From positions 1 to 54,215 of the forward strand of contig CAIKMS010000025.1 in assembly GCA_903828595.1 (NCBI GenBank): 54,215 bases of DNA, in the 5' to 3' direction. Below the pieces are notes generated by a model. It ran no database searches. It was given only the letters and a program-made list of their open reading frames with translations, and was not told the DNA's origin. The DNA comes from an uncultured Pseudomonadota bacterium. Lineage in GTDB: Bacteria > Pseudomonadota > Gammaproteobacteria > Steroidobacterales > Steroidobacteraceae. The position numbers and the translations under genes are program-made. Below are positions 1-54,215 of the stretch, one piece after another. The first letter of the stretch is position 1. Every line of letters starts with the position of its first letter.

Positions 1-187
1 CGGCTTTACCATCATAAAAAACACTCACATCCCTTGCTGACACGATAGGGTCATCAACAGTGACCGAACCAACGGTCTTAAGAGAGGTGGAGACACTAAA
101 CGGATCAGATGACCGCTCTGAGCTAGATTGCATTTGTGCTTCCTGAGACGGCGCATGCGCGTTTGCCAGTTCAGCCTTTCTTTCCAT
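1..187 (-). CDS. pstB: Phosphate ABC transporter ATP-binding protein PstB (partial, N-terminus only)
   Basis: Only about 62 codons are present; the gene runs off the left edge. The minus-strand ATG lies at 187-185, 15 bases after the pstA stop. The first ~45 residues form a polar, low-complexity extension (MERKAELANAHAPSQE...). Then the sequence reads VSARDVSVFYDGKA, which matches the first strand of PstB-type ABC ATPases. The Walker motifs would lie outside the window, so the call rests on this short match and on the pstC-pstA-pstB order. In the family, PstB hydrolyses ATP in the cytoplasm to drive inorganic phosphate import through PstA/PstC. Confidence 0.8.
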   Translation of the reverse strand, partial: MERKAELANAHAPSQEAQMQSSSERSSDPFSVSTSLKTVGSVTVDDPIVSARDVSVFYDGKA

Positions 188-202
188 AGCTCGCACCTTT
201 AA

Positions 203-1504
203 TCAGCGCTTATCAAAGATGCGTCGGACAGCAAACGCGACGCCATTGATGAATAGTAGGACGGTTAACAGCACTAGAATAGCCGCTGAGGTACGCTCAA
301 CGAAGGCGGCCTCAGAACTACGAGCCCACAAATAAACCTGCACCGGTAACACGGTGGCCGGATCGGTTACTCGTTGGGGGATATCCGCAACAAAAGCAAC
401 CATGCCCACCAACAGTAACGGAGCACTTTCACCCATCGCCCGTGAGAGCGCCAAGATTGCACTGGTAATTATTGTTGGCAGCGAGAGCGGCAATACATGG
501 TGAAACACCACCTGAACACGCGACGCTCCCATCCCATACGCCGCCTCACGTATGGACAGCGGTACACTTTTCAAGGCAGCGCGACTAGCGATGATGATCA
601 TCGGCAGGGTTATTAACGAGAGCACTAAGCCTCCAACCAAGGGAACCGACCGAGGCAAGCCAAAGAATTTTATAAAAACCACGAGCCCTAGAAGCCCGAA
701 TACGATAGAAGGGACAGCCGCTAGGTTGTTGATGTTCACCTCTAGAAAACCAGTCCATCGACCAGGCGGTGCGAACTCCTCCAGATATATCGCGGCCGCG
801 ACACCTATCGGAAATGATAGCGATGCGACAATCAGCAGCGTTAAAAAACTCCCAACAATGGCAGCCCCGATACCAGCCTGTTCTGGCTCGCGCGAGTCTC
901 CGGAGGTAAAAAAACCCGAATTGAAGCGTAACTGTATGTCGCCTCGAGCTTTCCACTGGTCAATCCAGCCTAACTGGTCGTCACTCAATCCACGCACTTC
1001 GGGTGGATCCTTTGCCGATATATGGCCTTTTACGTATTGATCCACGCGGTCTAAAGCTAACACCCAAATGACTTGATCGGATTCGGCGGCGTGGGCATTT
1101 TTCTCGAACCTATGCTCAAGCGTTCTAGAGGCTGATTCGCTGACCAACGCGTAAAGCTGATGCAGCGCTGGGCGCCCCTGCACTGTAGGCTGTAAGTCGC
1201 GCATCGCTGCCTTGACCAAAGCACCGTAATCTTGGTCCTCTAATTTTACCGAAGAGCCGGCAGCGCGATTATGGGTGGGGTCGGAGGTCGACTTAATGGT
1301 CAACCTCAGGTAAGTCTGTTGAAAGGCCGGGTAGCCACGACTCGCAACCGCAGAAATTAAGCAAACTACAAACAACAGTCCAATAAAAACACTCAACCGA
1401 CCGCAAAACCGAAACCACCATTCTGTCCGGTAGCGCCGCGCCAGAGAGCCCGCAATACGCTCTTGTTTAGTCCTATCGGTCTTAATAGGGGATCTATTCG
1501 CCAT
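203..1504 (-). CDS. pstA: Phosphate ABC transporter permease PstA (long form)
   Basis: This 433-residue inner-membrane permease forms the phosphate channel together with PstC. The N-terminus is cytoplasmic and basic. One membrane segment lies near residues 30-52, followed by a long extracytoplasmic insertion to about residue 205, then the permease core. The core carries the EAA loop around residues 316-350 (SIREAAYGMGAS, then LSRAMGESAPLL), typical of binding-protein-dependent permeases. The family usually measures about 290 residues; the extra length is the periplasmic insertion, known from the long PstA forms of some gammaproteobacteria. It lies 30 bases after pstC and 15 before pstB, so the three are probably one operon. 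No pstS is visible. Confidence 0.93.
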   Translation of the reverse strand: MANRSPIKTDRTKQERIAGSLARRYRTEWWFRFCGRLSVFIGLLFVVCLISAVASRGYPAFQQTYLRLTIKSTSDPTHNRAAGSSVKLEDQDYGALVKAAMRDLQPTVQGRPALHQLYALVSESASRTLEHRFEKNAHAAESDQVIWVLALDRVDQYVKGHISAKDPPEVRGLSDDQLGWIDQWKARGDIQLRFNSGFFTSGDSREPEQAGIGAAIVGSFLTLLIVASLSFPIGVAAAIYLEEFAPPGRWTGFLEVNINNLAAVPSIVFGLLGLVVFIKFFGLPRSVPLVGGLVLSLITLPMIIIASRAALKSVPLSIREAAYGMGASRVQVVFHHVLPLSLPTIITSAILALSRAMGESAPLLLVGMVAFVADIPQRVTDPATVLPVQVYLWARSSEAAFVERTSAAILVLLTVLLFINGVAFAVRRIFDKR

Positions 1505-1534
1505 CAGAGCGAAACCCCAGCGGATACAAATCGA

Positions 1535-2911
1535 CTACTCATATTGCTCCCGGTAACGCCGAACGACCTGTAGAGCAACAACATTCAATAGCAAGGTGAT
1601 TACAAATAAGCTCAAGCCTAAGGCAAAAGCTGCCAAAGTCACTGGCGATTCCAGTTCTTGGTCGCCAGCCAAAAGCGTAACAATTTGTACGGTCACCGTT
1701 GTGACAGCATGCAAAGGATTTATAGTCAGGTTCGCAGACAGACCAGCTGCCATAACCACGATCATGGTCTCGCCAATAGCTCTAGACACACCCAGCAGGA
1801 TGCCACCGACAATCCCCGGCATCGCCGCCGGAAACACCACTCGACGGATTGTTTCCGACTGGGTTGCACCTAAAGCCACGGACCCATCCCGAAGCGATTG
1901 AGGCACTGCACGAAGCATGTCATCTGCTAAAGAGGAGACGTAAGGGATGATCATCACCCCCATGACTAACCCTGCCGACAACGCACTCTCGGTCGAAATA
2001 GCCAGCCCGGCCGACTGGCCTAAATCACGCAATAACGGCCCTAAAGTGAGGACGGCAAAAAATCCATACACCACGGTCGGAATACCGGCCAGAGTTTCTA
2101 AGACAGGCTTAGAAACAGAGCGAAAGCCCGAACTGGCGTACTCAGCCAAATAGATAGCCGAAAAAAGCCCGACCGGTACTGCAACCATCATGGCTATCAA
2201 CGCTACTAGAAGTGTACCTACGAAAAGAGGAACAGCTCCAAAAAAACTCTCTGAACCCGACGCTGCACTGGATACCTGAGGATTCCAGTGCAGCCCAAAC
2301 AGAAATTCAGCCAAGGGTATTCGTTCGAAAAATCGCAAAGCCTCAAACAATACGGATAAAACAATGCCTATCGTCGTTGCAATCGCAACACAGGCGCACA
2401 TCAATAATACAGCCGTGATGGCATACTCCACGGCATTTCGGGCCTGCAATTGTGGCTTTATCCTGCGCCACACGATCACGCCGCCTAGCAAGGCCACTAC
2501 AATGCAGGCTACGCTAACCGCGGTATTCGCCTGGCGTTGTAAGACTTGGTACCTGCTAACCGCGGCCATGATTTCACCCCGATTTCTCGTAGCGTCACCT
2601 GCCACGGCATTTTCAATCTCGGTTCCTAGCAAATCGCGATCCGCGGACGTTAGTCCGTGAACGTGCCCGGGTATCTCGCGCAGAACGGCGTCTGTGAGGA
2701 TTCGATCACCTAGCAATTGCCACCCGGCTATCACCAGTAAAGCCGGTATCGCGCACCAAAGCGCTGTCAAAATTCCGTAATAGGCGGGTAGCGAGTGCAA
2801 CCGGCGGACCAAGCGACTGCCGCCCACAACGCGGATCGCACGAGCTCGGCCCAGACGGTATCCGACTAGAGCGAGCAAAATAATGACCAGAACCAGATCG
2901 GATGTCTGCAC
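1535..2911 (-). CDS. pstC: Phosphate ABC transporter permease PstC (long form)
   Basis: This 458-residue membrane permease partners PstA. A first membrane segment is followed by a second near residue 50, then a periplasmic region with LTSADRDLLGTE. The core of about five segments carries the EAA signature near residues 345-385 (RDGSVALGATQSE, then GVSRAIGETM). The start is GTG at 2911, preceded by AAGGTG nine bases upstream. E. coli PstC is about 320 residues, so this is the extended version and matches the extended PstA. First gene of the minus-strand pst operon in the window. The operon begins directly with pstC; the phosphate-binding protein PstS must be encoded elsewhere. Confidence 0.93.
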   Translation of the reverse strand: MQTSDLVLVIILLALVGYRLGRARAIRVVGGSRLVRRLHSLPAYYGILTALWCAIPALLVIAGWQLLGDRILTDAVLREIPGHVHGLTSADRDLLGTEIENAVAGDATRNRGEIMAAVSRYQVLQRQANTAVSVACIVVALLGGVIVWRRIKPQLQARNAVEYAITAVLLMCACVAIATTIGIVLSVLFEALRFFERIPLAEFLFGLHWNPQVSSAASGSESFFGAVPLFVGTLLVALIAMMVAVPVGLFSAIYLAEYASSGFRSVSKPVLETLAGIPTVVYGFFAVLTLGPLLRDLGQSAGLAISTESALSAGLVMGVMIIPYVSSLADDMLRAVPQSLRDGSVALGATQSETIRRVVFPAAMPGIVGGILLGVSRAIGETMIVVMAAGLSANLTINPLHAVTTVTVQIVTLLAGDQELESPVTLAAFALGLSLFVITLLLNVVALQVVRRYREQYE

Positions 2912-3229
2912 GTGCCACTACACCTTTTTAACCGGAACAGACTTAACGCAATAAGCTCGCAGCGACGCTCCTGCAGCTGAAGCTCGCTGGCCTAGAGGCG
3001 CCTCTCTAAGTATTACAGCGAAAGTGACGCAAATCTCGGTAGGATTAGCGTCGCGGCAAAGTATTTCTAATTTGTTACAATTTTACAAATCCTTAGTCCG
3101 GCAGGCGCCATGCCAAGCTCGCGTTAAGGCAATTAGGCGCCTTGCTGCGCTGGCCTGACTCAAGTGCAAATATGGCCACGCAAGAATTCGACGCAAGTGC
3201 CCATGCCTTGCCAGACCGGGAGTTGAACG
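2912..3229. promoter_or_regulatory. Divergent intergenic region between pstC and dapE
   Basis: This 318-base gap separates the minus-strand pst operon from plus-strand dapE and should hold both promoters. Visible elements are a perfect 12-base palindrome AGAGGCGCCTCT at 2994-3005 and an AT-rich stretch around 3061-3090 with two TTACAA-type heptamers eight bases apart. I looked for a Pho box (11-base repeats of CTGTCAT type) and found none that fits. No small gene with a convincing ribosome binding site was seen. Confidence 0.4.
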
Positions 3230-4363
3230 ATGACCGACGTGCTATCGCTGTCTAAAGATCTGATCTCACGCCCATCCATCAGTCCGGAGGATGCTGGTTG
3301 CCAAGAAATACTCAAAACTCGGCTCAGTGCCTCGGGATTCACGATCGAATCGCTTCCGTTCGGCAAAGTCGAGAATTTTTGGGCCTCACATGGACAGGGT
3401 AGCCCTACAGTGTGCTTTGTAGGGCACACCGACGTCGTTCCCCCGGGTCCTCGCGAGGATTGGCAGACCGACCCATTCGTACCGACCGTTAAGGATGGGC
3501 TTTTGTATGGACGGGGATCGGCTGATATGAAAACGGGACTCGCCGCCATGACCACCGCCTGCGAGGAGTTTATCGCGCGACACCCGCAGCACCAAGGCCG
3601 CCTGTGCCTGCTGATAACCAGCGATGAGGAAGGCCCGGCTATAGACGGCACGCGACGGGTGGCGGAGCTGTTAGCGAAACGAAAGGAAATTATCGACTAC
3701 TGCATCGTCGGCGAGCCATCCAGTGAAAATACCTTCGGTGATGTGGTCAAAGTCGGCCGCAGGGGCTCACTATCCGGGCGACTCACTGTGCACGGTGTCC
3801 AAGGACACGTTGCCTACCCCCAAAGCGCGCTGAACCCGGTGCATGCCTTCGCGCCGGCTCTAACTGAACTATCCAGCCGCACCTGGGATGAGGGCTATGA
3901 ACATTTTCAACCGACCAGTTTTCAGGTCTCTAATTTGAGTGCGGGAACCGGTGCCCCGAACGTGATTCCTGGAGAACTCAAGGTCCGCTTCAACATCCGA
4001 TTCTGCCCGGCCCAAACTGTCGAAGCGCTACAAGAGACGGTCCATCAAATTCTTGACAGACACGGTATTAACTATGAATTGGAATGGTTTGTCAGTGGCC
4101 TTCCCTTTTACACACCACCGGGACTACTGTCCGCAGCCGCCATTGCAGCGCTTAAGAGCGTGACTGGAAATACACCACGTCTGTCGACCGGTGGCGGCAC
4201 ATCCGATGGCCGCTTCATCGCACCTATGGGGGCGCAGGTTATTGAGATTGGTGTCGTCAACGCAACTATACATAAAGTCGATGAACACGTACGCATTGAC
4301 GACTTACAGCCGCTACACAATACCTATGTTGCGATGCTTCAAACCCTACTCGTAACTACCTAA
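3230..4363 (+). CDS. dapE: Succinyl-diaminopimelate desuccinylase DapE
   Basis: A 377-residue M20-family zinc hydrolase that removes succinate from N-succinyl-LL-2,6-diaminopimelate in the cytoplasm, for lysine and peptidoglycan synthesis. All family landmarks are present: H66 and D68 in VGHTDVVPP, bridging D99 in GRGSADMKTG, E133/E134 in TSDEEGPAIDG, E162 in VGEPSS and H348 in NATIHKVDEHV. The length equals the family norm (about 375). ATG at 3230 begins MTDVLSLSKDLISRPS, the standard DapE N-terminus. The gene stands alone: the pst operon is divergent on its left and the next gene begins 161 bases downstream. Confidence 0.97.
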   Translation: MTDVLSLSKDLISRPSISPEDAGCQEILKTRLSASGFTIESLPFGKVENFWASHGQGSPTVCFVGHTDVVPPGPREDWQTDPFVPTVKDGLLYGRGSADMKTGLAAMTTACEEFIARHPQHQGRLCLLITSDEEGPAIDGTRRVAELLAKRKEIIDYCIVGEPSSENTFGDVVKVGRRGSLSGRLTVHGVQGHVAYPQSALNPVHAFAPALTELSSRTWDEGYEHFQPTSFQVSNLSAGTGAPNVIPGELKVRFNIRFCPAQTVEALQETVHQILDRHGINYELEWFVSGLPFYTPPGLLSAAAIAALKSVTGNTPRLSTGGGTSDGRFIAPMGAQVIEIGVVNATIHKVDEHVRIDDLQPLHNTYVAMLQTLLVTT

Positions 4364-4524
4364 AGATAAAACTTAAAAAAAAATATAGCCGTAACCGGAC
4401 TGTCTCAAATTTTCGGCAAGATCAAAAAGTGAGACGAGAAAAATACTTAGAATGGGCTAAGATTTTTAACTCGCTTCAGGCTAACACCACTTTTTGAAAC
4501 TGTGCTTAAGTTGGGGACGCGACG

Positions 4525-4833
4525 TTGAAAGACTTCTTGAGTGCCCGAGCTAAAACGGCTCTCTCCCGCCACCAGCGAGAGGTCGTAACCCACATACGCG
4601 AGCTGCAAGCTTCAGACCGTGTGTTATCGGGTGCATTGTCAGCCTGTGACGCCGCAACGCAGCGCGAAAGCATGGAAAACCATTTAGAAGCGGCTCAGGA
4701 GTTACGAGTAGCTCTACAACGACTCGAAGCATTCGTCCTACAAAAACTGGTGGGCCCGAGCGCAACAAAAGAATCCACCCACTGGGCTATTGCGCCTGGT
4801 AGTTCGTCGATGGATCATGACTCTGACGAGTAA
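4525..4833 (+). CDS. Small helical orphan protein, function unknown
   Basis: This is a 102-residue predicted cytoplasmic protein that I do not recognise. The start is TTG at 4525 and is supported by a strong GGGGA ribosome binding site seven bases upstream (4513-4517); no in-frame ATG occurs before residue 50. The sequence is rich in Ala, Arg, Glu and Gln and looks almost wholly alpha-helical up to about residue 78, with a polar, acidic tail ending DHDSDE. No signal peptide, membrane segment or cysteine cluster is present. The gap before it is AT-rich and contains GTCTCAAA at 4402-4409, a motif that recurs in other intergenic regions here. It is probably a real gene, given the ribosome binding site and clean frame. 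Confidence 0.6.
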   Translation: MKDFLSARAKTALSRHQREVVTHIRELQASDRVLSGALSACDAATQRESMENHLEAAQELRVALQRLEAFVLQKLVGPSATKESTHWAIAPGSSSMDHDSDE

Positions 4834-4835
4834 CA

Positions 4836-4852
4836 GGCAAAGAAGCTTTGCC
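4836..4852 (+). terminator. Short hairpin after the orphan gene
   Basis: GGCAAAG and CTTTGCC form a perfect 7-base stem with an AAG loop directly after the stop codon at 4833. No U-tract follows on either strand, so this is a possible transcript-end hairpin between convergent genes rather than a classical terminator. Confidence 0.35.
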
Positions 4853-4893
4853 GGTTGATGAAAACCCTAACCATAATCAATAGCAATACTTAC

Positions 4894-5424
4894 TCAAAAC
4901 CGACGAGTTCGGTAGGCCTTGCGCCAATTATTGTAGACACCATAGACACCCAAACTCAGGAATAGCCCGAGCGTCCAGACCGGCATCGCTAGACCTAAGA
5001 ATTGCCAATCGATCTTCTGGCATTCAGCACCACCACGGAAAACCCGAAGTAGCACTTCACTGGGTGGCAGCATCTGAAACATAAATTCCAAACTGGCACC
5101 GCAGGCGCCAACTGATCCTGCCGGTTGTGCTTGAATCCACACGTGTCGACCCGCTATGAGGCAGCCACATAAAGACAGAAGCCCAAGCGCAAACGCGTAT
5201 CCACGACTCCCACCCCTTCGTGGATCATGCGCACAGGCTACAAAGAAAACCACGCCCAACGAAATCATCACTACACGCTGGAATATGCACAGATGGCAGG
5301 GCTCCAAACCCTGAACTTCCTGGACGTATAGCGCATACGCCATGGCCAACACGCACGCTGTGAGACCAAGCCCGTTTCCTAACCGGCGACTCGGCTCAAG
5401 ACCATTATTTGGCACGAAAGTCAT
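4894..5424 (-). CDS. dsbB: Disulfide bond formation protein DsbB
   Basis: This 176-residue inner-membrane quinone reductase reoxidises DsbA. It has four predicted membrane segments. The first periplasmic loop carries the CxxC pair C43/C46 (EPCHLCIFQR) and the second loop carries C108 and C135 (GACGAS and AECQK), the two redox pairs expected of DsbB. The length is the family norm. The ATG at 5424 directly abuts the phoU stop (TAAATG), so it is probably translated from the same transcript. A DsbA-like protein is encoded at 42682-43767, though it may have another partner. Confidence 0.95.
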   Translation of the reverse strand: MTFVPNNGLEPSRRLGNGLGLTACVLAMAYALYVQEVQGLEPCHLCIFQRVVMISLGVVFFVACAHDPRRGGSRGYAFALGLLSLCGCLIAGRHVWIQAQPAGSVGACGASLEFMFQMLPPSEVLLRVFRGGAECQKIDWQFLGLAMPVWTLGLFLSLGVYGVYNNWRKAYRTRRF

Positions 5425-6150
5425 TTAGCGTCTTCCCGTCAACTTTAATTCACGCTCTACGTCATCGAGCTCGGTATGTCGGATATCCTTTCCATGCACC
5501 ATATAAACCACATACTCGCTAACGTTCTTCGCGTGGTCGCCAATTCGCTCAAGCGCACGGGCCATCCACAACACATCCAGAGACCTACGCATTGTGCGAG
5601 GGTCTTCCATCATGAACGTGATGCATTGTCGCTGAATGGCTTCATATTCCTCATCGATAAATCGATCTTCGCGACAAAGTCTCAAAGCAGAATCCGCGTC
5701 CATTCGCGCAAACGCATCCAGCGCTTCATGCAATAAACGCTGAGCCAGGCGCCCTAGGTGCTTAATCTCGCGATACCGGTCGCCAGGCCGTTCAACCATT
5801 GCCAACCGAGTTGCAATAACTGCAACCTTCTCCGCCTCATCCCCGATACGCTCAAGATCCGTGATGGTTTTAATTACAGCGACAATGAGCCGAAGGTCCG
5901 AAGCCGCCGGAGAGCGAGTAGCCAATAAGCGACTGCACTCTTCATCAATACTTACTTCCATCTCATTGACCTTATGATCGTCATGAGACACTTTAAGACC
6001 TAACTCGCTGTCACCTTCTATGAGCGAAGCCACCGCCGACTGCAACTGCAGTTCAACGAATCCGCCCATATTCAATACGCGCCCGCGCAACGCCTCTAAA
6101 TCACCATCGAATCGTCGGGAAATATGATGACCTAATGCAGAGCCTTCCAT
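5425..6150 (-). CDS. phoU: Phosphate signalling complex protein PhoU
   Basis: A 241-residue all-helical protein with two repeated three-helix PhoU domains (about residues 20-110 and 125-220). Each has the metal-binding pattern seen in PhoU: TDLERIGDEAEKVA near residue 115 and RALERIGDHAKNVSEY near 205. In the family PhoU links the Pst transporter to the PhoR kinase and dampens phosphate uptake. ATG at 6150 has GGGGA just upstream. In many bacteria phoU follows pstB. Here it lies about 2.5 kb away on the other side of dapE, next to dsbB and downstream of the exosortase gene. Confidence 0.95.
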   Translation of the reverse strand: MEGSALGHHISRRFDGDLEALRGRVLNMGGFVELQLQSAVASLIEGDSELGLKVSHDDHKVNEMEVSIDEECSRLLATRSPAASDLRLIVAVIKTITDLERIGDEAEKVAVIATRLAMVERPGDRYREIKHLGRLAQRLLHEALDAFARMDADSALRLCREDRFIDEEYEAIQRQCITFMMEDPRTMRRSLDVLWMARALERIGDHAKNVSEYVVYMVHGKDIRHTELDDVERELKLTGRR

Positions 6151-6232
6151 TCCATCCCCTTAAAATCTCTCTCGACGAATATTTGAGACGTCAAGTCGGT
6201 ACCGTTACCCTAAGACCAGAGCGTTCTTCAGC

Positions 6233-7843
6233 CTAATTCGGGACATATTGGTCTAAGGTCGGTAAGATTTTCGCAGCAAACTCTTGCAAATCATGATCTG
6301 CCTGATCGACACTCATTCCATTCCCTATCGGCGCGACCAAGCGAACTAAGGCGCCGTCCGTACGATGTCGGACCAGGCCGTCCCACAGCAGATACCATTT
6401 GACTGAAAATTCGCTGGTGATAACACGACCGCGCTGCTGAAACCAATAGTAAACCAGCTGCTTGTCGCGCCCAAGTTCAATAATAGCCCGATTCACCGTC
6501 AGGGGCGTCTCACCGACCCGCAAACCAGGCAGCGCGCGCTGGCCAAAGTCAGACATGATCCACCCACCACCCGGCAGACAAGAACGTGGCGAGTGTACCG
6601 ATTGCCCTGTGCGCTGGGAATTGTAGTAAGCAATATACAAACTTACAGTTTGACCTGAGCTACCCGTAAAGTCCGACAGAAGATAGTCGTCCAACTGAAG
6701 TACATCCTGATACTCAGCCTCCAGGCCATGGCGGTGGCCCGACCATGGCCCAAGCCTATCTGGGAACGCGGCAAACTCCGTGCGCGCGGGAACCGTATCA
6801 ACGGGTGCCGGAGCAAATTGATGGAGCATAGCCAGTGCAGCAACTACCACAGCCGCACCGACCATTGAATTCGAAATGGGGGTAATACGCGTCACCGTGC
6901 CGGCCGGACGTACAGCAGGCTCTGGAATACCAAAGGCCTCTTTCCAAGCGACGGTATTCCCGTTCAGCCGATGTAATCGAACCAACAGCCAGAACATCAA
7001 TGCACCGGTGAGCATGAACATTGCCCAACCTTGGAAATCGTGTATCGCCCCTTCGGCCCACGCCGGGCCGAAATGATCAACCAGAAGACCGATAGAGCCG
7101 ATTCTCAGACTATTAGTTATTAAAGTCAGAGGCAGACTAGACAGAGCGATGACTACTCTCTTCCAGAAAGCTCCCTGATATAAATACCCCATTAAGGCGC
7201 CTAATGTGAGCAGGGGAAAAAGATAACGTAAGCCGCTGCAAGCTTCGGCGACCTCAAGCTTGTACACCCCCAAGTCGATGACATTTCCCTGCAGTAGAAC
7301 CGTGGTGCCAAACGCACGGATCACCAGCACACCAATGTTTGAAGACCACGACTGCAACGTGGACGACAGGTTATTCAGAAAGAATACCGGCAGCGGGATT
7401 GCCAGCAGCAACAAGAAAATGGGGGCAATGACCAACCCAAATCCCTTTCGTCCAAGAAATGCAACTGAAACGCCAAGAAGTAGAAACCAGTACCCGACAT
7501 TGTCCACGATATGCAAGGTTGCGAGGCGCCCAATCCAATACACAAAAGCTGCAAAAATGATGATGGCAACGCCCACCCAACTACCCACCAGAGGTAGTTC
7601 TTCTAGCAGGTCGCGGCGGTTCCAAATCAGGAACGCACTGATTACCGGAATTAGGATACCGTGGCTATATTCCGCTGAGGTTAGCCACCAGCGCCACAAC
7701 CATTCCAGGGCGTCGGTGAAAGGCCACGCGGACACCAGCAGCACTATCGCAAGCAACAAAAATGAACTTAGCGACGGCCGGTGAAGAACCAGAGGCTTAA
7801 AGGTATTGGGTTGCCCATCCGCCGGTGTATTGCTGTTCGCCAC
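6233..7843 (-). CDS. xrtD: Exosortase with fused EpsI domain (XrtD type, VPLPA-CTERM specific)
   Basis: This inner-membrane transpeptidase-like protease cleaves C-terminal sorting signals. I chose GTG at 7843 (536 residues): AGGGA lies seven bases upstream, while the longer frame to 7945 would overlap the upstream gene and adds an unlikely N-terminus. About eight to nine membrane segments hold the exosortase triad: C202 in EACSGLRY, R247 in TNSLRIGSI and H268 in AIHDFQGW. From about residue 320 there is a soluble EpsI-like domain (LGPWSGH, HSPRSCLPGGGW). An exosortase fused to EpsI is, to my knowledge, the hallmark of XrtD, whose targets end in VPLPA-type signals. Two such targets, VPLPP and VPVPP, lie at 52982-54123. 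The XrtD assignment is from memory of the family; the exosortase call itself is firm. Confidence 0.88.
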   Translation of the reverse strand: MANSNTPADGQPNTFKPLVLHRPSLSSFLLLAIVLLVSAWPFTDALEWLWRWWLTSAEYSHGILIPVISAFLIWNRRDLLEELPLVGSWVGVAIIIFAAFVYWIGRLATLHIVDNVGYWFLLLGVSVAFLGRKGFGLVIAPIFLLLLAIPLPVFFLNNLSSTLQSWSSNIGVLVIRAFGTTVLLQGNVIDLGVYKLEVAEACSGLRYLFPLLTLGALMGYLYQGAFWKRVVIALSSLPLTLITNSLRIGSIGLLVDHFGPAWAEGAIHDFQGWAMFMLTGALMFWLLVRLHRLNGNTVAWKEAFGIPEPAVRPAGTVTRITPISNSMVGAAVVVAALAMLHQFAPAPVDTVPARTEFAAFPDRLGPWSGHRHGLEAEYQDVLQLDDYLLSDFTGSSGQTVSLYIAYYNSQRTGQSVHSPRSCLPGGGWIMSDFGQRALPGLRVGETPLTVNRAIIELGRDKQLVYYWFQQRGRVITSEFSVKWYLLWDGLVRHRTDGALVRLVAPIGNGMSVDQADHDLQEFAAKILPTLDQYVPN

Positions 7844-7898
7844 GTTTAATTCCCTATCATTATTTAAGCCACTGGCTCTTAAAACGGTGCTGACAAGT

Positions 7899-9536
7899 TC
7901 AGCTAATGAATAACAGGCGCACCGCAAGACTTCCGGACGCCACAAGCGCCATTAATCGCACATTCTGCGCAGAAACACTCGGGTCGGCCAAAATAACCTC
8001 CAACCCGTACGACAATACGACCAGTTTAGCCACAAGCATGGGCACGAATCCGGGTAGCAGGTCCAGATCCGGCAAGTTTGGCACTACGAGCGTCACGAAC
8101 AAAATCAGCAAATCTAGTCCGGTAATTCCAAATTTCTTAGCCGTCGTGGCGCGCAGCGTCAAGACCGAGGATAAGGCTACCAAGACGACTAAAATCCAAT
8201 CTAAGCGAGGCGCCCAACTCACGGCATTTATCACGCTGACGTCAGAAAAAACAAAGGCGGCAACAATCGCATACAGACAGCCTTTATCGAGCATATCTAT
8301 TGCCGAGCCGCGCCTAACGGTTGCTTGGAAAATCATGACGACGACGCTCGCAACGACGGCAAAACGCACATCTGTCGCAACCACTGGCTTTTCAGATAAC
8401 AGCAAAAGACCAAAACCAACGAAAGCAGAGACCAGCAACGAGAAAAAGATGCTCCGTGCTTGGTCACTCACCAACCAACTGCCGATGCTGCCTGATCGAC
8501 GCGGTAATGATTCACCCGAACGACCCAACTTCCAACCACGCCGCTCTGAAAAACCTAAGCAAAATAGACAAAGGAAGGCAAACGTGACGTAAGTCGCAAT
8601 GATGATGGAGTCAAATTGGAAACGTTCAAGGTACGCCACTAAAAACAAAACAATTTGTAGGGCATAAATAATCATTACAGCCTGGTGATGTGCCAGACCC
8701 AGCCCGAGTAGACGATGGTGCAGATGCATTTTGTCTGGCTTGAATGGGGAAGTGCCGGCAATGAGTCTGCGAATCATCACCTGCAAAGTATCCAGAATGG
8801 GTACCCCCAGCAACAATACCGGCAGAGAAGCGCTAAGGGGACTAACCGACTTCTGGGTCGCAAGTAGACCAATAGCTCCGATAGCGAATCCTAGTAGTTG
8901 GCTACCGGCGTCCCCCATAAAGACTATAGCCGGGAAAGTATTGAAACGCAGAAAACCCAAAACGGCTCCAGCAAGTCCAACGCAAAGTGCTAGAGCAAGA
9001 AATTGATTTGCCGAATAGCACAGCCACGAAAGCCCGCATAAACATAAAAACGCCGTTCCGCCAGCTAAACCGTCTAAGCCATCTGAGAGATTAACTGCGT
9101 TAGTCACCCCTACGAGATAAAATACCGCCAGTGCGATCCCGACCACGCGTGGAATCTCAATAGGCTCCGGCAATGTCAAACTGTGGATTTCTAGCGATCC
9201 ACCGATCACCAGAAAAAAACAGGCAGCAAACTGGACTGAAAACTTAATCTTAAAATCAAGATTGAAGCGATCATCGAGTACACCAAAGACAAAAATAATC
9301 CCGGAGGAGGCCAAAAAAAGCACTTCCTCGGAATCAAACGAACCCCGTGAAAACAGTGTGGCCGCCAGCGCACCGGCCGCAATCGCGATTCCGCCGACAC
9401 GAGGGATACGCACAGCATGGATTTTGCGATGATCCGGCTCATCCACAAGTCCAAGGGGCGCTGCAATCTTTAGCAGCAACGGCATGAGCGCCATGGTGAA
9501 CACCATGCTTATCACGAATGGCAGAACGACGCTCAT
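7899..9536 (-). CDS. WecA/MraY-type undecaprenyl-phosphate sugar-1-phosphate transferase with extended C-terminus
   Basis: A polytopic membrane enzyme expected to start glycan assembly by moving a sugar-1-phosphate onto undecaprenyl phosphate. The first ~340 residues match the family: DEPDHRKIHAVRIPRVGG near the start, NLSDGLDGLAGG, FMGDAGSQLLGF and MHLHHRLLGLG, which carry the Asp and His residues of the active site. The last ~200 residues are an extra block of about six hydrophobic segments that WecA lacks. ATG at 9536 (545 residues) begins MSVVLPFVISMVF; the 21 residues upstream in frame are Cys/Arg-rich and unlikely. The ribosome binding site is poor. It ends 55 bases before the exosortase start and may be co-transcribed with it. 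Confidence 0.88.
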   Translation of the reverse strand: MSVVLPFVISMVFTMALMPLLLKIAAPLGLVDEPDHRKIHAVRIPRVGGIAIAAGALAATLFSRGSFDSEEVLFLASSGIIFVFGVLDDRFNLDFKIKFSVQFAACFFLVIGGSLEIHSLTLPEPIEIPRVVGIALAVFYLVGVTNAVNLSDGLDGLAGGTAFLCLCGLSWLCYSANQFLALALCVGLAGAVLGFLRFNTFPAIVFMGDAGSQLLGFAIGAIGLLATQKSVSPLSASLPVLLLGVPILDTLQVMIRRLIAGTSPFKPDKMHLHHRLLGLGLAHHQAVMIIYALQIVLFLVAYLERFQFDSIIIATYVTFAFLCLFCLGFSERRGWKLGRSGESLPRRSGSIGSWLVSDQARSIFFSLLVSAFVGFGLLLLSEKPVVATDVRFAVVASVVVMIFQATVRRGSAIDMLDKGCLYAIVAAFVFSDVSVINAVSWAPRLDWILVVLVALSSVLTLRATTAKKFGITGLDLLILFVTLVVPNLPDLDLLPGFVPMLVAKLVVLSYGLEVILADPSVSAQNVRLMALVASGSLAVRLLFIS

Positions 9537-9750
9537 AAGTGCACAGCGCCCACGCCGGTTGCAAGTGCATTCAACCGTAGTGACACGAGCCCACTCCAAA
9601 TTGGAATGCGGTCAGCGCAGTGGCCGTTCTGGAATAGATCAACTTGTAAAATCAAGAGTGCGCCTTTGCACAAAAAGCCCAGACCAATCGACCAAACAGT
9701 GTGCGAACAAATTGTGACAAGGGTATGTAGTGAAGGATTAGGGAGGCTGC

Positions 9751-10968
9751 CTAGCCCTCTTTTTTCGACTCTAATCCACCGCAGGACGCTCGTCGGGATA
9801 AATCAATTACAGCGTCAGAGATTGCCCGGGTGGTGTGAGGGACCGACCACTCCGCAATATGTCGAAGCGCCTGCGCACCATGTGCAGCCAGCCCCTCCGC
9901 TCCCAGTTGACAGGCCCTCTTCAACGCTCTGCCAAGATCGTCAGGATCACCGGCTCGGACAACCCAGCCGGTTTGATTTTCAATAACTAAATCACGCGCA
10001 CAACCAACCCGATCACTAACAATGACCGGCCGCCCTGATGCCATTGCCTCGTTCACAGCAAGACCCCAAGTTTCACCCGGCCCCATAGATGGAAGAACAA
10101 AGACGTTGGCCAAACGGTAAACCGCCGGCATTAGGCTCTGGTTCTGGAATGGCATAAAATGAATATGGTCGTGACCCTCGGCCAACATCCGTAACTCCGG
10201 CTCAAGTTCGCCGTTTCCCACTAAAACCAAATGTGCCTCAGCCTTAAGTTTAGTGAATTGTTTAATAAGCAAATCAGGCACTTTTTTTGACTGAAATTTT
10301 CCCGCAAACAAGACCACTACCGCCGCCTCGGGTATGCGCAGCTGACGCCTAAACTGAGTAGCCTGGTGCTCTGCGTCACCCGACCTATCTGCAAAAAACT
10401 CGTTGTTAACGCAATGCGGACTAATTGAGATTTTAGAAACGCGGACCCCCGCCTCCAAAAAATAATCCCTGTTGTCCTGACCGACAGCCAGCGCATGATC
10501 GATTTTCCGGTAAACCATCCTCAGCACAATTTTTCGAAGGACCCGTCGCCAGGTAGGCATTGGATCAAGGAGGGTAGAATCCCCTCGAAAAAAAACCGGC
10601 AATCTACCCTTAAAGTAAGACATTGCACGGAAATGTGAATATTTGTTCCAACCAAATATCAACAGTGCTTCAGCACCCCAGGCTTCAATCCGTGAAACTA
10701 GCTCAGGATTACGCAAACCCAAAAAACCAGAAGAATCAGGACGAGCAATGTTTGGCACGACCTGGTACGCGTAGCCCGTACGCAGCGGCGTGTCCCATTC
10801 GATGGTTTTACCGAAGCCCACGTCATACACCTGCCCTCCGACAGCTTGTGACCACGTGTAAAACACACAGATCTCAAGCCGACCCTCTAGAGCTAAGGCC
10901 TGGAAAACGGGTGCGTAGTACTGCACCGGATGGGTCAGGACAACGGCCAATCGCAGTTTATGACTCAC
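9751..10968 (-). CDS. Glycosyltransferase family 4 protein
   Basis: A 405-residue GT-B-fold retaining glycosyltransferase, cytoplasmic or membrane-associated, expected to add one sugar to the growing lipid-linked unit. The N-terminus MSHKLRLAVVLTHPVQYYAP and the C-terminal GETWGLAVNEAMASGRPVIVS segment (the E-x7-E nucleotide-sugar site) are diagnostic. The donor sugar cannot be read from the sequence. It starts at GTG 10968 one base after the stop of the membrane protein upstream (TAG-C-GTG), so the two are tightly coupled. Confidence 0.88.
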   Translation of the reverse strand: MSHKLRLAVVLTHPVQYYAPVFQALALEGRLEICVFYTWSQAVGGQVYDVGFGKTIEWDTPLRTGYAYQVVPNIARPDSSGFLGLRNPELVSRIEAWGAEALLIFGWNKYSHFRAMSYFKGRLPVFFRGDSTLLDPMPTWRRVLRKIVLRMVYRKIDHALAVGQDNRDYFLEAGVRVSKISISPHCVNNEFFADRSGDAEHQATQFRRQLRIPEAAVVVLFAGKFQSKKVPDLLIKQFTKLKAEAHLVLVGNGELEPELRMLAEGHDHIHFMPFQNQSLMPAVYRLANVFVLPSMGPGETWGLAVNEAMASGRPVIVSDRVGCARDLVIENQTGWVVRAGDPDDLGRALKRACQLGAEGLAAHGAQALRHIAEWSVPHTTRAISDAVIDLSRRASCGGLESKKEG

Positions 10969-10969
10969 G

Positions 10970-12469
10970 CTAGCGCATCAAATTGGGAAATAACGGTGCA
11001 CTACCAATTTCCTCAGCAGTGCGCACAGTATTCGCGTCGGTCGTTAGGGTCTTCACACGTGCAAATATCACGTGCAGGAGCATGATAAATCCAACGGTCC
11101 GCACCCAAACTGCGTATGGGGTAGCAACGCTTCCTTCAAAGCCTAGCCCTAACACAGACAAAGTGGTGAGCAGCACCAGCAAACGAGTCAGTGTGGCCCG
11201 TTTGGACAAATCAAACACGCGCCCTACCCACCCGAACATCATACCAATAGCCAACATCCCACCGATGGCTCCTGCCCATCCGAAGTTCCAATACAGCTCA
11301 CCCAAGTGTGACGGGGAAATATACGTATCCTCACCGGCACCAATACGAAATTCTGTATTGAACAAGATACCGACTGCAGATCCTGCCTTATCAGGCATCA
11401 AAAATCGGGGAATAAAGACAGTCAAGAGCGGTGCGAGCGTGGCGCCGTTCTGCCATTGCACATCTAGACCGGTATGCTGAACGATCAAATCGACGCTTGG
11501 CTTCATATTCTCACGTTCAAGAATTGACTCTGCGCGCTCTCGGCTTCGACCGGAACTTACCTGAGTTCGGGTTTTAAACGCCTCAGCCACGTACTTACCG
11601 AAGTTCGCTGCAGCCTCATAACGCGTCGTATTTCCCTCTCCAATAGCATGCCGATAGGCCTGAAGCACAGGAAAGAGCAAGCTTGACGCAACCGCGGCAG
11701 CTATTGCCCAACGCCAGGGAAACTGCCCTCTTACTAACAGGAGGGTAGCCACAACAATCACGCCACCGATCAAGGCCGTGGCCTTCACATCGATAAGCAG
11801 TGCCAAAATAACCTGACTCACCAACATAATTAAAATAAGGACTAGTCCGGTCACGCTGCGCCTTTTGGCATACGAATAAGCAAGGCAAACGATGCCCAAA
11901 CTGCGCACATAGTTGCCCAAAATAACAAGCGCCGAAAGGTAAGGCCCCAACATGTTAAGCCCGCGTCCAATAGACGCACCCGTTTTATCGGGAGCCACAA
12001 CCAGCTGTAACACAAGGTCTGACACACCCCCAGCGATCAATAAAATGAATCCAACCACAACCACGGTATTAGGCGGCCAGTCATTAGTGAATAATTCCTT
12101 GGTTTGCGTTGAAGCACCGGAGAATCCGGCACTCAGGTAGTACCCCAAGAGAAAGGCGGCACCACCCAAAAGGGCCAACACCTCGGTGGTATCAATTAAC
12201 CCCGAACCGGGGTTCACCGAGTCGGTCACGCCCAGCAGAATCTCGAGATCAATTGCTCCGAAAAAAATAAAATACATCGCCATGAAAGCAACCAGCAGCA
12301 TGAAGCGATCGTTAACACGACGAACGCTTAGCAGTGGGGCCGAACATAAGGCGAATAGCAAAATCAGGTGCAGCATACGTGGGGATGCAGCCCCACCGAC
12401 TGTGGAGCCGACGAAGATGAGCAGTACAAACGCTAGATTTAACGGCAAGTAAAATCGCTGTAAATTCAT
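10970..12469 (-). CDS. Polytopic membrane protein, probable O-antigen/EPS polymerase (Wzy-like)
   Basis: A 499-residue protein with about twelve hydrophobic segments and one large polar loop (about residues 280-390), a layout common to Wzy polymerases and O-antigen ligases. The loop contains RSRERAESILERENMKPS and ends with HLGELYWNFGWAGAIGGM, similar to the HNxxLE/YxxxGxxG region of such proteins. Primary sequence in this group is poorly conserved, so the assignment rests on topology and context: the next gene is a GT4 one base away and a flippase lies at 21032-22549. It could instead be a ligase. Confidence 0.6.
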   Translation of the reverse strand: MNLQRFYLPLNLAFVLLIFVGSTVGGAASPRMLHLILLFALCSAPLLSVRRVNDRFMLLVAFMAMYFIFFGAIDLEILLGVTDSVNPGSGLIDTTEVLALLGGAAFLLGYYLSAGFSGASTQTKELFTNDWPPNTVVVVGFILLIAGGVSDLVLQLVVAPDKTGASIGRGLNMLGPYLSALVILGNYVRSLGIVCLAYSYAKRRSVTGLVLILIMLVSQVILALLIDVKATALIGGVIVVATLLLVRGQFPWRWAIAAAVASSLLFPVLQAYRHAIGEGNTTRYEAAANFGKYVAEAFKTRTQVSSGRSRERAESILERENMKPSVDLIVQHTGLDVQWQNGATLAPLLTVFIPRFLMPDKAGSAVGILFNTEFRIGAGEDTYISPSHLGELYWNFGWAGAIGGMLAIGMMFGWVGRVFDLSKRATLTRLLVLLTTLSVLGLGFEGSVATPYAVWVRTVGFIMLLHVIFARVKTLTTDANTVRTAEEIGSAPLFPNLMR

Positions 12470-12678
12470 GATTGCCCTATTAAATCTCAGCCCAACCTAG
12501 GCCCACTCCAAATCATACGCAAGCCCTGATGCTCAGGCGTTCAATTCGCCGCCAAAATCGACACGCAACTTTAATAAAAATGAAACATGCCTTATTACAG
12601 ACCATCGAATAATAGCGCGTTACTTGCAGAGATTGAGTGATTCGCGAACCGCTGCCTCACGTTTATTTGAGACTTATT

Positions 12679-13872
12679 ATGCATTTTGACGAAATACCGG
12701 ATGCGCGCTCTGCTCAAGCCGACTCTGGGGCGCAAAATTTCGTTGTCCGGTACATCGGCCAGTACTTTACGTTGGATGCCGGATCGGCTGTTAAATACCC
12801 AGCTCGCTATGGCTTACTGGATGGGGTCCGCGGGCTCGCGGCTTTGGCTGTGGTCCTAACACATCATGGTCTAGAATTTCTTGGCCACGATGCGGTGCTG
12901 ATGTTTTTTATTGTCAGCGGATACTGCATTGCCAGTTCAGCCTATAAATCGATAAGCGTCGGGCATACCGGAAACACCGGTCTTTATCGCTTTATATGGC
13001 GTCGATTAAAACGTATTTATCCTCCTTACGCGCTGTCCCTTATATTTTTTGCTATCACACGCATCCTACGCGATCATTTCACCAAGGGGTCGCCAGTGCA
13101 ATGGGATCCGCTCGTTTGGCTGCAAAGCTTTACGCTGACTCAATGGACGCATCTGATCAGCCACCCAGCGTCTTCCCCAACTGACAATGCCTCGCTTTTG
13201 GTGACCGCTCACTGGTCTTTAAATTACGAAGAACAATTTTATTTAATTGTCGCTTTCTGCCTCTGGGCCTCTGGGGACTCACTCAAAAAATTGCCAGTGT
13301 TCTTCGCAACATTAACCGTGATTAGCTTATGTTGGCTCGGTGTTTTTGGTTCCGACACTTTTCATGGCGTTTTCTTCGAATATTGGCCCCACTTCGCGAT
13401 CGGAGCCGGACTTTTTTTCATCCTGTGCGCCACCAGCATACGAGCTTTAAGAACAGTTTTTTTTCTCGCCTTGGTTTATTTAACCCTTCGTGCCGTGGGG
13501 TCAGAACTCGGTCTCCTACCTCACACATCAAGCAGGCTAATTAACGATTTCACCGTTCTAGGACTCGCAGGAATAATCCTAATGTTAGCGAGGCCACTAA
13601 GCGAACGCATTACAGACCATATTCTTTGGCTACCGCTCAGTGCGCTTGGCACCATTTCTTACAGTCTCTATCTGATCCATCAGTTTAATATTACTCTTTC
13701 TAATGCCGGTGCAAGCCTGCTGACCGGAAAGCATGCGCCCTTCGCCATTCACACTACGATGGCGATACTCATCCAAATCGCTCTAGCGATTATATTTTGG
13801 TACTTATGCGAACGACCGTTCACCGGGACTGCAAATGATGGTCGGCAGCCGACTGCGACAATCGCCGGCTAG
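12679..13872 (+). CDS. Acyltransferase family 3 (OafA/YrhL-like) membrane protein
   Basis: A ten-segment membrane acyltransferase that would transfer acetyl or a similar group to a surface sugar. Family motifs are GLLDGVRGLAALAVVLTHHG (family R-G-x-A and catalytic His), RRLKRIYPPY and NYEEQFYLI, with the closing YSLYLIHQFN. I place the start at ATG 12679 (397 residues); a GTG at 12637 would add 14 residues. Neither has a strong ribosome binding site. It is transcribed opposite to its neighbours and seems to be a single-gene unit, the first of three acyltransferase-3 genes in this island. The acceptor is unknown. Confidence 0.85.
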   Translation: MHFDEIPDARSAQADSGAQNFVVRYIGQYFTLDAGSAVKYPARYGLLDGVRGLAALAVVLTHHGLEFLGHDAVLMFFIVSGYCIASSAYKSISVGHTGNTGLYRFIWRRLKRIYPPYALSLIFFAITRILRDHFTKGSPVQWDPLVWLQSFTLTQWTHLISHPASSPTDNASLLVTAHWSLNYEEQFYLIVAFCLWASGDSLKKLPVFFATLTVISLCWLGVFGSDTFHGVFFEYWPHFAIGAGLFFILCATSIRALRTVFFLALVYLTLRAVGSELGLLPHTSSRLINDFTVLGLAGIILMLARPLSERITDHILWLPLSALGTISYSLYLIHQFNITLSNAGASLLTGKHAPFAIHTTMAILIQIALAIIFWYLCERPFTGTANDGRQPTATIAG

Positions 13873-13902
13873 TTTTAGCACTTGGAAGACAAAATACGAT
13901 TC

Positions 13903-14733
13903 TCAGAGGGGTAAAGACTTTTCCAGTCTCTCTAATTCCGCGCATTTGATCGAAATAAAGTATTCATAAATCGCTTGTAAGGCAGAGTAAGTGAAGCCGG
14001 CGCGGCCATCCAAGAATCCGCAGCGAAAAACGTAGTAATAGAAAAATTTGATCAAAGGTCGACCGGGAAGACGGAAGAATAAATCTTTAAGCGCCCGGCG
14101 CCGCTCATTGGGGTCAGAAGTCATTAATTTTGCTGTCGAATGCCGCTCGCCAGCTCTAACTTTACGAAGCTCTTTTGCCTCTAGATCTGAATAATTGTTA
14201 TGCCGAGCGATCCAGTGAGCGACGCCATGGCTAAAAGGGTAATGATGTATGTGTCCCTCAATCTGACCGATCTCACCCTCGACGATAGCCACCGGGTTCA
14301 CCAGACGCTCGTAACGCATTTTTTCCGGCCGAAAAAACCGCACTAACCAGGTAGGATACAGTTGGGCGTGCTTGAGCCAGCGCCCCATGAAAAAATCCTT
14401 ACGACGAATACGATATGCCGTGCAGGACTCGTTACTAGATGCAGCACGCAAGACATCGTCACGTAATTCTTGGGTGCAACGCTCATCGGCGTCTAAATAC
14501 AGAACCCAAGGGTTTTTAAAATCAATGTTGGCCATGGCCCAGTTTTGATGGGCCGCCCAGTTGTCAAACGCTCTCTCGACCACGCGGGCACCTTTCTGCT
14601 CAGCGATCGCCCTTGTCTGGTCGTGGCTTAATGAATCCAGCACCACAATGTCGTTAGACCAAGCCAGTGAATCTAGGCAAGCGGCGATATTTACCTCCTC
14701 ATTCAAGGTAAGGATCAGGACTGAAACGGTCAT
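13903..14733 (-). CDS. Glycosyltransferase family 2 (WaaE/KdtX-like)
   Basis: An inverting GT-A glycosyltransferase of about 276 residues. It opens MTVSVLILTLNEEVNIAACL, carries the donor-site DSLSHDQT and the DxD-type YLDADERC, and contains RRKDFFMGRWLKHAQLYP, which recalls the WaaE/KdtX branch acting on lipopolysaccharide core sugars. ATG at 14733 is preferred because AAAGG lies nine bases upstream; the longer frame to 14805 adds a polar leader with no support. It stands alone, facing the acyltransferase gene tail to tail, with 30 bases between the stops. Confidence 0.85.
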   Translation of the reverse strand: MTVSVLILTLNEEVNIAACLDSLAWSNDIVVLDSLSHDQTRAIAEQKGARVVERAFDNWAAHQNWAMANIDFKNPWVLYLDADERCTQELRDDVLRAASSNESCTAYRIRRKDFFMGRWLKHAQLYPTWLVRFFRPEKMRYERLVNPVAIVEGEIGQIEGHIHHYPFSHGVAHWIARHNNYSDLEAKELRKVRAGERHSTAKLMTSDPNERRRALKDLFFRLPGRPLIKFFYYYVFRCGFLDGRAGFTYSALQAIYEYFISIKCAELERLEKSLPL

Positions 14734-15021
14734 GGTGGCCATCCTTTGCTTATCATGCTGCCTAATATAGCAATTGCTGTACCTTGGCGTCCGCGAGTCA
14801 ATCAAAACTCGCTCCGGTAAGAATTTCGTAACATTTTATCCGGCGTGGCGGTATCACCCAGAGGCTCCGCATAAACCAGGCAGCAGGGTTACATAAAGCC
14901 CATAAAAAACGCACTTCGCCAAAAATCTACTCGCTGGTAGCAGTTGGCATATTGATCCGTTACGCTGAGGGGTTAGTGTTAACCCTACTACGCCCTGTTC
15001 TAGTCAAAGCCGGAGAGCGTC

Positions 15022-16341
15022 GTGTTGGATTTCGTTATAACCGCGAAGTTGCTGATTGCTGTGTCGTCCATACTCGCTGGTTTGGCGTTTCTAAGGTGGC
15101 CCTACATTCAGCAGATTTCGAAGCAACGGTTTGATTATTCAGCCGTTGTGTTGCTTCTTTTCTGTCGGGCTGGCCTTTTCGTAATCGTCATGGTGCTTAT
15201 GCGCTTTGAAGCAACCGCGGATGTGGTTGTGTACTACGATGAGGCCCGCCGCACGTTAGCCGGCGGGGTACCTTTCAAGGATTTTTTTACAGCCTATAGC
15301 CCCCTGTTCCCCTACATGGCCTCCGTACCACTATCCCTTTGGGACTCACCCAAAGCGATAATGTTAGTTGCGATCATCCTTGAAGCATGTGCTTTGCCGC
15401 TATGGCTTCAATTTGCGCGGGGTTGTTTCCAGGAGCGCATCGTTAGAAACGCAACCGTACTTTATTGTGTCAATCCGTTCAGTGAATTGACGATACCGCT
15501 GATGGGCCAAAATCACGTTTGGATTTCATTTTTATTGGCTCTAAGCCTGACTGGTGCACCGCAAGTCGGCCGTCGTGTACGTGATTTTGCCTCTGGCTTT
15601 GCATTCTCGTTGAGCACGGTGCTAGTGAAATGGCTGGCTCTTTTGTATGCGCCCGTTTTATTTATGAGATCAACGTACAGAAAATATTGGCTAATTGCCT
15701 TAATCCTTCCGATTGTTGGGCTGTACGGTCTATGGGCAACAAACTTTGGAGCCAGCGCCTTGGTAGGCAATTTGAAGTTTCATGCCAACATGAATTCTTC
15801 GGGTAATTTGCCTTATCTACTGACAATTTTTGGTGTAAACCTCAGTGATGGTCCCACTTCGGCAGCACTGGCTGGCTTGGGCCTCTGTTTGCTGGGTATT
15901 GTTTTTCTGATTCCGGCAATCCGCTTGCGGCACTTCTCAGATTTGGTTACCTGCTGCATGCTCGTTGCCGTTACCCTGACATTTCTCTTTGCCAGTAAAA
16001 AAGCTTTCACCTACTACTTAATTATGGCGTTTTATCCTTTTTGTTTGGTGGTGGCCAGCACCCGCCATAAGCCGCTCGCTTATTTACCAGTTCTTGTATT
16101 TCTCGGACTGGCTGGCATTGAACCTTCGCTATGGTTTCGGTGGCTTCATTCTGCGAATCTCAACGTGATTACAACAACTGGCTTTAGTGCCTATCGTAAT
16201 CAAGTATTGACGTTCTTTTGCGCTGAGATCGCCCTCCTTATTGGCTATATAGTGTTTGTACTTGAGTCATTAAACCTCGCTTTATCGCATCACAAAGATA
16301 TAACCGCTCGTCCTATTAGTTCTCGGAGCCCAGACGCATGA
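15022..16341 (+). CDS. Membrane glycosyltransferase, GT-C fold (GT87/mannosyltransferase-like)
   Basis: A 439-residue protein with about eleven to twelve hydrophobic segments. After the first two it has VVVYYDEARRTLAGGVPFKDFF, followed by AYSPLFPY, the acidic first loop typical of GT-C enzymes that use polyprenyl-phosphate sugars on the periplasmic face. Start GTG 15022 has GGAGAG four bases upstream. It overlaps the next gene by ATGA (16338-16341). That neighbour is a polyprenyl-phosphate sugar synthase, so the pair probably makes and then uses a polyprenyl-linked sugar. The family assignment is by topology and loop, not a strict motif. Confidence 0.7.
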   Translation: MLDFVITAKLLIAVSSILAGLAFLRWPYIQQISKQRFDYSAVVLLLFCRAGLFVIVMVLMRFEATADVVVYYDEARRTLAGGVPFKDFFTAYSPLFPYMASVPLSLWDSPKAIMLVAIILEACALPLWLQFARGCFQERIVRNATVLYCVNPFSELTIPLMGQNHVWISFLLALSLTGAPQVGRRVRDFASGFAFSLSTVLVKWLALLYAPVLFMRSTYRKYWLIALILPIVGLYGLWATNFGASALVGNLKFHANMNSSGNLPYLLTIFGVNLSDGPTSAALAGLGLCLLGIVFLIPAIRLRHFSDLVTCCMLVAVTLTFLFASKKAFTYYLIMAFYPFCLVVASTRHKPLAYLPVLVFLGLAGIEPSLWFRWLHSANLNVITTTGFSAYRNQVLTFFCAEIALLIGYIVFVLESLNLALSHHKDITARPISSRSPDA

Positions 16342-17516
16342 AAGCTGTCATTGTCTTACCTACCTATAACGAACGTGACAACATTCTCCCTTTACTAGCG
16401 GCCCTGAGAACCGAAGAGCCGAATATTCGTGACTTTAGGTTAGAGATACTTGTTGTTGACGACTCCTCACCCGATGGAACAGGTGAGCTTGTCCGAGACG
16501 CCCAGCAAACGATGCCCAATCTGCATCTGCTAATTGGCCAAAAAAAAGGCTTGGGAGCCGCCTATATTCGAGGTATCACGCACGCCTTAGACATTTTAAA
16601 GGCAGATGCCGTGCTCGAAATGGATGCAGATTTCTCGCATGACCCAAGGGACGTCAAGCGGCTGCTTGTAAATATCGCCTACGGCGCAGACTTTGTGATC
16701 GGTAGTCGTTACGTCCCTGGAGGCACAATCCCAGGCCAATGGAGCCTGTTAAGACGACTCAATTCTAGTGTCGGCAATTTTGTCGCCCGAAACCTTGCGG
16801 GTCTTACAAGAGTACGGGATTGCACCGCCGGCTTCAGAGCGATAAGCGCCGCCCTCCTGCATCGAATCGATTTGAAGTCGCTCAAGGTTCAAGGCTATGC
16901 GTTTCAGGTAACACTATTGCATGAGGCCATCATTGCCGGCGCTCGAGTGGTTGAAATTCCTGTAGATTTCACCGACCGAACAGCAGGCGAGTCAAAGCTT
17001 GGCATAAGAGACATATTAGAGTTCATACTCAATGCAGCCCAAATTCGGCTTCGGTCGAATACAACATTTATCAAGTTTTCCTTGGTTGGCCTCAGCGGCG
17101 TTGCGGTTAATCTAATTGTATTTTCTGCCTTGCTTTCCTTCGGGTTTAATAAACTTCTTGCCTCGGCGCTCGCAATTGAAGCAAGTATCATTGGAAATTT
17201 TATTTTAAATAATCAATGGACTTTCAAAGATCGCGCTCGCTCAGAGTCATTGCCGGTGCGCGGCTTGAAGTTCAATGCTGTGTCGCTAATCAGCTTGAGC
17301 GTTAGCTTTGGCACCTTCATGTTTCTACAAACCATTCACCCCGATGGGTCTCCCGTGTTACACCAACTGGTGGGAATTGCGCCTGCAATGGTTGTGAATT
17401 ATTTTATGAATTCATACTGGACATTCAGAAGAGTTAAGTCAGTTACTCAGGAAACGCGTGGACCAATGAGCGCATTCCAAGAAGATCTAACAAATACGAA
17501 AAAACCGCAGCCTTGA
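16338..17516 (+). CDS. Polyprenyl-phosphate sugar synthase (Dpm1-like GT2) fused to a GtrA domain
   Basis: Residues 1-230 form a GT2 catalytic domain: VLPTYNERDNI, VVDDSSPDGTG, MDADFSHDP and GSRYVPGG are the standard dolichol/polyprenol-phosphate mannose synthase motifs. Residues ~240-365 form a GtrA-like four-segment membrane domain (FSLVGLSGVAVNL, NNQWTFKD, NSYWTFR). In the family it transfers mannose or glucose from a nucleotide donor to polyprenyl phosphate, and GtrA is thought to help flip the product. The ATGA overlap with the GT-C gene suggests the two act together. Confidence 0.9.
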   Translation: MKAVIVLPTYNERDNILPLLAALRTEEPNIRDFRLEILVVDDSSPDGTGELVRDAQQTMPNLHLLIGQKKGLGAAYIRGITHALDILKADAVLEMDADFSHDPRDVKRLLVNIAYGADFVIGSRYVPGGTIPGQWSLLRRLNSSVGNFVARNLAGLTRVRDCTAGFRAISAALLHRIDLKSLKVQGYAFQVTLLHEAIIAGARVVEIPVDFTDRTAGESKLGIRDILEFILNAAQIRLRSNTTFIKFSLVGLSGVAVNLIVFSALLSFGFNKLLASALAIEASIIGNFILNNQWTFKDRARSESLPVRGLKFNAVSLISLSVSFGTFMFLQTIHPDGSPVLHQLVGIAPAMVVNYFMNSYWTFRRVKSVTQETRGPMSAFQEDLTNTKKPQP

Positions 17517-17581
17517 TAACCTAGCTCTAGCGAATTTCGCACCGTTACGCTGTAGTTTTTCGTCTTATTTTCGGCGGTTGT

Positions 17582-18682
17582 ATGAGCGACGAGCGCAAAA
17601 CCACAGTTGGCACTTCGAGATTACACGGTCTTGATTTTCTGCGAGGTGTAGCCATCCTTGCGGTCCTCACTATCCACGGCTCAAAAAGCTTTCCGGTTGA
17701 TAGTGAATGGATAAATTCAGCCTTGCGGGTTGGCAATTTTGGCGTTCATCTTTTCTACTTAGTCTCAGCGCTTACCATGTGCTACATGTGGGAACTACGA
17801 AGTGGAGAACTTGCGCCCGTCAGAAGCTTTTACATCCGGCGATTTTTTCGTATAGCACCACTTTTTTGGTTGGCTATTCCTGCTTATTTGCTAGTAAACG
17901 GCGTCGGCATGAGTTACTGGGCGCCTGACGGAATCCACACACTCCAGATTGTTCTTACGGCCACTTTTCTTCATGGGTTCTGGCCTGACAGTATCAACAG
18001 TGTTGTACCTGGAGGATGGTCGATTGCCATTGAAATGACGTTTTATATAGTTTTCCCGTTTTTGATTATTTGGCTGCGCGAAAGAGCATCGGCCTATTTA
18101 CTGGCGGGGTATCTATTATTTGTCTTAAATATTTTGCTCATACGCCCAAGCGTGAGCGCTTTTTTATCTGCTCACTACAGCACCAGTAGTGACTGGATCA
18201 TCCGAGACTACTTGCATTTCTATTTCCCTAATCAAGTTCCAATTTTCCTTATTGGCTGTTACCTTTACTTTAGTCAGGGGAAACCCCGAAAAACACAAGA
18301 TAAACTGACCGTCTTAGCGTGGCTCGTCACCGCTTTTTTCCTGCCAGTAGATTTCAAGAATGGGTATGGATTTGTTTCCATGTACTTTCTCTTAGCAGCA
18401 TTTGTGGCACTGTGCCTTAAGATCGACGCACGAAATCCAATGATCGAACTGCTAGGGCGCCAGTCCTACGGAATATATCTCAGCCATTTTCTGGTTTTCT
18501 CAAGCTTAACTTCACTATTACCGACCGGCAATAAAGCCTTTGCTTTTCTAACGGCGATGTTAATAACAATCCCCTGCAGTTATTGTCTGGCAAAAATCTT
18601 AAATCACACGGTGGAAGAACCCATTCAACGTTGGGCTCGACGATTTACTGCAGGAACCAGGACTCAGAACATTATTGCTTGA
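17582..18682 (+). CDS. Acyltransferase family 3 membrane protein
   Basis: A 366-residue member of the OafA-type acyltransferases. Visible motifs are HGLDFLRGVAILAVLTIHGS (R-G and catalytic His), RRFFRIAPLFW and GWSIAIEMTFYIVFPF, with the closing GIYLSHFLV. About ten hydrophobic segments are present. It follows the GT-C/Dpm1 pair on the same strand after 65 bases and may be read with them. The local DNA is AT-rich: one sampled line at 18001 is 40% GC. The acyl group and acceptor are unknown; O-acetylation of the exported glycan is the usual role. Confidence 0.87.
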   Translation: MSDERKTTVGTSRLHGLDFLRGVAILAVLTIHGSKSFPVDSEWINSALRVGNFGVHLFYLVSALTMCYMWELRSGELAPVRSFYIRRFFRIAPLFWLAIPAYLLVNGVGMSYWAPDGIHTLQIVLTATFLHGFWPDSINSVVPGGWSIAIEMTFYIVFPFLIIWLRERASAYLLAGYLLFVLNILLIRPSVSAFLSAHYSTSSDWIIRDYLHFYFPNQVPIFLIGCYLYFSQGKPRKTQDKLTVLAWLVTAFFLPVDFKNGYGFVSMYFLLAAFVALCLKIDARNPMIELLGRQSYGIYLSHFLVFSSLTSLLPTGNKAFAFLTAMLITIPCSYCLAKILNHTVEEPIQRWARRFTAGTRTQNIIA

Positions 18683-18753
18683 CGCCTCGTCAAGGACTGC
18701 CGTTTCCGTCAACGGAACACGAAACCTAGTACGACGTGTTTTAACTCAGTGCC

Positions 18754-20124
18754 TTAGTTCTTTTTTGCCACAAAGCTGGACATTCGTGCCAGTGAAGCAG
18801 CTAAGGATATGATCACAAATACCAACATAGGTATCGCATGCCTCTGCGATGCAAAGACTATGACATATGGTATTGAATAAGCCGCGATCAACGCTAATAG
18901 CCAGAGTGCATCAAAACGCCGTGTAAGTCGTGCTTCTATCAGCAGATGAACAATAGCTGCAAAAAAAAGAACTCGCGCAATAATCATCCAGGCAACACCA
19001 AGAGATTCGGCGGAACCGCCGTAGGGTTCTTTTTCAAGTTCGGCGCTAACCCTACGAGGCACTCGTTTAGGATCTATGAACATCGCCCAAGCTTTCATAC
19101 CAGAAAAATGAAGTGCATCCATCGGATTCTCAAGAATCCACTGCTTGGCAAACTTGACGTAGTAATCGTTCCACTCCCACTCATTATGGAAGGGAGGTCT
19201 GCTTATCCAGTGACCCATCGGCACTATCTGACCATTGTCTAGAATGCCTTCTTTAGCACTAAAGATACGATCGACGCTAATATCCGGATAAATTTGGTAA
19301 GACTCCGAATTAAAACCTCGCAACAAATTTTCACCATTCCATGAGGACGAACTTGTCCATCGACCCGTGGTCTCCCAAGAGAAGGTGCCCCAGCCAATCA
19401 CGGGAAGTCCTGCGATAAATACGACCGCAAGGGCTGTAAGGGGCCTAAAGCGCAGTTTATAAACGGAAAATGTGGCTATTCCCACCAAGAAAGGCAACAT
19501 CGTAGTTTTCGTTAGATAACTTAACCCTGCACAGAGCACTAGCGCCAAGTAAAAAACAGAGTGAATTGAGCGCTTGTCTTGATTATCAGAAGATAGGATC
19601 GCTGCCAGCATCATGGCTTGTATTGCCATCAATTCAACCAGAAGCCCCTCTTCGTAATCCAAGCAAGCAGCGTGCTTGAGTACTTGCGGGCCGAGTAACG
19701 CAAAAACGAACAATAGTACCGTTGCAAACGATGGAGTGGACCGACGTGTCCAGATAATCAAAGCGCCGGCAACACCGATTGATGCCACTACCGCCTTCGC
19801 GGCGGCAACAGTGGCCATATTCGTTCCCACGAACGCAGACAGGGTGACAAGCATTATGGGTAACGCAGGCATACGTGTCGTGTACACGCAAGTATTCGGA
19901 TCGATCGCCTCGAACGGCAAACCAAGGCAAGATCTATAGGCTCCGCTCTCAAGCAGGCTGTGGACATATCCACTGAATCCAAACATGACGTCGTGTACGT
20001 GTTGGGGGTTTGGATAAAGTACTCGGTAGACTATAAAGAGTTTTACAACCAAAGCGACGCCAACTACCGACATCATCAGAAAGCGAAACAAGTCACTACT
20101 TTTTGCAAACGGTAGCAATTTCAT
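18754..20124 (-). CDS. Polytopic membrane protein, probable GT-C/GT39-like glycosyltransferase
   Basis: A 456-residue protein with about eleven hydrophobic segments. The first extracytoplasmic loop contains SGYVHSLLESGAYRSCLG and ends with a TTRMPALPIML segment, the loop style of ArnT/GT39-like enzymes where an Asp/Glu and an Arg-Met-Pro pattern bind the lipid-linked donor. A large polar loop near residues 270-340 (NGENLLRGFNSE, FHNEWEWNDYY) follows. The acidic DD/DE pair typical of GT39 is not obvious, so the enzyme class is uncertain. It converges with the acyltransferase gene to the left. Confidence 0.55.
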   Translation of the reverse strand: MKLLPFAKSSDLFRFLMMSVVGVALVVKLFIVYRVLYPNPQHVHDVMFGFSGYVHSLLESGAYRSCLGLPFEAIDPNTCVYTTRMPALPIMLVTLSAFVGTNMATVAAAKAVVASIGVAGALIIWTRRSTPSFATVLLFVFALLGPQVLKHAACLDYEEGLLVELMAIQAMMLAAILSSDNQDKRSIHSVFYLALVLCAGLSYLTKTTMLPFLVGIATFSVYKLRFRPLTALAVVFIAGLPVIGWGTFSWETTGRWTSSSSWNGENLLRGFNSESYQIYPDISVDRIFSAKEGILDNGQIVPMGHWISRPPFHNEWEWNDYYVKFAKQWILENPMDALHFSGMKAWAMFIDPKRVPRRVSAELEKEPYGGSAESLGVAWMIIARVLFFAAIVHLLIEARLTRRFDALWLLALIAAYSIPYVIVFASQRHAIPMLVFVIISLAASLARMSSFVAKKN

Positions 20125-20246
20125 GGTTTTTTTGTATTTCCAATCAAGTCGCTTCGCAACGCCTGCGGAGCGCGGACACCGGTTAGTTGCTCGTGGAGGT
20201 CTACAACTACTTAAGATTGAAGCTATTCAAGAAGAAAGCCCTAACA

Positions 20247-20897
20247 CTAGACACGAAATACCGAGTACTCGTGCCCATAAGGTCCAGTAGCCACACTGCC
20301 ATGCGCGACCTGCATCGCACCAGCGGCCCTCGCCCAATTATTAACATCCTCTATTGGACGGTAATTGATCCATTGACGCGCCAGCACGAGATCATGGAGG
20401 CGATTCCACTCAGCACGCCAAGCCGGCTTACACACCATATCTTTATATATTAGGACGCCACCTGGCTTAAGGCGACTTAAAGCCGTCTCAATCACCGACC
20501 GGTGGTTGGTCACCGGAACATGGTGAAGCACGTCAATCAGCGAGACAACATCCACCTCACACGCAGGCCAATCTTGGGTCGCGTTCCATAATTCAAATCG
20601 CAGCCTGTCCGAAAGCTTGGCAGTCACGGCCATCCGCTCAGCCGCGCTAATTGCCGCAGAAGATGTGTCAAATCCATGTCCGCGTGCAGCAGGGTCGAAA
20701 CTGGCCACCAGCCCCAGAAAAAGCCCCGCGCCGCAGCCGGCGTCTAATACGTGGGCCCCTTCCGGCACGTGTAACAACAAAGCCTCAAAAGGGCAGATAT
20801 AAGGCCGTAGAGACTGGAGAAGGCGAGCGCCCAACGGGGCTGAGGCAAAAATTTTGCGCGCCGCAACAAGAACTTGGGATGAGGTGACTCTGGGCAT
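20247..20897 (-). CDS. Class I SAM-dependent methyltransferase
   Basis: A 216-residue cytoplasmic methyltransferase. Motif I is HVLDAGCGAGLFLGL (about residues 49-63), the acidic end of strand 2 follows in GHGFDTSS, and the post-motif reads VDVVSLIDVLHHVP. No transit or membrane segment is present. The substrate cannot be told from sequence; given its neighbours, methylation of a sugar in the glycan is the simplest idea. It lies 122 bases from the membrane protein on its downstream side and 134 from the flippase upstream, all on the minus strand. Confidence 0.82.
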   Translation of the reverse strand: MPRVTSSQVLVAARKIFASAPLGARLLQSLRPYICPFEALLLHVPEGAHVLDAGCGAGLFLGLVASFDPAARGHGFDTSSAAISAAERMAVTAKLSDRLRFELWNATQDWPACEVDVVSLIDVLHHVPVTNHRSVIETALSRLKPGGVLIYKDMVCKPAWRAEWNRLHDLVLARQWINYRPIEDVNNWARAAGAMQVAHGSVATGPYGHEYSVFRV

Positions 20898-21031
20898 AAA
20901 TCTCTACATTGCAGCTAATTTGCTGACGCCTTTGGGATAGGACAAGCGGGAATTATAGTTGCTCAGGTAGGTCAGAAACGTTACACCGTATAACGCGTGT
21001 GGCAGATCGTTATTCCAAATTTCCATGATCC

Positions 21032-22549
21032 TTAGCGGCGACGTCGCCGGATAGTGGAGCGAATCTCGGTGAGTAAAAGTTCAACGCCATCCGGAACAAT
21101 CAGCCTTACTAGAAGCGCTCCGCCAGCGAGCACCAAGGTGACTCGCGCAATAAAAGAAAGCCAGGCAAGCCCTCCAAGATTCGGTAGGGCAAGTCCCAAG
21201 GCGGCGATGAGGGTACCGGCGAATAGTGTCCGACTTAGGATTGTAAAAATACGTAATCCAGCCTGCCGAGTCAGTGGTAACACCTTAAGGATGTTTTCCC
21301 AAAACAGAATGCCCATAAGGGTCGCCGACAGCAGACTTGCCATGGGCGCACCCCACATCCCAAACCGAGTTAACAAGCACAGAGCCGCCACGTGGACTAA
21401 AGCTGAAATTCCATAGATTCGCGAAATTTCTTTGAAGTCACCACGGGCCTGCACTGCGTTGTACCCGACATGGCCAATTAATGAAACCCAGATCGCCAAG
21501 GCCATTAAGCTTGAGACCACGTGTCCAGCATAGAGATTTGAGCCCACCCAAATTGCGACAAATTGCGGATCGGCAGCAACCGCCACCCCAAAGCCGAGTG
21601 CAGCAAACAGAGGAATCAATATGACCAATATTTCGGTGACCTCAAGCATGCGGACGGTGTTGCGCTCTCCATACAAATGCGCCATCGATGGCGTCACGGC
21701 ATGCGCTAATTCAAGAAGTAGCGCCTGTAATGTCTCATGAGCGCGAACTGTTAAGCCATATACGGCGGCGCTCGCAGGTCCCAGCAATCCGGCAACCACC
21801 ACCGTGTTCGAGTTGGTCTGGACTTTCATCGCAATTGATGCCGAAAGCCAGTACCACGACCCAGCCATTAGGCTTTTGAACTCAGCCCATTGAAAGCTAA
21901 GCGTGACTTCTGAGTGGGCTACCAACGCTCGGATTAGTGCCGACAAGCCCGCAACCAAAACCAGACTGGATCTCATCAAAAGGCCGGCCGCCAACGCGTA
22001 CAAGCTCCACCCATTAAATAGCAGCACGACGGTCAGAAGAACGCTCAATATATCCGCACTTAGGTTGGTCAATCCGACCACAATCGGGCGATGGAAGCTC
22101 CGGAGAAGTCCAAGGATCGAGGCGTTGAGAATCCCCACTCCACCCGTGACGATCGCTAGCTGAAAGCAGTATAAAGCGCGTGTTCTTGCAACTGGCTCAA
22201 TAGCGTCTAACATCGGCAAAAACGGTGCGGTGGCGAACGCGATGGCTGCCAATAGTACAGCCATCAAGCCGCTGGCAACCAATCCGGAAATGACCGTAGA
22301 TCCGACGCGGGAGTGTTCGCCAGAACCTAAATACTGTGCCACTCGCTGGCTTAAGGCACCGGATAGCCCAAAGTCCACAATGAATAAATTAACCAGCGCA
22401 CCACCCGTCGCCATCCACAGGCCGAACTCCGAAAGTGGAATAAAACGCAGATAGATAGGCACTAAAACAATATTACGAACTAAGGCCAATGTAATTGTTG
22501 CATAGCCAAACACGGCGTTCCAAACGGCAGAGGCTCGTCGGTCAACCAT
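21032..22549 (-). CDS. Lipopolysaccharide/EPS flippase (Wzx-like, MATE/MOP superfamily)
   Basis: A 505-residue protein with about fourteen hydrophobic segments, the layout of Wzx flippases. The N-terminal FGYATITLALVRNIVLVPIY and IPLSEFGLWMATGG match the opening of polysaccharide transport proteins, and the conserved loop PSMAHLYGERN with LVILIPLFAALGFG fits the middle of the family. It would move undecaprenyl-linked repeat units across the inner membrane. It lies 42 bases downstream of the large secreted protein gene, on the same strand. Confidence 0.82.
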   Translation of the reverse strand: MVDRRASAVWNAVFGYATITLALVRNIVLVPIYLRFIPLSEFGLWMATGGALVNLFIVDFGLSGALSQRVAQYLGSGEHSRVGSTVISGLVASGLMAVLLAAIAFATAPFLPMLDAIEPVARTRALYCFQLAIVTGGVGILNASILGLLRSFHRPIVVGLTNLSADILSVLLTVVLLFNGWSLYALAAGLLMRSSLVLVAGLSALIRALVAHSEVTLSFQWAEFKSLMAGSWYWLSASIAMKVQTNSNTVVVAGLLGPASAAVYGLTVRAHETLQALLLELAHAVTPSMAHLYGERNTVRMLEVTEILVILIPLFAALGFGVAVAADPQFVAIWVGSNLYAGHVVSSLMALAIWVSLIGHVGYNAVQARGDFKEISRIYGISALVHVAALCLLTRFGMWGAPMASLLSATLMGILFWENILKVLPLTRQAGLRIFTILSRTLFAGTLIAALGLALPNLGGLAWLSFIARVTLVLAGGALLVRLIVPDGVELLLTEIRSTIRRRRR

Positions 22550-22591
22550 CAGTTCAATTTCCTAAACTCTTAACGTTTCTAGTTACTACGA

Positions 22592-25201
22592 CTAATGGCA
22601 TTCACAATAAGCCGATGCAATTTTCTCGCAGCGTCGCCACGTTTTCACGCCATTATCAACCAAAGACTTCGCAACATTTGTGCAAATATTTCCGGACAGC
22701 AACACGTTCCATGCCATTTTGTCAGCAATACGAATTCCTACTCTCGGTGTCGTTATTCCCATCGCCGGGAATCCTCCACCGCGGGTAGCCGGCGAACCAG
22801 TGATATCAACAATTTTATTGTTGGCGATAATCGCGCCATCTATAAAGTGCCATTGATGAGGTGCTGCACCCTCAAACCACGTTGGCACAATACTTATAGC
22901 GCCACCGGCTAATGCATCAGCATGGCGGATGGTATTACCCTCTATCACCTCACCAAAGCCGGCGGTAGGTGGTGTAAATGTCGGGCTAGGTGAGGCTGCC
23001 AATCCCAAGGCGATCCCCGACCAACTTCGATCAGAATCCCAAAGATACTCACCGTCAATCAAGTTTCCACGCACTTCTACCCCGTATTCAAAGGATACCT
23101 CAGGGCCGTCCTGATCGGCCAAATGCGCAATCGTATATTGATGGCGTAGTGCGATCCCTCCTGTATCAAATAGCTTATTTCCGGAAATTATTGAGCTAAT
23201 TGTATTTGCGTAAAAGCTCACGACTCCGCCGTCTGGTCCCGATGGATTAGCCTTACTACACAACGGCTGACGCTGATCAACGTAGTTGCCAACAATAAGA
23301 GCATCCCACACAGCTTTTACAACAACAACTCGACTGGTGTTATCCGGGATCACCTCCCAAGCTGGGGTGACCGACAACTCTGAGTTATCGTCGCTTTGGT
23401 AATGCTCAAGTCTTCGGCTTTGCCCAATACCCCTTCCGTCAACCACCTGTACGAAGTAGCCATCAAAGTAATGAGCAGGAAGGTGTCTTGCGAAGATTTC
23501 CTCCCGAAATTTATCCTTAATCGTCACAGAGTTTGAGGTGGCGGATATTACCGACGACGCGGCCTCCAGACCCGGGTCGTTCTGATTGTTATCGAATACA
23601 ATCGCTTCGCCATCACCAATTCTATCGCCTGGGCATGTGATTACATTGCTAGCAACCAAAACATGCTCGTGATTGCCCCGCATGGCAAAGAATAGCGCCG
23701 CCCGCCATCCGGTTACATTTGACTGTTTATCATAGAGAAAGTCACGTGAGGCGCCGTCTACGGTGTTATCACTTAAATCTAAGCGATAAGACCCACCCAG
23801 TTGGCTAGCAATGGGACCGAGCAGTCGTGAACGATCCATTAAGCTTCCGGTCTTAAACACGTTATAACGAATCACGGAGTCTCGGATCGAAAATCTCTGT
23901 TCCAGATTCCCTGCGTCACCGTGCAACATCAAACCATACGCATAGGAGCCAAATACGTTATGGGTCAGATAAAGATGAGAAATGGGCCTTCCGGCGTCTG
24001 CCAGAGCCGTAAAGGTCCCATCAAAAATCACCTCCGAAATCACAATATCATCCACGATCCCCTTAGGATCCTGATGATAGGGGCGTCCAACCTGAACAAA
24101 TGTTGGTCCATCACTTTGCGTGTGGCGCTCCAAATCTGAAAGTCGCACGCGGCGGATCTCATTGGATCCCTCGAGTATGAACACCGGCTTTCCAGTTAGG
24201 GCGCCAGGGCCGCGGACAATGGTTGTTTGAGCAGGGTCTACGCCCAGGATTTTGACTCCCGGTGGGACCAGAAAGGACGAGTCAGGTCCGTGTCCGTTCA
24301 AATCGCCAATCATCCATGTGCCCCGCTCGAACAAAACGGTCGCACCCATTTGAGCCGCTTTAGCTAATGCCGCGCGGATGCAGCGTGTCGCGTCTTGCGT
24401 TGGACTACCGGTACAGCCGAACGCCGAAACCGGGATCGTGCCCGCATCTGACGGGTCGGCCTTTACTACCAGTGACTGCTCTAAAGATTGCCACGAGGAG
24501 TTCCCTATGCGCAGCGATACCCGATAGGTACCCACAGGAAGTCGCTTAGGAAGGTCTGCCACAGCTGTGTAATGGGCCGTAGTGTCGAGGAGTCCCTTAT
24601 CACTGGACAGTTCAAGTTCAAAGCTGCCTCGCAGGCCAGCCAGACGAAGGACCCATTTATTGGTTCCATTTATACTTAAGTTTCGGCCAACCAAGCGAAG
24701 TTGTCTGGGCAAACCTGCGATGGTTCGCGTGGCGTAGACTTGAGCAGGACTAAACCAGTTCACACGTGGGTCGTTTACCTTTACCGGATCACTGACTTGA
24801 CCTAAAGGATTGCGTACCGACAGCCAATACGGTGTGTCTGCGCTTACGTCATGCGGCATCCGAACCACAATAGACGACGTGGAGGAGGCTTCAATAATGA
24901 GCGGGACCGGGACGCCACCAACGCCCGTTGTGTTGCCCTGAGCCTGCGGCAAGCTCGTGCCAAACACCCCCTCATCACTTTCAACCTTTTGATATGAAAC
25001 TATGCTCTGAGCATCCAAGCCTATGCCAGATAAGCGAACCAACTCGTCAGGACCAGCCGTCTCCACCCCCCCCAATAAGTTAACGCGGTAGACCACAGGA
25101 GCTTGGGCGAGCAGGCGCCCCGACAACACCAAGCCCAAACATAGGATGGTCACAAGGCAAGCATCCCGCGTCCGTCTCCACCATTTAATGGCGCTCACCA
25201 T
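22592..25201 (-). CDS. Large secreted right-handed beta-helix protein (pectate-lyase-3-like)
   Basis: An 869-residue exported protein. Residues 1-32 are a Sec signal peptide ending RLLAQA. Residues ~35-120 and ~125-245 look like two IPT/TIG or Ig-like sheets (RVNLLGGVETAGPDELVRLSG, SSTSSIVVRMP). From about residue 255 the sequence turns into a parallel beta helix: FGCTGSPTQDATRCIRAALA, followed by a GATVLFERGTW segment, is the entry motif of Pectate_lyase_3/glycan epimerase-like folds, and many short N-x-V turns follow. The C-terminus has three cysteines (RRCEK, YCECH). No sorting signal is visible. It may cut, modify or bind the locally made polysaccharide; its enzymatic class is unknown. 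Confidence 0.75.
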   Translation of the reverse strand: MVSAIKWWRRTRDACLVTILCLGLVLSGRLLAQAPVVYRVNLLGGVETAGPDELVRLSGIGLDAQSIVSYQKVESDEGVFGTSLPQAQGNTTGVGGVPVPLIIEASSTSSIVVRMPHDVSADTPYWLSVRNPLGQVSDPVKVNDPRVNWFSPAQVYATRTIAGLPRQLRLVGRNLSINGTNKWVLRLAGLRGSFELELSSDKGLLDTTAHYTAVADLPKRLPVGTYRVSLRIGNSSWQSLEQSLVVKADPSDAGTIPVSAFGCTGSPTQDATRCIRAALAKAAQMGATVLFERGTWMIGDLNGHGPDSSFLVPPGVKILGVDPAQTTIVRGPGALTGKPVFILEGSNEIRRVRLSDLERHTQSDGPTFVQVGRPYHQDPKGIVDDIVISEVIFDGTFTALADAGRPISHLYLTHNVFGSYAYGLMLHGDAGNLEQRFSIRDSVIRYNVFKTGSLMDRSRLLGPIASQLGGSYRLDLSDNTVDGASRDFLYDKQSNVTGWRAALFFAMRGNHEHVLVASNVITCPGDRIGDGEAIVFDNNQNDPGLEAASSVISATSNSVTIKDKFREEIFARHLPAHYFDGYFVQVVDGRGIGQSRRLEHYQSDDNSELSVTPAWEVIPDNTSRVVVVKAVWDALIVGNYVDQRQPLCSKANPSGPDGGVVSFYANTISSIISGNKLFDTGGIALRHQYTIAHLADQDGPEVSFEYGVEVRGNLIDGEYLWDSDRSWSGIALGLAASPSPTFTPPTAGFGEVIEGNTIRHADALAGGAISIVPTWFEGAAPHQWHFIDGAIIANNKIVDITGSPATRGGGFPAMGITTPRVGIRIADKMAWNVLLSGNICTNVAKSLVDNGVKTWRRCEKIASAYCECH

Positions 25202-25395
25202 TGACTTCCTTAATTAAGCGCGACCCAGGATTCCTCGAAATAAGCCACGACTCATCAATCGGCTCGCTAACGCACAAGAGTCAAGCAACCGGAGTTACGG
25301 TCATCATAACCCAGCTCCCCGCCGTGGAATTATGACGAGTTGTAACATTCTCCTGAGAAACTTCAGGGGTCCTAAATTCAGGCAAGGATGCCAGC

Positions 25396-26544
25396 GTGTT
25401 GGGTGAAATGACCGACCTTAAATCCCGACGTCTGGGTGCAGGCACCGCTTTTTCACGGACTGCCGGCGCAGCTCCACGCTCTGAGTCACTAGACGGGATG
25501 CGGGGCTTGGCTGCGCTAAGCGTACTACTGCTTCATTACACGCAGATATTTAGAGACACCAGTTACCCGAGCTTTACTTTCTTCGACCACTGGATGAGTT
25601 TTCTGTCCCGAACACCGCTAGTCGTGCTCTGGAGTGGCGGTCAAGCAGTTACCTTATTTTTCCTACTGTCAGGCTATGCGTTGTATCGCATGCTGAGCAA
25701 TTCTCAGATTTCAACTTGGCACTACGTAATGCGCCGTATCATCCGGCTGTGGCCTCCTTATATTTTATCGATCTTACTAAGTGCCACAGCAATTTTTTTC
25801 ATCGGCAGCCACCCGATACCCGGCCAGAGCAGCTGGCTAAATGAAACCTTGAGCACACATTTAACGTGGAGCACTTTTGTAAGGCACATCACCTTGGTGG
25901 GATTTTTTAATACGCAGACGATTAATCCAGCAGTTTGGTCACTGGTAATTGAGATGCGCTTATCTTTACTTTTTCCGCTGATCCTTTGGCTTTTGAAAAA
26001 ATTGCCGTCCCAACTGGTGCTGGCTGTCAGCTTCGTTCTTTTCGTTCTTGGCACCTATTTGCGGATGAAGACCGGCGCCACGACAACATCAGTTTATGGA
26101 ACTTTGATGTTTCAGGTGTATTTCGTCGCTGGCGCGATTATCGCCATGCAAGAGGCTGAACTGATCAGTCGCTACAACCAACTCTCGCGACTGAGCAGGG
26201 CCATGCTCGCAAGCTTGGCAATCGTCCTGTATGCCAACTTGCTGCATCTCTCGCCTACATTCAGCGCGATGCTAGGGGCCATACTGGTGATGATTATTGC
26301 GTTGAGTTCCAACACTTGTAAATGCCTGTTATCCAAGCCCATCACGCAATGGTTCGGGAAAATATCCTACAGTCTATATCTGTATCATTTTGCTGTTTTA
26401 TTGATCTTTATCAACGCACTTAATGGCTTGGTGTCACTTCCCGTGATTGCAATCGGCGCACTGATCATGTCTGTAGGACTTGCTATTTTGTCCTACCGCC
26501 TGGTGGAGGTTCCGGCCATCGCACTTAGTCGAAAAATAAAATAA
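25396..26544 (+). CDS. Acyltransferase family 3 membrane protein
   Basis: The third OafA-type acyltransferase of the island, 382 residues. Motifs: ESLDGMRGLAALSVLLLHYT (R-G and catalytic His), MRRIIRLWPPYILS, WSLVIEMRLSLLFP and the closing SYSLYLYHFAV. Start GTG 25396 is supported by AAGGA seven bases upstream. It is a single plus-strand gene between two minus-strand genes, as the first copy is. A short CCTGA/TCAGG hairpin lies in its upstream gap. The acceptor is unknown. Confidence 0.87.
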   Translation: MLGEMTDLKSRRLGAGTAFSRTAGAAPRSESLDGMRGLAALSVLLLHYTQIFRDTSYPSFTFFDHWMSFLSRTPLVVLWSGGQAVTLFFLLSGYALYRMLSNSQISTWHYVMRRIIRLWPPYILSILLSATAIFFIGSHPIPGQSSWLNETLSTHLTWSTFVRHITLVGFFNTQTINPAVWSLVIEMRLSLLFPLILWLLKKLPSQLVLAVSFVLFVLGTYLRMKTGATTTSVYGTLMFQVYFVAGAIIAMQEAELISRYNQLSRLSRAMLASLAIVLYANLLHLSPTFSAMLGAILVMIIALSSNTCKCLLSKPITQWFGKISYSLYLYHFAVLLIFINALNGLVSLPVIAIGALIMSVGLAILSYRLVEVPAIALSRKIK

Positions 26545-26594
26545 ATGCAGCGCGTAGGTACGCTCGTCTCAAAAGACGCTCATGTGAGTAGCCT

Positions 26595-27470
26595 CTAGTA
26601 ATTAGTTAGAAGCAGCACCGCCGCAACAAATCCACTGCCCCCGATGAGCAGTTGTGTATCCGTAAAAACGTCTCGGGTTGGGTTTTCACCGTGATTGGAA
26701 GTATGGATCAATAACAGGTACCTAAACAGGCAAAAAAGCACAAACGGTACGGTATAAATTAACCGAGTGGTGTGGTGAGTCAAAATTGTCTGTGGATCCA
26801 GCGTATACAGTCCGTAGCACAGCACTGTACCGGTCGCCGTAATGGCCAAGAACGTGTCTAACATTTCGCGAGAATATGAATCCAGAGAGGCACGACTTGC
26901 AGTCAGACCTCCCGCTTCCACCCACTCGGCGCGGCGCTTTCCGAACCCCAAAAACAAAGTTACAAACATTCCGGACAGAATCATCCAACCGGACGGCTGA
27001 ATATACAGGCCCCAGGTGCCAGCCAGAATCCTCAGCATAAACCCTGAGGCGATACAAAAAACGTCAACTACCGCAAAGCGCTTCAGACGTAACGAATAGG
27101 CACAGTTAATCGTTAAATAAGCCAACACAACGATTAGTACGCGCATGTTTACCGCGCTAGCCGCCCAAACGGAAAGAGAAAGACAAACCGCGGCAGCTAA
27201 AAAACCTTGTGAGGGTGTCACCGCCCCACTGGCTAACGGACGAGTCCGCTTTTTAGGATGCGCGCGATCAGCATCACGATCTAAATAGTCATTGATAACG
27301 TAAACGCTGGAACCCATCAGACTGAACGCCATAAATGTCAACATAACGCTCGACAGGAGATCTAAGTCGCCAATTTTTCGGCCAAACAAGATCCCAGCAA
27401 AAATGAAAACGTTTTTCACCCATTGTTTAGGACGAAGCAAACGGACGAGGGCAAGGAGATTGTTAGTCAT
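26595..27470 (-). CDS. UbiA-family prenyltransferase, decaprenyl-phosphate phosphoribosyltransferase-like
   Basis: A membrane protein of about 291 residues with eight to nine hydrophobic segments. RLLRPKQWVKNVFIFAG near the start, the first Asp-rich motif NDYLDRDADRAHPKKRTRPL and the second region VVDVFCIASGFMLR match the DPPR-synthase branch of UbiA. In mycobacteria that enzyme joins phosphoribosyl pyrophosphate to decaprenyl phosphate, giving an arabinose donor precursor. Here it could provide a polyprenyl-linked pentose for the glycan, but no DprE1/DprE2-like partners lie in the window. ATG 27470 is preferred over 27485 by homology of the N-terminus; neither has a good ribosome binding site. 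Confidence 0.82.
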   Translation of the reverse strand: MTNNLLALVRLLRPKQWVKNVFIFAGILFGRKIGDLDLLSSVMLTFMAFSLMGSSVYVINDYLDRDADRAHPKKRTRPLASGAVTPSQGFLAAAVCLSLSVWAASAVNMRVLIVVLAYLTINCAYSLRLKRFAVVDVFCIASGFMLRILAGTWGLYIQPSGWMILSGMFVTLFLGFGKRRAEWVEAGGLTASRASLDSYSREMLDTFLAITATGTVLCYGLYTLDPQTILTHHTTRLIYTVPFVLFCLFRYLLLIHTSNHGENPTRDVFTDTQLLIGGSGFVAAVLLLTNY

Positions 27471-27643
27471 AAGTGCACGGTGCATTAATTTTGGGGGTTC
27501 AGACCACAGCCGGTAGTCTATGCTATCCGCTGTCGGGGTTTATACGCCTTTTCTGCAACATGATCGCAATAAGACGGGATCAAAATGCTAAATGGCTTGC
27601 CGTTGCTAGAACCCTGAGCCTTTAGAGAAAACCCCGGTAGGCT

Positions 27644-28855
27644 ATGTCGCAATTCATCGTGATTAATGTCGTGGCGCGCTTCAACTCAGGCAGTGGAGGC
27701 CCACCACGAACCGTGATTGCGGTAGCTCGAGCTGGCATTAATCGATGGTCGAGTCATCTGATAACTACCGCGTTCACAGAACCTGATTCAGACCAGCTAC
27801 TCATCGCTGAATATCCAGGCCCCGTGCAGTTGCTACCGCTGGCAGCTCAAACTTTACTCGGCGGGAGCCTTAGCGCTTTGGGGGTATGGTCGCTTAGTAA
27901 AAAAATCTCTTTAAACTTTAAGCAGCCCACGGTACTGCACCTGCACGGGATTTGGTCCCCGCTGTTTGTGGAACTCGCACGAGTCGCTCGCCGGCAAAAA
28001 ATACCCTACATCGTGGCACCCCATGGAATGTTAGAGCCGTGGTCGTTGAGTGTGCGCTCGGCTAGAAAGTCTTTTGCCTTAAAAACCTATCAAGGCAGCA
28101 TTTTCCGCCACGCCAGTGGCGTTCACACAACCAGTGAGGCGGAATTAAATAATGTAGTCGGCTTAAACCTGACTCCAGCGCCGCTTTTTGTTATCCCTAA
28201 CGCCATAGAGACACCGCAACTGCAGCCGACCGCCAAATGGTCAGAGATCCCACGCAAGAGACTGCTCTTTTTATCCCGAGTGCATCCGAAAAAAGGTCTG
28301 GACATGCTCCTGGATGCCTGGGCGCAGCTCAATCCACAGGAATGGGAACTACGAATTGTTGGCAATGGCGAGACGTCTTACGTTAATGCTCTGCGTCAGC
28401 GATGCGCGGACCAAAGGATCGGCCACGTCAGCTTTCAAGGCCATGTGGATGGACTGGAGCGAGAGAACGAGTTTGCACGCGCGAGCGCCTTTATCTTACC
28501 GACCTTTAGTGAGAATTTCGGTAACGTGGTGGGCGAGGCAATGCTTCGCTCGCTGCCCGTAATCACTACCACCGGCACGCCATGGACTGCCGTAAGCGAG
28601 CAGAATCTGGGGTGGTATGTAGAACCAAACTTGCCCGGAATTCTTGACGCGTTGACTGGTTTATTCCGAACCTCGGAAAACGAAATGCAAGCCATGGCTG
28701 CTCGAGGCCGCGCCTATGTGCAGGCCCAACTCTCGGTAGCCGCGGTCAGTGACCGACTTTTTCATATGTATAGAACGGTTTTGGGCCTTAGTCCTTCGCA
28801 GCCGCTCACGGGCCCTTTAGGTGCGGCAAATATTGCGGCATCGCAGCAGAACTGA
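27644..28855 (+). CDS. Glycosyltransferase family 4 protein
   Basis: A 403-residue GT-B glycosyltransferase. The N-terminal half has the glycine-rich SGSGGPPRTV and LHLHGIWSPL; the C-terminal half has LLFLSRVHPKKGLDMLLDAW and FSENFGNVVGEAMLRSLPVI, the E-x7-E site. This branch resembles the WcaA/EpsE-like GT4 enzymes found in exopolysaccharide clusters. It opens a plus-strand operon: the next gene starts three bases after its stop, and the following ones overlap or are closely spaced up to 33862. Confidence 0.88.
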   Translation: MSQFIVINVVARFNSGSGGPPRTVIAVARAGINRWSSHLITTAFTEPDSDQLLIAEYPGPVQLLPLAAQTLLGGSLSALGVWSLSKKISLNFKQPTVLHLHGIWSPLFVELARVARRQKIPYIVAPHGMLEPWSLSVRSARKSFALKTYQGSIFRHASGVHTTSEAELNNVVGLNLTPAPLFVIPNAIETPQLQPTAKWSEIPRKRLLFLSRVHPKKGLDMLLDAWAQLNPQEWELRIVGNGETSYVNALRQRCADQRIGHVSFQGHVDGLERENEFARASAFILPTFSENFGNVVGEAMLRSLPVITTTGTPWTAVSEQNLGWYVEPNLPGILDALTGLFRTSENEMQAMAARGRAYVQAQLSVAAVSDRLFHMYRTVLGLSPSQPLTGPLGAANIAASQQN

Positions 28856-28857
28856 GG

Positions 28858-30084
28858 ATGACCCGTCTTTCTACCATCGCCAGAGTCGAGGCAGAGGCGA
28901 ATGCCAGAGTCATCGCCGGCCGCTCGAGTCTCACGCAAAACCTCCTAAGTACCGTGTTGCCAGCCTGGTGGAATGAGGGCACCGACCACCAACTGGGTGG
29001 TTATTTCGAAAAACGCCGTTTGGACGGAACGCCCGTAGAAGAGCCTCGACGAACGCGAGTCGTCGCCCGGCAAATATTTGTGTTTGCCGTCGCGAAAAGA
29101 CTGGGCTGGTCAGGACCGGCGGATGTGGCATTAAGTCATGGGGCTAGTTTCCTTGTGAATAAGCTCAGGGTTCCCGAAGGCCATTACGCTGCCTGCGTGG
29201 ATATGCAATCTGGCTTAGTCAATGCCAATTTTGATCTTTACGAGCAGGCCTTTGCTTTGCTGGCGCTGGCCTACCTACAGACAAGCGCGACCCACTCGGG
29301 TCAGGCCAGCCAGGAGGCCGGGCGGCTGTTAGACGTGCTCCACACCCGCTACAAGCACCCCAAGGCCGGATATCACGAGGGGCAACTGGGTGGCGCACCG
29401 TTACGCGCGAACCCGCACATGCACCTTCTAGAGGCTTTAATCGCCTGGTCGGCATTGAATGTGCACCCCCTCTCCGGGCGCTGTAGCGAATTGGCGGATG
29501 AGCTGTGCCAATTGGCCCTTAACTGCCTGATTCATGCTCCCACGGGTGTCCTGCACGAGTACTTTTCTGAGGACTGGGAACTTCACCCAAGTACCCTAGG
29601 TCAACTTTTTGAGCCCGGTCATCAATACGAATGGGGCTGGTTGCTAATTCGTTGGGGAACACACCGCAACCATTCGGGATTTATCAAAGCCGGGCAATCC
29701 CTCATTCACGCCGCCGAATCGCGAGGCATAAACCCGAGTACTGGTCTGATTTTTACCGAAATGCAGACCGGAGATATGGTGACTGACGGCCGAGCCAAGT
29801 TATGGCCACACACAGAACGAATCAAAGCCTGGTATGCCATGGCCGCTTGCGCTGAAAGAAGTGAGGACCGAACTTACGCACTTGACCGTTGCGCACAGGC
29901 CATCGATTTAACCCAACGCTTCTTCATCCCCGGCTCGCGCGGTCTTTGGACCGAGGTTATGGACGCCCAAGGCGAACGCATCGTCGAGCCATGTCGAGCC
30001 AGTAGCCTGTACCATATTGTTTGCGCAGTTGAGACCCTCCACAACTTCAATTCACTGACCCCTACGGTTATCGAAAAACCATGA
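28858..30084 (+). CDS. AGE-family sugar epimerase/isomerase
   Basis: A 408-residue (alpha/alpha)6-barrel enzyme of the N-acylglucosamine 2-epimerase/mannose isomerase family. Active-site stretches are visible: RTRVVARQIFVF near residue 62, ANPHMHLLEALIAW near 182, LFEPGHQYEWGWLL near 250 and KLWPHTERIKAW near 322, which supply the paired histidines and arginine. In the family it interconverts free or phosphorylated 2-epimers such as mannose/fructose or GlcNAc/ManNAc. It overlaps hldE by ATGA (30081-30084), so it is placed inside a heptose pathway operon. Its exact substrate is open. Confidence 0.85.
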   Translation: MTRLSTIARVEAEANARVIAGRSSLTQNLLSTVLPAWWNEGTDHQLGGYFEKRRLDGTPVEEPRRTRVVARQIFVFAVAKRLGWSGPADVALSHGASFLVNKLRVPEGHYAACVDMQSGLVNANFDLYEQAFALLALAYLQTSATHSGQASQEAGRLLDVLHTRYKHPKAGYHEGQLGGAPLRANPHMHLLEALIAWSALNVHPLSGRCSELADELCQLALNCLIHAPTGVLHEYFSEDWELHPSTLGQLFEPGHQYEWGWLLIRWGTHRNHSGFIKAGQSLIHAAESRGINPSTGLIFTEMQTGDMVTDGRAKLWPHTERIKAWYAMAACAERSEDRTYALDRCAQAIDLTQRFFIPGSRGLWTEVMDAQGERIVEPCRASSLYHIVCAVETLHNFNSLTPTVIEKP

Positions 30085-31544
30085 ACGCAATCGACAAAAT
30101 GGCTTCGGTTAACGTGCTTTGCATCGGCGACGTCATGATTGACCGGTTCATCTCAGGATCGGTCCGCCGTATTTCACCAGAAAGTCCTGTGCCGGTACTG
30201 TCTATCAGTTCGACGCAATGCTTCCCAGGTGGTGCGGCCAACGTTGCTCGGAACATTTCCGCACTAGGCGGAAAATGCACGATCTTAAGTGTCGTAGGCG
30301 ACGATGATGCCGGCAGAGAGCTTAAAAATGCAGTCATCACAACCCAAGCGGTTTCCTGCCACTTTGTGATTGACCCACGACGTCCCACAACAGAGAAAAT
30401 TCGTTTCGTCTCTCAGGGCCAGCACATGCTGCGGGCGGATAACGAGAACAGTCAAACGATTGCCCCTGATACTGAATCGGCACTCATTTCGCTAATCGTC
30501 GAGCAGTTGCCAAGTCATCACGTTGTTGTTCTGTCTGATTACGCCAAAGGAGTTCTCTCGGATGCGGTGATCCAAGCCACCGTGGACTTGGCCCATGCGC
30601 ACGGTAAGCCGGTGATTACCGATCCTAAATCTGCCCAGCTTTCACGCTACTCTGGAGCCACGGTGCTGACTCCAAACGCCAAGGAGGCTTTCGAGGCCAC
30701 AGGCATTGAAGCGACTGACAGCGATGAACAGGCCGAACTGGCTGGAAAAAAAATCTTAAACACTGGTGAATTTGCCGGCGTCTTAATTACTCGTGCGCAC
30801 CGAGGAATGAGTTTAGTGACTCGCAACGCCCCCACCCTGCACATCCCGGCTAATGCCCGAGAAGTCTTTGACGTCGTTGGCGCTGGTGACACGGTAGTCA
30901 GCACCCTCGCACTAGCAATAGGCAGTGGCGACACTTTGAGTGACGCAGCACGCCTGGCAAACGCGGCGGCCGGCGTGGTGGTTGGCAAGCGCGGCACCGC
31001 GACGCTGTCGCAGACCGAATTACGCGACGCCATGGCTCGCGCCACTAGCGGTCAGTTGGCGACGATCCAAAGCAAAATTTTTGCACTGCAAGATTTGCAA
31101 AATCTGGTTGCCTCCTGGCGCAAGGATGGCTACAGCGTGGGTTTCACGAACGGCTGTTTCGACGTCCTTCACGTTGGCCACCTGTCCATATTGGGATTTT
31201 CCAAAGCCCACTGCGGCCGTTTAGTCGTGGGAGTCAATAGTGATGCCTCAGTCAGCCGCCTGAAAGGACCCACCCGACCCATCAATCCGCAGCTCGATCG
31301 TGCTACGGTGATTGCTGCGCTCGTCTCAGTAGACGCTGTGGTCATCTTTGATGAGGACACACCTTTGGATCTCATCACGGCGCTGCAGCCGGACGTCTTA
31401 GTTAAGGGCGCAGATTATACGATCGACAAAATCGTGGGCGCCGATGTTGTGACTGCCCGCGGCGGCCAAGTGATCACCTGCGAATTAGTGCCTGGACGCA
31501 GCAGCACCCGAACCATTGAGGCCTCTCGCGGCAATGCGTCCTGA
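30081..31544 (+). CDS. hldE: Bifunctional heptose 7-phosphate kinase / heptose 1-phosphate adenylyltransferase HldE
   Basis: A 487-residue fusion. Residues 1-330 form a PfkB/ribokinase domain (GDVMIDRFISGSVRRISPE, GGAANVARN, and the catalytic VVGAGDTVVS). Residues ~345-487 form a nucleotidyltransferase (FTNGCFDVLHVGHLS with the HxGH site, and LVPGRSSTRTIE). It phosphorylates D-glycero-beta-D-manno-heptose 7-phosphate at C1 and, after GmhB acts, adds AMP to give ADP-heptose, in the cytoplasm. Length matches E. coli HldE (477). gmhB follows two genes later; gmhA and hldD are not in the window. Confidence 0.96.
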   Translation: MNAIDKMASVNVLCIGDVMIDRFISGSVRRISPESPVPVLSISSTQCFPGGAANVARNISALGGKCTILSVVGDDDAGRELKNAVITTQAVSCHFVIDPRRPTTEKIRFVSQGQHMLRADNENSQTIAPDTESALISLIVEQLPSHHVVVLSDYAKGVLSDAVIQATVDLAHAHGKPVITDPKSAQLSRYSGATVLTPNAKEAFEATGIEATDSDEQAELAGKKILNTGEFAGVLITRAHRGMSLVTRNAPTLHIPANAREVFDVVGAGDTVVSTLALAIGSGDTLSDAARLANAAAGVVVGKRGTATLSQTELRDAMARATSGQLATIQSKIFALQDLQNLVASWRKDGYSVGFTNGCFDVLHVGHLSILGFSKAHCGRLVVGVNSDASVSRLKGPTRPINPQLDRATVIAALVSVDAVVIFDEDTPLDLITALQPDVLVKGADYTIDKIVGADVVTARGGQVITCELVPGRSSTRTIEASRGNAS

Positions 31545-31580
31545 CAAGTCGCCTATTGGGCTGGGTAACGGTTACCTCTG

Positions 31581-32633
31581 ATGTTAGACCTGCAAGCCTT
31601 GGCACGGGAAAAAACTGTCATTATTTTTCGTTTAGGGAGCATTGGCGATACCGTCATTTCCTTGCCGTGCCTGCATGCTATCGCCAAAGCGACACCCAAT
31701 GCCCGGCGCCTTGTCCTAACCAATTTTCCGGTCAATGCCAAAGCAGCGCCCTTAGAGGCCATACTCGGTCCAAGCGGCCTCATCCATGGCACGATGAAAT
31801 TTCCGGCAGCGACGCGCTCGCCGCGTCAGATGTGGCTTCTGTTCAAAGAATTACGGCGCAGCGGCGCTAAAACTTTATTTTTCATGACCGAACGCCGGGG
31901 TGTTGCCGCCACCTGGCGTGATGTGTTGTTTTTTAAGCTGTGTGGACTCAAACAAATCATTGGCGCACCAGTAACTCGTGCGCTTAACCAAAGCCGCCAT
32001 CTAGACTCCGGAGACATCGAGCCCGAGTGTGAACGGCTCGCCCGATGTTTTTCGGACAGTTTAAGCATTGATCTTAATAGCCAATCCTCATGGGACCTCA
32101 ATCTTACGACTGCCGAAAAAAGCCGGGCGGCTGCGATATTGGATCCCTTTAATAGCAAACCTTTTTTGGCCATCAATATGGGAGGGAAACTCGCGCGCCA
32201 GCAATGGCCAGTCACCCATTGGCTAGAACTGGTCGCAAAACTCAGAGCCCGATTGCCCGGCTACGGTTTATTGATTATCGGTGCGCCCGATGATTTTAAT
32301 CAGGCAGCTCGGGTGGCCGAGCGCTGGCACGCGCAGTTTTGCGTTAATGCCTGCGGCCAATTGAGTCCACGGGAGAGCGCGGCGGCGGTAGCCCACTGTC
32401 GGTTGTTTATAGGCCACGATTCCGGACCTATGCATTTGGCGGCCGCGGTAGGGGCACGCTGCGTGGGTTTGTTTGGCAATAATAACCCCCCACGGCGCTG
32501 GCATCCCTACGGACGCGACAACGTGGCTATCCATCGAATGAGCGGTATTGAAAATATTGGCGTGACGGAAGTCGAGGACGTTATCTTTGCTCAACTCGCC
32601 AAACCAGAATGGCCTGTATCGACCAATGGATAA
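31581..32633 (+). CDS. Glycosyltransferase family 9 (heptosyltransferase-like)
   Basis: A 350-residue GT-B enzyme of the ADP-heptose:LPS heptosyltransferase family. It begins with KTVIIFRLGSIGDTVISLPC, the typical GT9 opening, and has NMGGKLARQQWPVTHW and the donor-site IGHDSGPMHLAAAVGARCVG near residues 275-295. Its place between hldE and gmhB supports ADP-heptose as donor. It acts on the cytoplasmic face of the inner membrane. The acceptor may be the LPS core or the cluster's own glycan. Confidence 0.9.
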   Translation: MLDLQALAREKTVIIFRLGSIGDTVISLPCLHAIAKATPNARRLVLTNFPVNAKAAPLEAILGPSGLIHGTMKFPAATRSPRQMWLLFKELRRSGAKTLFFMTERRGVAATWRDVLFFKLCGLKQIIGAPVTRALNQSRHLDSGDIEPECERLARCFSDSLSIDLNSQSSWDLNLTTAEKSRAAAILDPFNSKPFLAINMGGKLARQQWPVTHWLELVAKLRARLPGYGLLIIGAPDDFNQAARVAERWHAQFCVNACGQLSPRESAAAVAHCRLFIGHDSGPMHLAAAVGARCVGLFGNNNPPRRWHPYGRDNVAIHRMSGIENIGVTEVEDVIFAQLAKPEWPVSTNG

Positions 32634-32681
32634 CCGTCCCACCCCATTTTTGTCAGGCAACGCTTCGCAGTCGCTGCGCCG

Positions 32682-33305
32682 ATGAGAGCACCCATGTCCG
32701 ACACCGCTGCTTTGCCCAAAAATCTTGAATCCTCGCCCATCGCCTTTCTAGACCGCGATGGCACCGTCATCCTTGAAAGAGAATACTTAAGCGACCCTGC
32801 TGGTGTTGAACTCGAAACGGCAGCAGTGGAGGGCCTACAGTTGCTCGTCGAGGCTGGCTATACGTTGGTGGTAGTCTCCAACCAGTCAGGTATCGGTAGA
32901 GGCATGTACACTTGGCATGACGCCGAGCGGGTTAATCAGCGAGTGAGTGAGTTGCTACTGCCACATCACGTAAAAATTTCCGCTTGGTACATGTGCCCGC
33001 ACTCGCCCTCTGACAAGTGTGATTGTCGAAAACCCCTGCCGACGCTGGCCAAGCGAGCGAGTGCGGATCTAAGACTTTCACTCGATAACGCCATCATGAT
33101 CGGTGATAAGCGTAGCGATATAGAATTTGCGCATGCGTTTGATGGTCTGGGACTGCTTGTCACCACCGGTCACGGCCAGACTGACAGATCTTGGGCTGAC
33201 GACGCTAAAGTTCCCGTTCATAGCAATTTACTAGAAGCTGCGCGCCATGCGATACGTATCCAATCCGGTGAATTAACCGACGATCGTGAGACCCCGCAAC
33301 GATGA
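32682..33305 (+). CDS. gmhB: D-glycero-beta-D-manno-heptose 1,7-bisphosphate 7-phosphatase GmhB
   Basis: A 207-residue HAD-superfamily phosphatase. The nucleophile motif AFLDRDGTVI gives D24 and D26, VVVSNQSGIGRGMY is the second HAD motif, CPHSPSDKCDCRKP is the zinc-binding loop of GmhB/HisB-type enzymes, and MIGDKRSDIEFA is the metal-binding motif. It removes the C7 phosphate between the two HldE steps. ATG 32682 or 32694 could start it; neither has a strong ribosome binding site. It overlaps the next gene by ATGA at 33302-33305. Confidence 0.92.
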   Translation: MRAPMSDTAALPKNLESSPIAFLDRDGTVILEREYLSDPAGVELETAAVEGLQLLVEAGYTLVVVSNQSGIGRGMYTWHDAERVNQRVSELLLPHHVKISAWYMCPHSPSDKCDCRKPLPTLAKRASADLRLSLDNAIMIGDKRSDIEFAHAFDGLGLLVTTGHGQTDRSWADDAKVPVHSNLLEAARHAIRIQSGELTDDRETPQR

Positions 33306-33862
33306 GTGAAAAAGCCCTTCGACGCTCTCCACCTGTCGCTACGCATCTGTCGCGAAAAAATCGGATTTTGCGTGTGCTTTGGAATACGGTTTGGCTTCTA
33401 CTCTATAGACCCAGCCCTGCACCCCTGCATGCTTGGCGGCGAACACTGTTACGCCTATTTGGCGCCCGTATCGGCGCGTATGCCCATCCCTACCCTAAAG
33501 CTAAAATATGGGCTCCGTGGAATCTCACCATGGCCGAATACAGCTGCCTTGCCAATGACACCGACTGTTATTGCGTCGCGCACGTTTCGCTGGGGCGGCA
33601 CGTCACCGTCAGTCAATATTCCTACCTGTGCACGGCCGGTCATGATGTTCATGATCCTGCCTTTCCACTAGTGAGCGCGCCGATTACGCTGGAAGACTAC
33701 GCTTGGGTAGCGGCTGACAGCTTTGTCGGTCCCGGGGTGCATGTAGGCTGTGGTGCGGTGATTGCGGCGCGCAGTACCGTTACTCGTGACGTGGCCGCTT
33801 GGACGATCGTCGCCGGAAATCCGGCAAAGATGATCCGTACCCGCACGCCCTCGACGCGTTAG
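33302..33862 (+). CDS. WcaF-like hexapeptide-repeat acetyltransferase
   Basis: A 186-residue left-handed beta-helix acyltransferase. The N-terminus (WNTVWLLLYRPSPAPLHAWR, then LLRLFGARIG) and the coil region (ANDTDCYCVAHVSLGRHVTVS, TAGHDVHDP with its catalytic His, AWVAADSFVGPGVHVG) match the colanic-acid acetyltransferase WcaF group. It would O-acetylate a sugar using acetyl-CoA in the cytoplasm. It is last in the plus-strand operon; its stop TAG (33860-33862) overlaps the stop of the convergent gene on the other strand within TTAG. Confidence 0.88.
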   Translation: MSEKALRRSPPVATHLSRKNRILRVLWNTVWLLLYRPSPAPLHAWRRTLLRLFGARIGAYAHPYPKAKIWAPWNLTMAEYSCLANDTDCYCVAHVSLGRHVTVSQYSYLCTAGHDVHDPAFPLVSAPITLEDYAWVAADSFVGPGVHVGCGAVIAARSTVTRDVAAWTIVAGNPAKMIRTRTPSTR

Positions 33863-35103
33863 TGGCGCTGAGGGAGCGATGCCAGTAAACGGCACCAGGC
33901 TGCCGCTGACTGCTCACGGGTATAGAAGCTTAGGAAGGCGTTTCTGGCGTTGACGCCTAATTGATCACGTAACGAGGCGTTCTGCTGTAGGGCTCGGATG
34001 GCATGTGCCAGGCCGCTAGCATCACCCATAGGTACACTTAGCCCTGCCTGAAACTTTCGCAGGTCGGTCGCGACGTCACCGCTGGTATCACCCCAAAATA
34101 GCGCCGGACGTCCTGCCGCTAGGATGCCGTAGAGCTTACTCGGCACAATCAGCCCTTCCATGGAGGGCTTAAGGCACAGCAGGTGCAAATCCGACGTACC
34201 CAGTGCGTCACCCAGATCCGACTCTGACTGATAGGGTAAAAATTGGAAATTATCCAATCCTTGTTCGCGTACGGCGGACTGAAGCTCAACCATTCCAGCA
34301 CCGCCACCGATCATCAAGAACTTGATATCGGGATCTGCGCGCAACAACTCAGCCGCCTTAAGCAGAGTGCCGTAATCATGAGCGCGCCCAAGGTTTCCTG
34401 AGTAACCGACCACGAAGCTTGAGGCCCAACCCAGCCGTTGCCGTAATGCCGTATCAGTGGCCCTCACCGGGGCGATCAGTTGATCATCAGCCCAGTTTGG
34501 AATGATGGTGAAGGCATCTGCAGATAAACCGCGCCTTGTAAAAAAAAGACGCATTTGCTCGCTCAAAACAACGTTAGCAGCCGCGGAACGACAGGTCGCA
34601 TCGCGCAATTTGGCAACAACAGCATGGACCGGCTTGGGAAGTCCGCCTGTGCCTAGGGCACTGGCAACCTCGGGAAACACGTCCTGCAACCAGTTAACCA
34701 GAGATGCACCCTTCAGCCAGGCAATCGGCGCACAGATCAGTGCAAGCAGTGGCGGATCGGTCTTAACCACCACCACACTGCCGCGCCTTGCCGTACCCAG
34801 CAGTGCCCAAATAATGCTCCAGTAGAAAGTAAGGTAGTCCACGGCGCGCCCTGCCAGGCCGGAACGCCCAAAGCGCGTAGTCCACACTCGCTTAACGAGT
34901 ACACCGGCTAGGGTTTCGCTCGCCGGCAGATTGGCCTTGGGGTTGTCATAGCGCAAGCGTGAGGTTAAGACAGCGACGTCGTAGCCTAAAGCCGCCAGGC
35001 GTGGCGCGATACCACCGAGCATCTGGCTGGTTGCCGAGATGTCCGGTGGGTAAAAACGGTTAATGAAAATGACGCGTTGAGCGGGTTTATCCACCGCGAT
35101 CAC
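33859..35103 (-). CDS. Glycosyltransferase family 4 (WcaI/WbuB-like)
   Basis: A 414-residue GT-B enzyme. VIFINRFYPPDISATSQMLG at the start and NWLQDVFPEVASALG in the first half are typical of the WcaI/WbuB branch. The second half has FVVGYSGNLGRAHDYGTLL and the short LIVPSKLYGILAAGRPALF donor site. It is the last gene of the minus-strand export operon and overlaps the ATPase gene upstream by four bases (35100-35103). Pairing with the WcaF-like gene on the opposite strand recalls colanic acid gene content, but the order differs. Confidence 0.87.
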   Translation of the reverse strand: MIAVDKPAQRVIFINRFYPPDISATSQMLGGIAPRLAALGYDVAVLTSRLRYDNPKANLPASETLAGVLVKRVWTTRFGRSGLAGRAVDYLTFYWSIIWALLGTARRGSVVVVKTDPPLLALICAPIAWLKGASLVNWLQDVFPEVASALGTGGLPKPVHAVVAKLRDATCRSAAANVVLSEQMRLFFTRRGLSADAFTIIPNWADDQLIAPVRATDTALRQRLGWASSFVVGYSGNLGRAHDYGTLLKAAELLRADPDIKFLMIGGGAGMVELQSAVREQGLDNFQFLPYQSESDLGDALGTSDLHLLCLKPSMEGLIVPSKLYGILAAGRPALFWGDTSGDVATDLRKFQAGLSVPMGDASGLAHAIRALQQNASLRDQLGVNARNAFLSFYTREQSAAAWCRLLASLPQRH

Positions 35104-35969
35104 GACATAGACTCGGACTCTTTCTTGGCAATAACCGTTGGGCCTTTACCAAACACCGGCAGCGCTCCATAGGACTCTCGATCCTTCAAAACCTCACGAA
35201 TGACCGCGGCCGTAATTTCTTTTTTCTGATCGGCGTAGCCATAAACCAGCGCATAATCACATAACTGATTAATCAGACGTGGCACACCGCCACTACGGGC
35301 ATGAATAATTTCTATCGCTTCATCATCGAAGAGGCCCAACGGGCCGCCAGCCACCGAAATTCGGTGCTGAATATAGCCCGCTACTTCCTGTAAATTTAGA
35401 CCACGTAGATGATATTCGGCGGCCACCCGCTGCGCGATCTGCTTCATATGCGGGCGCGACAACGCCTTTCGCAGCTCAGGCTGACCTACCAACAAAATCT
35501 GCAACACTAAATCCTGCTCGGAATTGATGTTGGATAACAATCTTAGTTCTTCGATGACATCATCACTAAGATTCTGTGCCTCATCGACGATCAGCAGTGT
35601 TCGGCGACCACGGGCATACTCTTTTACCGTGCACGCGACGATAGTCTCATAATAATCAATGTCGGTATCGCCGTCCGGAAACAACTCAAGCGCCGCACAC
35701 ACCCACGCCAGAATAGAGGTTGAACGACTGTGAGCCTGGCTGATCAAACCGGTGAGGGCGGTCTCGCCAACGTCGCGTATCAGTCGACGCAACAAGGTTG
35801 TCTTTCCAGCACCAATCTCGCCCGTGAGCAGCAATAACGGCGCGTGCGACTGCAAACCATACTCCAGCATATTCAATGCCATCTGATGCTGCCGCGATTT
35901 GAACAAGAAGCTCGGGTCAGGCGTCAGCGAGAACGGTTTGGCATTAAAACCAAAGAACTCTTTATACAT
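35100..35969 (-). CDS. ExeA-like AAA ATPase of the exosortase-associated EPS operon
   Basis: A 289-residue ATPase resembling the 'PEP-CTERM system-associated ATPase' and ExeA/GspA N-terminal domain. MYKEFFGFNAKPFSLTPDP is the family opening. Walker A is TGEIGAGKTT (residues 49-58), Walker B is LLIVDEAQ (about 125-132), and an arginine-rich sensor region QRVAAEYHLRGL follows near 190. All key residues look intact. There is no peptidoglycan-binding tail or membrane segment, so it is cytoplasmic. It lies three bases downstream of the kinase-like gene. Its role in EPS systems is not established. Confidence 0.85.
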   Translation of the reverse strand: MYKEFFGFNAKPFSLTPDPSFLFKSRQHQMALNMLEYGLQSHAPLLLLTGEIGAGKTTLLRRLIRDVGETALTGLISQAHSRSTSILAWVCAALELFPDGDTDIDYYETIVACTVKEYARGRRTLLIVDEAQNLSDDVIEELRLLSNINSEQDLVLQILLVGQPELRKALSRPHMKQIAQRVAAEYHLRGLNLQEVAGYIQHRISVAGGPLGLFDDEAIEIIHARSGGVPRLINQLCDYALVYGYADQKKEITAAVIREVLKDRESYGALPVFGKGPTVIAKKESESMS

Positions 35970-35972
35970 GGC

Positions 35973-36791
35973 TCAAACCAACGAAGCCTTACCCGACAAC
36001 GAGCGATTCAACAACGTCCCAACGACCGGCGTGTTTTGCAGCATTTCCATGCAGCGACTGACATCTTCACGCCGTGTTGTGCCTTCTGATATCACAACCA
36101 GCGCGCACTCCACGTTCGGGGTAAAAGCTAACGCATCATCAGACAGCAGGACGGCCGGCAAATCAAATATCAAAATTCGGTCAGGGTAGCGTTCCCGCAA
36201 CTCCTTCACCATCGCTTTGGTCGCAGCACTAGACAGATACTCGGAGGATCCGTTGAGCGCCGTCCGCGCTGGCAGCAACACCAATCGCTCAAATCCCCGC
36301 GGATGCACCAGCACATCAGCGACCGATGCTGAGCCGCTTAATACATCGTCAACACCGACAGTAGGCTCAAAGCCAAACAAATCAGCAATCGACGGTGAGC
36401 GCAGATCCAAATCACATAACAAAACTGAGTAGCGAGGGTCAGAGGCGAGCGCAATGGCCAGGTTGACGGCGGCCAAGGTTCTACCCTCGTTACGCGTCGG
36501 ACTGGTTACTGCCAAAGTCCGCCAGCCCTGCTCTCCCATCCGCTGTACAACCTGGGTACGCAGCATGCGAAACGCATCGGCAGCCAAGCTCATCTCACCC
36601 GGTGAGAGCACTCGATTACGCTCAAACACCTCCGGATTAGGCTCCAACACTCGAGTCTGAGTATAGGAGTAGTTTTCCGTGGCCGGTACTGGGCGCTCAG
36701 CACCCGAGCTCCCCTGAAACTCTGCTTTCCAAAACTTGCTGTCGCCACGTTCCTCGCGCGCACGATCCAGCGCTTTTCTTAGCTTTTCCAT
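35973..36791 (-). CDS. BY-kinase-like (CpsD/CapB family) ATPase with altered P-loop
   Basis: This 272-residue protein aligns with the exosortase-associated tyrosine autokinases that partner Wzz/GumC proteins. The N-terminal region has AADAFRMLRTQV, the usual lead-in. The P-loop reads SPTRNEGRT at residues 97-105, where the family has G-[DE]-G-K-T: the first Gly is Asn101 and the Lys is Arg104. Walker A' is VLLCDLDLR (123-131). No tyrosine cluster is found at the C-terminus, which ends SGKASLV. Either activity is reduced or it works as a regulatory subunit. It ends three bases before the ATPase gene and starts three bases after the chain-length gene. Confidence 0.82.
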   Translation of the reverse strand: MEKLRKALDRAREERGDSKFWKAEFQGSSGAERPVPATENYSYTQTRVLEPNPEVFERNRVLSPGEMSLAADAFRMLRTQVVQRMGEQGWRTLAVTSPTRNEGRTLAAVNLAIALASDPRYSVLLCDLDLRSPSIADLFGFEPTVGVDDVLSGSASVADVLVHPRGFERLVLLPARTALNGSSEYLSSAATKAMVKELRERYPDRILIFDLPAVLLSDDALAFTPNVECALVVISEGTTRREDVSRCMEMLQNTPVVGTLLNRSLSGKASLV

Positions 36792-36794
36792 CGA

Positions 36795-38546
36795 TCAGGC
36801 TCCAAAGCGGCGCGATATGACAGCCCAGAGGATGTCTAACGGCATGACAAAGAAATGGAACAGAACCAACACAGCGACGGTCCCGGCCAGAGACCAGGTT
36901 AAAAGTCGCTTCCGCCAGATCCGTTTATTCAACCGTTCACCCATCGTGACTATTTGCGGAACCATCGCCAGCGGCGGGACCTTGAGTAGGCGGCGTAAGT
37001 CATTCGGTCCACGTACCGAGCCGGTGTTAGCTTCTCGCAACCAGCCCAAACCCAATGCCAGGCCTAAGCTCAGTAGAAGGCCGGAAATCAACACGAACAG
37101 TCGCTTTGGGCTGACAGGCTGCTCAGGCGGCAATGGCGGTTCGATAAGAGTGAAACGCTCACCTTTGCGCTCAGTTTCCAGGTTCTGGGAGACTTCTGCC
37201 TCGGTCTGCTTGGCACGCACTTCACCGTATTTCACACGCAAGCTTTCCGAATCTCGCATCAGTCCACGGTACTCGCGCTCGACTTCCGGTGCGGCGGCCA
37301 GACGTGACTCGTAGTTACCTAGCTTCGCCTGCAAATCCCCTTGCTTCTTCATCAAGGTGTCACGCTCAGCGCTCAGCGCCTCAAGCTGACCTTTAACCTG
37401 GATGTACGCCGGATTATCCGGCCGAGCGGTCTTGGCATGCGCCACGGCAGGGGCGCTGGCCGCCGCCTGCTGCAGACTGGCTACTTGGCGCTCTAATCTT
37501 TTAACGTCTGGATGATCGCTGCTATAACGCTCGCGAGCAGCCGCCAGCTGACCCTTAGTCGACTCCAGCTGACGGGCAATATCGTTAACATCCGAGTCGG
37601 AGTCGACTTGAGCTTCCAGGCCGGCGATCTCGCGCTGAGCTGCCAACACTTCCGGATGGTCCGGTGAGTAACGGGCCAGAGCCCCCGCTAGCTGCGAACG
37701 AGCTGCTTTGAGTCGCTCACCGGGCGACATGATGCGCTGTCCGGTATCGGCGAAAAGGCTGGCTGTCGGGTTCAGAGCGGCCAACTGCGCCTGCATGATC
37801 AAAAGTTGTTGGTTCAGCGTGCTAATGCGGTTGTTGACATCGCGCAGTTCCATGTCGGTGCGTTCGGTGCCATTGAGGTTCAAGGCCGACAATTCAGGCA
37901 AACTGTCATGATGCTTGCCTTTGAATTCCGAAATCTTGGCATCTACTGCTGCGATCGATGCACTGAGTTTCTCCGCCTCTTCCTTTAAGAAGCTGGCCGC
38001 CTGCTCGGATTGTTTGGCGCGCGAAGTCGAGTTCTCATTCAGGTACAGCGAGGTTAATTCGTTAGCAACTTTGTACGCGAGGTCTGGGGTGCGATTGTCG
38101 TAAGACACACTGAACGCGATGTTAGCGCGGGTCGGTCTACCGCTGCGGGGATCAATCACATCGGCGCTAATCATCGCCATGTGAACGTCATCACGCATTT
38201 TCTTCAGCACCACCTCACGCGGCTTCGACTTACGAATCTGTGGGTATAAATCGTAGCGATCAATGATCTGCATCAGATTTTGGCTGGTCATTACGCGCTG
38301 GCTGATGACCTGAACACGTTGATCCGCAAATGAGGTGATCGTGGAGCGAACCATCTCCTGAGGAATTTCTTGTTGCTCGATCAAAATCGTGCCAGAAGAC
38401 TGATAGGTCGGTGGCCACAAAAAAGCCAGCAGCACGGTTAAGGTCGCAGCCACGGCAAAGATTACAGATATGTAGCCCTGGTGGCGTCGTAGCGCTGTTA
38501 AGCGCTCTCGAATGTTTGAGGTCTCAGTATTTTCCACAGTTGCCAC
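36795..38546 (-). CDS. Polysaccharide chain-length determinant (Wzz/GumC family, EPS type)
   Basis: A 583-residue inner-membrane protein. The first membrane helix is near residues 25-45, followed by the Wzz entry WPPTYQSSGTILIEQQEIP; a long periplasmic coiled coil spans about 170-440; the second helix is near 485-500 after PPEQPVSPKR. A motif of the form RYSxDHPxV occurs twice (near 300 and 345), as in the exosortase-linked EpsF-type chain-length proteins. An extra hydrophobic segment closes the protein. It sets polymer length together with the kinase-like partner encoded next. Start is GTG 38546. Confidence 0.9.
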   Translation of the reverse strand: MATVENTETSNIRERLTALRRHQGYISVIFAVAATLTVLLAFLWPPTYQSSGTILIEQQEIPQEMVRSTITSFADQRVQVISQRVMTSQNLMQIIDRYDLYPQIRKSKPREVVLKKMRDDVHMAMISADVIDPRSGRPTRANIAFSVSYDNRTPDLAYKVANELTSLYLNENSTSRAKQSEQAASFLKEEAEKLSASIAAVDAKISEFKGKHHDSLPELSALNLNGTERTDMELRDVNNRISTLNQQLLIMQAQLAALNPTASLFADTGQRIMSPGERLKAARSQLAGALARYSPDHPEVLAAQREIAGLEAQVDSDSDVNDIARQLESTKGQLAAARERYSSDHPDVKRLERQVASLQQAAASAPAVAHAKTARPDNPAYIQVKGQLEALSAERDTLMKKQGDLQAKLGNYESRLAAAPEVEREYRGLMRDSESLRVKYGEVRAKQTEAEVSQNLETERKGERFTLIEPPLPPEQPVSPKRLFVLISGLLLSLGLALGLGWLREANTGSVRGPNDLRRLLKVPPLAMVPQIVTMGERLNKRIWRKRLLTWSLAGTVAVLVLFHFFVMPLDILWAVISRRFGA

Positions 38547-38557
38547 AGATTAATGCC

Positions 38558-39748
38558 TCAAAATATTTGGGTGCGCCCAAACGTGCGCGTGATGCTCAGC
38601 ATCCCACCTCGTGACCCGGCTGACGTAGTTGCCGGGTTAAATACACTGGGTAGAATTTTGACCATAGAGTCTGTCAAATGAATGTCTAGGCGCCATTGTG
38701 GCGTGATTAGATATTGTGAAACTGTTTCTAGGTTCACATAATTGCGACGTGACAGTTCAAATCCTACGTAACTATCGTTCAGATTGGTCGAATAGCCGCT
38801 CAAAATCAGATTCCAGCGCGCCGTCGCGTTGTAGGTTACCAACGCGCGCAGGTCACGCTGTAGAGTAAGGTCTCCCAAAGCGCCGGGCTGCGTAAATTGC
38901 TTAGCTGACAACTGCAGCGACAACCTCGGGTGGGTCAATGTCATATCGACGGAGTAAACACTGCTGGTCGTTGAACCCGCCTGCCGATACCGAGATAGCC
39001 GGGTACGCCCATAGGTGGCAGTTGCCGTCAGCGATTCGCTAAATACACGGGTCGCCCCGAGTTGTCCGCTGCGATCGTTAGAGACGTTTGGACCAACATC
39101 CGGATTGTACTCACCACCCGAAAAAACCGCCAACAGTTTAGTGCGCTCACTGATCGCGCGAGAGTACTGCGCATTGGCACTGGTGTAGTGGTAGTTCACA
39201 AAGCTCGAGATCGACCCCGAGTTGTGGAAGGTCGAATGCGACTGCGATACGTCGAGCTGCAAATCGCTGAGCTCACTCAAATGCAAGGTCGCACCACCAT
39301 CAAGGTACTGCGCGATCGAATAGCCACTGGGCCGCACCAGTCCCAAGTCTGTAGGTACGTTGCTAAATAAGTCAGAACGAAAATAGTTACCGCTTAAGCG
39401 CCAGGTAACCCGGTCCATCGCACTCACCCAGCTACTCTCCAGCGACTTGTTGTGCGCACCCGAGCCGGTTGCACCCTGACTTTCACCGGCATTCAGTGTG
39501 GGCTTAAACAAAAAGACGGATCGTTCGTTGTTCCAATCCACCGGCGCTGAAAGAGTCATCACCTCAGCCGAACCGTAGTGGGTGGCGGCAACGGAATATT
39601 GGGGATTATTTTGGTAGGTGGTCATAAAAGAGAGCGACGGCTCCCACATCAGCGGCGCCGCGCACAAATCGCTGGACGCACACAGCCCCGCCGCCAGGGC
39701 CGAAGCGTGCACTGCGTAACGCAGCACCGAGCGGCCCTCTAAAATCAC
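38558..39748 (-). CDS. Outer-membrane beta-barrel protein of the EPS export operon
   Basis: A 396-residue exported protein with a signal peptide ending near residue 30 (DLCAAPL). After it come repeated amphipathic strands of about ten residues with aromatic girdles (SLSFMTTYQNNPQYSV, RLDIHLTDSMVK), and the last residue is Phe (RTFGRTQIF), the outer-membrane insertion signal. I estimate 14-18 strands. Exosortase-linked EPS clusters often carry such a barrel between the Wza and Wzz genes; it may aid polymer passage. GTG 39748 overlaps the Wza stop (GTGA). Confidence 0.75.
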   Translation of the reverse strand: MILEGRSVLRYAVHASALAAGLCASSDLCAAPLMWEPSLSFMTTYQNNPQYSVAATHYGSAEVMTLSAPVDWNNERSVFLFKPTLNAGESQGATGSGAHNKSLESSWVSAMDRVTWRLSGNYFRSDLFSNVPTDLGLVRPSGYSIAQYLDGGATLHLSELSDLQLDVSQSHSTFHNSGSISSFVNYHYTSANAQYSRAISERTKLLAVFSGGEYNPDVGPNVSNDRSGQLGATRVFSESLTATATYGRTRLSRYRQAGSTTSSVYSVDMTLTHPRLSLQLSAKQFTQPGALGDLTLQRDLRALVTYNATARWNLILSGYSTNLNDSYVGFELSRRNYVNLETVSQYLITPQWRLDIHLTDSMVKILPSVFNPATTSAGSRGGMLSITRTFGRTQIF

Positions 39749-40380
39749 GGAACAACGACCGTATCGCCACCCTGAAGCTGGATATTTTGCTCCAGATGCC
39801 GCCCACGGCTCACATCACCGTAATGGAAAACTAAAGCCAGCTGACGACCGTTTTCACGTCGCAAGACGCGAATGTCATTGACGTCAGCAAACGGCGTGGC
39901 GCCCGCGGCCATACTCAACGCCTGCATCACATCCGTGGGGCGATTCATGATGAAGTTGCCGGGTTTGTTGACCTTGCCCACCACGTAGACTTGGTTACCC
40001 GCCGGGGTCTTTAGGGTCACAAACACCACCGCCTCAGGGACCAGACGGCGTAGACGATTCTCTAATTCCAGGCGTAGCTGATCAACGGTGCGGTTAGCCG
40101 CTAGCGGGATATCCCCTGCCAGTGGAAACGACAACCCACCATCGGGCCGAATGACCGCCTCCGCCTGGAGTTCGGTCTCTTTCCAGACCGATACCTGCAG
40201 CACGTCACCCGGCTGCAACAGATAGCCGGCCACGGGTACCGTCGCGGGCGAGGCGGTTGCCACCTGCGCAACCGCGGCAGCCTCACTGGTAACGACGGCT
40301 GGATCTTGGGCCAAGGACGGCGCGGCAGCGATCAGACAACTGATCGCAAGAAAACCACTCAAGTATCTGATATTTTTCAA
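39745..40380 (-). CDS. Polysaccharide export protein, Wza/EpsE-type (poly-export plus SLBB)
   Basis: A 211-residue periplasmic/outer-membrane export protein. Signal peptide 1-24 ends PSLAQ; no lipobox is present at the expected place. The poly-export domain runs from LQPGDVLQVSVWKETELQ through VIRPDGGLSFPLAGDI (about residues 55-110), followed by an SLBB domain with NQVYVVGKVNKPGNF (about 125-200). It is shorter than Wza (379 residues), as is common in exosortase-linked EPS operons. It is the first gene of the minus-strand operon 40380-33859 and is likely controlled from the 524-base region upstream. Confidence 0.9.
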   Translation of the reverse strand: MKNIRYLSGFLAISCLIAAAPSLAQDPAVVTSEAAAVAQVATASPATVPVAGYLLQPGDVLQVSVWKETELQAEAVIRPDGGLSFPLAGDIPLAANRTVDQLRLELENRLRRLVPEAVVFVTLKTPAGNQVYVVGKVNKPGNFIMNRPTDVMQALSMAAGATPFADVNDIRVLRRENGRQLALVFHYGDVSRGRHLEQNIQLQGGDTVVVP

Positions 40381-40904
40381 TTTACCCTCGAAACGATTCT
40401 GGAAAATAAAGCGACACCGACCGCGGTCGTCACGGTCCTGTAACCCTCTGTTGCCGGAAGGCTAGGTGTTTTTTCTTACGGTATGATGGCAACGGCGCAG
40501 GTGTCTAAACTTATCTCTCTGGTTTGAGACATAACTCACTAAAATTCATGAAAAAAGCACCTCCAAATCAAGCTGCCGGCTCGATCGATGAGGCTTCACT
40601 CTTGTGAGTATTCCTCGCCTTGTAACCAAATCATCACCTCCAACCGTAACAATTAGCAGACAAAGCTTTCAGGCCTGAAGTGAGAGTCGCTGCTCGCGAG
40701 ACTTGAAGCAAAGCACGTTATAAAACAGTGTGAAGGTGGGGAGTCTTTAAGCTTATTGCTGCTTAGCGGTACGGTTAGCCCTGATGAGCCAAGGTCGCTT
40801 CATCGCGGGTCACAACCAAGGCCTGCGGCATGGCATGACTTTACGTCTTTACACCCGGTCACCCGCGGTCTGTCACAGGATCCCTTTTCTCGAGGAGTAG
40901 ACTT
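40381..40904. promoter_or_regulatory. Divergent control region between the EPS export operon and the porin gene
   Basis: No gene was found in these 524 bases. Structure that can be seen: a 12-base palindrome CGACCGCGGTCG at 40418-40429, 38 bases before the wza start; an imperfect inverted repeat TGTCTAAAC (40502-40510) / GTTTGAGACA (40522-40531); a 12-base palindrome TTCAGGCCTGAA at 40668-40679; and a second copy of CCGCGGTC-GTCAC at 40863-40876 close to the porin start (first copy 40421-40433). These look like operators for one or more dimeric regulators. No clear -35/-10 pair or sigma-54 site could be assigned. Confidence 0.5.
40502..40531. promoter_or_regulatory. Inverted repeat, possible operator
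   Basis: TGTCTAAAC and GTTTGAGACA are reverse complements apart from one missing base, with an 11-base spacer. The right arm contains TTTGAGAC, which recurs in intergenic DNA at 6182-6189 and 12666-12673, and as its complement at 4402-4409 and 26566-26573. Confidence 0.35.
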
Positions 40905-42548
40905 TTGAGCGCAAAGAACCTACGAGCAGCTGTCGCTGCCATGCTGTTTTCGATCGCACCCGGCGCCGCTCATGCGGCCGGCGAGCAGCAAAACCTCGAG
41001 GAACTCCGCCTCACTGTTATTAATCTGCTCCAAACTCTAGTCGACCAGGGCGTCATGCCCCGAGAAAAAGCCGCTTTGCTGGTCAAGCAGGCGCAGGAAA
41101 AGGCGGCAGCGGACGCCGCAGCGGGCGCTAAGCGCGATGAGGGAGCAGTGCGCGTCCCCTACGTGCCACAGACCGTACGGGATGAGATTTCCAAGCAGGT
41201 AGCCGCCGAGGTTGCTCCGGGCGTCGTGAAGGATGTGGTCACTCAGGCAAAGGCGGAAGGCTGGGGCGTTCCAGGAGCCCTACCCGACTGGCTAAGCCAA
41301 GTCCGCATGACCGGCGATTTGCGCGTGCGCATCCAGGGAGATATCTACAGCAAGGACAATACGCCCAACTCCATTTTGGATTACAACTCCATCAACGCCA
41401 ACGGTGGTGTTACACGAGCCAGTGCCGCCGATGCGGCGTTTTTGAACACCACGGCAAACAACGAGCGTCTGCGCCTGCGTGCACGTTTAGGTGCCGATGC
41501 CAATCTTTCCTCGCACTGGCAAGCGGGCGTACGGCTGAGCACCGGACCGGCTAATGACCCGGCGTCAGAGACACAAAACGAGGGCACTACCGCTGCCCGA
41601 TACAACGTGGGCCTGGATCTGGGCTACATTCGCTTTGTCAACAACGATGCAGCGGGTTTCCAGAACCTAACGGCTTCAGGGGGCCGCATTCTCAACCCGT
41701 GGTTCAGCCCTACCGAACTGGTCTACGCCCGAGACCTGACCTTTGAAGGTTTGGCCGGCACCGGCCGCTATGCCTTTGGCAGCGCAGGCAGCGACCCAGA
41801 GGCTCGCCACCAGCTGTTTGCCACCGCTGGCGCGTTCCCCGTTCAGTACGTCGCGATCGACCGTAGCCAAGATAAGTGGATGGTGGGTGGGCAGTTAGGC
41901 GCGAAGCTGCAAATGACCGATGCTGACAGCTTCAAATTGGCGGCCGCCTACTACGATTTCATAAACGTGGCCGGCGTTGCCAACAACCCCTCGTATTTCA
42001 CCACCTACAACGCCACCGCCCCGCAGTTCGTGCGCAATGGCAACTCGATGTTCTCTATTGCCACTGTGGCAGCTACAGACTCCAGCGTTCTACTCTACGG
42101 CCTGGCATCGAATTTCAAGGTGGCAGACTTAGCAGCCAACTACGTGCACTCCTTCGGTCGCTATGCCTTGAGCATCAACGCTGAAGCCGTAGAAAATTTG
42201 GGTTTTGATCAGAAGCAAATCCTGGCCCGTACCGGGCAACTGATTGCCAAGCGCAACAAGGGTTACGTGATGGACGTGGCGTTTGGTGATCCGACGCCTG
42301 AAACTCTCGGTCAATGGCGCGCCACGGTGGGCTACAGGTACGTTCAGCGTGACGCGGTTCTGGATGCCTGGACGGATCCCGATCTGCATTTGGGTGGCAC
42401 CAATGCCGTGGGTTACTACGTGATCGGTGACTTTGGCCTGGGTGGTAAGACGTGGACTCGACTGCGTTACCTGTCCGGCAACGAAATTGATGGCCCACCG
42501 CGCTTTGGTGTTGACGTTATTCAGTGGGACCTGCTCACTCGGTTCTAA
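40905..42548 (+). CDS. Putative outer-membrane porin with N-terminal coiled coil
   Basis: A 547-residue exported protein. TTG 40905 is the start, backed by GAGGAG eight bases upstream. The signal peptide ends near residue 25 (GAAHAAG). A helical segment (about 28-115) resembles the trimerising coiled coil of 'putative porin' families, and the barrel begins at VRMTGDLRVRIQGD. Strands alternate to the end, and the last residue is Phe (WDLLTRF), the barrel assembly signal. The mature protein has no cysteine. It is divergent from the EPS export operon. Substrate unknown; a general diffusion or sugar channel is likely. Confidence 0.85.
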   Translation: MSAKNLRAAVAAMLFSIAPGAAHAAGEQQNLEELRLTVINLLQTLVDQGVMPREKAALLVKQAQEKAAADAAAGAKRDEGAVRVPYVPQTVRDEISKQVAAEVAPGVVKDVVTQAKAEGWGVPGALPDWLSQVRMTGDLRVRIQGDIYSKDNTPNSILDYNSINANGGVTRASAADAAFLNTTANNERLRLRARLGADANLSSHWQAGVRLSTGPANDPASETQNEGTTAARYNVGLDLGYIRFVNNDAAGFQNLTASGGRILNPWFSPTELVYARDLTFEGLAGTGRYAFGSAGSDPEARHQLFATAGAFPVQYVAIDRSQDKWMVGGQLGAKLQMTDADSFKLAAAYYDFINVAGVANNPSYFTTYNATAPQFVRNGNSMFSIATVAATDSSVLLYGLASNFKVADLAANYVHSFGRYALSINAEAVENLGFDQKQILARTGQLIAKRNKGYVMDVAFGDPTPETLGQWRATVGYRYVQRDAVLDAWTDPDLHLGGTNAVGYYVIGDFGLGGKTWTRLRYLSGNEIDGPPRFGVDVIQWDLLTRF

Positions 42549-42562
42549 AGAAACGATCGAGC

Positions 42563-42590
42563 CTGCGAAGCGGCAAAAGCCGCTTCGCAG
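42563..42590 (+). terminator. Strong hairpin after the porin gene
   Basis: CTGCGAAGCGGC and GCCGCTTCGCAG form a perfect 12-base stem around an AAAA loop, starting 15 bases after the porin stop. Only a weak CTGATTT follows. It probably ends or attenuates porin transcription before the DsbA-like gene. Confidence 0.65.
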
Positions 42591-42681
42591 CTGATTTAGC
42601 CACACCGAAAGTGACTCCTTCCCATTGGCGTAGCTGAGGCTACTGCCTCACAAGTCGAGCCTAGAATTGCGAGGTACCGCT

Positions 42682-43767
42682 GTGACAACGTCTTCATCCG
42701 CATGTCTGCGGACCACTATCATCAGCTTGCTGACGCTGACCCTCGCTATACCCGTCGCCCGTGCGGACGTAGACCTCAACCCCAACGCGCCGCTGGCGCA
42801 GATTGGCAACGAGCAATTGACTACCCGGGATGCCAGTGAAGCGGCGCGCAGCAAGCAATTGCGACTGCAAGCCGAACACGACCGTCAAATCCGTGAATAC
42901 GACGTCGCTGCACGCTTAGCGCGTGATGAGGCCTGGAGCGCTGAGGCAGACCGTCTGATCAATGAGCGGGTCTTGGCTTTGGAAGCAAAGGCGCGCCGCT
43001 CAACTCCTGAAAAGCTCCTGGAACAGATCAAAGTTCCACCCGTCACCGCCCAAGAGGCGCGCACGATTTACGATGAACATGCCCGCGAAATTAAACAGCC
43101 CTACGAGTCGGTCGAGCAGGCCATTTTTGAAGAACTGGCGCGTGAGCATAAGCTACAGGCTAAGCAGACTTACCTAAAGGGCTTGCGAAACCAATACGGC
43201 GCGCGAAGCCTGGTAGAACCCACCCGCTTTACGGTGGATATCAATGGGCCAACCCTGGGACCTAAGGATGCGCCAGTCACCTTGGTCTTGTTCGCCGACT
43301 TTCAATGTCCGTATTGCGCTAAATTGATTCCGCAACTCAATCAGGCGTTGCAGGCCCATCCTAACGATCTCAAGCTGGTTTATCGGCACATGCCTTTGGG
43401 GTCGATTCATCCTCAGGCCATGGGCGCAGCGCTAGCCGCCGTTTGTGCCGATCAGCAGGGTAAGTTCTGGCCTGCCTACGCCGCGTTCTATACGGAGCCT
43501 TCGCAGGCGTCGCTTGCGCCGGCAGCCTTGCGTACCACGGTACTGGGCTTAGGTGTGGATGCTGAAGCCTACGATGCGTGCCTCAAAGCCCCGCAAACGG
43601 CCGACATCATCAAAACCGATTCGGATCTGGCCGACAACCTGGGGCTCACCGGAACCCCCGCCCTGTTCGTTAACGGCCGCCTGCTTCGCGGCAGTCAGCC
43701 TACTGACAAACTGTTAGCCATTATTGATGAAGAGCTGCAGCAGGCGCGTTCTACCAAAGCACGCTAA
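42682..43767 (+). CDS. Periplasmic thioredoxin-fold (DsbA-like) protein with SurA-like N-terminal helices
   Basis: A 361-residue exported protein. GTG 42682 is chosen because GAGG lies seven bases upstream. The signal peptide ends PVARA. Residues ~30-170 are helical and resemble the SurA/PpiC chaperone arms (VTAQEARTIYDEHAREI, then the YESVEQAIFEEL helix). From about 185 it is a thioredoxin_4/DsbA fold: FADFQCPYCAKL with C209/C212, and the cis-proline loop LTGTPALFVNG. It probably forms or isomerises disulfides or acts as a holdase in the periplasm. It follows the porin on the same strand, but that porin has no cysteines, so a chaperone role would fit better there. Confidence 0.82.
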   Translation: MTTSSSACLRTTIISLLTLTLAIPVARADVDLNPNAPLAQIGNEQLTTRDASEAARSKQLRLQAEHDRQIREYDVAARLARDEAWSAEADRLINERVLALEAKARRSTPEKLLEQIKVPPVTAQEARTIYDEHAREIKQPYESVEQAIFEELAREHKLQAKQTYLKGLRNQYGARSLVEPTRFTVDINGPTLGPKDAPVTLVLFADFQCPYCAKLIPQLNQALQAHPNDLKLVYRHMPLGSIHPQAMGAALAAVCADQQGKFWPAYAAFYTEPSQASLAPAALRTTVLGLGVDAEAYDACLKAPQTADIIKTDSDLADNLGLTGTPALFVNGRLLRGSQPTDKLLAIIDEELQQARSTKAR

Positions 43768-43840
43768 ACGATTGCAACTCTCACCCTAGCGAAAGCTCAG
43801 CGTTTAGCAATCGGCGCCCGCGTGTCTTAAGAGCCCCGAC

Positions 43841-44494
43841 TTAACGAGTTAGGCTGGGCGATACCGTGAGCAAATCCACCTGAGCCTTAGTCTCGTCGAC
43901 AAGATTGTCGACCCGTGTGCGCATAATGCGCGTGAACGGCTCGTCAATGGTGGTCTTACCAAATGAACTCATGTGCGAATAGCGATCCAGGACGTCGATC
44001 GTAATATCGTGCAGCTTGGCATTGCGCGCCGTGCACTCGGCAACCTGACTGGCGGCTTGAGCCGTTTTAGCTTGCAACTCCGCGCGTGTTTTTTCTGATT
44101 GATCCAAGTTGGTCGCCGTTTCTCGGTAGCGCGCAATCAACTCTTCCATACCCTTACGTTGCTGCGCGGCGGTTTGCTCGGCAGCCAGTAATGCTGCCGA
44201 ATTGGCTTTATTGCTGGAACCTTCCGCCGAGGAGCTTTTGGCTCGCAGCGCATCGCGTTCTTTCTTTAGTGCATCACGCTCTTTGCTCGCCGCATCTAAA
44301 TCGGCTTTAAGCTTGGCATTTTCCGTCTGCAACGCGGTCCGCTCGGAGGCCAGCTGTTGATACTGTTGCATCATTTGTGATGAGCCACCGGCGCTGCCAC
44401 CACTACGGGTTGCCTGTGCGAAGGCGTTACTCATCAACCCCATGGCGAGTACGGAAAAACCGGCTAACACACAACGAGAAATGCAACGACTCAT
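43841..44494 (-). CDS. Periplasmic coiled-coil protein of the TonB/ExbBD cluster
   Basis: A 217-residue exported protein of unknown family. ATG 44494 is preceded by GAGGA seven bases upstream. The signal peptide ends SNAFAQ. Residues ~30-155 form a long coiled coil with regular heptads (ENAKLKADLDAASKERDALK and following). A compact C-terminal region carries DVLDRYSHMSSFGKTTIDEP and ends LTVSPSLTR. Only one cysteine remains in the mature protein. The gene follows the TonB-like gene by ten bases and is last in the leftward cluster, so it may be the periplasmic partner or spacer of that energy-coupling machine. Confidence 0.75.
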   Translation of the reverse strand: MSRCISRCVLAGFSVLAMGLMSNAFAQATRSGGSAGGSSQMMQQYQQLASERTALQTENAKLKADLDAASKERDALKKERDALRAKSSSAEGSSNKANSAALLAAEQTAAQQRKGMEELIARYRETATNLDQSEKTRAELQAKTAQAASQVAECTARNAKLHDITIDVLDRYSHMSSFGKTTIDEPFTRIMRTRVDNLVDETKAQVDLLTVSPSLTR

Positions 44495-44504
44495 GGGTAT
44501 TTCC

Positions 44505-45149
44505 TCAAAGCTTCTGCGCAACACGCAAGGTAACAGGCTGTGGCATTTCGATCGGCAATGGGTCGATATGCTTGGATAGAAAGTCTGAGGCGATTGCGCT
44601 GTCTAAAGCCGGGTCACCGGTAGTGCCCACCATCGTGGCCTCTAAAATCTTGCCATCGGCGCTGACCCGAATTCGCGCGTAGCCAGCAAACTTTTTACCT
44701 TTCAGCCGCGGGTCTGTGGACAGGATGTCATGCAACTGCGCGCCCAGACGCTGCTGGGCAGCGCCAAACGGCGACGTACCGTTGCCACCAATCATGTCCC
44801 GACCGCCTAAACGCGAGCCCAGACCAAAGGAGTCTCCGCCCGCGCTGCCGGCGGCATCCAATGCCAGGTTCTCCGCCGGGGCTGGTTGATCGTTGGGAGT
44901 GGGCTCCGGCGGCTGCTCAAAATGCTCTTGCTTCTCCGGTGGCGGAGGCGGCGGTGGCGGTTTATCGTCCGGTGGTGGTGGCGGTGGCGGCTTAATGACC
45001 GTAATCACCTGAACCGTGCGCGCAGCCTTATTGTCCTTGGTCATTAACAGCTGAATGACAAAGCGTGCCGCAATGGCCACGCACAGTAGCAGGACAATAA
45101 CAAAGGCGATCCTGGGTAACCGGCCCTTTGCCTTATTCGGTTCAGCCAT
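44505..45149 (-). CDS. TonB-like energy transducer
   Basis: A 214-residue inner-membrane protein. A single N-terminal membrane anchor (RIAFVIVLLLCVAIAARFVI) is followed by a proline-rich rod with runs of seven and eight prolines, then a Gly-rich linker (GLGSRLGGRDMIGGNG) and a C-terminal TonB domain (AGYARIRVSADGKILEATMV, then PLPIEMPQPVTLRV). In the family it carries the energy from the ExbB/ExbD proton channel across the periplasm to an outer-membrane partner. No TonB-dependent receptor is encoded in the window. It starts 12 bases downstream of exbD. Confidence 0.88.
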   Translation of the reverse strand: MAEPNKAKGRLPRIAFVIVLLLCVAIAARFVIQLLMTKDNKAARTVQVITVIKPPPPPPPDDKPPPPPPPPEKQEHFEQPPEPTPNDQPAPAENLALDAAGSAGGDSFGLGSRLGGRDMIGGNGTSPFGAAQQRLGAQLHDILSTDPRLKGKKFAGYARIRVSADGKILEATMVGTTGDPALDSAIASDFLSKHIDPLPIEMPQPVTLRVAQKL

Positions 45150-45160
45150 TGGAACTCAGC

Positions 45161-45574
45161 TCACTTCACGAGTCGCTGGGTAACTAGACCGAGCTGTGTA
45201 ATATCAAGGCGCCCAACCAAGTCCAGAACATCCACCACTTTCTGGTACTGAATGGTTGAATCGGCCTTAATAATCACCGGCAACTGTGGATTCGCCGCTT
45301 TGTATTGCCGCAGCAGATTTTCCAGTTCCGGCAACGTTACCGGAAAGGTATCTAAGAAGATCGTGCCGTCGGCGGTTACCGTAATGGCTTTGGTCTGCGG
45401 CTTGGCGATCGACGGTGTGTCACTGGCTTTGGGCAAGTTCACCTTGATACCCTGCACAGACGCCGTTGTCATGATGATAAAAATCACCATCAACACATAC
45501 GCAAGATCCAACATCGGCGTGATGTTAATGTCGTCGTATACGTCCTTTTCACCGTCACCGATTGGACCCGACAT
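45161..45574 (-). CDS. ExbD/TolR-family proton channel subunit
   Basis: A 137-residue protein with one membrane helix and a periplasmic domain. DINITPMLDLAYVLMVIFII contains the essential membrane Asp (D23) used for proton flow. The periplasmic part (VNLPKASDTP, ITVTADGTIFLDT, VIIKADSTIQYQKV) matches the ExbD/TolR dimer fold. It partners the ExbB-type domain encoded upstream (31 bases away) and the TonB-like protein downstream. Confidence 0.93.
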   Translation of the reverse strand: MSGPIGDGEKDVYDDINITPMLDLAYVLMVIFIIMTTASVQGIKVNLPKASDTPSIAKPQTKAITVTADGTIFLDTFPVTLPELENLLRQYKAANPQLPVIIKADSTIQYQKVVDVLDLVGRLDITQLGLVTQRLVK

Positions 45575-45604
45575 GGCGTTCTCCGCGCTTTTCGGCGTTA
45601 AATT

Positions 45605-47386
45605 CTAGAGGTACTGTTCTGCAATTCGGGCAACAAACTCGTCAACGAATACTCGCGTATCCGCTGAGATCGCCTTGATGCGGGTGTTCAACCAGTTGTA
45701 GCCGAACAAGCACGGAATGGCTACCGCAAGACCGGCTACCGTCGCGGCCAAAGCAGCAGACACGCCCGGCGCGATCGCATTGACGTTCACGTCGCCGCTC
45801 GCGGCAATCGCCGCGAAGGTGATCATCACGCCGATAACGGTGCCCAATAGCCCTAAGAAGGGTCCGCCGGAGATGGCGATGGTCAACATCACCATGGCCG
45901 ATGACAAACGCTGATTCTCTCGAACTTGAGTGGCGTCCATGGTGGCACGAATGGCTTCAATGGCTTGTGGGGTCAGCGCACTGACCTCACCTGGAGTGTG
46001 GTGAGCGCGCTTGGCAATTTCCACCGAGCCTACATGAAACACATGATAAAGCGTCGACGTGCCGTACTGGTCATCGTGCGTTGCATTCTTACGTGCTTCG
46101 ATGGTCCTCTCCAAGGCGGCACCATCACCGGCCGAGGCGGCAAATTCTTTAAGAAAGGCCCGGTTGCCTCGCTCAACGCCGCTCAAGAAGAAGGCTTTGA
46201 GCACCATGATAATGATGGAGATCACCAACATCGCAATACAGATGATGATGACGACCCAGCTATCGACGGTCAGGTTCTTAATGATGGTTCCGAAGTAAGA
46301 CGCTTGTCCCGCCTCCTTCTGACCATCGGCACCGTAGACCACCAGCGGAGCTTCCGTACCCTGACTCTTAGCGGCGGCTTTGATCCAGTCGGCGCTACGG
46401 GCGACCTTAGCTGCCTGGACTTCATCAATTTCACCAACGAAACCGTTGCTGCCGCGCGCCGAAGCGCCCACGCTCAATGTCCCGCCGATCTCGGCCAGCT
46501 GCGCAGGCGCACTACCGGCCGACACGCCATCCACGTACAGCGTGAGGTTTCCGGCTCCGGCGGTTACCGCCAGAAAATGCCATTGCCCTGCCGCCATTTC
46601 AGCGCCGGACTGGGTAACGGTCACCGGCGCACCGCCGGCGGTGAGACTGGCAAATGCATGCGTAGCGTCAACGCCCAAAGCCAGTTCCTTAGCGCCGTCT
46701 GCTAAGGCCACCACGTAGGCTTTAGCCTGTGGCTGATCAAACTTCACCCAAGCCGAGGCGGTAAAGCCCTGATTCGGCAACAGGCGCAGACTCGCACTGG
46801 CAGCAACGGTCACGCTTTGCGTACCCGCAAACTTCATACCACCGGCGATCAACGAAGCCGGAGTAGCTTCGGCCGTGGAGGCTGTCGCGTGGTTTTTGTA
46901 TGCCGTGGAGTCCTGCGGCAGACCTGATGCCTCACCAAAATGCAGCACCAGCGCCTGAGATACGTCATAGGTACCCGGCTGATCAGCACCTTCAGGGGCA
47001 GACTTATTGCCATAGTAGGCGTAGATCTTGTCCGATTTAGCGCCACCGGTCAGATGGGTAGCATGCACCCATAAATAGGCCATCTGGTTGGTTTGGTCGT
47101 ACCGCTCGAAATGGAACTTCAGAGGGGTTTTATCATCGCCATCCATGACACGAAAATCCGAACCGTCGGGTTTAGTGTCGTTGAAGTAATTGAAGTTAGC
47201 CAGCGACAGGCGAATCAAAACGGGGACATCCTGAGCAGTCCCCGCGATGTCAGCGCCAGCGGGCGTCAGATCAAAGGTGATCTCCTTGCGAAACTGCCAA
47301 TCGGGATTCCACCAGGAACCTCCTGCAAGAGCTAGGGACGGAAGCACCGTCGCGCACAAGGCCAGCCAAAACAGACGCAATTTCAT
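45605..47386 (-). CDS. DUF2341-LamG-ExbB fusion: proton channel with carbohydrate-binding-like ectodomain
   Basis: A 593-residue inner-membrane protein. ATG 47386 lies eight bases after GGGGAG and is preferred to the adjacent GTG. Signal peptide 1-22 (LPSLALAGG). Residues ~25-130 are a DUF2341 domain (WWNPDWQFRKEITFD, DFRVMDGDD, YLWVHATHL). Residues ~145-340 are a LamG/concanavalin-like sheet (LVLHFGEASG, FTASAWVKFD, LTLYVDGVSAG, GEIDEVQ). A membrane helix lies near 378-400, then the MotA/TolQ/ExbB core (GGPFLGLLGTVIGVMITF; PGVSAALAATVAGLAVAIPC). The core pairs with ExbD. The ectodomain would lie in the periplasm and could sense or bind glycan. Similar fusions exist in databases as I recall, but their role is not known to me. 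Confidence 0.9.
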   Translation of the reverse strand: MKLRLFWLALCATVLPSLALAGGSWWNPDWQFRKEITFDLTPAGADIAGTAQDVPVLIRLSLANFNYFNDTKPDGSDFRVMDGDDKTPLKFHFERYDQTNQMAYLWVHATHLTGGAKSDKIYAYYGNKSAPEGADQPGTYDVSQALVLHFGEASGLPQDSTAYKNHATASTAEATPASLIAGGMKFAGTQSVTVAASASLRLLPNQGFTASAWVKFDQPQAKAYVVALADGAKELALGVDATHAFASLTAGGAPVTVTQSGAEMAAGQWHFLAVTAGAGNLTLYVDGVSAGSAPAQLAEIGGTLSVGASARGSNGFVGEIDEVQAAKVARSADWIKAAAKSQGTEAPLVVYGADGQKEAGQASYFGTIIKNLTVDSWVVIIICIAMLVISIIIMVLKAFFLSGVERGNRAFLKEFAASAGDGAALERTIEARKNATHDDQYGTSTLYHVFHVGSVEIAKRAHHTPGEVSALTPQAIEAIRATMDATQVRENQRLSSAMVMLTIAISGGPFLGLLGTVIGVMITFAAIAASGDVNVNAIAPGVSAALAATVAGLAVAIPCLFGYNWLNTRIKAISADTRVFVDEFVARIAEQYL

Positions 47387-47504
47387 CACGGTCGCTCCCC
47401 AAAACTATCCGTAAACCGTATCAGCCGCGAAGTATGAACATCACGGGTGTTGTTTTTATGACAAGTTAGCCAATTGCTATCGATTGTTGTCTTAAGACCC
47501 GGGC

Positions 47505-47534
47505 GTGATGGTGGTTGGCTTCAACCACCATCAC
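47505..47534 (-). terminator. Perfect 13-base hairpin after the repeat-protein gene
   Basis: GTGATGGTGGTTG and CAACCACCATCAC form a perfect 13-base stem around GCTT, 21 bases past the stop of the gene at 47556. There is no clear U-tract on the minus strand, so it may be a terminator, an attenuator or an mRNA-stabilising end before the ExbB fusion gene. Confidence 0.6.
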
Positions 47535-47555
47535 ATCATCAAGCACGCGCGACGA

Positions 47556-49667
47556 TTAGGCCCGCGCTCGACGCGCCGCTAAACGTGCAGCCAATCCGGT
47601 AACGACCAACAGCAGATCCACCAGACTCATCGCGCCGCCGCCGCCACTGCTGGTGTTGCCGGATGAGGAGTTGCCAGTCACCGTCACCGTTGCCGTGGCG
47701 GCCGAACTGACACCGGTACCGGTGCAGGTCAAGGTGTAGACCACCGAACCGGCGGTGGTAAAGGGTCCTTCGACATCGCTACCCGATACGGTCTGCGCGC
47801 CGATGAACTTGCTCGAGCTTGGGACTGGGCCTGTTGCTGAGCCCACGCAGGAGCTGGCACCGGTGGCACTCCACGTCAGCGTGCTGGTCGCACCGGCATT
47901 AACCGCCGCGGGGCTCGCCGTCAGTGTGACTACTGGCGCCGGTGCACTGACCGCCAAGCTATAAAGACCGGCTACCTGCCCGGCGGCCGGCGTGCCGTTG
48001 ATCGTCGCGATATAGTTACCCGCCGGAAGCGTTGCAGGCTGCGCCGCACCGCCGTAAATGGCGACCGGAAAACCCGTGGATTGAGTCGGTGCGTCCTGAT
48101 AGATGAACCCGCCAAAACCCTGATTAGCGAAGAACCCAGGCCAGCCCAAATCAGAAAGAGCAATCGTGTAAATGCCCGCGCTATTCACCGAGAATGGAAC
48201 GGACACCAAGTTCGCTCCGATGGTTTCAATGCGCGAGAACAACGGTACGGCATTGCCAGTCCCGATGACGGCCGCCGAATAAACGCCAGCGCTCTGCGCA
48301 CCCGGTGTGGCGTTAACGGCAAGCACACCCGTGCCAGCAGCCACGGCGGGTATTGAACCGATCAGCGGGCCGGTGCTTACCGTACCCGAACCCAGAGAGG
48401 CACCACCCTGATAAAAGTTATACCCCAAGTTGCCGCCGGGAAAACTCTTCGGGAACTGCAGATCGGTCAGCACCACGTTAACTGAACCGGCTGTCGCAAC
48501 CGTTACGGGGTAAAGGTGCAAGTTGCTGGTTGGATCCACGGCCACACCCACAGCCGGGCAAATCGCCGGATCGCACAGGGGCGAACCGTTCGCCGTCAAT
48601 GCCACCTGATACGCACCCGCACTGCCTGGCGTAGGTGTTACGACCTGCCAAAGCTGCAGCGATCCGGCGGGCGCGCTAAACGTAGCGTTTTGACCTGCAC
48701 CGACCATGCCCAATAACGCCGCACCTTGGGTCACTGCCGCATTCAATGAACTCAACGCTGTGGGCTCAGCCAGGTCCGTGGCCGATAAGCTCAATGTCTG
48801 CGTGGCGTTGTTAGCAATTGCGCTGGCCGGGGCCTGGGTCACCAAACCTACTGGAACCGACGTATCAAGCACTGCGCTACCGCCGGCGGTGGGCGCAACT
48901 TTTAGGCCAAACAAACCGGCAGGCAAGGCGCTGTTAGCCTGCGCATATACATAAACCTCGTAGTTACCGGCCGGCAGGGCTGTCGGCAGCGCCGCCATGC
49001 CTACCGAAACCTTGGACACAAACGCACTGGTATCGGCGTTGAGTATCAAGCCACTCAGATTGGTGAGTGCGCTTGGAAACTGCTGATCCAACAGGCTGAT
49101 CGAGTAATTTCCAGCCTGGGTGATTTTTAAAGCCGTGCTTTGAAAATAGACTGACTGCGGCAGCGTCGAGCCTGGCAGGACAAAGGAGTGACTGTGAATG
49201 GTGGCGCCCAAGCTCGATGAAGTCACCTCCACGGTGACGGCATTACCCGCGGTTGCCGCCGGGTCAGGCACACCCACCACATTCACTTGATAGGTGGTTC
49301 CCGCGGTGACAGCAAAGCTTGCGCTAGTTCCAGAACCATTCAACTTAGTACCCGGCACCAGTGCTCCGTTGCTGGTCACAACCAAGTTCAGGGAAGTCAG
49401 CGCCGTCAGACCTGATGATCCGCCACTGTTGGCCGCAGCCTTAGCAAGATCCGTCAAGGTCACGGTCGCCGATTCGGTCGCGGTGGGCTGGAAGGTGAAG
49501 GTGTAGCCAGGAGCACCGCTGGAAATCACGGCGGCAATCGGTGTGAAGGGCACCGACAATCCCGACCCGGTCACCGCAGCCTGCGAGGCCACAAGGACAA
49601 AGCCGGCTACCGCAACTGCAAGCGACCAGCGACGGATCACTCGATTTTTTACCCAACCAGTTAACAT
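47556..49667 (-). CDS. Large secreted repeat protein with GlyGly-CTERM-like tail
   Basis: A 703-residue exported protein; ATG 49667 follows GAGG by eight bases. The signal peptide ends near SQAAVTG. Five related units of roughly 110 residues can be traced. Each has a strand of the form Y-x-I-x-L-x-D-x-x-[FW]-P (for example SISLLDQQFPSALTNL, VVLTDLQFPKSFPGG, TIALSDLGWPGFF) and ends with PAGxY...AGLYxLxV. Then comes one Ig-like domain (SPAAVNAGATSTLTWSATGA, one disulfide pair). The tail is NTSSGGGGAMSLVDLLL, then a hydrophobic helix and RRARA, as in GlyGly-CTERM proteins processed by rhombosortase. The same repeat occurs in the two small proteins at 52982-54123. Function unknown; a surface or biofilm protein is likely. 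Confidence 0.72.
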   Translation of the reverse strand: MLTGWVKNRVIRRWSLAVAVAGFVLVASQAAVTGSGLSVPFTPIAAVISSGAPGYTFTFQPTATESATVTLTDLAKAAANSGGSSGLTALTSLNLVVTSNGALVPGTKLNGSGTSASFAVTAGTTYQVNVVGVPDPAATAGNAVTVEVTSSSLGATIHSHSFVLPGSTLPQSVYFQSTALKITQAGNYSISLLDQQFPSALTNLSGLILNADTSAFVSKVSVGMAALPTALPAGNYEVYVYAQANSALPAGLFGLKVAPTAGGSAVLDTSVPVGLVTQAPASAIANNATQTLSLSATDLAEPTALSSLNAAVTQGAALLGMVGAGQNATFSAPAGSLQLWQVVTPTPGSAGAYQVALTANGSPLCDPAICPAVGVAVDPTSNLHLYPVTVATAGSVNVVLTDLQFPKSFPGGNLGYNFYQGGASLGSGTVSTGPLIGSIPAVAAGTGVLAVNATPGAQSAGVYSAAVIGTGNAVPLFSRIETIGANLVSVPFSVNSAGIYTIALSDLGWPGFFANQGFGGFIYQDAPTQSTGFPVAIYGGAAQPATLPAGNYIATINGTPAAGQVAGLYSLAVSAPAPVVTLTASPAAVNAGATSTLTWSATGASSCVGSATGPVPSSSKFIGAQTVSGSDVEGPFTTAGSVVYTLTCTGTGVSSAATATVTVTGNSSSGNTSSGGGGAMSLVDLLLVVTGLAARLAARRARA

Positions 49668-49815
49668 ATCACATACCTCGTACAAGGATACTTCGTGCCT
49701 TGACTCGGTGCTCAGCCGCTTATGACAACTGATCGGCGTACCCGTTCCAAGACTTCGACACGGCCTGCCCACACAAACCGCACGTAGCCTTAAACACTAG
49801 CGCAATCCGATGAAC

Positions 49816-49836
49816 AAGCCGTGACAACCACGGCTT
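49816..49836 (-). terminator. Hairpin after the TPR lipoprotein gene
   Basis: AAGCCGTG and CACGGCTT form a perfect 8-base stem with a 5-base loop, nine bases beyond the stop at 49845 in the direction of transcription. The following bases on the minus strand are GTTCATCGG, so termination would be weak. Confidence 0.5.
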
Positions 49837-49844
49837 ATTGCCGC

Positions 49845-52232
49845 TTATTTAAGACTCGCCAACAAAGTCTTCGCGGCAGCCGCGCCCTCGAAGCCATCGC
49901 CCGATTTAAGAGCCGCTTCTAGGTTGGCGCGCCCGCCTGCCACATCGCCCGTCTTCACCTGGGCCATAGCCAAGTGATAACGCACCACGGCGGCGTTAGG
50001 CACCTTATCCACGATGGGCTGCAGAACCGAAATGGCTTTGGCATATTCGCCACGGGCAATCAACACCCAACCGTAGGTATCCACAAACCGCAGGTTATTC
50101 GCTTTAGCAAAAGGTTCAGACAATGCTTTGGCGCGATCAAGGCTGACCTTGTCGGCCCGATCTACCAGCATCATGGCAAGGTTGTTAGCTGCCGCTTCAT
50201 TGCGCGGATTGGTTTTTAACAGGACCTCGTAAGTGTTGATGGACTCAACGGTGCGCCCCATTTGCTGGTAAGCAATTGCCAGTTCCATGCCAGCCTGATC
50301 GCTTTGCGTAACCTTAGTAGTTGCTAGCTTTAGCGCCGCGATCGCACCGTCCTTATCACCGGTTGCCATCTTAGTCAGAGCCAAGCCACGATAACCCGCC
50401 AAACGTCGCGGTGCTAATTCAATCGCTTTATTAAAGCCCTGCTCAGCCTGCGGCAATTGCCGCGTGCCCAAATTAACTTCTGCCAGCAACTGCCATGGCT
50501 GTACGTAATCCGGATGCTCAACCGTGAGCTTTTCCAGCTTCGCTTTGAGTTCAGGAATCTTCTTCTCGGCCAGAGCCACGCGCGCGTAGGCATTGATGAC
50601 TTCATCAGCTGCTGGGTTTTTGTCCACGCCCGTGCTGTACTGACTCAACGCCAGCGCGGGTTTTTGTTGGGTTTCGGCAATCAATCCGCCCAAGAAGTAG
50701 CCTAGGGGGAGATCAGCAAATTTCTGCCGCACCACCGTAGCTGTCGCATCAGCAGCCGCTAAGTCCTTTTGTATCAACTGCACACGAACCAAGGCTTCAT
50801 AAACCGCCGGCTCGTTTGGCAGGCGTTTAATCAAAGCCTCGGCCAGCGTGCGTGCCTGATCGGGTTTGCCGGTTTGAACCAACAGATCCACTAAATCCAT
50901 CGCCAAACTGGTGTCGTTCGGATTGGCATCCACCGCACGCCGTAAAACCTCTTCGGCTTGCTGTCCCTCGCCATTCGCGACGTGAGCCTTGGCCAGTGAG
51001 CGCAATGCGGTGACTAGATTAGGTTGATCACGCAACACGGCGCGCAAATCGGCCACGGCGCTTTTAGCATCCCCGCGCTGCAGCTCTAAGTCGCCCCGCA
51101 TGTTCAGCGCCTGTACATCGCGCGGGCTGTCACGCAGAACCTCAGCCACCAAGGCTTCACCAGCGGCCATATCACCGCTGCGCAATTTAACCATCGCTAA
51201 GGCGTTTTTTGCCGCAAGGCCGGTGGCCGAAGTGCCCTCAGCCTTGATAATCTCGTTGAGCGTGGCTTCGGCCTTCGGGGCCTGATTGCTCTCCGCGTAA
51301 CGACGCGCTAGCGCAAAACGTAAATCCATGAGTTGTGGATTTTCCGCCACTTGAGCCAGCAATTCGGTTTCCGCCGCCTCAGGGCTTTTGGTCACGGCGA
51401 TTAACTGCACCAGCGCCAGTTTCAGTTGCACTTGTTTGGGGTTCGCCAAAATCGCTGCGCGTAAAGTGCTCTCGGCTTCCGGGGTTCGCTTGTTTGCGGC
51501 ATAAAATGCGGCTAGACGCAGCGAATACTCGGAGTGATCCGGCTGCAGGTGCACAAGCTCCTTGAGCGTCGACTCGGCCTCTGCTGGGTGATTGGTTGTC
51601 AGGTATGACTGTACCAACGCCATGCGCAAATCAACTGACGCAGGCAGCGCGGCGATGCCAGCTTTGAGAACTCGCCAGGCGTCTTCTTCTCTATGCTGAG
51701 CGGCATAAATGCCGGCGACCACCGCGATGGTGTCTTCGGAAGTCGGCGCTAAGCGATAAGCATGTTCAGCGTCTTCCAACGCCCCGGCCGAATCATTCAT
51801 GTGCCCGCGTGCTGCAGCACGAATGCTTAAAAACTTTGGCTCTTCGGGGTGCGCGTCTAGGCCGGGCTTGAGGATATCCAACGCCTGAGTGTAGCCGCCG
51901 AGCATAAGGTACAAACGGGCTAAGCGATAACGCGCATCCACGTAGTCAGCTTTAACATCAATGGCACCTTGGTAAAAACTTAAGGCATCACGTTGATTGT
52001 TAAGCTTTTCAGCAACCAGTCCGTTCTCATAGCGTACCTCGCCGTCATTGGGCATGACTTGCAGCGCGTTACGAAACTCAACCCGAGCTTTGTCGAGGTT
52101 ATTCTGCTCTAAAAACGCGCGACCCTTGGCCATGTAGCGGGCCTTGCGACTCTCCGGCGTACCACAGCCACCCAACAGGGATAGAACCAAGCCCAGAAGT
52201 AAGAGAGCGTGCAAACGATGAAGACGGCGCAT
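49845..52232 (-). CDS. PrsT-like TPR-repeat lipoprotein of the exosortase system
   Basis: A 795-residue lipoprotein. Signal peptide with lipobox LLGGC (ALLLLGLVLSLLGGCG), so Cys is the lipidated first residue. The mature part is almost entirely TPR repeats (about 20), such as KARYMAKGRAFLEQNNLDKA at the start and NPRNEAAANNLAMMLVDRAD near the end. This length and opening match the 'PEP-CTERM system TPR-repeat lipoprotein PrsT'. It should sit in the outer-membrane inner leaflet or periplasm as a scaffold. ATG 52232 begins MRRLHRLHALLLLG; a GTG at 52244 adds four residues. It lies between the VPLPP proteins and the repeat protein on the same strand. Confidence 0.88.
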   Translation of the reverse strand: MRRLHRLHALLLLGLVLSLLGGCGTPESRKARYMAKGRAFLEQNNLDKARVEFRNALQVMPNDGEVRYENGLVAEKLNNQRDALSFYQGAIDVKADYVDARYRLARLYLMLGGYTQALDILKPGLDAHPEEPKFLSIRAAARGHMNDSAGALEDAEHAYRLAPTSEDTIAVVAGIYAAQHREEDAWRVLKAGIAALPASVDLRMALVQSYLTTNHPAEAESTLKELVHLQPDHSEYSLRLAAFYAANKRTPEAESTLRAAILANPKQVQLKLALVQLIAVTKSPEAAETELLAQVAENPQLMDLRFALARRYAESNQAPKAEATLNEIIKAEGTSATGLAAKNALAMVKLRSGDMAAGEALVAEVLRDSPRDVQALNMRGDLELQRGDAKSAVADLRAVLRDQPNLVTALRSLAKAHVANGEGQQAEEVLRRAVDANPNDTSLAMDLVDLLVQTGKPDQARTLAEALIKRLPNEPAVYEALVRVQLIQKDLAAADATATVVRQKFADLPLGYFLGGLIAETQQKPALALSQYSTGVDKNPAADEVINAYARVALAEKKIPELKAKLEKLTVEHPDYVQPWQLLAEVNLGTRQLPQAEQGFNKAIELAPRRLAGYRGLALTKMATGDKDGAIAALKLATTKVTQSDQAGMELAIAYQQMGRTVESINTYEVLLKTNPRNEAAANNLAMMLVDRADKVSLDRAKALSEPFAKANNLRFVDTYGWVLIARGEYAKAISVLQPIVDKVPNAAVVRYHLAMAQVKTGDVAGGRANLEAALKSGDGFEGAAAAKTLLASLK

Positions 52233-52480
52233 AGCGAATTCCACGAGGAGTAAAACGACAGGTAAGCGTAGGTTTGCACTGTGACAGATGTGTGAATTCA
52301 GTCAAAAGGGATTTACGCAGCGACTGCACATAATCCGTTTTCCTCACCACCAGACGATACGAGGCAAGCCGACAGCAGGACTTAATCGCCGACTTATTTA
52401 TGCAACCAGCGTGCGCCAAGGGGACGGCGGGCGGTCGACCTAGGGCTCACCACGCAGGACCGTGGTAGCCGGTTTGGCGT

Positions 52481-52522
52481 AAAAAAATCGGGTGGGCGAC
52501 CTCTTACCGGCTCGACCCACCC
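52481..52522 (-). terminator. Rho-independent terminator, distal unit
   Basis: On the minus strand a GGGTGGG arm (complement of 52516-52522) pairs with CCCACCC (complement of 52490-52496), followed at once by GA and seven U residues (52487-52481). It would end transcripts coming from the two small surface-protein genes. Confidence 0.75.
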
Positions 52523-52561
52523 ATGGGTTAAGTGACTGGATCCCTAGCGGACCTCAACACC

Positions 52562-52571
52562 CAACACAACA
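52562..52571 (+). repeat. CAACACAACA repeat, copy 1
   Basis: Identical to 52871-52880, and the reverse complement of 54137-54146 in the leader of the VPVPP gene. It lies in the distal terminator unit, ten bases before CAAGGGA. Confidence 0.5.
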
Positions 52572-52784
52572 CACAACGCTCAAGGGAAACCGATCTGTCA
52601 CGCGGGACCTAGTGACTCAAAGTCCACCAGGACTCACGCAGCAAACTTAAAACTCATCATCCGCTCAGGGACGGCCTAACCTTAGGCGCCCAGACCCATC
52701 CCAACGGATATCTCATCAACCTCTTCGACGGGGCTCGCCGGTCTTCGCGCTTTAACGCCCAGAACCCAACAAACCCTCCCAAAT

Positions 52785-52825
52785 AAAAAAATGGGGTGGG
52801 CCATTTTTTTCAAAACAACCCACCC
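52785..52825 (-). terminator. Rho-independent terminator, proximal unit, with two exclusive folds
   Basis: Fold A: AAAAAAATGG (52785-52794) and CCATTTTTTT (52801-52810) form a perfect 10-base stem with loop GGTGGG; it ends in a T-run on either strand, so it could stop transcription both ways. Fold B: the loop sequence (52793-52800, GGGGTGGG) pairs instead with CCCACCC at 52819-52825. A and B together would make an H-type pseudoknot. Confidence 0.7.
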
Positions 52826-52870
52826 GCCTGAACGGCGGGGCTGATCAACTCAGCACCCTCACGCCAGACA

Positions 52871-52880
52871 CAACACAACA
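52871..52880 (+). repeat. CAACACAACA repeat, copy 2
   Basis: Second copy of the CA-rich decamer, in the proximal unit close to the stop of the VPLPP gene. A TTCAACACA (52890-52898) and GGGATTC (52904-52910) follow. Confidence 0.5.
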
Positions 52881-52981
52881 CACTCGACTTTCAACACACT
52901 CAAGGGATTCTTTGTCTTACTCGCATGCACAGGCCCTTAAGTACCCCGTGCAGCGAGATTTGATTTGTTTAATCAACAAAC

Positions 52982-53530
52982 TTAAATACAGAACTCCAGC
53001 GCCAGGAGGCAGCACCCCAACAGAACAATGGGAATCGCAATACCTGAGCCTAAAAACCTCTCAGTTGCCGTGGTTGCCGACGATTTCACACGACGGCGAT
53101 AGCCAGATAGCCCCAGCAAACCCACGCTGGCTGCCAAGACACCACCACCCGGCGGCAAAGGCACCGAGGGTGATGAACCGACAAATCCTGCCGTGTCATT
53201 CATCAACATCGCTGATCCAGGCATTTCCGACAGGGGCATGCTGGCCGGCACAGCGGCCACCTGATACATGGTCACGTGCGGGCCTGCCTTCACATCCCAC
53301 GTCCACTTGAACTCATTGGGTCCGTGCGAAAGTGGGTTGGTATTAAGCGCATTAGTCCCCTCGCCGCTGTCTGCATCCAAAGAACCAATACGATTCCATT
53401 CCGACAGGTCTAGCTGCGATAGTTGGCTGGGAAACAGTTGGCAGTAGTCCAGGGCGACCAAGCAACAGCTCAGCAACGCCCCTGGCACAACCACGCCATT
53501 TCTAAATTTCAGACGTTTCAATAATTTCAT
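52982..53530 (-). CDS. Small VPLPP-CTERM protein with an extra hydrophobic tail
   Basis: A 182-residue protein whose domain part matches the neighbour at 53527-54123: QLFPSQLSQLDLSEW and DVKAGPHVTMYQVAAVP align with QLFPNALTRLDVSLW and DVTAGAYTTMFQAAATP. The N-terminal half of the domain is missing, so the hydrophobic start (residues 11-30) joins QLFP directly. VPLPP at 123-127, a helix and RRR at 145-147 form a VPLPA-type sorting signal. Unusually, 35 residues follow, ending in a second hydrophobic stretch (161-182). Its CCLLALEFC mirrors CCLVALDYC at 22-30. The ATG overlaps the upstream stop (ATGA), so translation is coupled. It may be a product of a partial duplication. Confidence 0.7.
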   Translation of the reverse strand: MKLLKRLKFRNGVVVPGALLSCCLVALDYCQLFPSQLSQLDLSEWNRIGSLDADSGEGTNALNTNPLSHGPNEFKWTWDVKAGPHVTMYQVAAVPASMPLSEMPGSAMLMNDTAGFVGSSPSVPLPPGGGVLAASVGLLGLSGYRRRVKSSATTATERFLGSGIAIPIVLLGCCLLALEFCI

Positions 53531-54123
53531 ACGCTCACCGCATCACCCTTCTTGGCCTGACGACGGAAACCGACCAGGCCGAGCATCACGACGCTGGCTG
53601 CCAAGGCACCACCTAAAGGAGGTACCGGCACGGCCGGCGCGCTCGCCGTAAAGGTCACCTTTTCGTTGAACAGTCCCAGAGCGAAAGTCGGCGAACCTGG
53701 GAAGGTGTTAGTCGGTGTCGCAGCCGCCTGGAACATCGTGGTGTAGGCGCCGGCTGTCACGTCGATATTGAAGGTCACTTCCTGAGGAGTGGTTGCCTGC
53801 GGTGCACCCAATCCGCTGGCTGGGCCACTAACCAATGTTGCACCGGCACCGGCACCGCTCCAAAGCGATACGTCCAGCCGGGTCAGCGCATTCGGGAAGA
53901 GCTGATCGCTCACCGTGATCGTCAAAATGCCCGCGGTCGGCGCAAGGAAATCCGACGTGAAAACTTGCGTGTTGGAACTGGTTACGGTTTGGCTGGCCGA
54001 GTACAGGGTAATCGGGCCCAAAGATGAAGCGCCAGCCACTGCTGGCAGTAATGCGCCCAAGACTAGACTGGCAGTAAGTCCTTTGATTAATGAGCCTCGA
54101 ACGGCTTTTGTAATTGACTTCAT
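53527..54123 (-). CDS. Small VPVPP-CTERM (VPLPA-type) secreted protein
   Basis: A 198-residue exported protein with signal peptide ending AVAGAS (about residue 33). Residues ~35-160 contain one copy of the repeat domain seen five times in the protein at 47556-49667 (ILTITVSDQLFPNALTRL; VTAGAYTTMFQAAATP). The tail is VPVPP (165-169), a hydrophobic helix, FRRQAKK and eight polar residues, a close variant of the VPLPA-CTERM signal that the XrtD-type exosortase at 6233-7843 should cut. ATG 54123 has AGGGGA five bases upstream. It would be an abundant surface or matrix protein; its function is unknown. Confidence 0.8.
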   Translation of the reverse strand: MKSITKAVRGSLIKGLTASLVLGALLPAVAGASSLGPITLYSASQTVTSSNTQVFTSDFLAPTAGILTITVSDQLFPNALTRLDVSLWSGAGAGATLVSGPASGLGAPQATTPQEVTFNIDVTAGAYTTMFQAAATPTNTFPGSPTFALGLFNEKVTFTASAPAVPVPPLGGALAASVVMLGLVGFRRQAKKGDAVSV

Positions 54124-54136
54124 GACATCCCCTAAT

Positions 54137-54148
54137 TGTTGTGTTGAA
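54137..54148 (-). promoter_or_regulatory. CA-rich leader segment of the VPVPP gene
   Basis: The mRNA leader carries UUCAACACAACA just before the AGGGGA ribosome binding site. Its CAACACAACA part is perfectly complementary to segments in both terminator units downstream of the operon (52562-52571 and 52871-52880). It may be a pairing site; it may also be chance in low-complexity sequence. Confidence 0.3.
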
Positions 54149-54193
54149 TCTTTTTTATTTCAGCGATCGACGATCTACGCGGTGGCTAAACCG

Positions 54194-54215
54194 GTGCGCG
54201 CGCAAGCGCGCGCAC
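54194..54215. other. Perfect GC-alternating palindrome at the right edge
   Basis: GTGCGCGCGC, AA, GCGCGCGCAC: ten-base arms of strictly alternating purine and pyrimidine. It could form a hairpin in RNA or a Z-DNA/cruciform in DNA. It is cut by the window end, so whether a U-tract follows cannot be seen. It may terminate a gene coming from the right or mark the upstream end of the VPVPP promoter region. Confidence 0.5.

Follow-up and report, generated by a model that had tools for sequence, protein, structure and literature searches.

The window (the whole stretch of 54,215 nucleotides, contig C25 of this genome) contains eight minus-strand ORFs that an earlier note had described as one candidate system; all are present and correctly placed (Table 1). 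The gaps between these genes are 30 bp (ExbB–ExbD), 11 bp (ExbD–TonB), 166 bp (REP5–ExbB), 72 bp (PrsT–REP5) and 737 bp (CT2–PrsT), and two pairs overlap, TonB and the coil by 20 bp and CT1 and CT2 by 4 bp. Just beyond the coordinates of the earlier note, and unmentioned there, are two plus-strand genes (40905-43767) encoding a Porin_5 protein and a DsbA-like protein. The motor genes sit inside an XrtD exopolysaccharide (EPS) locus; the ORF between the two EPS genes (38558-39748) has no NCBIfam match.

Table 1. Features of the window considered in this study
Feature	Position	Strand	Evidence
Exosortase XrtD with C-terminal EpsI domain	6233..7945	-	TIGR04152 527 bits (cut-off 400); TIGR02914 148 bits
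EPS chain-length determinant	36795-38546	-	TIGR03007 254 bits, below cut-off
EPS export protein	39745-40380	-	TIGR03027 117 bits, below cut-off
Full-length Porin_5	40905..42548	+	PF16930 1.3e-142
DsbA-like protein, long N-terminal part	42667..43767	+	PF13462, PF01323
Coiled-coil protein of the module, predicted periplasmic (place of PA0697)	43841..44524	-	Position 3' of motor genes; conserved residues
TonB-like energy transducer	44505..45149	-	Structure model, Foldseek, profile search of PDB
ExbD	45161..45574	-	PF02472 1e-28
ExbB-type proton channel subunit	45605..47389	-	Pfam PF10102, PF13385, PF01618; structure model
REP5, predicted surface protein	47556..49772	-	Repeat model
PrsT-like TPR protein, lipobox-like LGGC	49845..52244	-	TIGR02917 below cut-off; lipobox read from sequence
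CTERM-type protein 2 (CT2), VPLPP tail	52982..53530	-	41% identity to protein 1; tail pattern
CTERM-type protein 1 (CT1), VPVPP tail	53527..54123	-	Repeat-domain match; tail pattern

The ExbB-type protein (594 residues) is the fusion that the earlier note had read, with all three domains found by Pfam in one chain: DUF2341 at residues 75-162, LamG at 189-337 and MotA_ExbB at 475-576 (PF01618, 5.6e-26). It has an N-terminal signal-like helix and a predicted periplasmic ectodomain made of DUF2341 and the concanavalin-like LamG; in the structure model (mean pLDDT 68; 84-93 in the LamG part) a LamG-type sandwich lies near the LG domains of neurexin and agrin, and the C-terminal part is TolQ-like. 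The Pfam match confirms ExbD, whose motif NITPMLD contains a membrane aspartate that we take to have the role of this residue in ExbD. The TonB-like protein has no Pfam match, but its model supports the proposed identity: a membrane helix, a stretch rich in proline and a C-terminal domain with the a-b-b-a-b arrangement, with TolA/TonB as the nearest solved folds at weak scores (Foldseek E 0.008-0.05, with no match at E 0.001; profile search of PDB E 0.004-0.01). In the coil protein three residues are invariant (C164, N168 and P196). ExbB, ExbD and TonB genes stand together as a conserved module, predicted to be a motor of its own as had been proposed, and no TonB-dependent receptor was named by NCBIfam among the 40 window ORFs tested (a set without ORFs 28858-30084, 35973-36791 and small or antisense ORFs), in agreement with the earlier note.

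Conserved order of the module

We searched gene-module profiles on six frames of the best 80 of at least 551 confirmed places, a sample biased to near kin (the contigs of seven loci, L021, L022, L027, L034, L036, L039 and L041, also occur in seven of the 59 relatives used below); as the profiles were built from members of these same loci (the TpsA profile from 30 sequences only, with L055, L066, L068 and L097 left out), the counts serve as a census rather than as an independent check. Among these 80 loci, and where there is room, ExbB is followed by ExbD (76/76) and then TonB (71/71), Porin_5 is found in 60 of 68, and 62 of 66 loci carry the coil 3' of the motor genes. TpsA or TpsB sequence occurs on 63 of the 80, and on 49 of the 52 whose upstream flank measures 9 kb or more. 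The genes that recur beside the motor are those of TpsA, TpsB, Porin_5 and the coil; none of the clusters examined has a receptor. The order in relatives is ExbB-ExbD-TonB-porin-coil; the window differs, with the coil next after TonB and, further on, the porin in the opposite orientation. Of 11 plasmid records that cover at least 80% of ExbB, three were examined: for example, one (L125) carries the whole set including TpsB and TpsA.

The N-terminal part of the window's Porin_5 contains VRVPYVPQ, a conserved motif with the family consensus VRVPYVPE, and we consider this protein a candidate outer-membrane partner of TonB. Full-length Porin_5 (at least 445 bits) is present in eight of nine relatives with the ExbB fusion (it was not found in G001) and in none of 50 other relatives. 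The DsbA-like protein, with relatives on eight of the best 80 of at least 551 places, is likely a periplasmic folding helper and an occasional member of the module.

Co-occurrence with DUF3739 exoproteins

The steadiest partner of the motor is a giant two-partner exoprotein (TpsA) with a DUF3739 domain near its C-terminus, which marks this subset of two-partner proteins, and not the CTERM proteins that the earlier note had placed at the centre. Among the 59 relatives, DUF3739 is found in all nine fusion genomes and in none of the 50 fusion-negative ones. In a sample of 274 genomes of the class (at most four candidates scored per genome; fusion called by a match above 200 bits to the N-terminal part of the model), it is found in 16 of 17 genomes with fused ExbB and in two of 257 without (Fisher p 8e-23, uncorrected for kinship); in G127, G068 and G176 the match to the fusion was split in two within a single open frame. 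The exceptions are a genome with the fusion and no DUF3739 (G161, 85% complete), one with DUF3739 and no full fusion (G256, 64% complete), and G158, counted as fusion-negative, which has DUF3739 and an ExbB fusion only as a 71-residue fragment at a contig edge. Copy numbers are unequal: G193, G207 and G176 each have two fusion loci and one DUF3739 match. In 12 of the 16 genomes the DUF3739 gene immediately precedes ExbB, in the same orientation and less than 3 kb away; in 15 the two lie within 25 kb.

The genome of the window also encodes such a pair: contig C16 carries TpsB (ShlB, POTRA_2) and a 3383-residue TpsA (TPS domain 5e-20, DUF3739 1.5e-34), unlinked to the motor on C25. POTRA_2 is above cut-off in 18 of the 50 fusion-negative relatives as well, which argues that the motor tracks the DUF3739 type and not two-partner secretion at large. 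Eleven of these matches are firm (at least 38 bits), so at least 11 relatives have a firm POTRA_2 protein yet no such motor, a point against the role proposed below; the other seven score 24-30 bits and six of them lie in frames of 800-900 residues, possibly BamA, which makes the specificity argument slightly weaker. One genome (G002) has no POTRA_2 match at cut-off.

We conclude that ExbB-ExbD-TonB, full-length Porin_5 and the coil form a conserved module that accompanies the giant DUF3739 exoprotein, probably (at roughly 55%) as a dedicated proton motor for the passage, anchoring or release of the exoprotein at the outer membrane.

Exosortase context and alternative roles

The earlier note had proposed that CTERM proteins sorted by the exosortase, or the polysaccharide, are what the motor helps to move, assemble or release. 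Its descriptions of the proteins needed some correction: the two VPLPA-type proteins do have CTERM-type tails, but not VPLPA itself, and neither has an NCBIfam match at E 0.01 (CT2 looks like a truncated copy of CT1, which matches the repeat domain at E 0.0064, the best of 2000 shuffles reaching 0.38); the PrsT-like protein matches TIGR02917 at 270.2 bits, below the cut-off of 312.2; and of the five repeats of REP5, all but the third are backed by leave-one-out models. REP5 ends in GGGG, a hydrophobic stretch and RR, and has an orthologue with several repeats in L102. We also considered REP5 as a stand-in for the giant TpsA upstream of ExbB and rejected this, as it clusters apart and its domain belongs to VPLPA-tail proteins.

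The link to exosortases is real and looser than that to DUF3739. An exosortase (TIGR02602 above cut-off) is found in 15 of the 17 fusion genomes and in 63 of the 257 others (p 2e-7, with no correction for kinship), in six of those 15 sharing a contig with the fusion at a distance of up to 60 kb; XrtD is found in six of the nine fusion relatives and in none of 27 fusion-negative genomes within the family. In the best 80 of at least 551 places, EPS export and chain-length genes occur on 19 loci, VPLPA-like tails on 21 (two doubtful; 20 shuffled controls gave a mean of 1.1 and a maximum of four) and the REP5 domain in VPLPA-tail proteins on 10, in nine of these upstream of the EPS export gene. 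Because exosortase, EPS and VPLPA associations were all found, the idea of the earlier note is not overturned, and overall we regard it as partly supported; the fusion does share its genomes with XrtD, VPLPA tails and the repeat domain, less steadily than with DUF3739. That these proteins or the polysaccharide are what the motor acts on is, however, unlikely. G193 and G161 have the fusion and no exosortase above cut-off, G001, G003 and G017 have it without XrtD, XrtD occurs without the motor in six of all 50 fusion-negative relatives, and ten Burkholderia/Paraburkholderia loci all have TpsB but neither an EPS pair nor a VPLPA-like tail within 10 kb flanks. Among eight fusion-negative genomes from fusion-positive families in the class sample, six keep an exosortase and only one keeps DUF3739, which places a large share of the exosortase signal at the level of lineage.

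Another reading, somewhat less improbable, is that TonB energises Porin_5 for uptake of a scarce nutrient (phosphate-linked or sugar) and that the company of TpsA reflects a shared regulon. Full-length Porin_5 tracks the fusion, the corresponding Pseudomonas aeruginosa operon is described in the cited part of one study as under PhoB/phosphate-starvation control (PMC4971064), a Methylomagnum plasmid has alkaline phosphatases close to the module, and the window itself carries pst and phoU genes. But co-regulation would then have to account for the almost gene-for-gene association with DUF3739, no Porin_5 was found in G001 or, among the 80 loci, on L033, L035 and L053, and pho boxes are not in excess in the window (four found versus 3.56 expected), so Pho control through them was dropped. 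A Tol-Pal-like envelope machine for constriction or outer-membrane tethering, unrelated to secretion, seems very improbable: the best-scoring models for the ExbB and ExbD parts are TolQ and TolR, and the C-terminal domain of TonB is nearest TolA, but the NCBIfam scores (TolQ 122.5, cut-off 221; TolR 87.8, cut-off 127.3) are too low for membership, which we rejected, the genome has other MotA/TolQ/ExbB proteins, and the patchy presence (17 of 274 genomes) is at odds with a housekeeping role. A resemblance to gliding motors (GltJ, 17 bits) was at chance level and was set aside.

A possible energy source for type V secretion

If the module is a motor for the DUF3739 exoprotein, proton flow through ExbB-ExbD would, from what is known of these families, move TonB, whose C-terminal domain would pull an outer-membrane partner, most likely Porin_5 through VRVPYVPE/Q, else TpsB. 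In the periplasm, the coil and a helper of the DsbA-like or PpiC-like kind would maintain the competence of the very long polypeptide, and the LamG ectodomain of ExbB would sense or hold the chain or a glycan. The VPLPA-type proteins and the polysaccharide of the XrtD locus are predicted to form a matrix, which the exoprotein would join.

The module shares its three subunits with receptor-linked ExbB-ExbD-TonB systems; it differs in the DUF2341-LamG part of ExbB and in its neighbours (TpsA, TpsB, Porin_5 and the coil). Weak TonB-model matches near 20 kb in Burkholderia loci, which presumably resemble VreA, were tried as PUMA3 signalling genes and rejected (the tested candidate, in L086, has no Pfam match). 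A like order is published for P. aeruginosa, where exbB2-exbD2-tonB4-PA0696-PA0697 lies beside the PdtAB system and is, in the passages cited, uncharacterised (PMC2729926, PMC7035377, PMC4971064); a single promoter is described there as transcribing phdA, pdtB, exbB2D2, tonB4 and PA0696-PA0701 (PMC4971064). By the gene order in the published tables, this operon (phdA-pdtB-exbB2-exbD2-tonB4-PA0696-PA0697-PA0698-PA0699, with pdtA, of the PUMA3/VreI regulon) shares (TpsB)-ExbB-ExbD-TonB-putative porin-PA0697-YbjN-PpiC with the module. The same type of order is found as ExbB-ExbD-TonB-porin-coil in relatives, with TpsBA in our genome, and a copy on a Klebsiella plasmid (L124; 37% identity between the two ExbB proteins over 96% of the window's) keeps the P. 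aeruginosa-like order through to a LysR gene; the window differs in having TpsBA on another contig, a divergent Porin_5 and the module in an XrtD locus, with its EPS genes and its PrsT-like and VPLPA-like proteins, as in XrtD/VPLPA-CTERM loci.

The TPS domain of TpsA and the ShlB/POTRA_2 TpsB on C16 are those of two-partner (type Vb) secretion; type V secretion is considered to work with no energy source at the outer membrane, and the cited part of the review describes neither a motor nor Porin_5 for the two-partner type (PMC5422565). In Myxococcus xanthus, secretion of PopC is reported to need Oar, a TonB-linked outer-membrane protein (PMC6434023), which is, by that account, a TonB-dependent transporter and not a two-partner system. 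It is possible, and we put it forward tentatively, that a dedicated, proton-powered ExbB-ExbD-TonB machine, working via Porin_5, drives DUF3739 exoproteins (∼3,400 residues) across the outer membrane or off it. Theirs would then be the first type V pathway to have an energy source, and in this bacterial family the machine would be wired into an exosortase matrix locus. With a motor set that tracks one giant exoprotein class almost gene for gene, the claim of energy-free type V secretion can be tested directly. Should the motor reading prove right, DUF2341 ectodomains, listed as unknown in the cited part of a 2025 survey (PMC12505986), would gain a function, as would the P. aeruginosa operon, which a passage from 2020 still calls uncharacterized (PMC7035377).

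Exosortase locus and module genes in the window

Domain and family searches place an XrtD-type exosortase and exopolysaccharide locus in the window (contig C25), which also encodes glycosyltransferase-like proteins; its XrtA-type ATPase, chain-length and export proteins all score under their family cut-offs. The eight minus-strand genes described in the earlier note are present as it described them. They include an ExbB gene with a DUF2341-LamG ectodomain (hereafter the fusion), which together with the genes for ExbD, TonB, a coiled coil and Porin_5 forms what we call the module.

Features of the window and of other contigs of the same genome (G000, an uncultured Steroidobacteraceae bacterium)
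Feature	Contig	Position	Strand	Remark
PstA, PstC, PhoU and DsbB-like genes	C25	203-6150		adjoin XrtD
XrtD	C25	6233-7945		TIGR04152, 527 bits (cut-off 400)
Porin_5, full-length	C25	40905-42548	+	just beyond the eight-gene stretch
DsbA-like protein	C25	42667-43767	+	just beyond the eight-gene stretch
REP5, repeat surface protein	C25	47556-49772	-	tail of GGGG, then a hydrophobic stretch, then arginines
CTERM-type protein 2	C25	52982-53530		apparent truncated or fused copy of adjoining CTERM-type protein 1
TpsB and 3383-residue TpsA	C16	~57-69 kb		domain search; TPS domain and DUF3739 in TpsA
Second exosortase	C30	19840-20541		137 bits to TIGR02602
Rhombosortase	C23			TIGR03902, 127.7 bits, above cut-off

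A Pfam search gave no match for the TonB-like gene of the window; in the model of its protein, a membrane helix and a proline-rich stretch are accompanied by a C-terminal domain that comes closest, with weak scores, to TolA/TonB domains. The nearest solved folds to the LamG ectodomain of ExbB include the LG domains of neurexin and agrin. The tail of REP5, a protein of 738 residues, resembles a GlyGly-CTERM tail. CTERM-type protein 2 shares 41% identity with its neighbour over residues 31-149 and has odd hydrophobic stretches at both ends.

Gene order in related loci and the published counterpart

The query was built by aligning 22 fused ExbB proteins. Of 551 confirmed places in named genomes the best 80 were taken as loci, and their gene order was read by profile searches on all six frames. 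Because the profiles were built from these same 80 loci, the synteny counts are a census of order: the usual order is ExbB, ExbD, TonB, Porin_5 and coiled coil, with ExbD following ExbB in 76/76 loci with room for it, TonB in place in 71/71, Porin_5 in 60/68 (five of the other eight loci carry it at a different place) and the coiled coil in 62/66. Among these best 80, a giant filamentous-haemagglutinin-type gene has its end in 49 loci, a TpsB gene (the outer-membrane partner of two-partner secretion) is found in 19 and either of the two in 63; where the upstream stretch is 9 kb or longer, 49 of 52 loci have one or the other. The loci of two cultured species, Povalibacter uvarum (L043) and Methylovulum miyakonense (L095), carry the giant gene. 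Two giant proteins examined by Pfam scan have DUF3739, and two of the smaller ones have ShlB and POTRA_2. Four Methylococcales loci (L074, L082, L083 and L097) have their TpsB gene after the coiled coil instead of ahead of ExbB.

The module is already known in outline from one species, Pseudomonas aeruginosa, where it is uncharacterised. According to three papers (PMC2729926, PMC7035377, PMC4971064), the order there is pdtB-exbB2-exbD2-tonB4-PA0696 (putative porin)-PA0697-PA0698 (YbjN)-PA0699 (PpiC), the operon is co-transcribed with phdA and controlled by PhoB and VreI (with phosphate starvation as the controlling condition), and the TpsA gene pdtA adjoins it. A Klebsiella plasmid (L124) carries the motor part and porin in the same order as P. 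aeruginosa, on through a LysR gene, and the match of its ExbB spans 96% of the ExbB of the window. The Aquabacterium olei plasmid pTB101 (L125) carries the whole set with TpsBA, two ExbD genes and an adjoining PEP-CTERM-annotated gene, and a Methylomagnum plasmid (L123) the motor part, with alkaline phosphatases nearby. PMC12505986 lists DUF2341, where it occurs on ExbB-type proteins, as a domain of unknown function. Searches of open-licence PMC literature yielded no paper on DUF3739, no proposal of a motor for two-partner secretion among the titles and abstract openings listed, and neither the gene-level pairing of motor and DUF3739 nor its place in exosortase loci.

Co-occurrence with DUF3739 exoproteins and exosortases

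Two genome sets were used, neither picked for the module: 59 relatives and 274 genomes across the class. Among the relatives, the full fusion (>450 bits) is found in nine, and DUF3739, which marks giant TpsA exoproteins, in the same 9/9 and in 0/50 others. Full-length Porin_5 is found in 8/9 fusion relatives vs 0/50 others; other Porin_5 stretches reach no more than 103 bits, and most are without the N-terminal part. In the class sample the fusion is found in 17 genomes and DUF3739 above cut-off in 18: 16/17 with the fusion vs 2/257 without (Fisher 8e-23, uncorrected for kinship). The exceptions are G161 (85% complete), with the fusion and no DUF3739; G158, with DUF3739 and, at a contig edge, a piece of the fusion; and G256 (64% complete), with DUF3739 and no fusion. 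Copy numbers do not match in G193, G207 and G176, which have two fusion loci each and one DUF3739 match. In 12/16 genomes DUF3739 immediately precedes ExbB on the same strand, and in 15/16 it is within 25 kb; the one left over is the genome of the window, where the TpsB-TpsA pair is at least ~60 kb from the module, on another contig, so that the two are unlinked yet both present.

As a control, POTRA_2 is above cut-off in 26/59 relatives. The fusion is lacking from 18 of these 26, of which 11 score 38 bits or more and seven are weak, six of the seven in frames of 800-900 residues that may be BamA. No POTRA_2 reaches cut-off in the fusion genome G002. The motor therefore accompanies the DUF3739 type rather than two-partner secretion in general.

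One of the two main rival readings is that of the earlier note, a proton-driven machine for exosortase-sorted CTERM surface proteins or polysaccharide; the other is a TonB-energised porin for uptake. The earlier reading was right in its dedicated motor and in a real exosortase link, but the steadiest partner is the giant two-partner exoprotein, which lay outside its sequence. The exosortase family TIGR02602 is above cut-off in 78/274 class genomes, 15/17 with the fusion vs 63/257 without (p 2e-7, uncorrected for kinship), and in six of these 15 lies on the contig of the fusion, at most 60 kb away. XrtD is found in 12/59 relatives (6/9 with the fusion, 6/50 without), and within the window's family in 6/9 fusion genomes vs 0/27 others. 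Among the best 80 of 551 loci, 19 carry EPS export as well as chain-length genes, and 21 have VPLPA-like tails, two of the 21 being doubtful (in 20 shuffled controls the mean is 1.1 and the maximum 4). The repeat domain of REP5 recurs in VPLPA-tail proteins of 10 of these 80 loci, in nine of them ahead of an EPS export gene. Three of these proteins were scanned: the one from L030 passes the VPLPA-CTERM cut-off, and those from L027 and L058 fail. Fusion-negative class genomes from fusion-positive families (n=8), however, keep an exosortase in six cases and DUF3739 in one, which counts against a tight functional tie between exosortase and motor. The exosortase link may be due in part to a common lifestyle or to genome size.

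A proposed motor for the DUF3739 exoprotein

Gene order, co-occurrence and domains are direct observations, and the mechanism that we propose goes beyond them. From what is known of their families, ExbB, ExbD and TonB would run on proton flow. TonB would act on Porin_5 or TpsB. The first candidate for the TonB contact is the N-terminal segment of Porin_5 (VRVPYVPQ in the window, VRVPYVPE in the consensus), as it ranks among that protein's better conserved parts. The cargo would be the DUF3739 exoprotein, whose long periplasmic chain may be handled by the coiled coil with DsbA- or PpiC-like helpers, and the LamG ectodomain of ExbB may bind this chain or a glycan.
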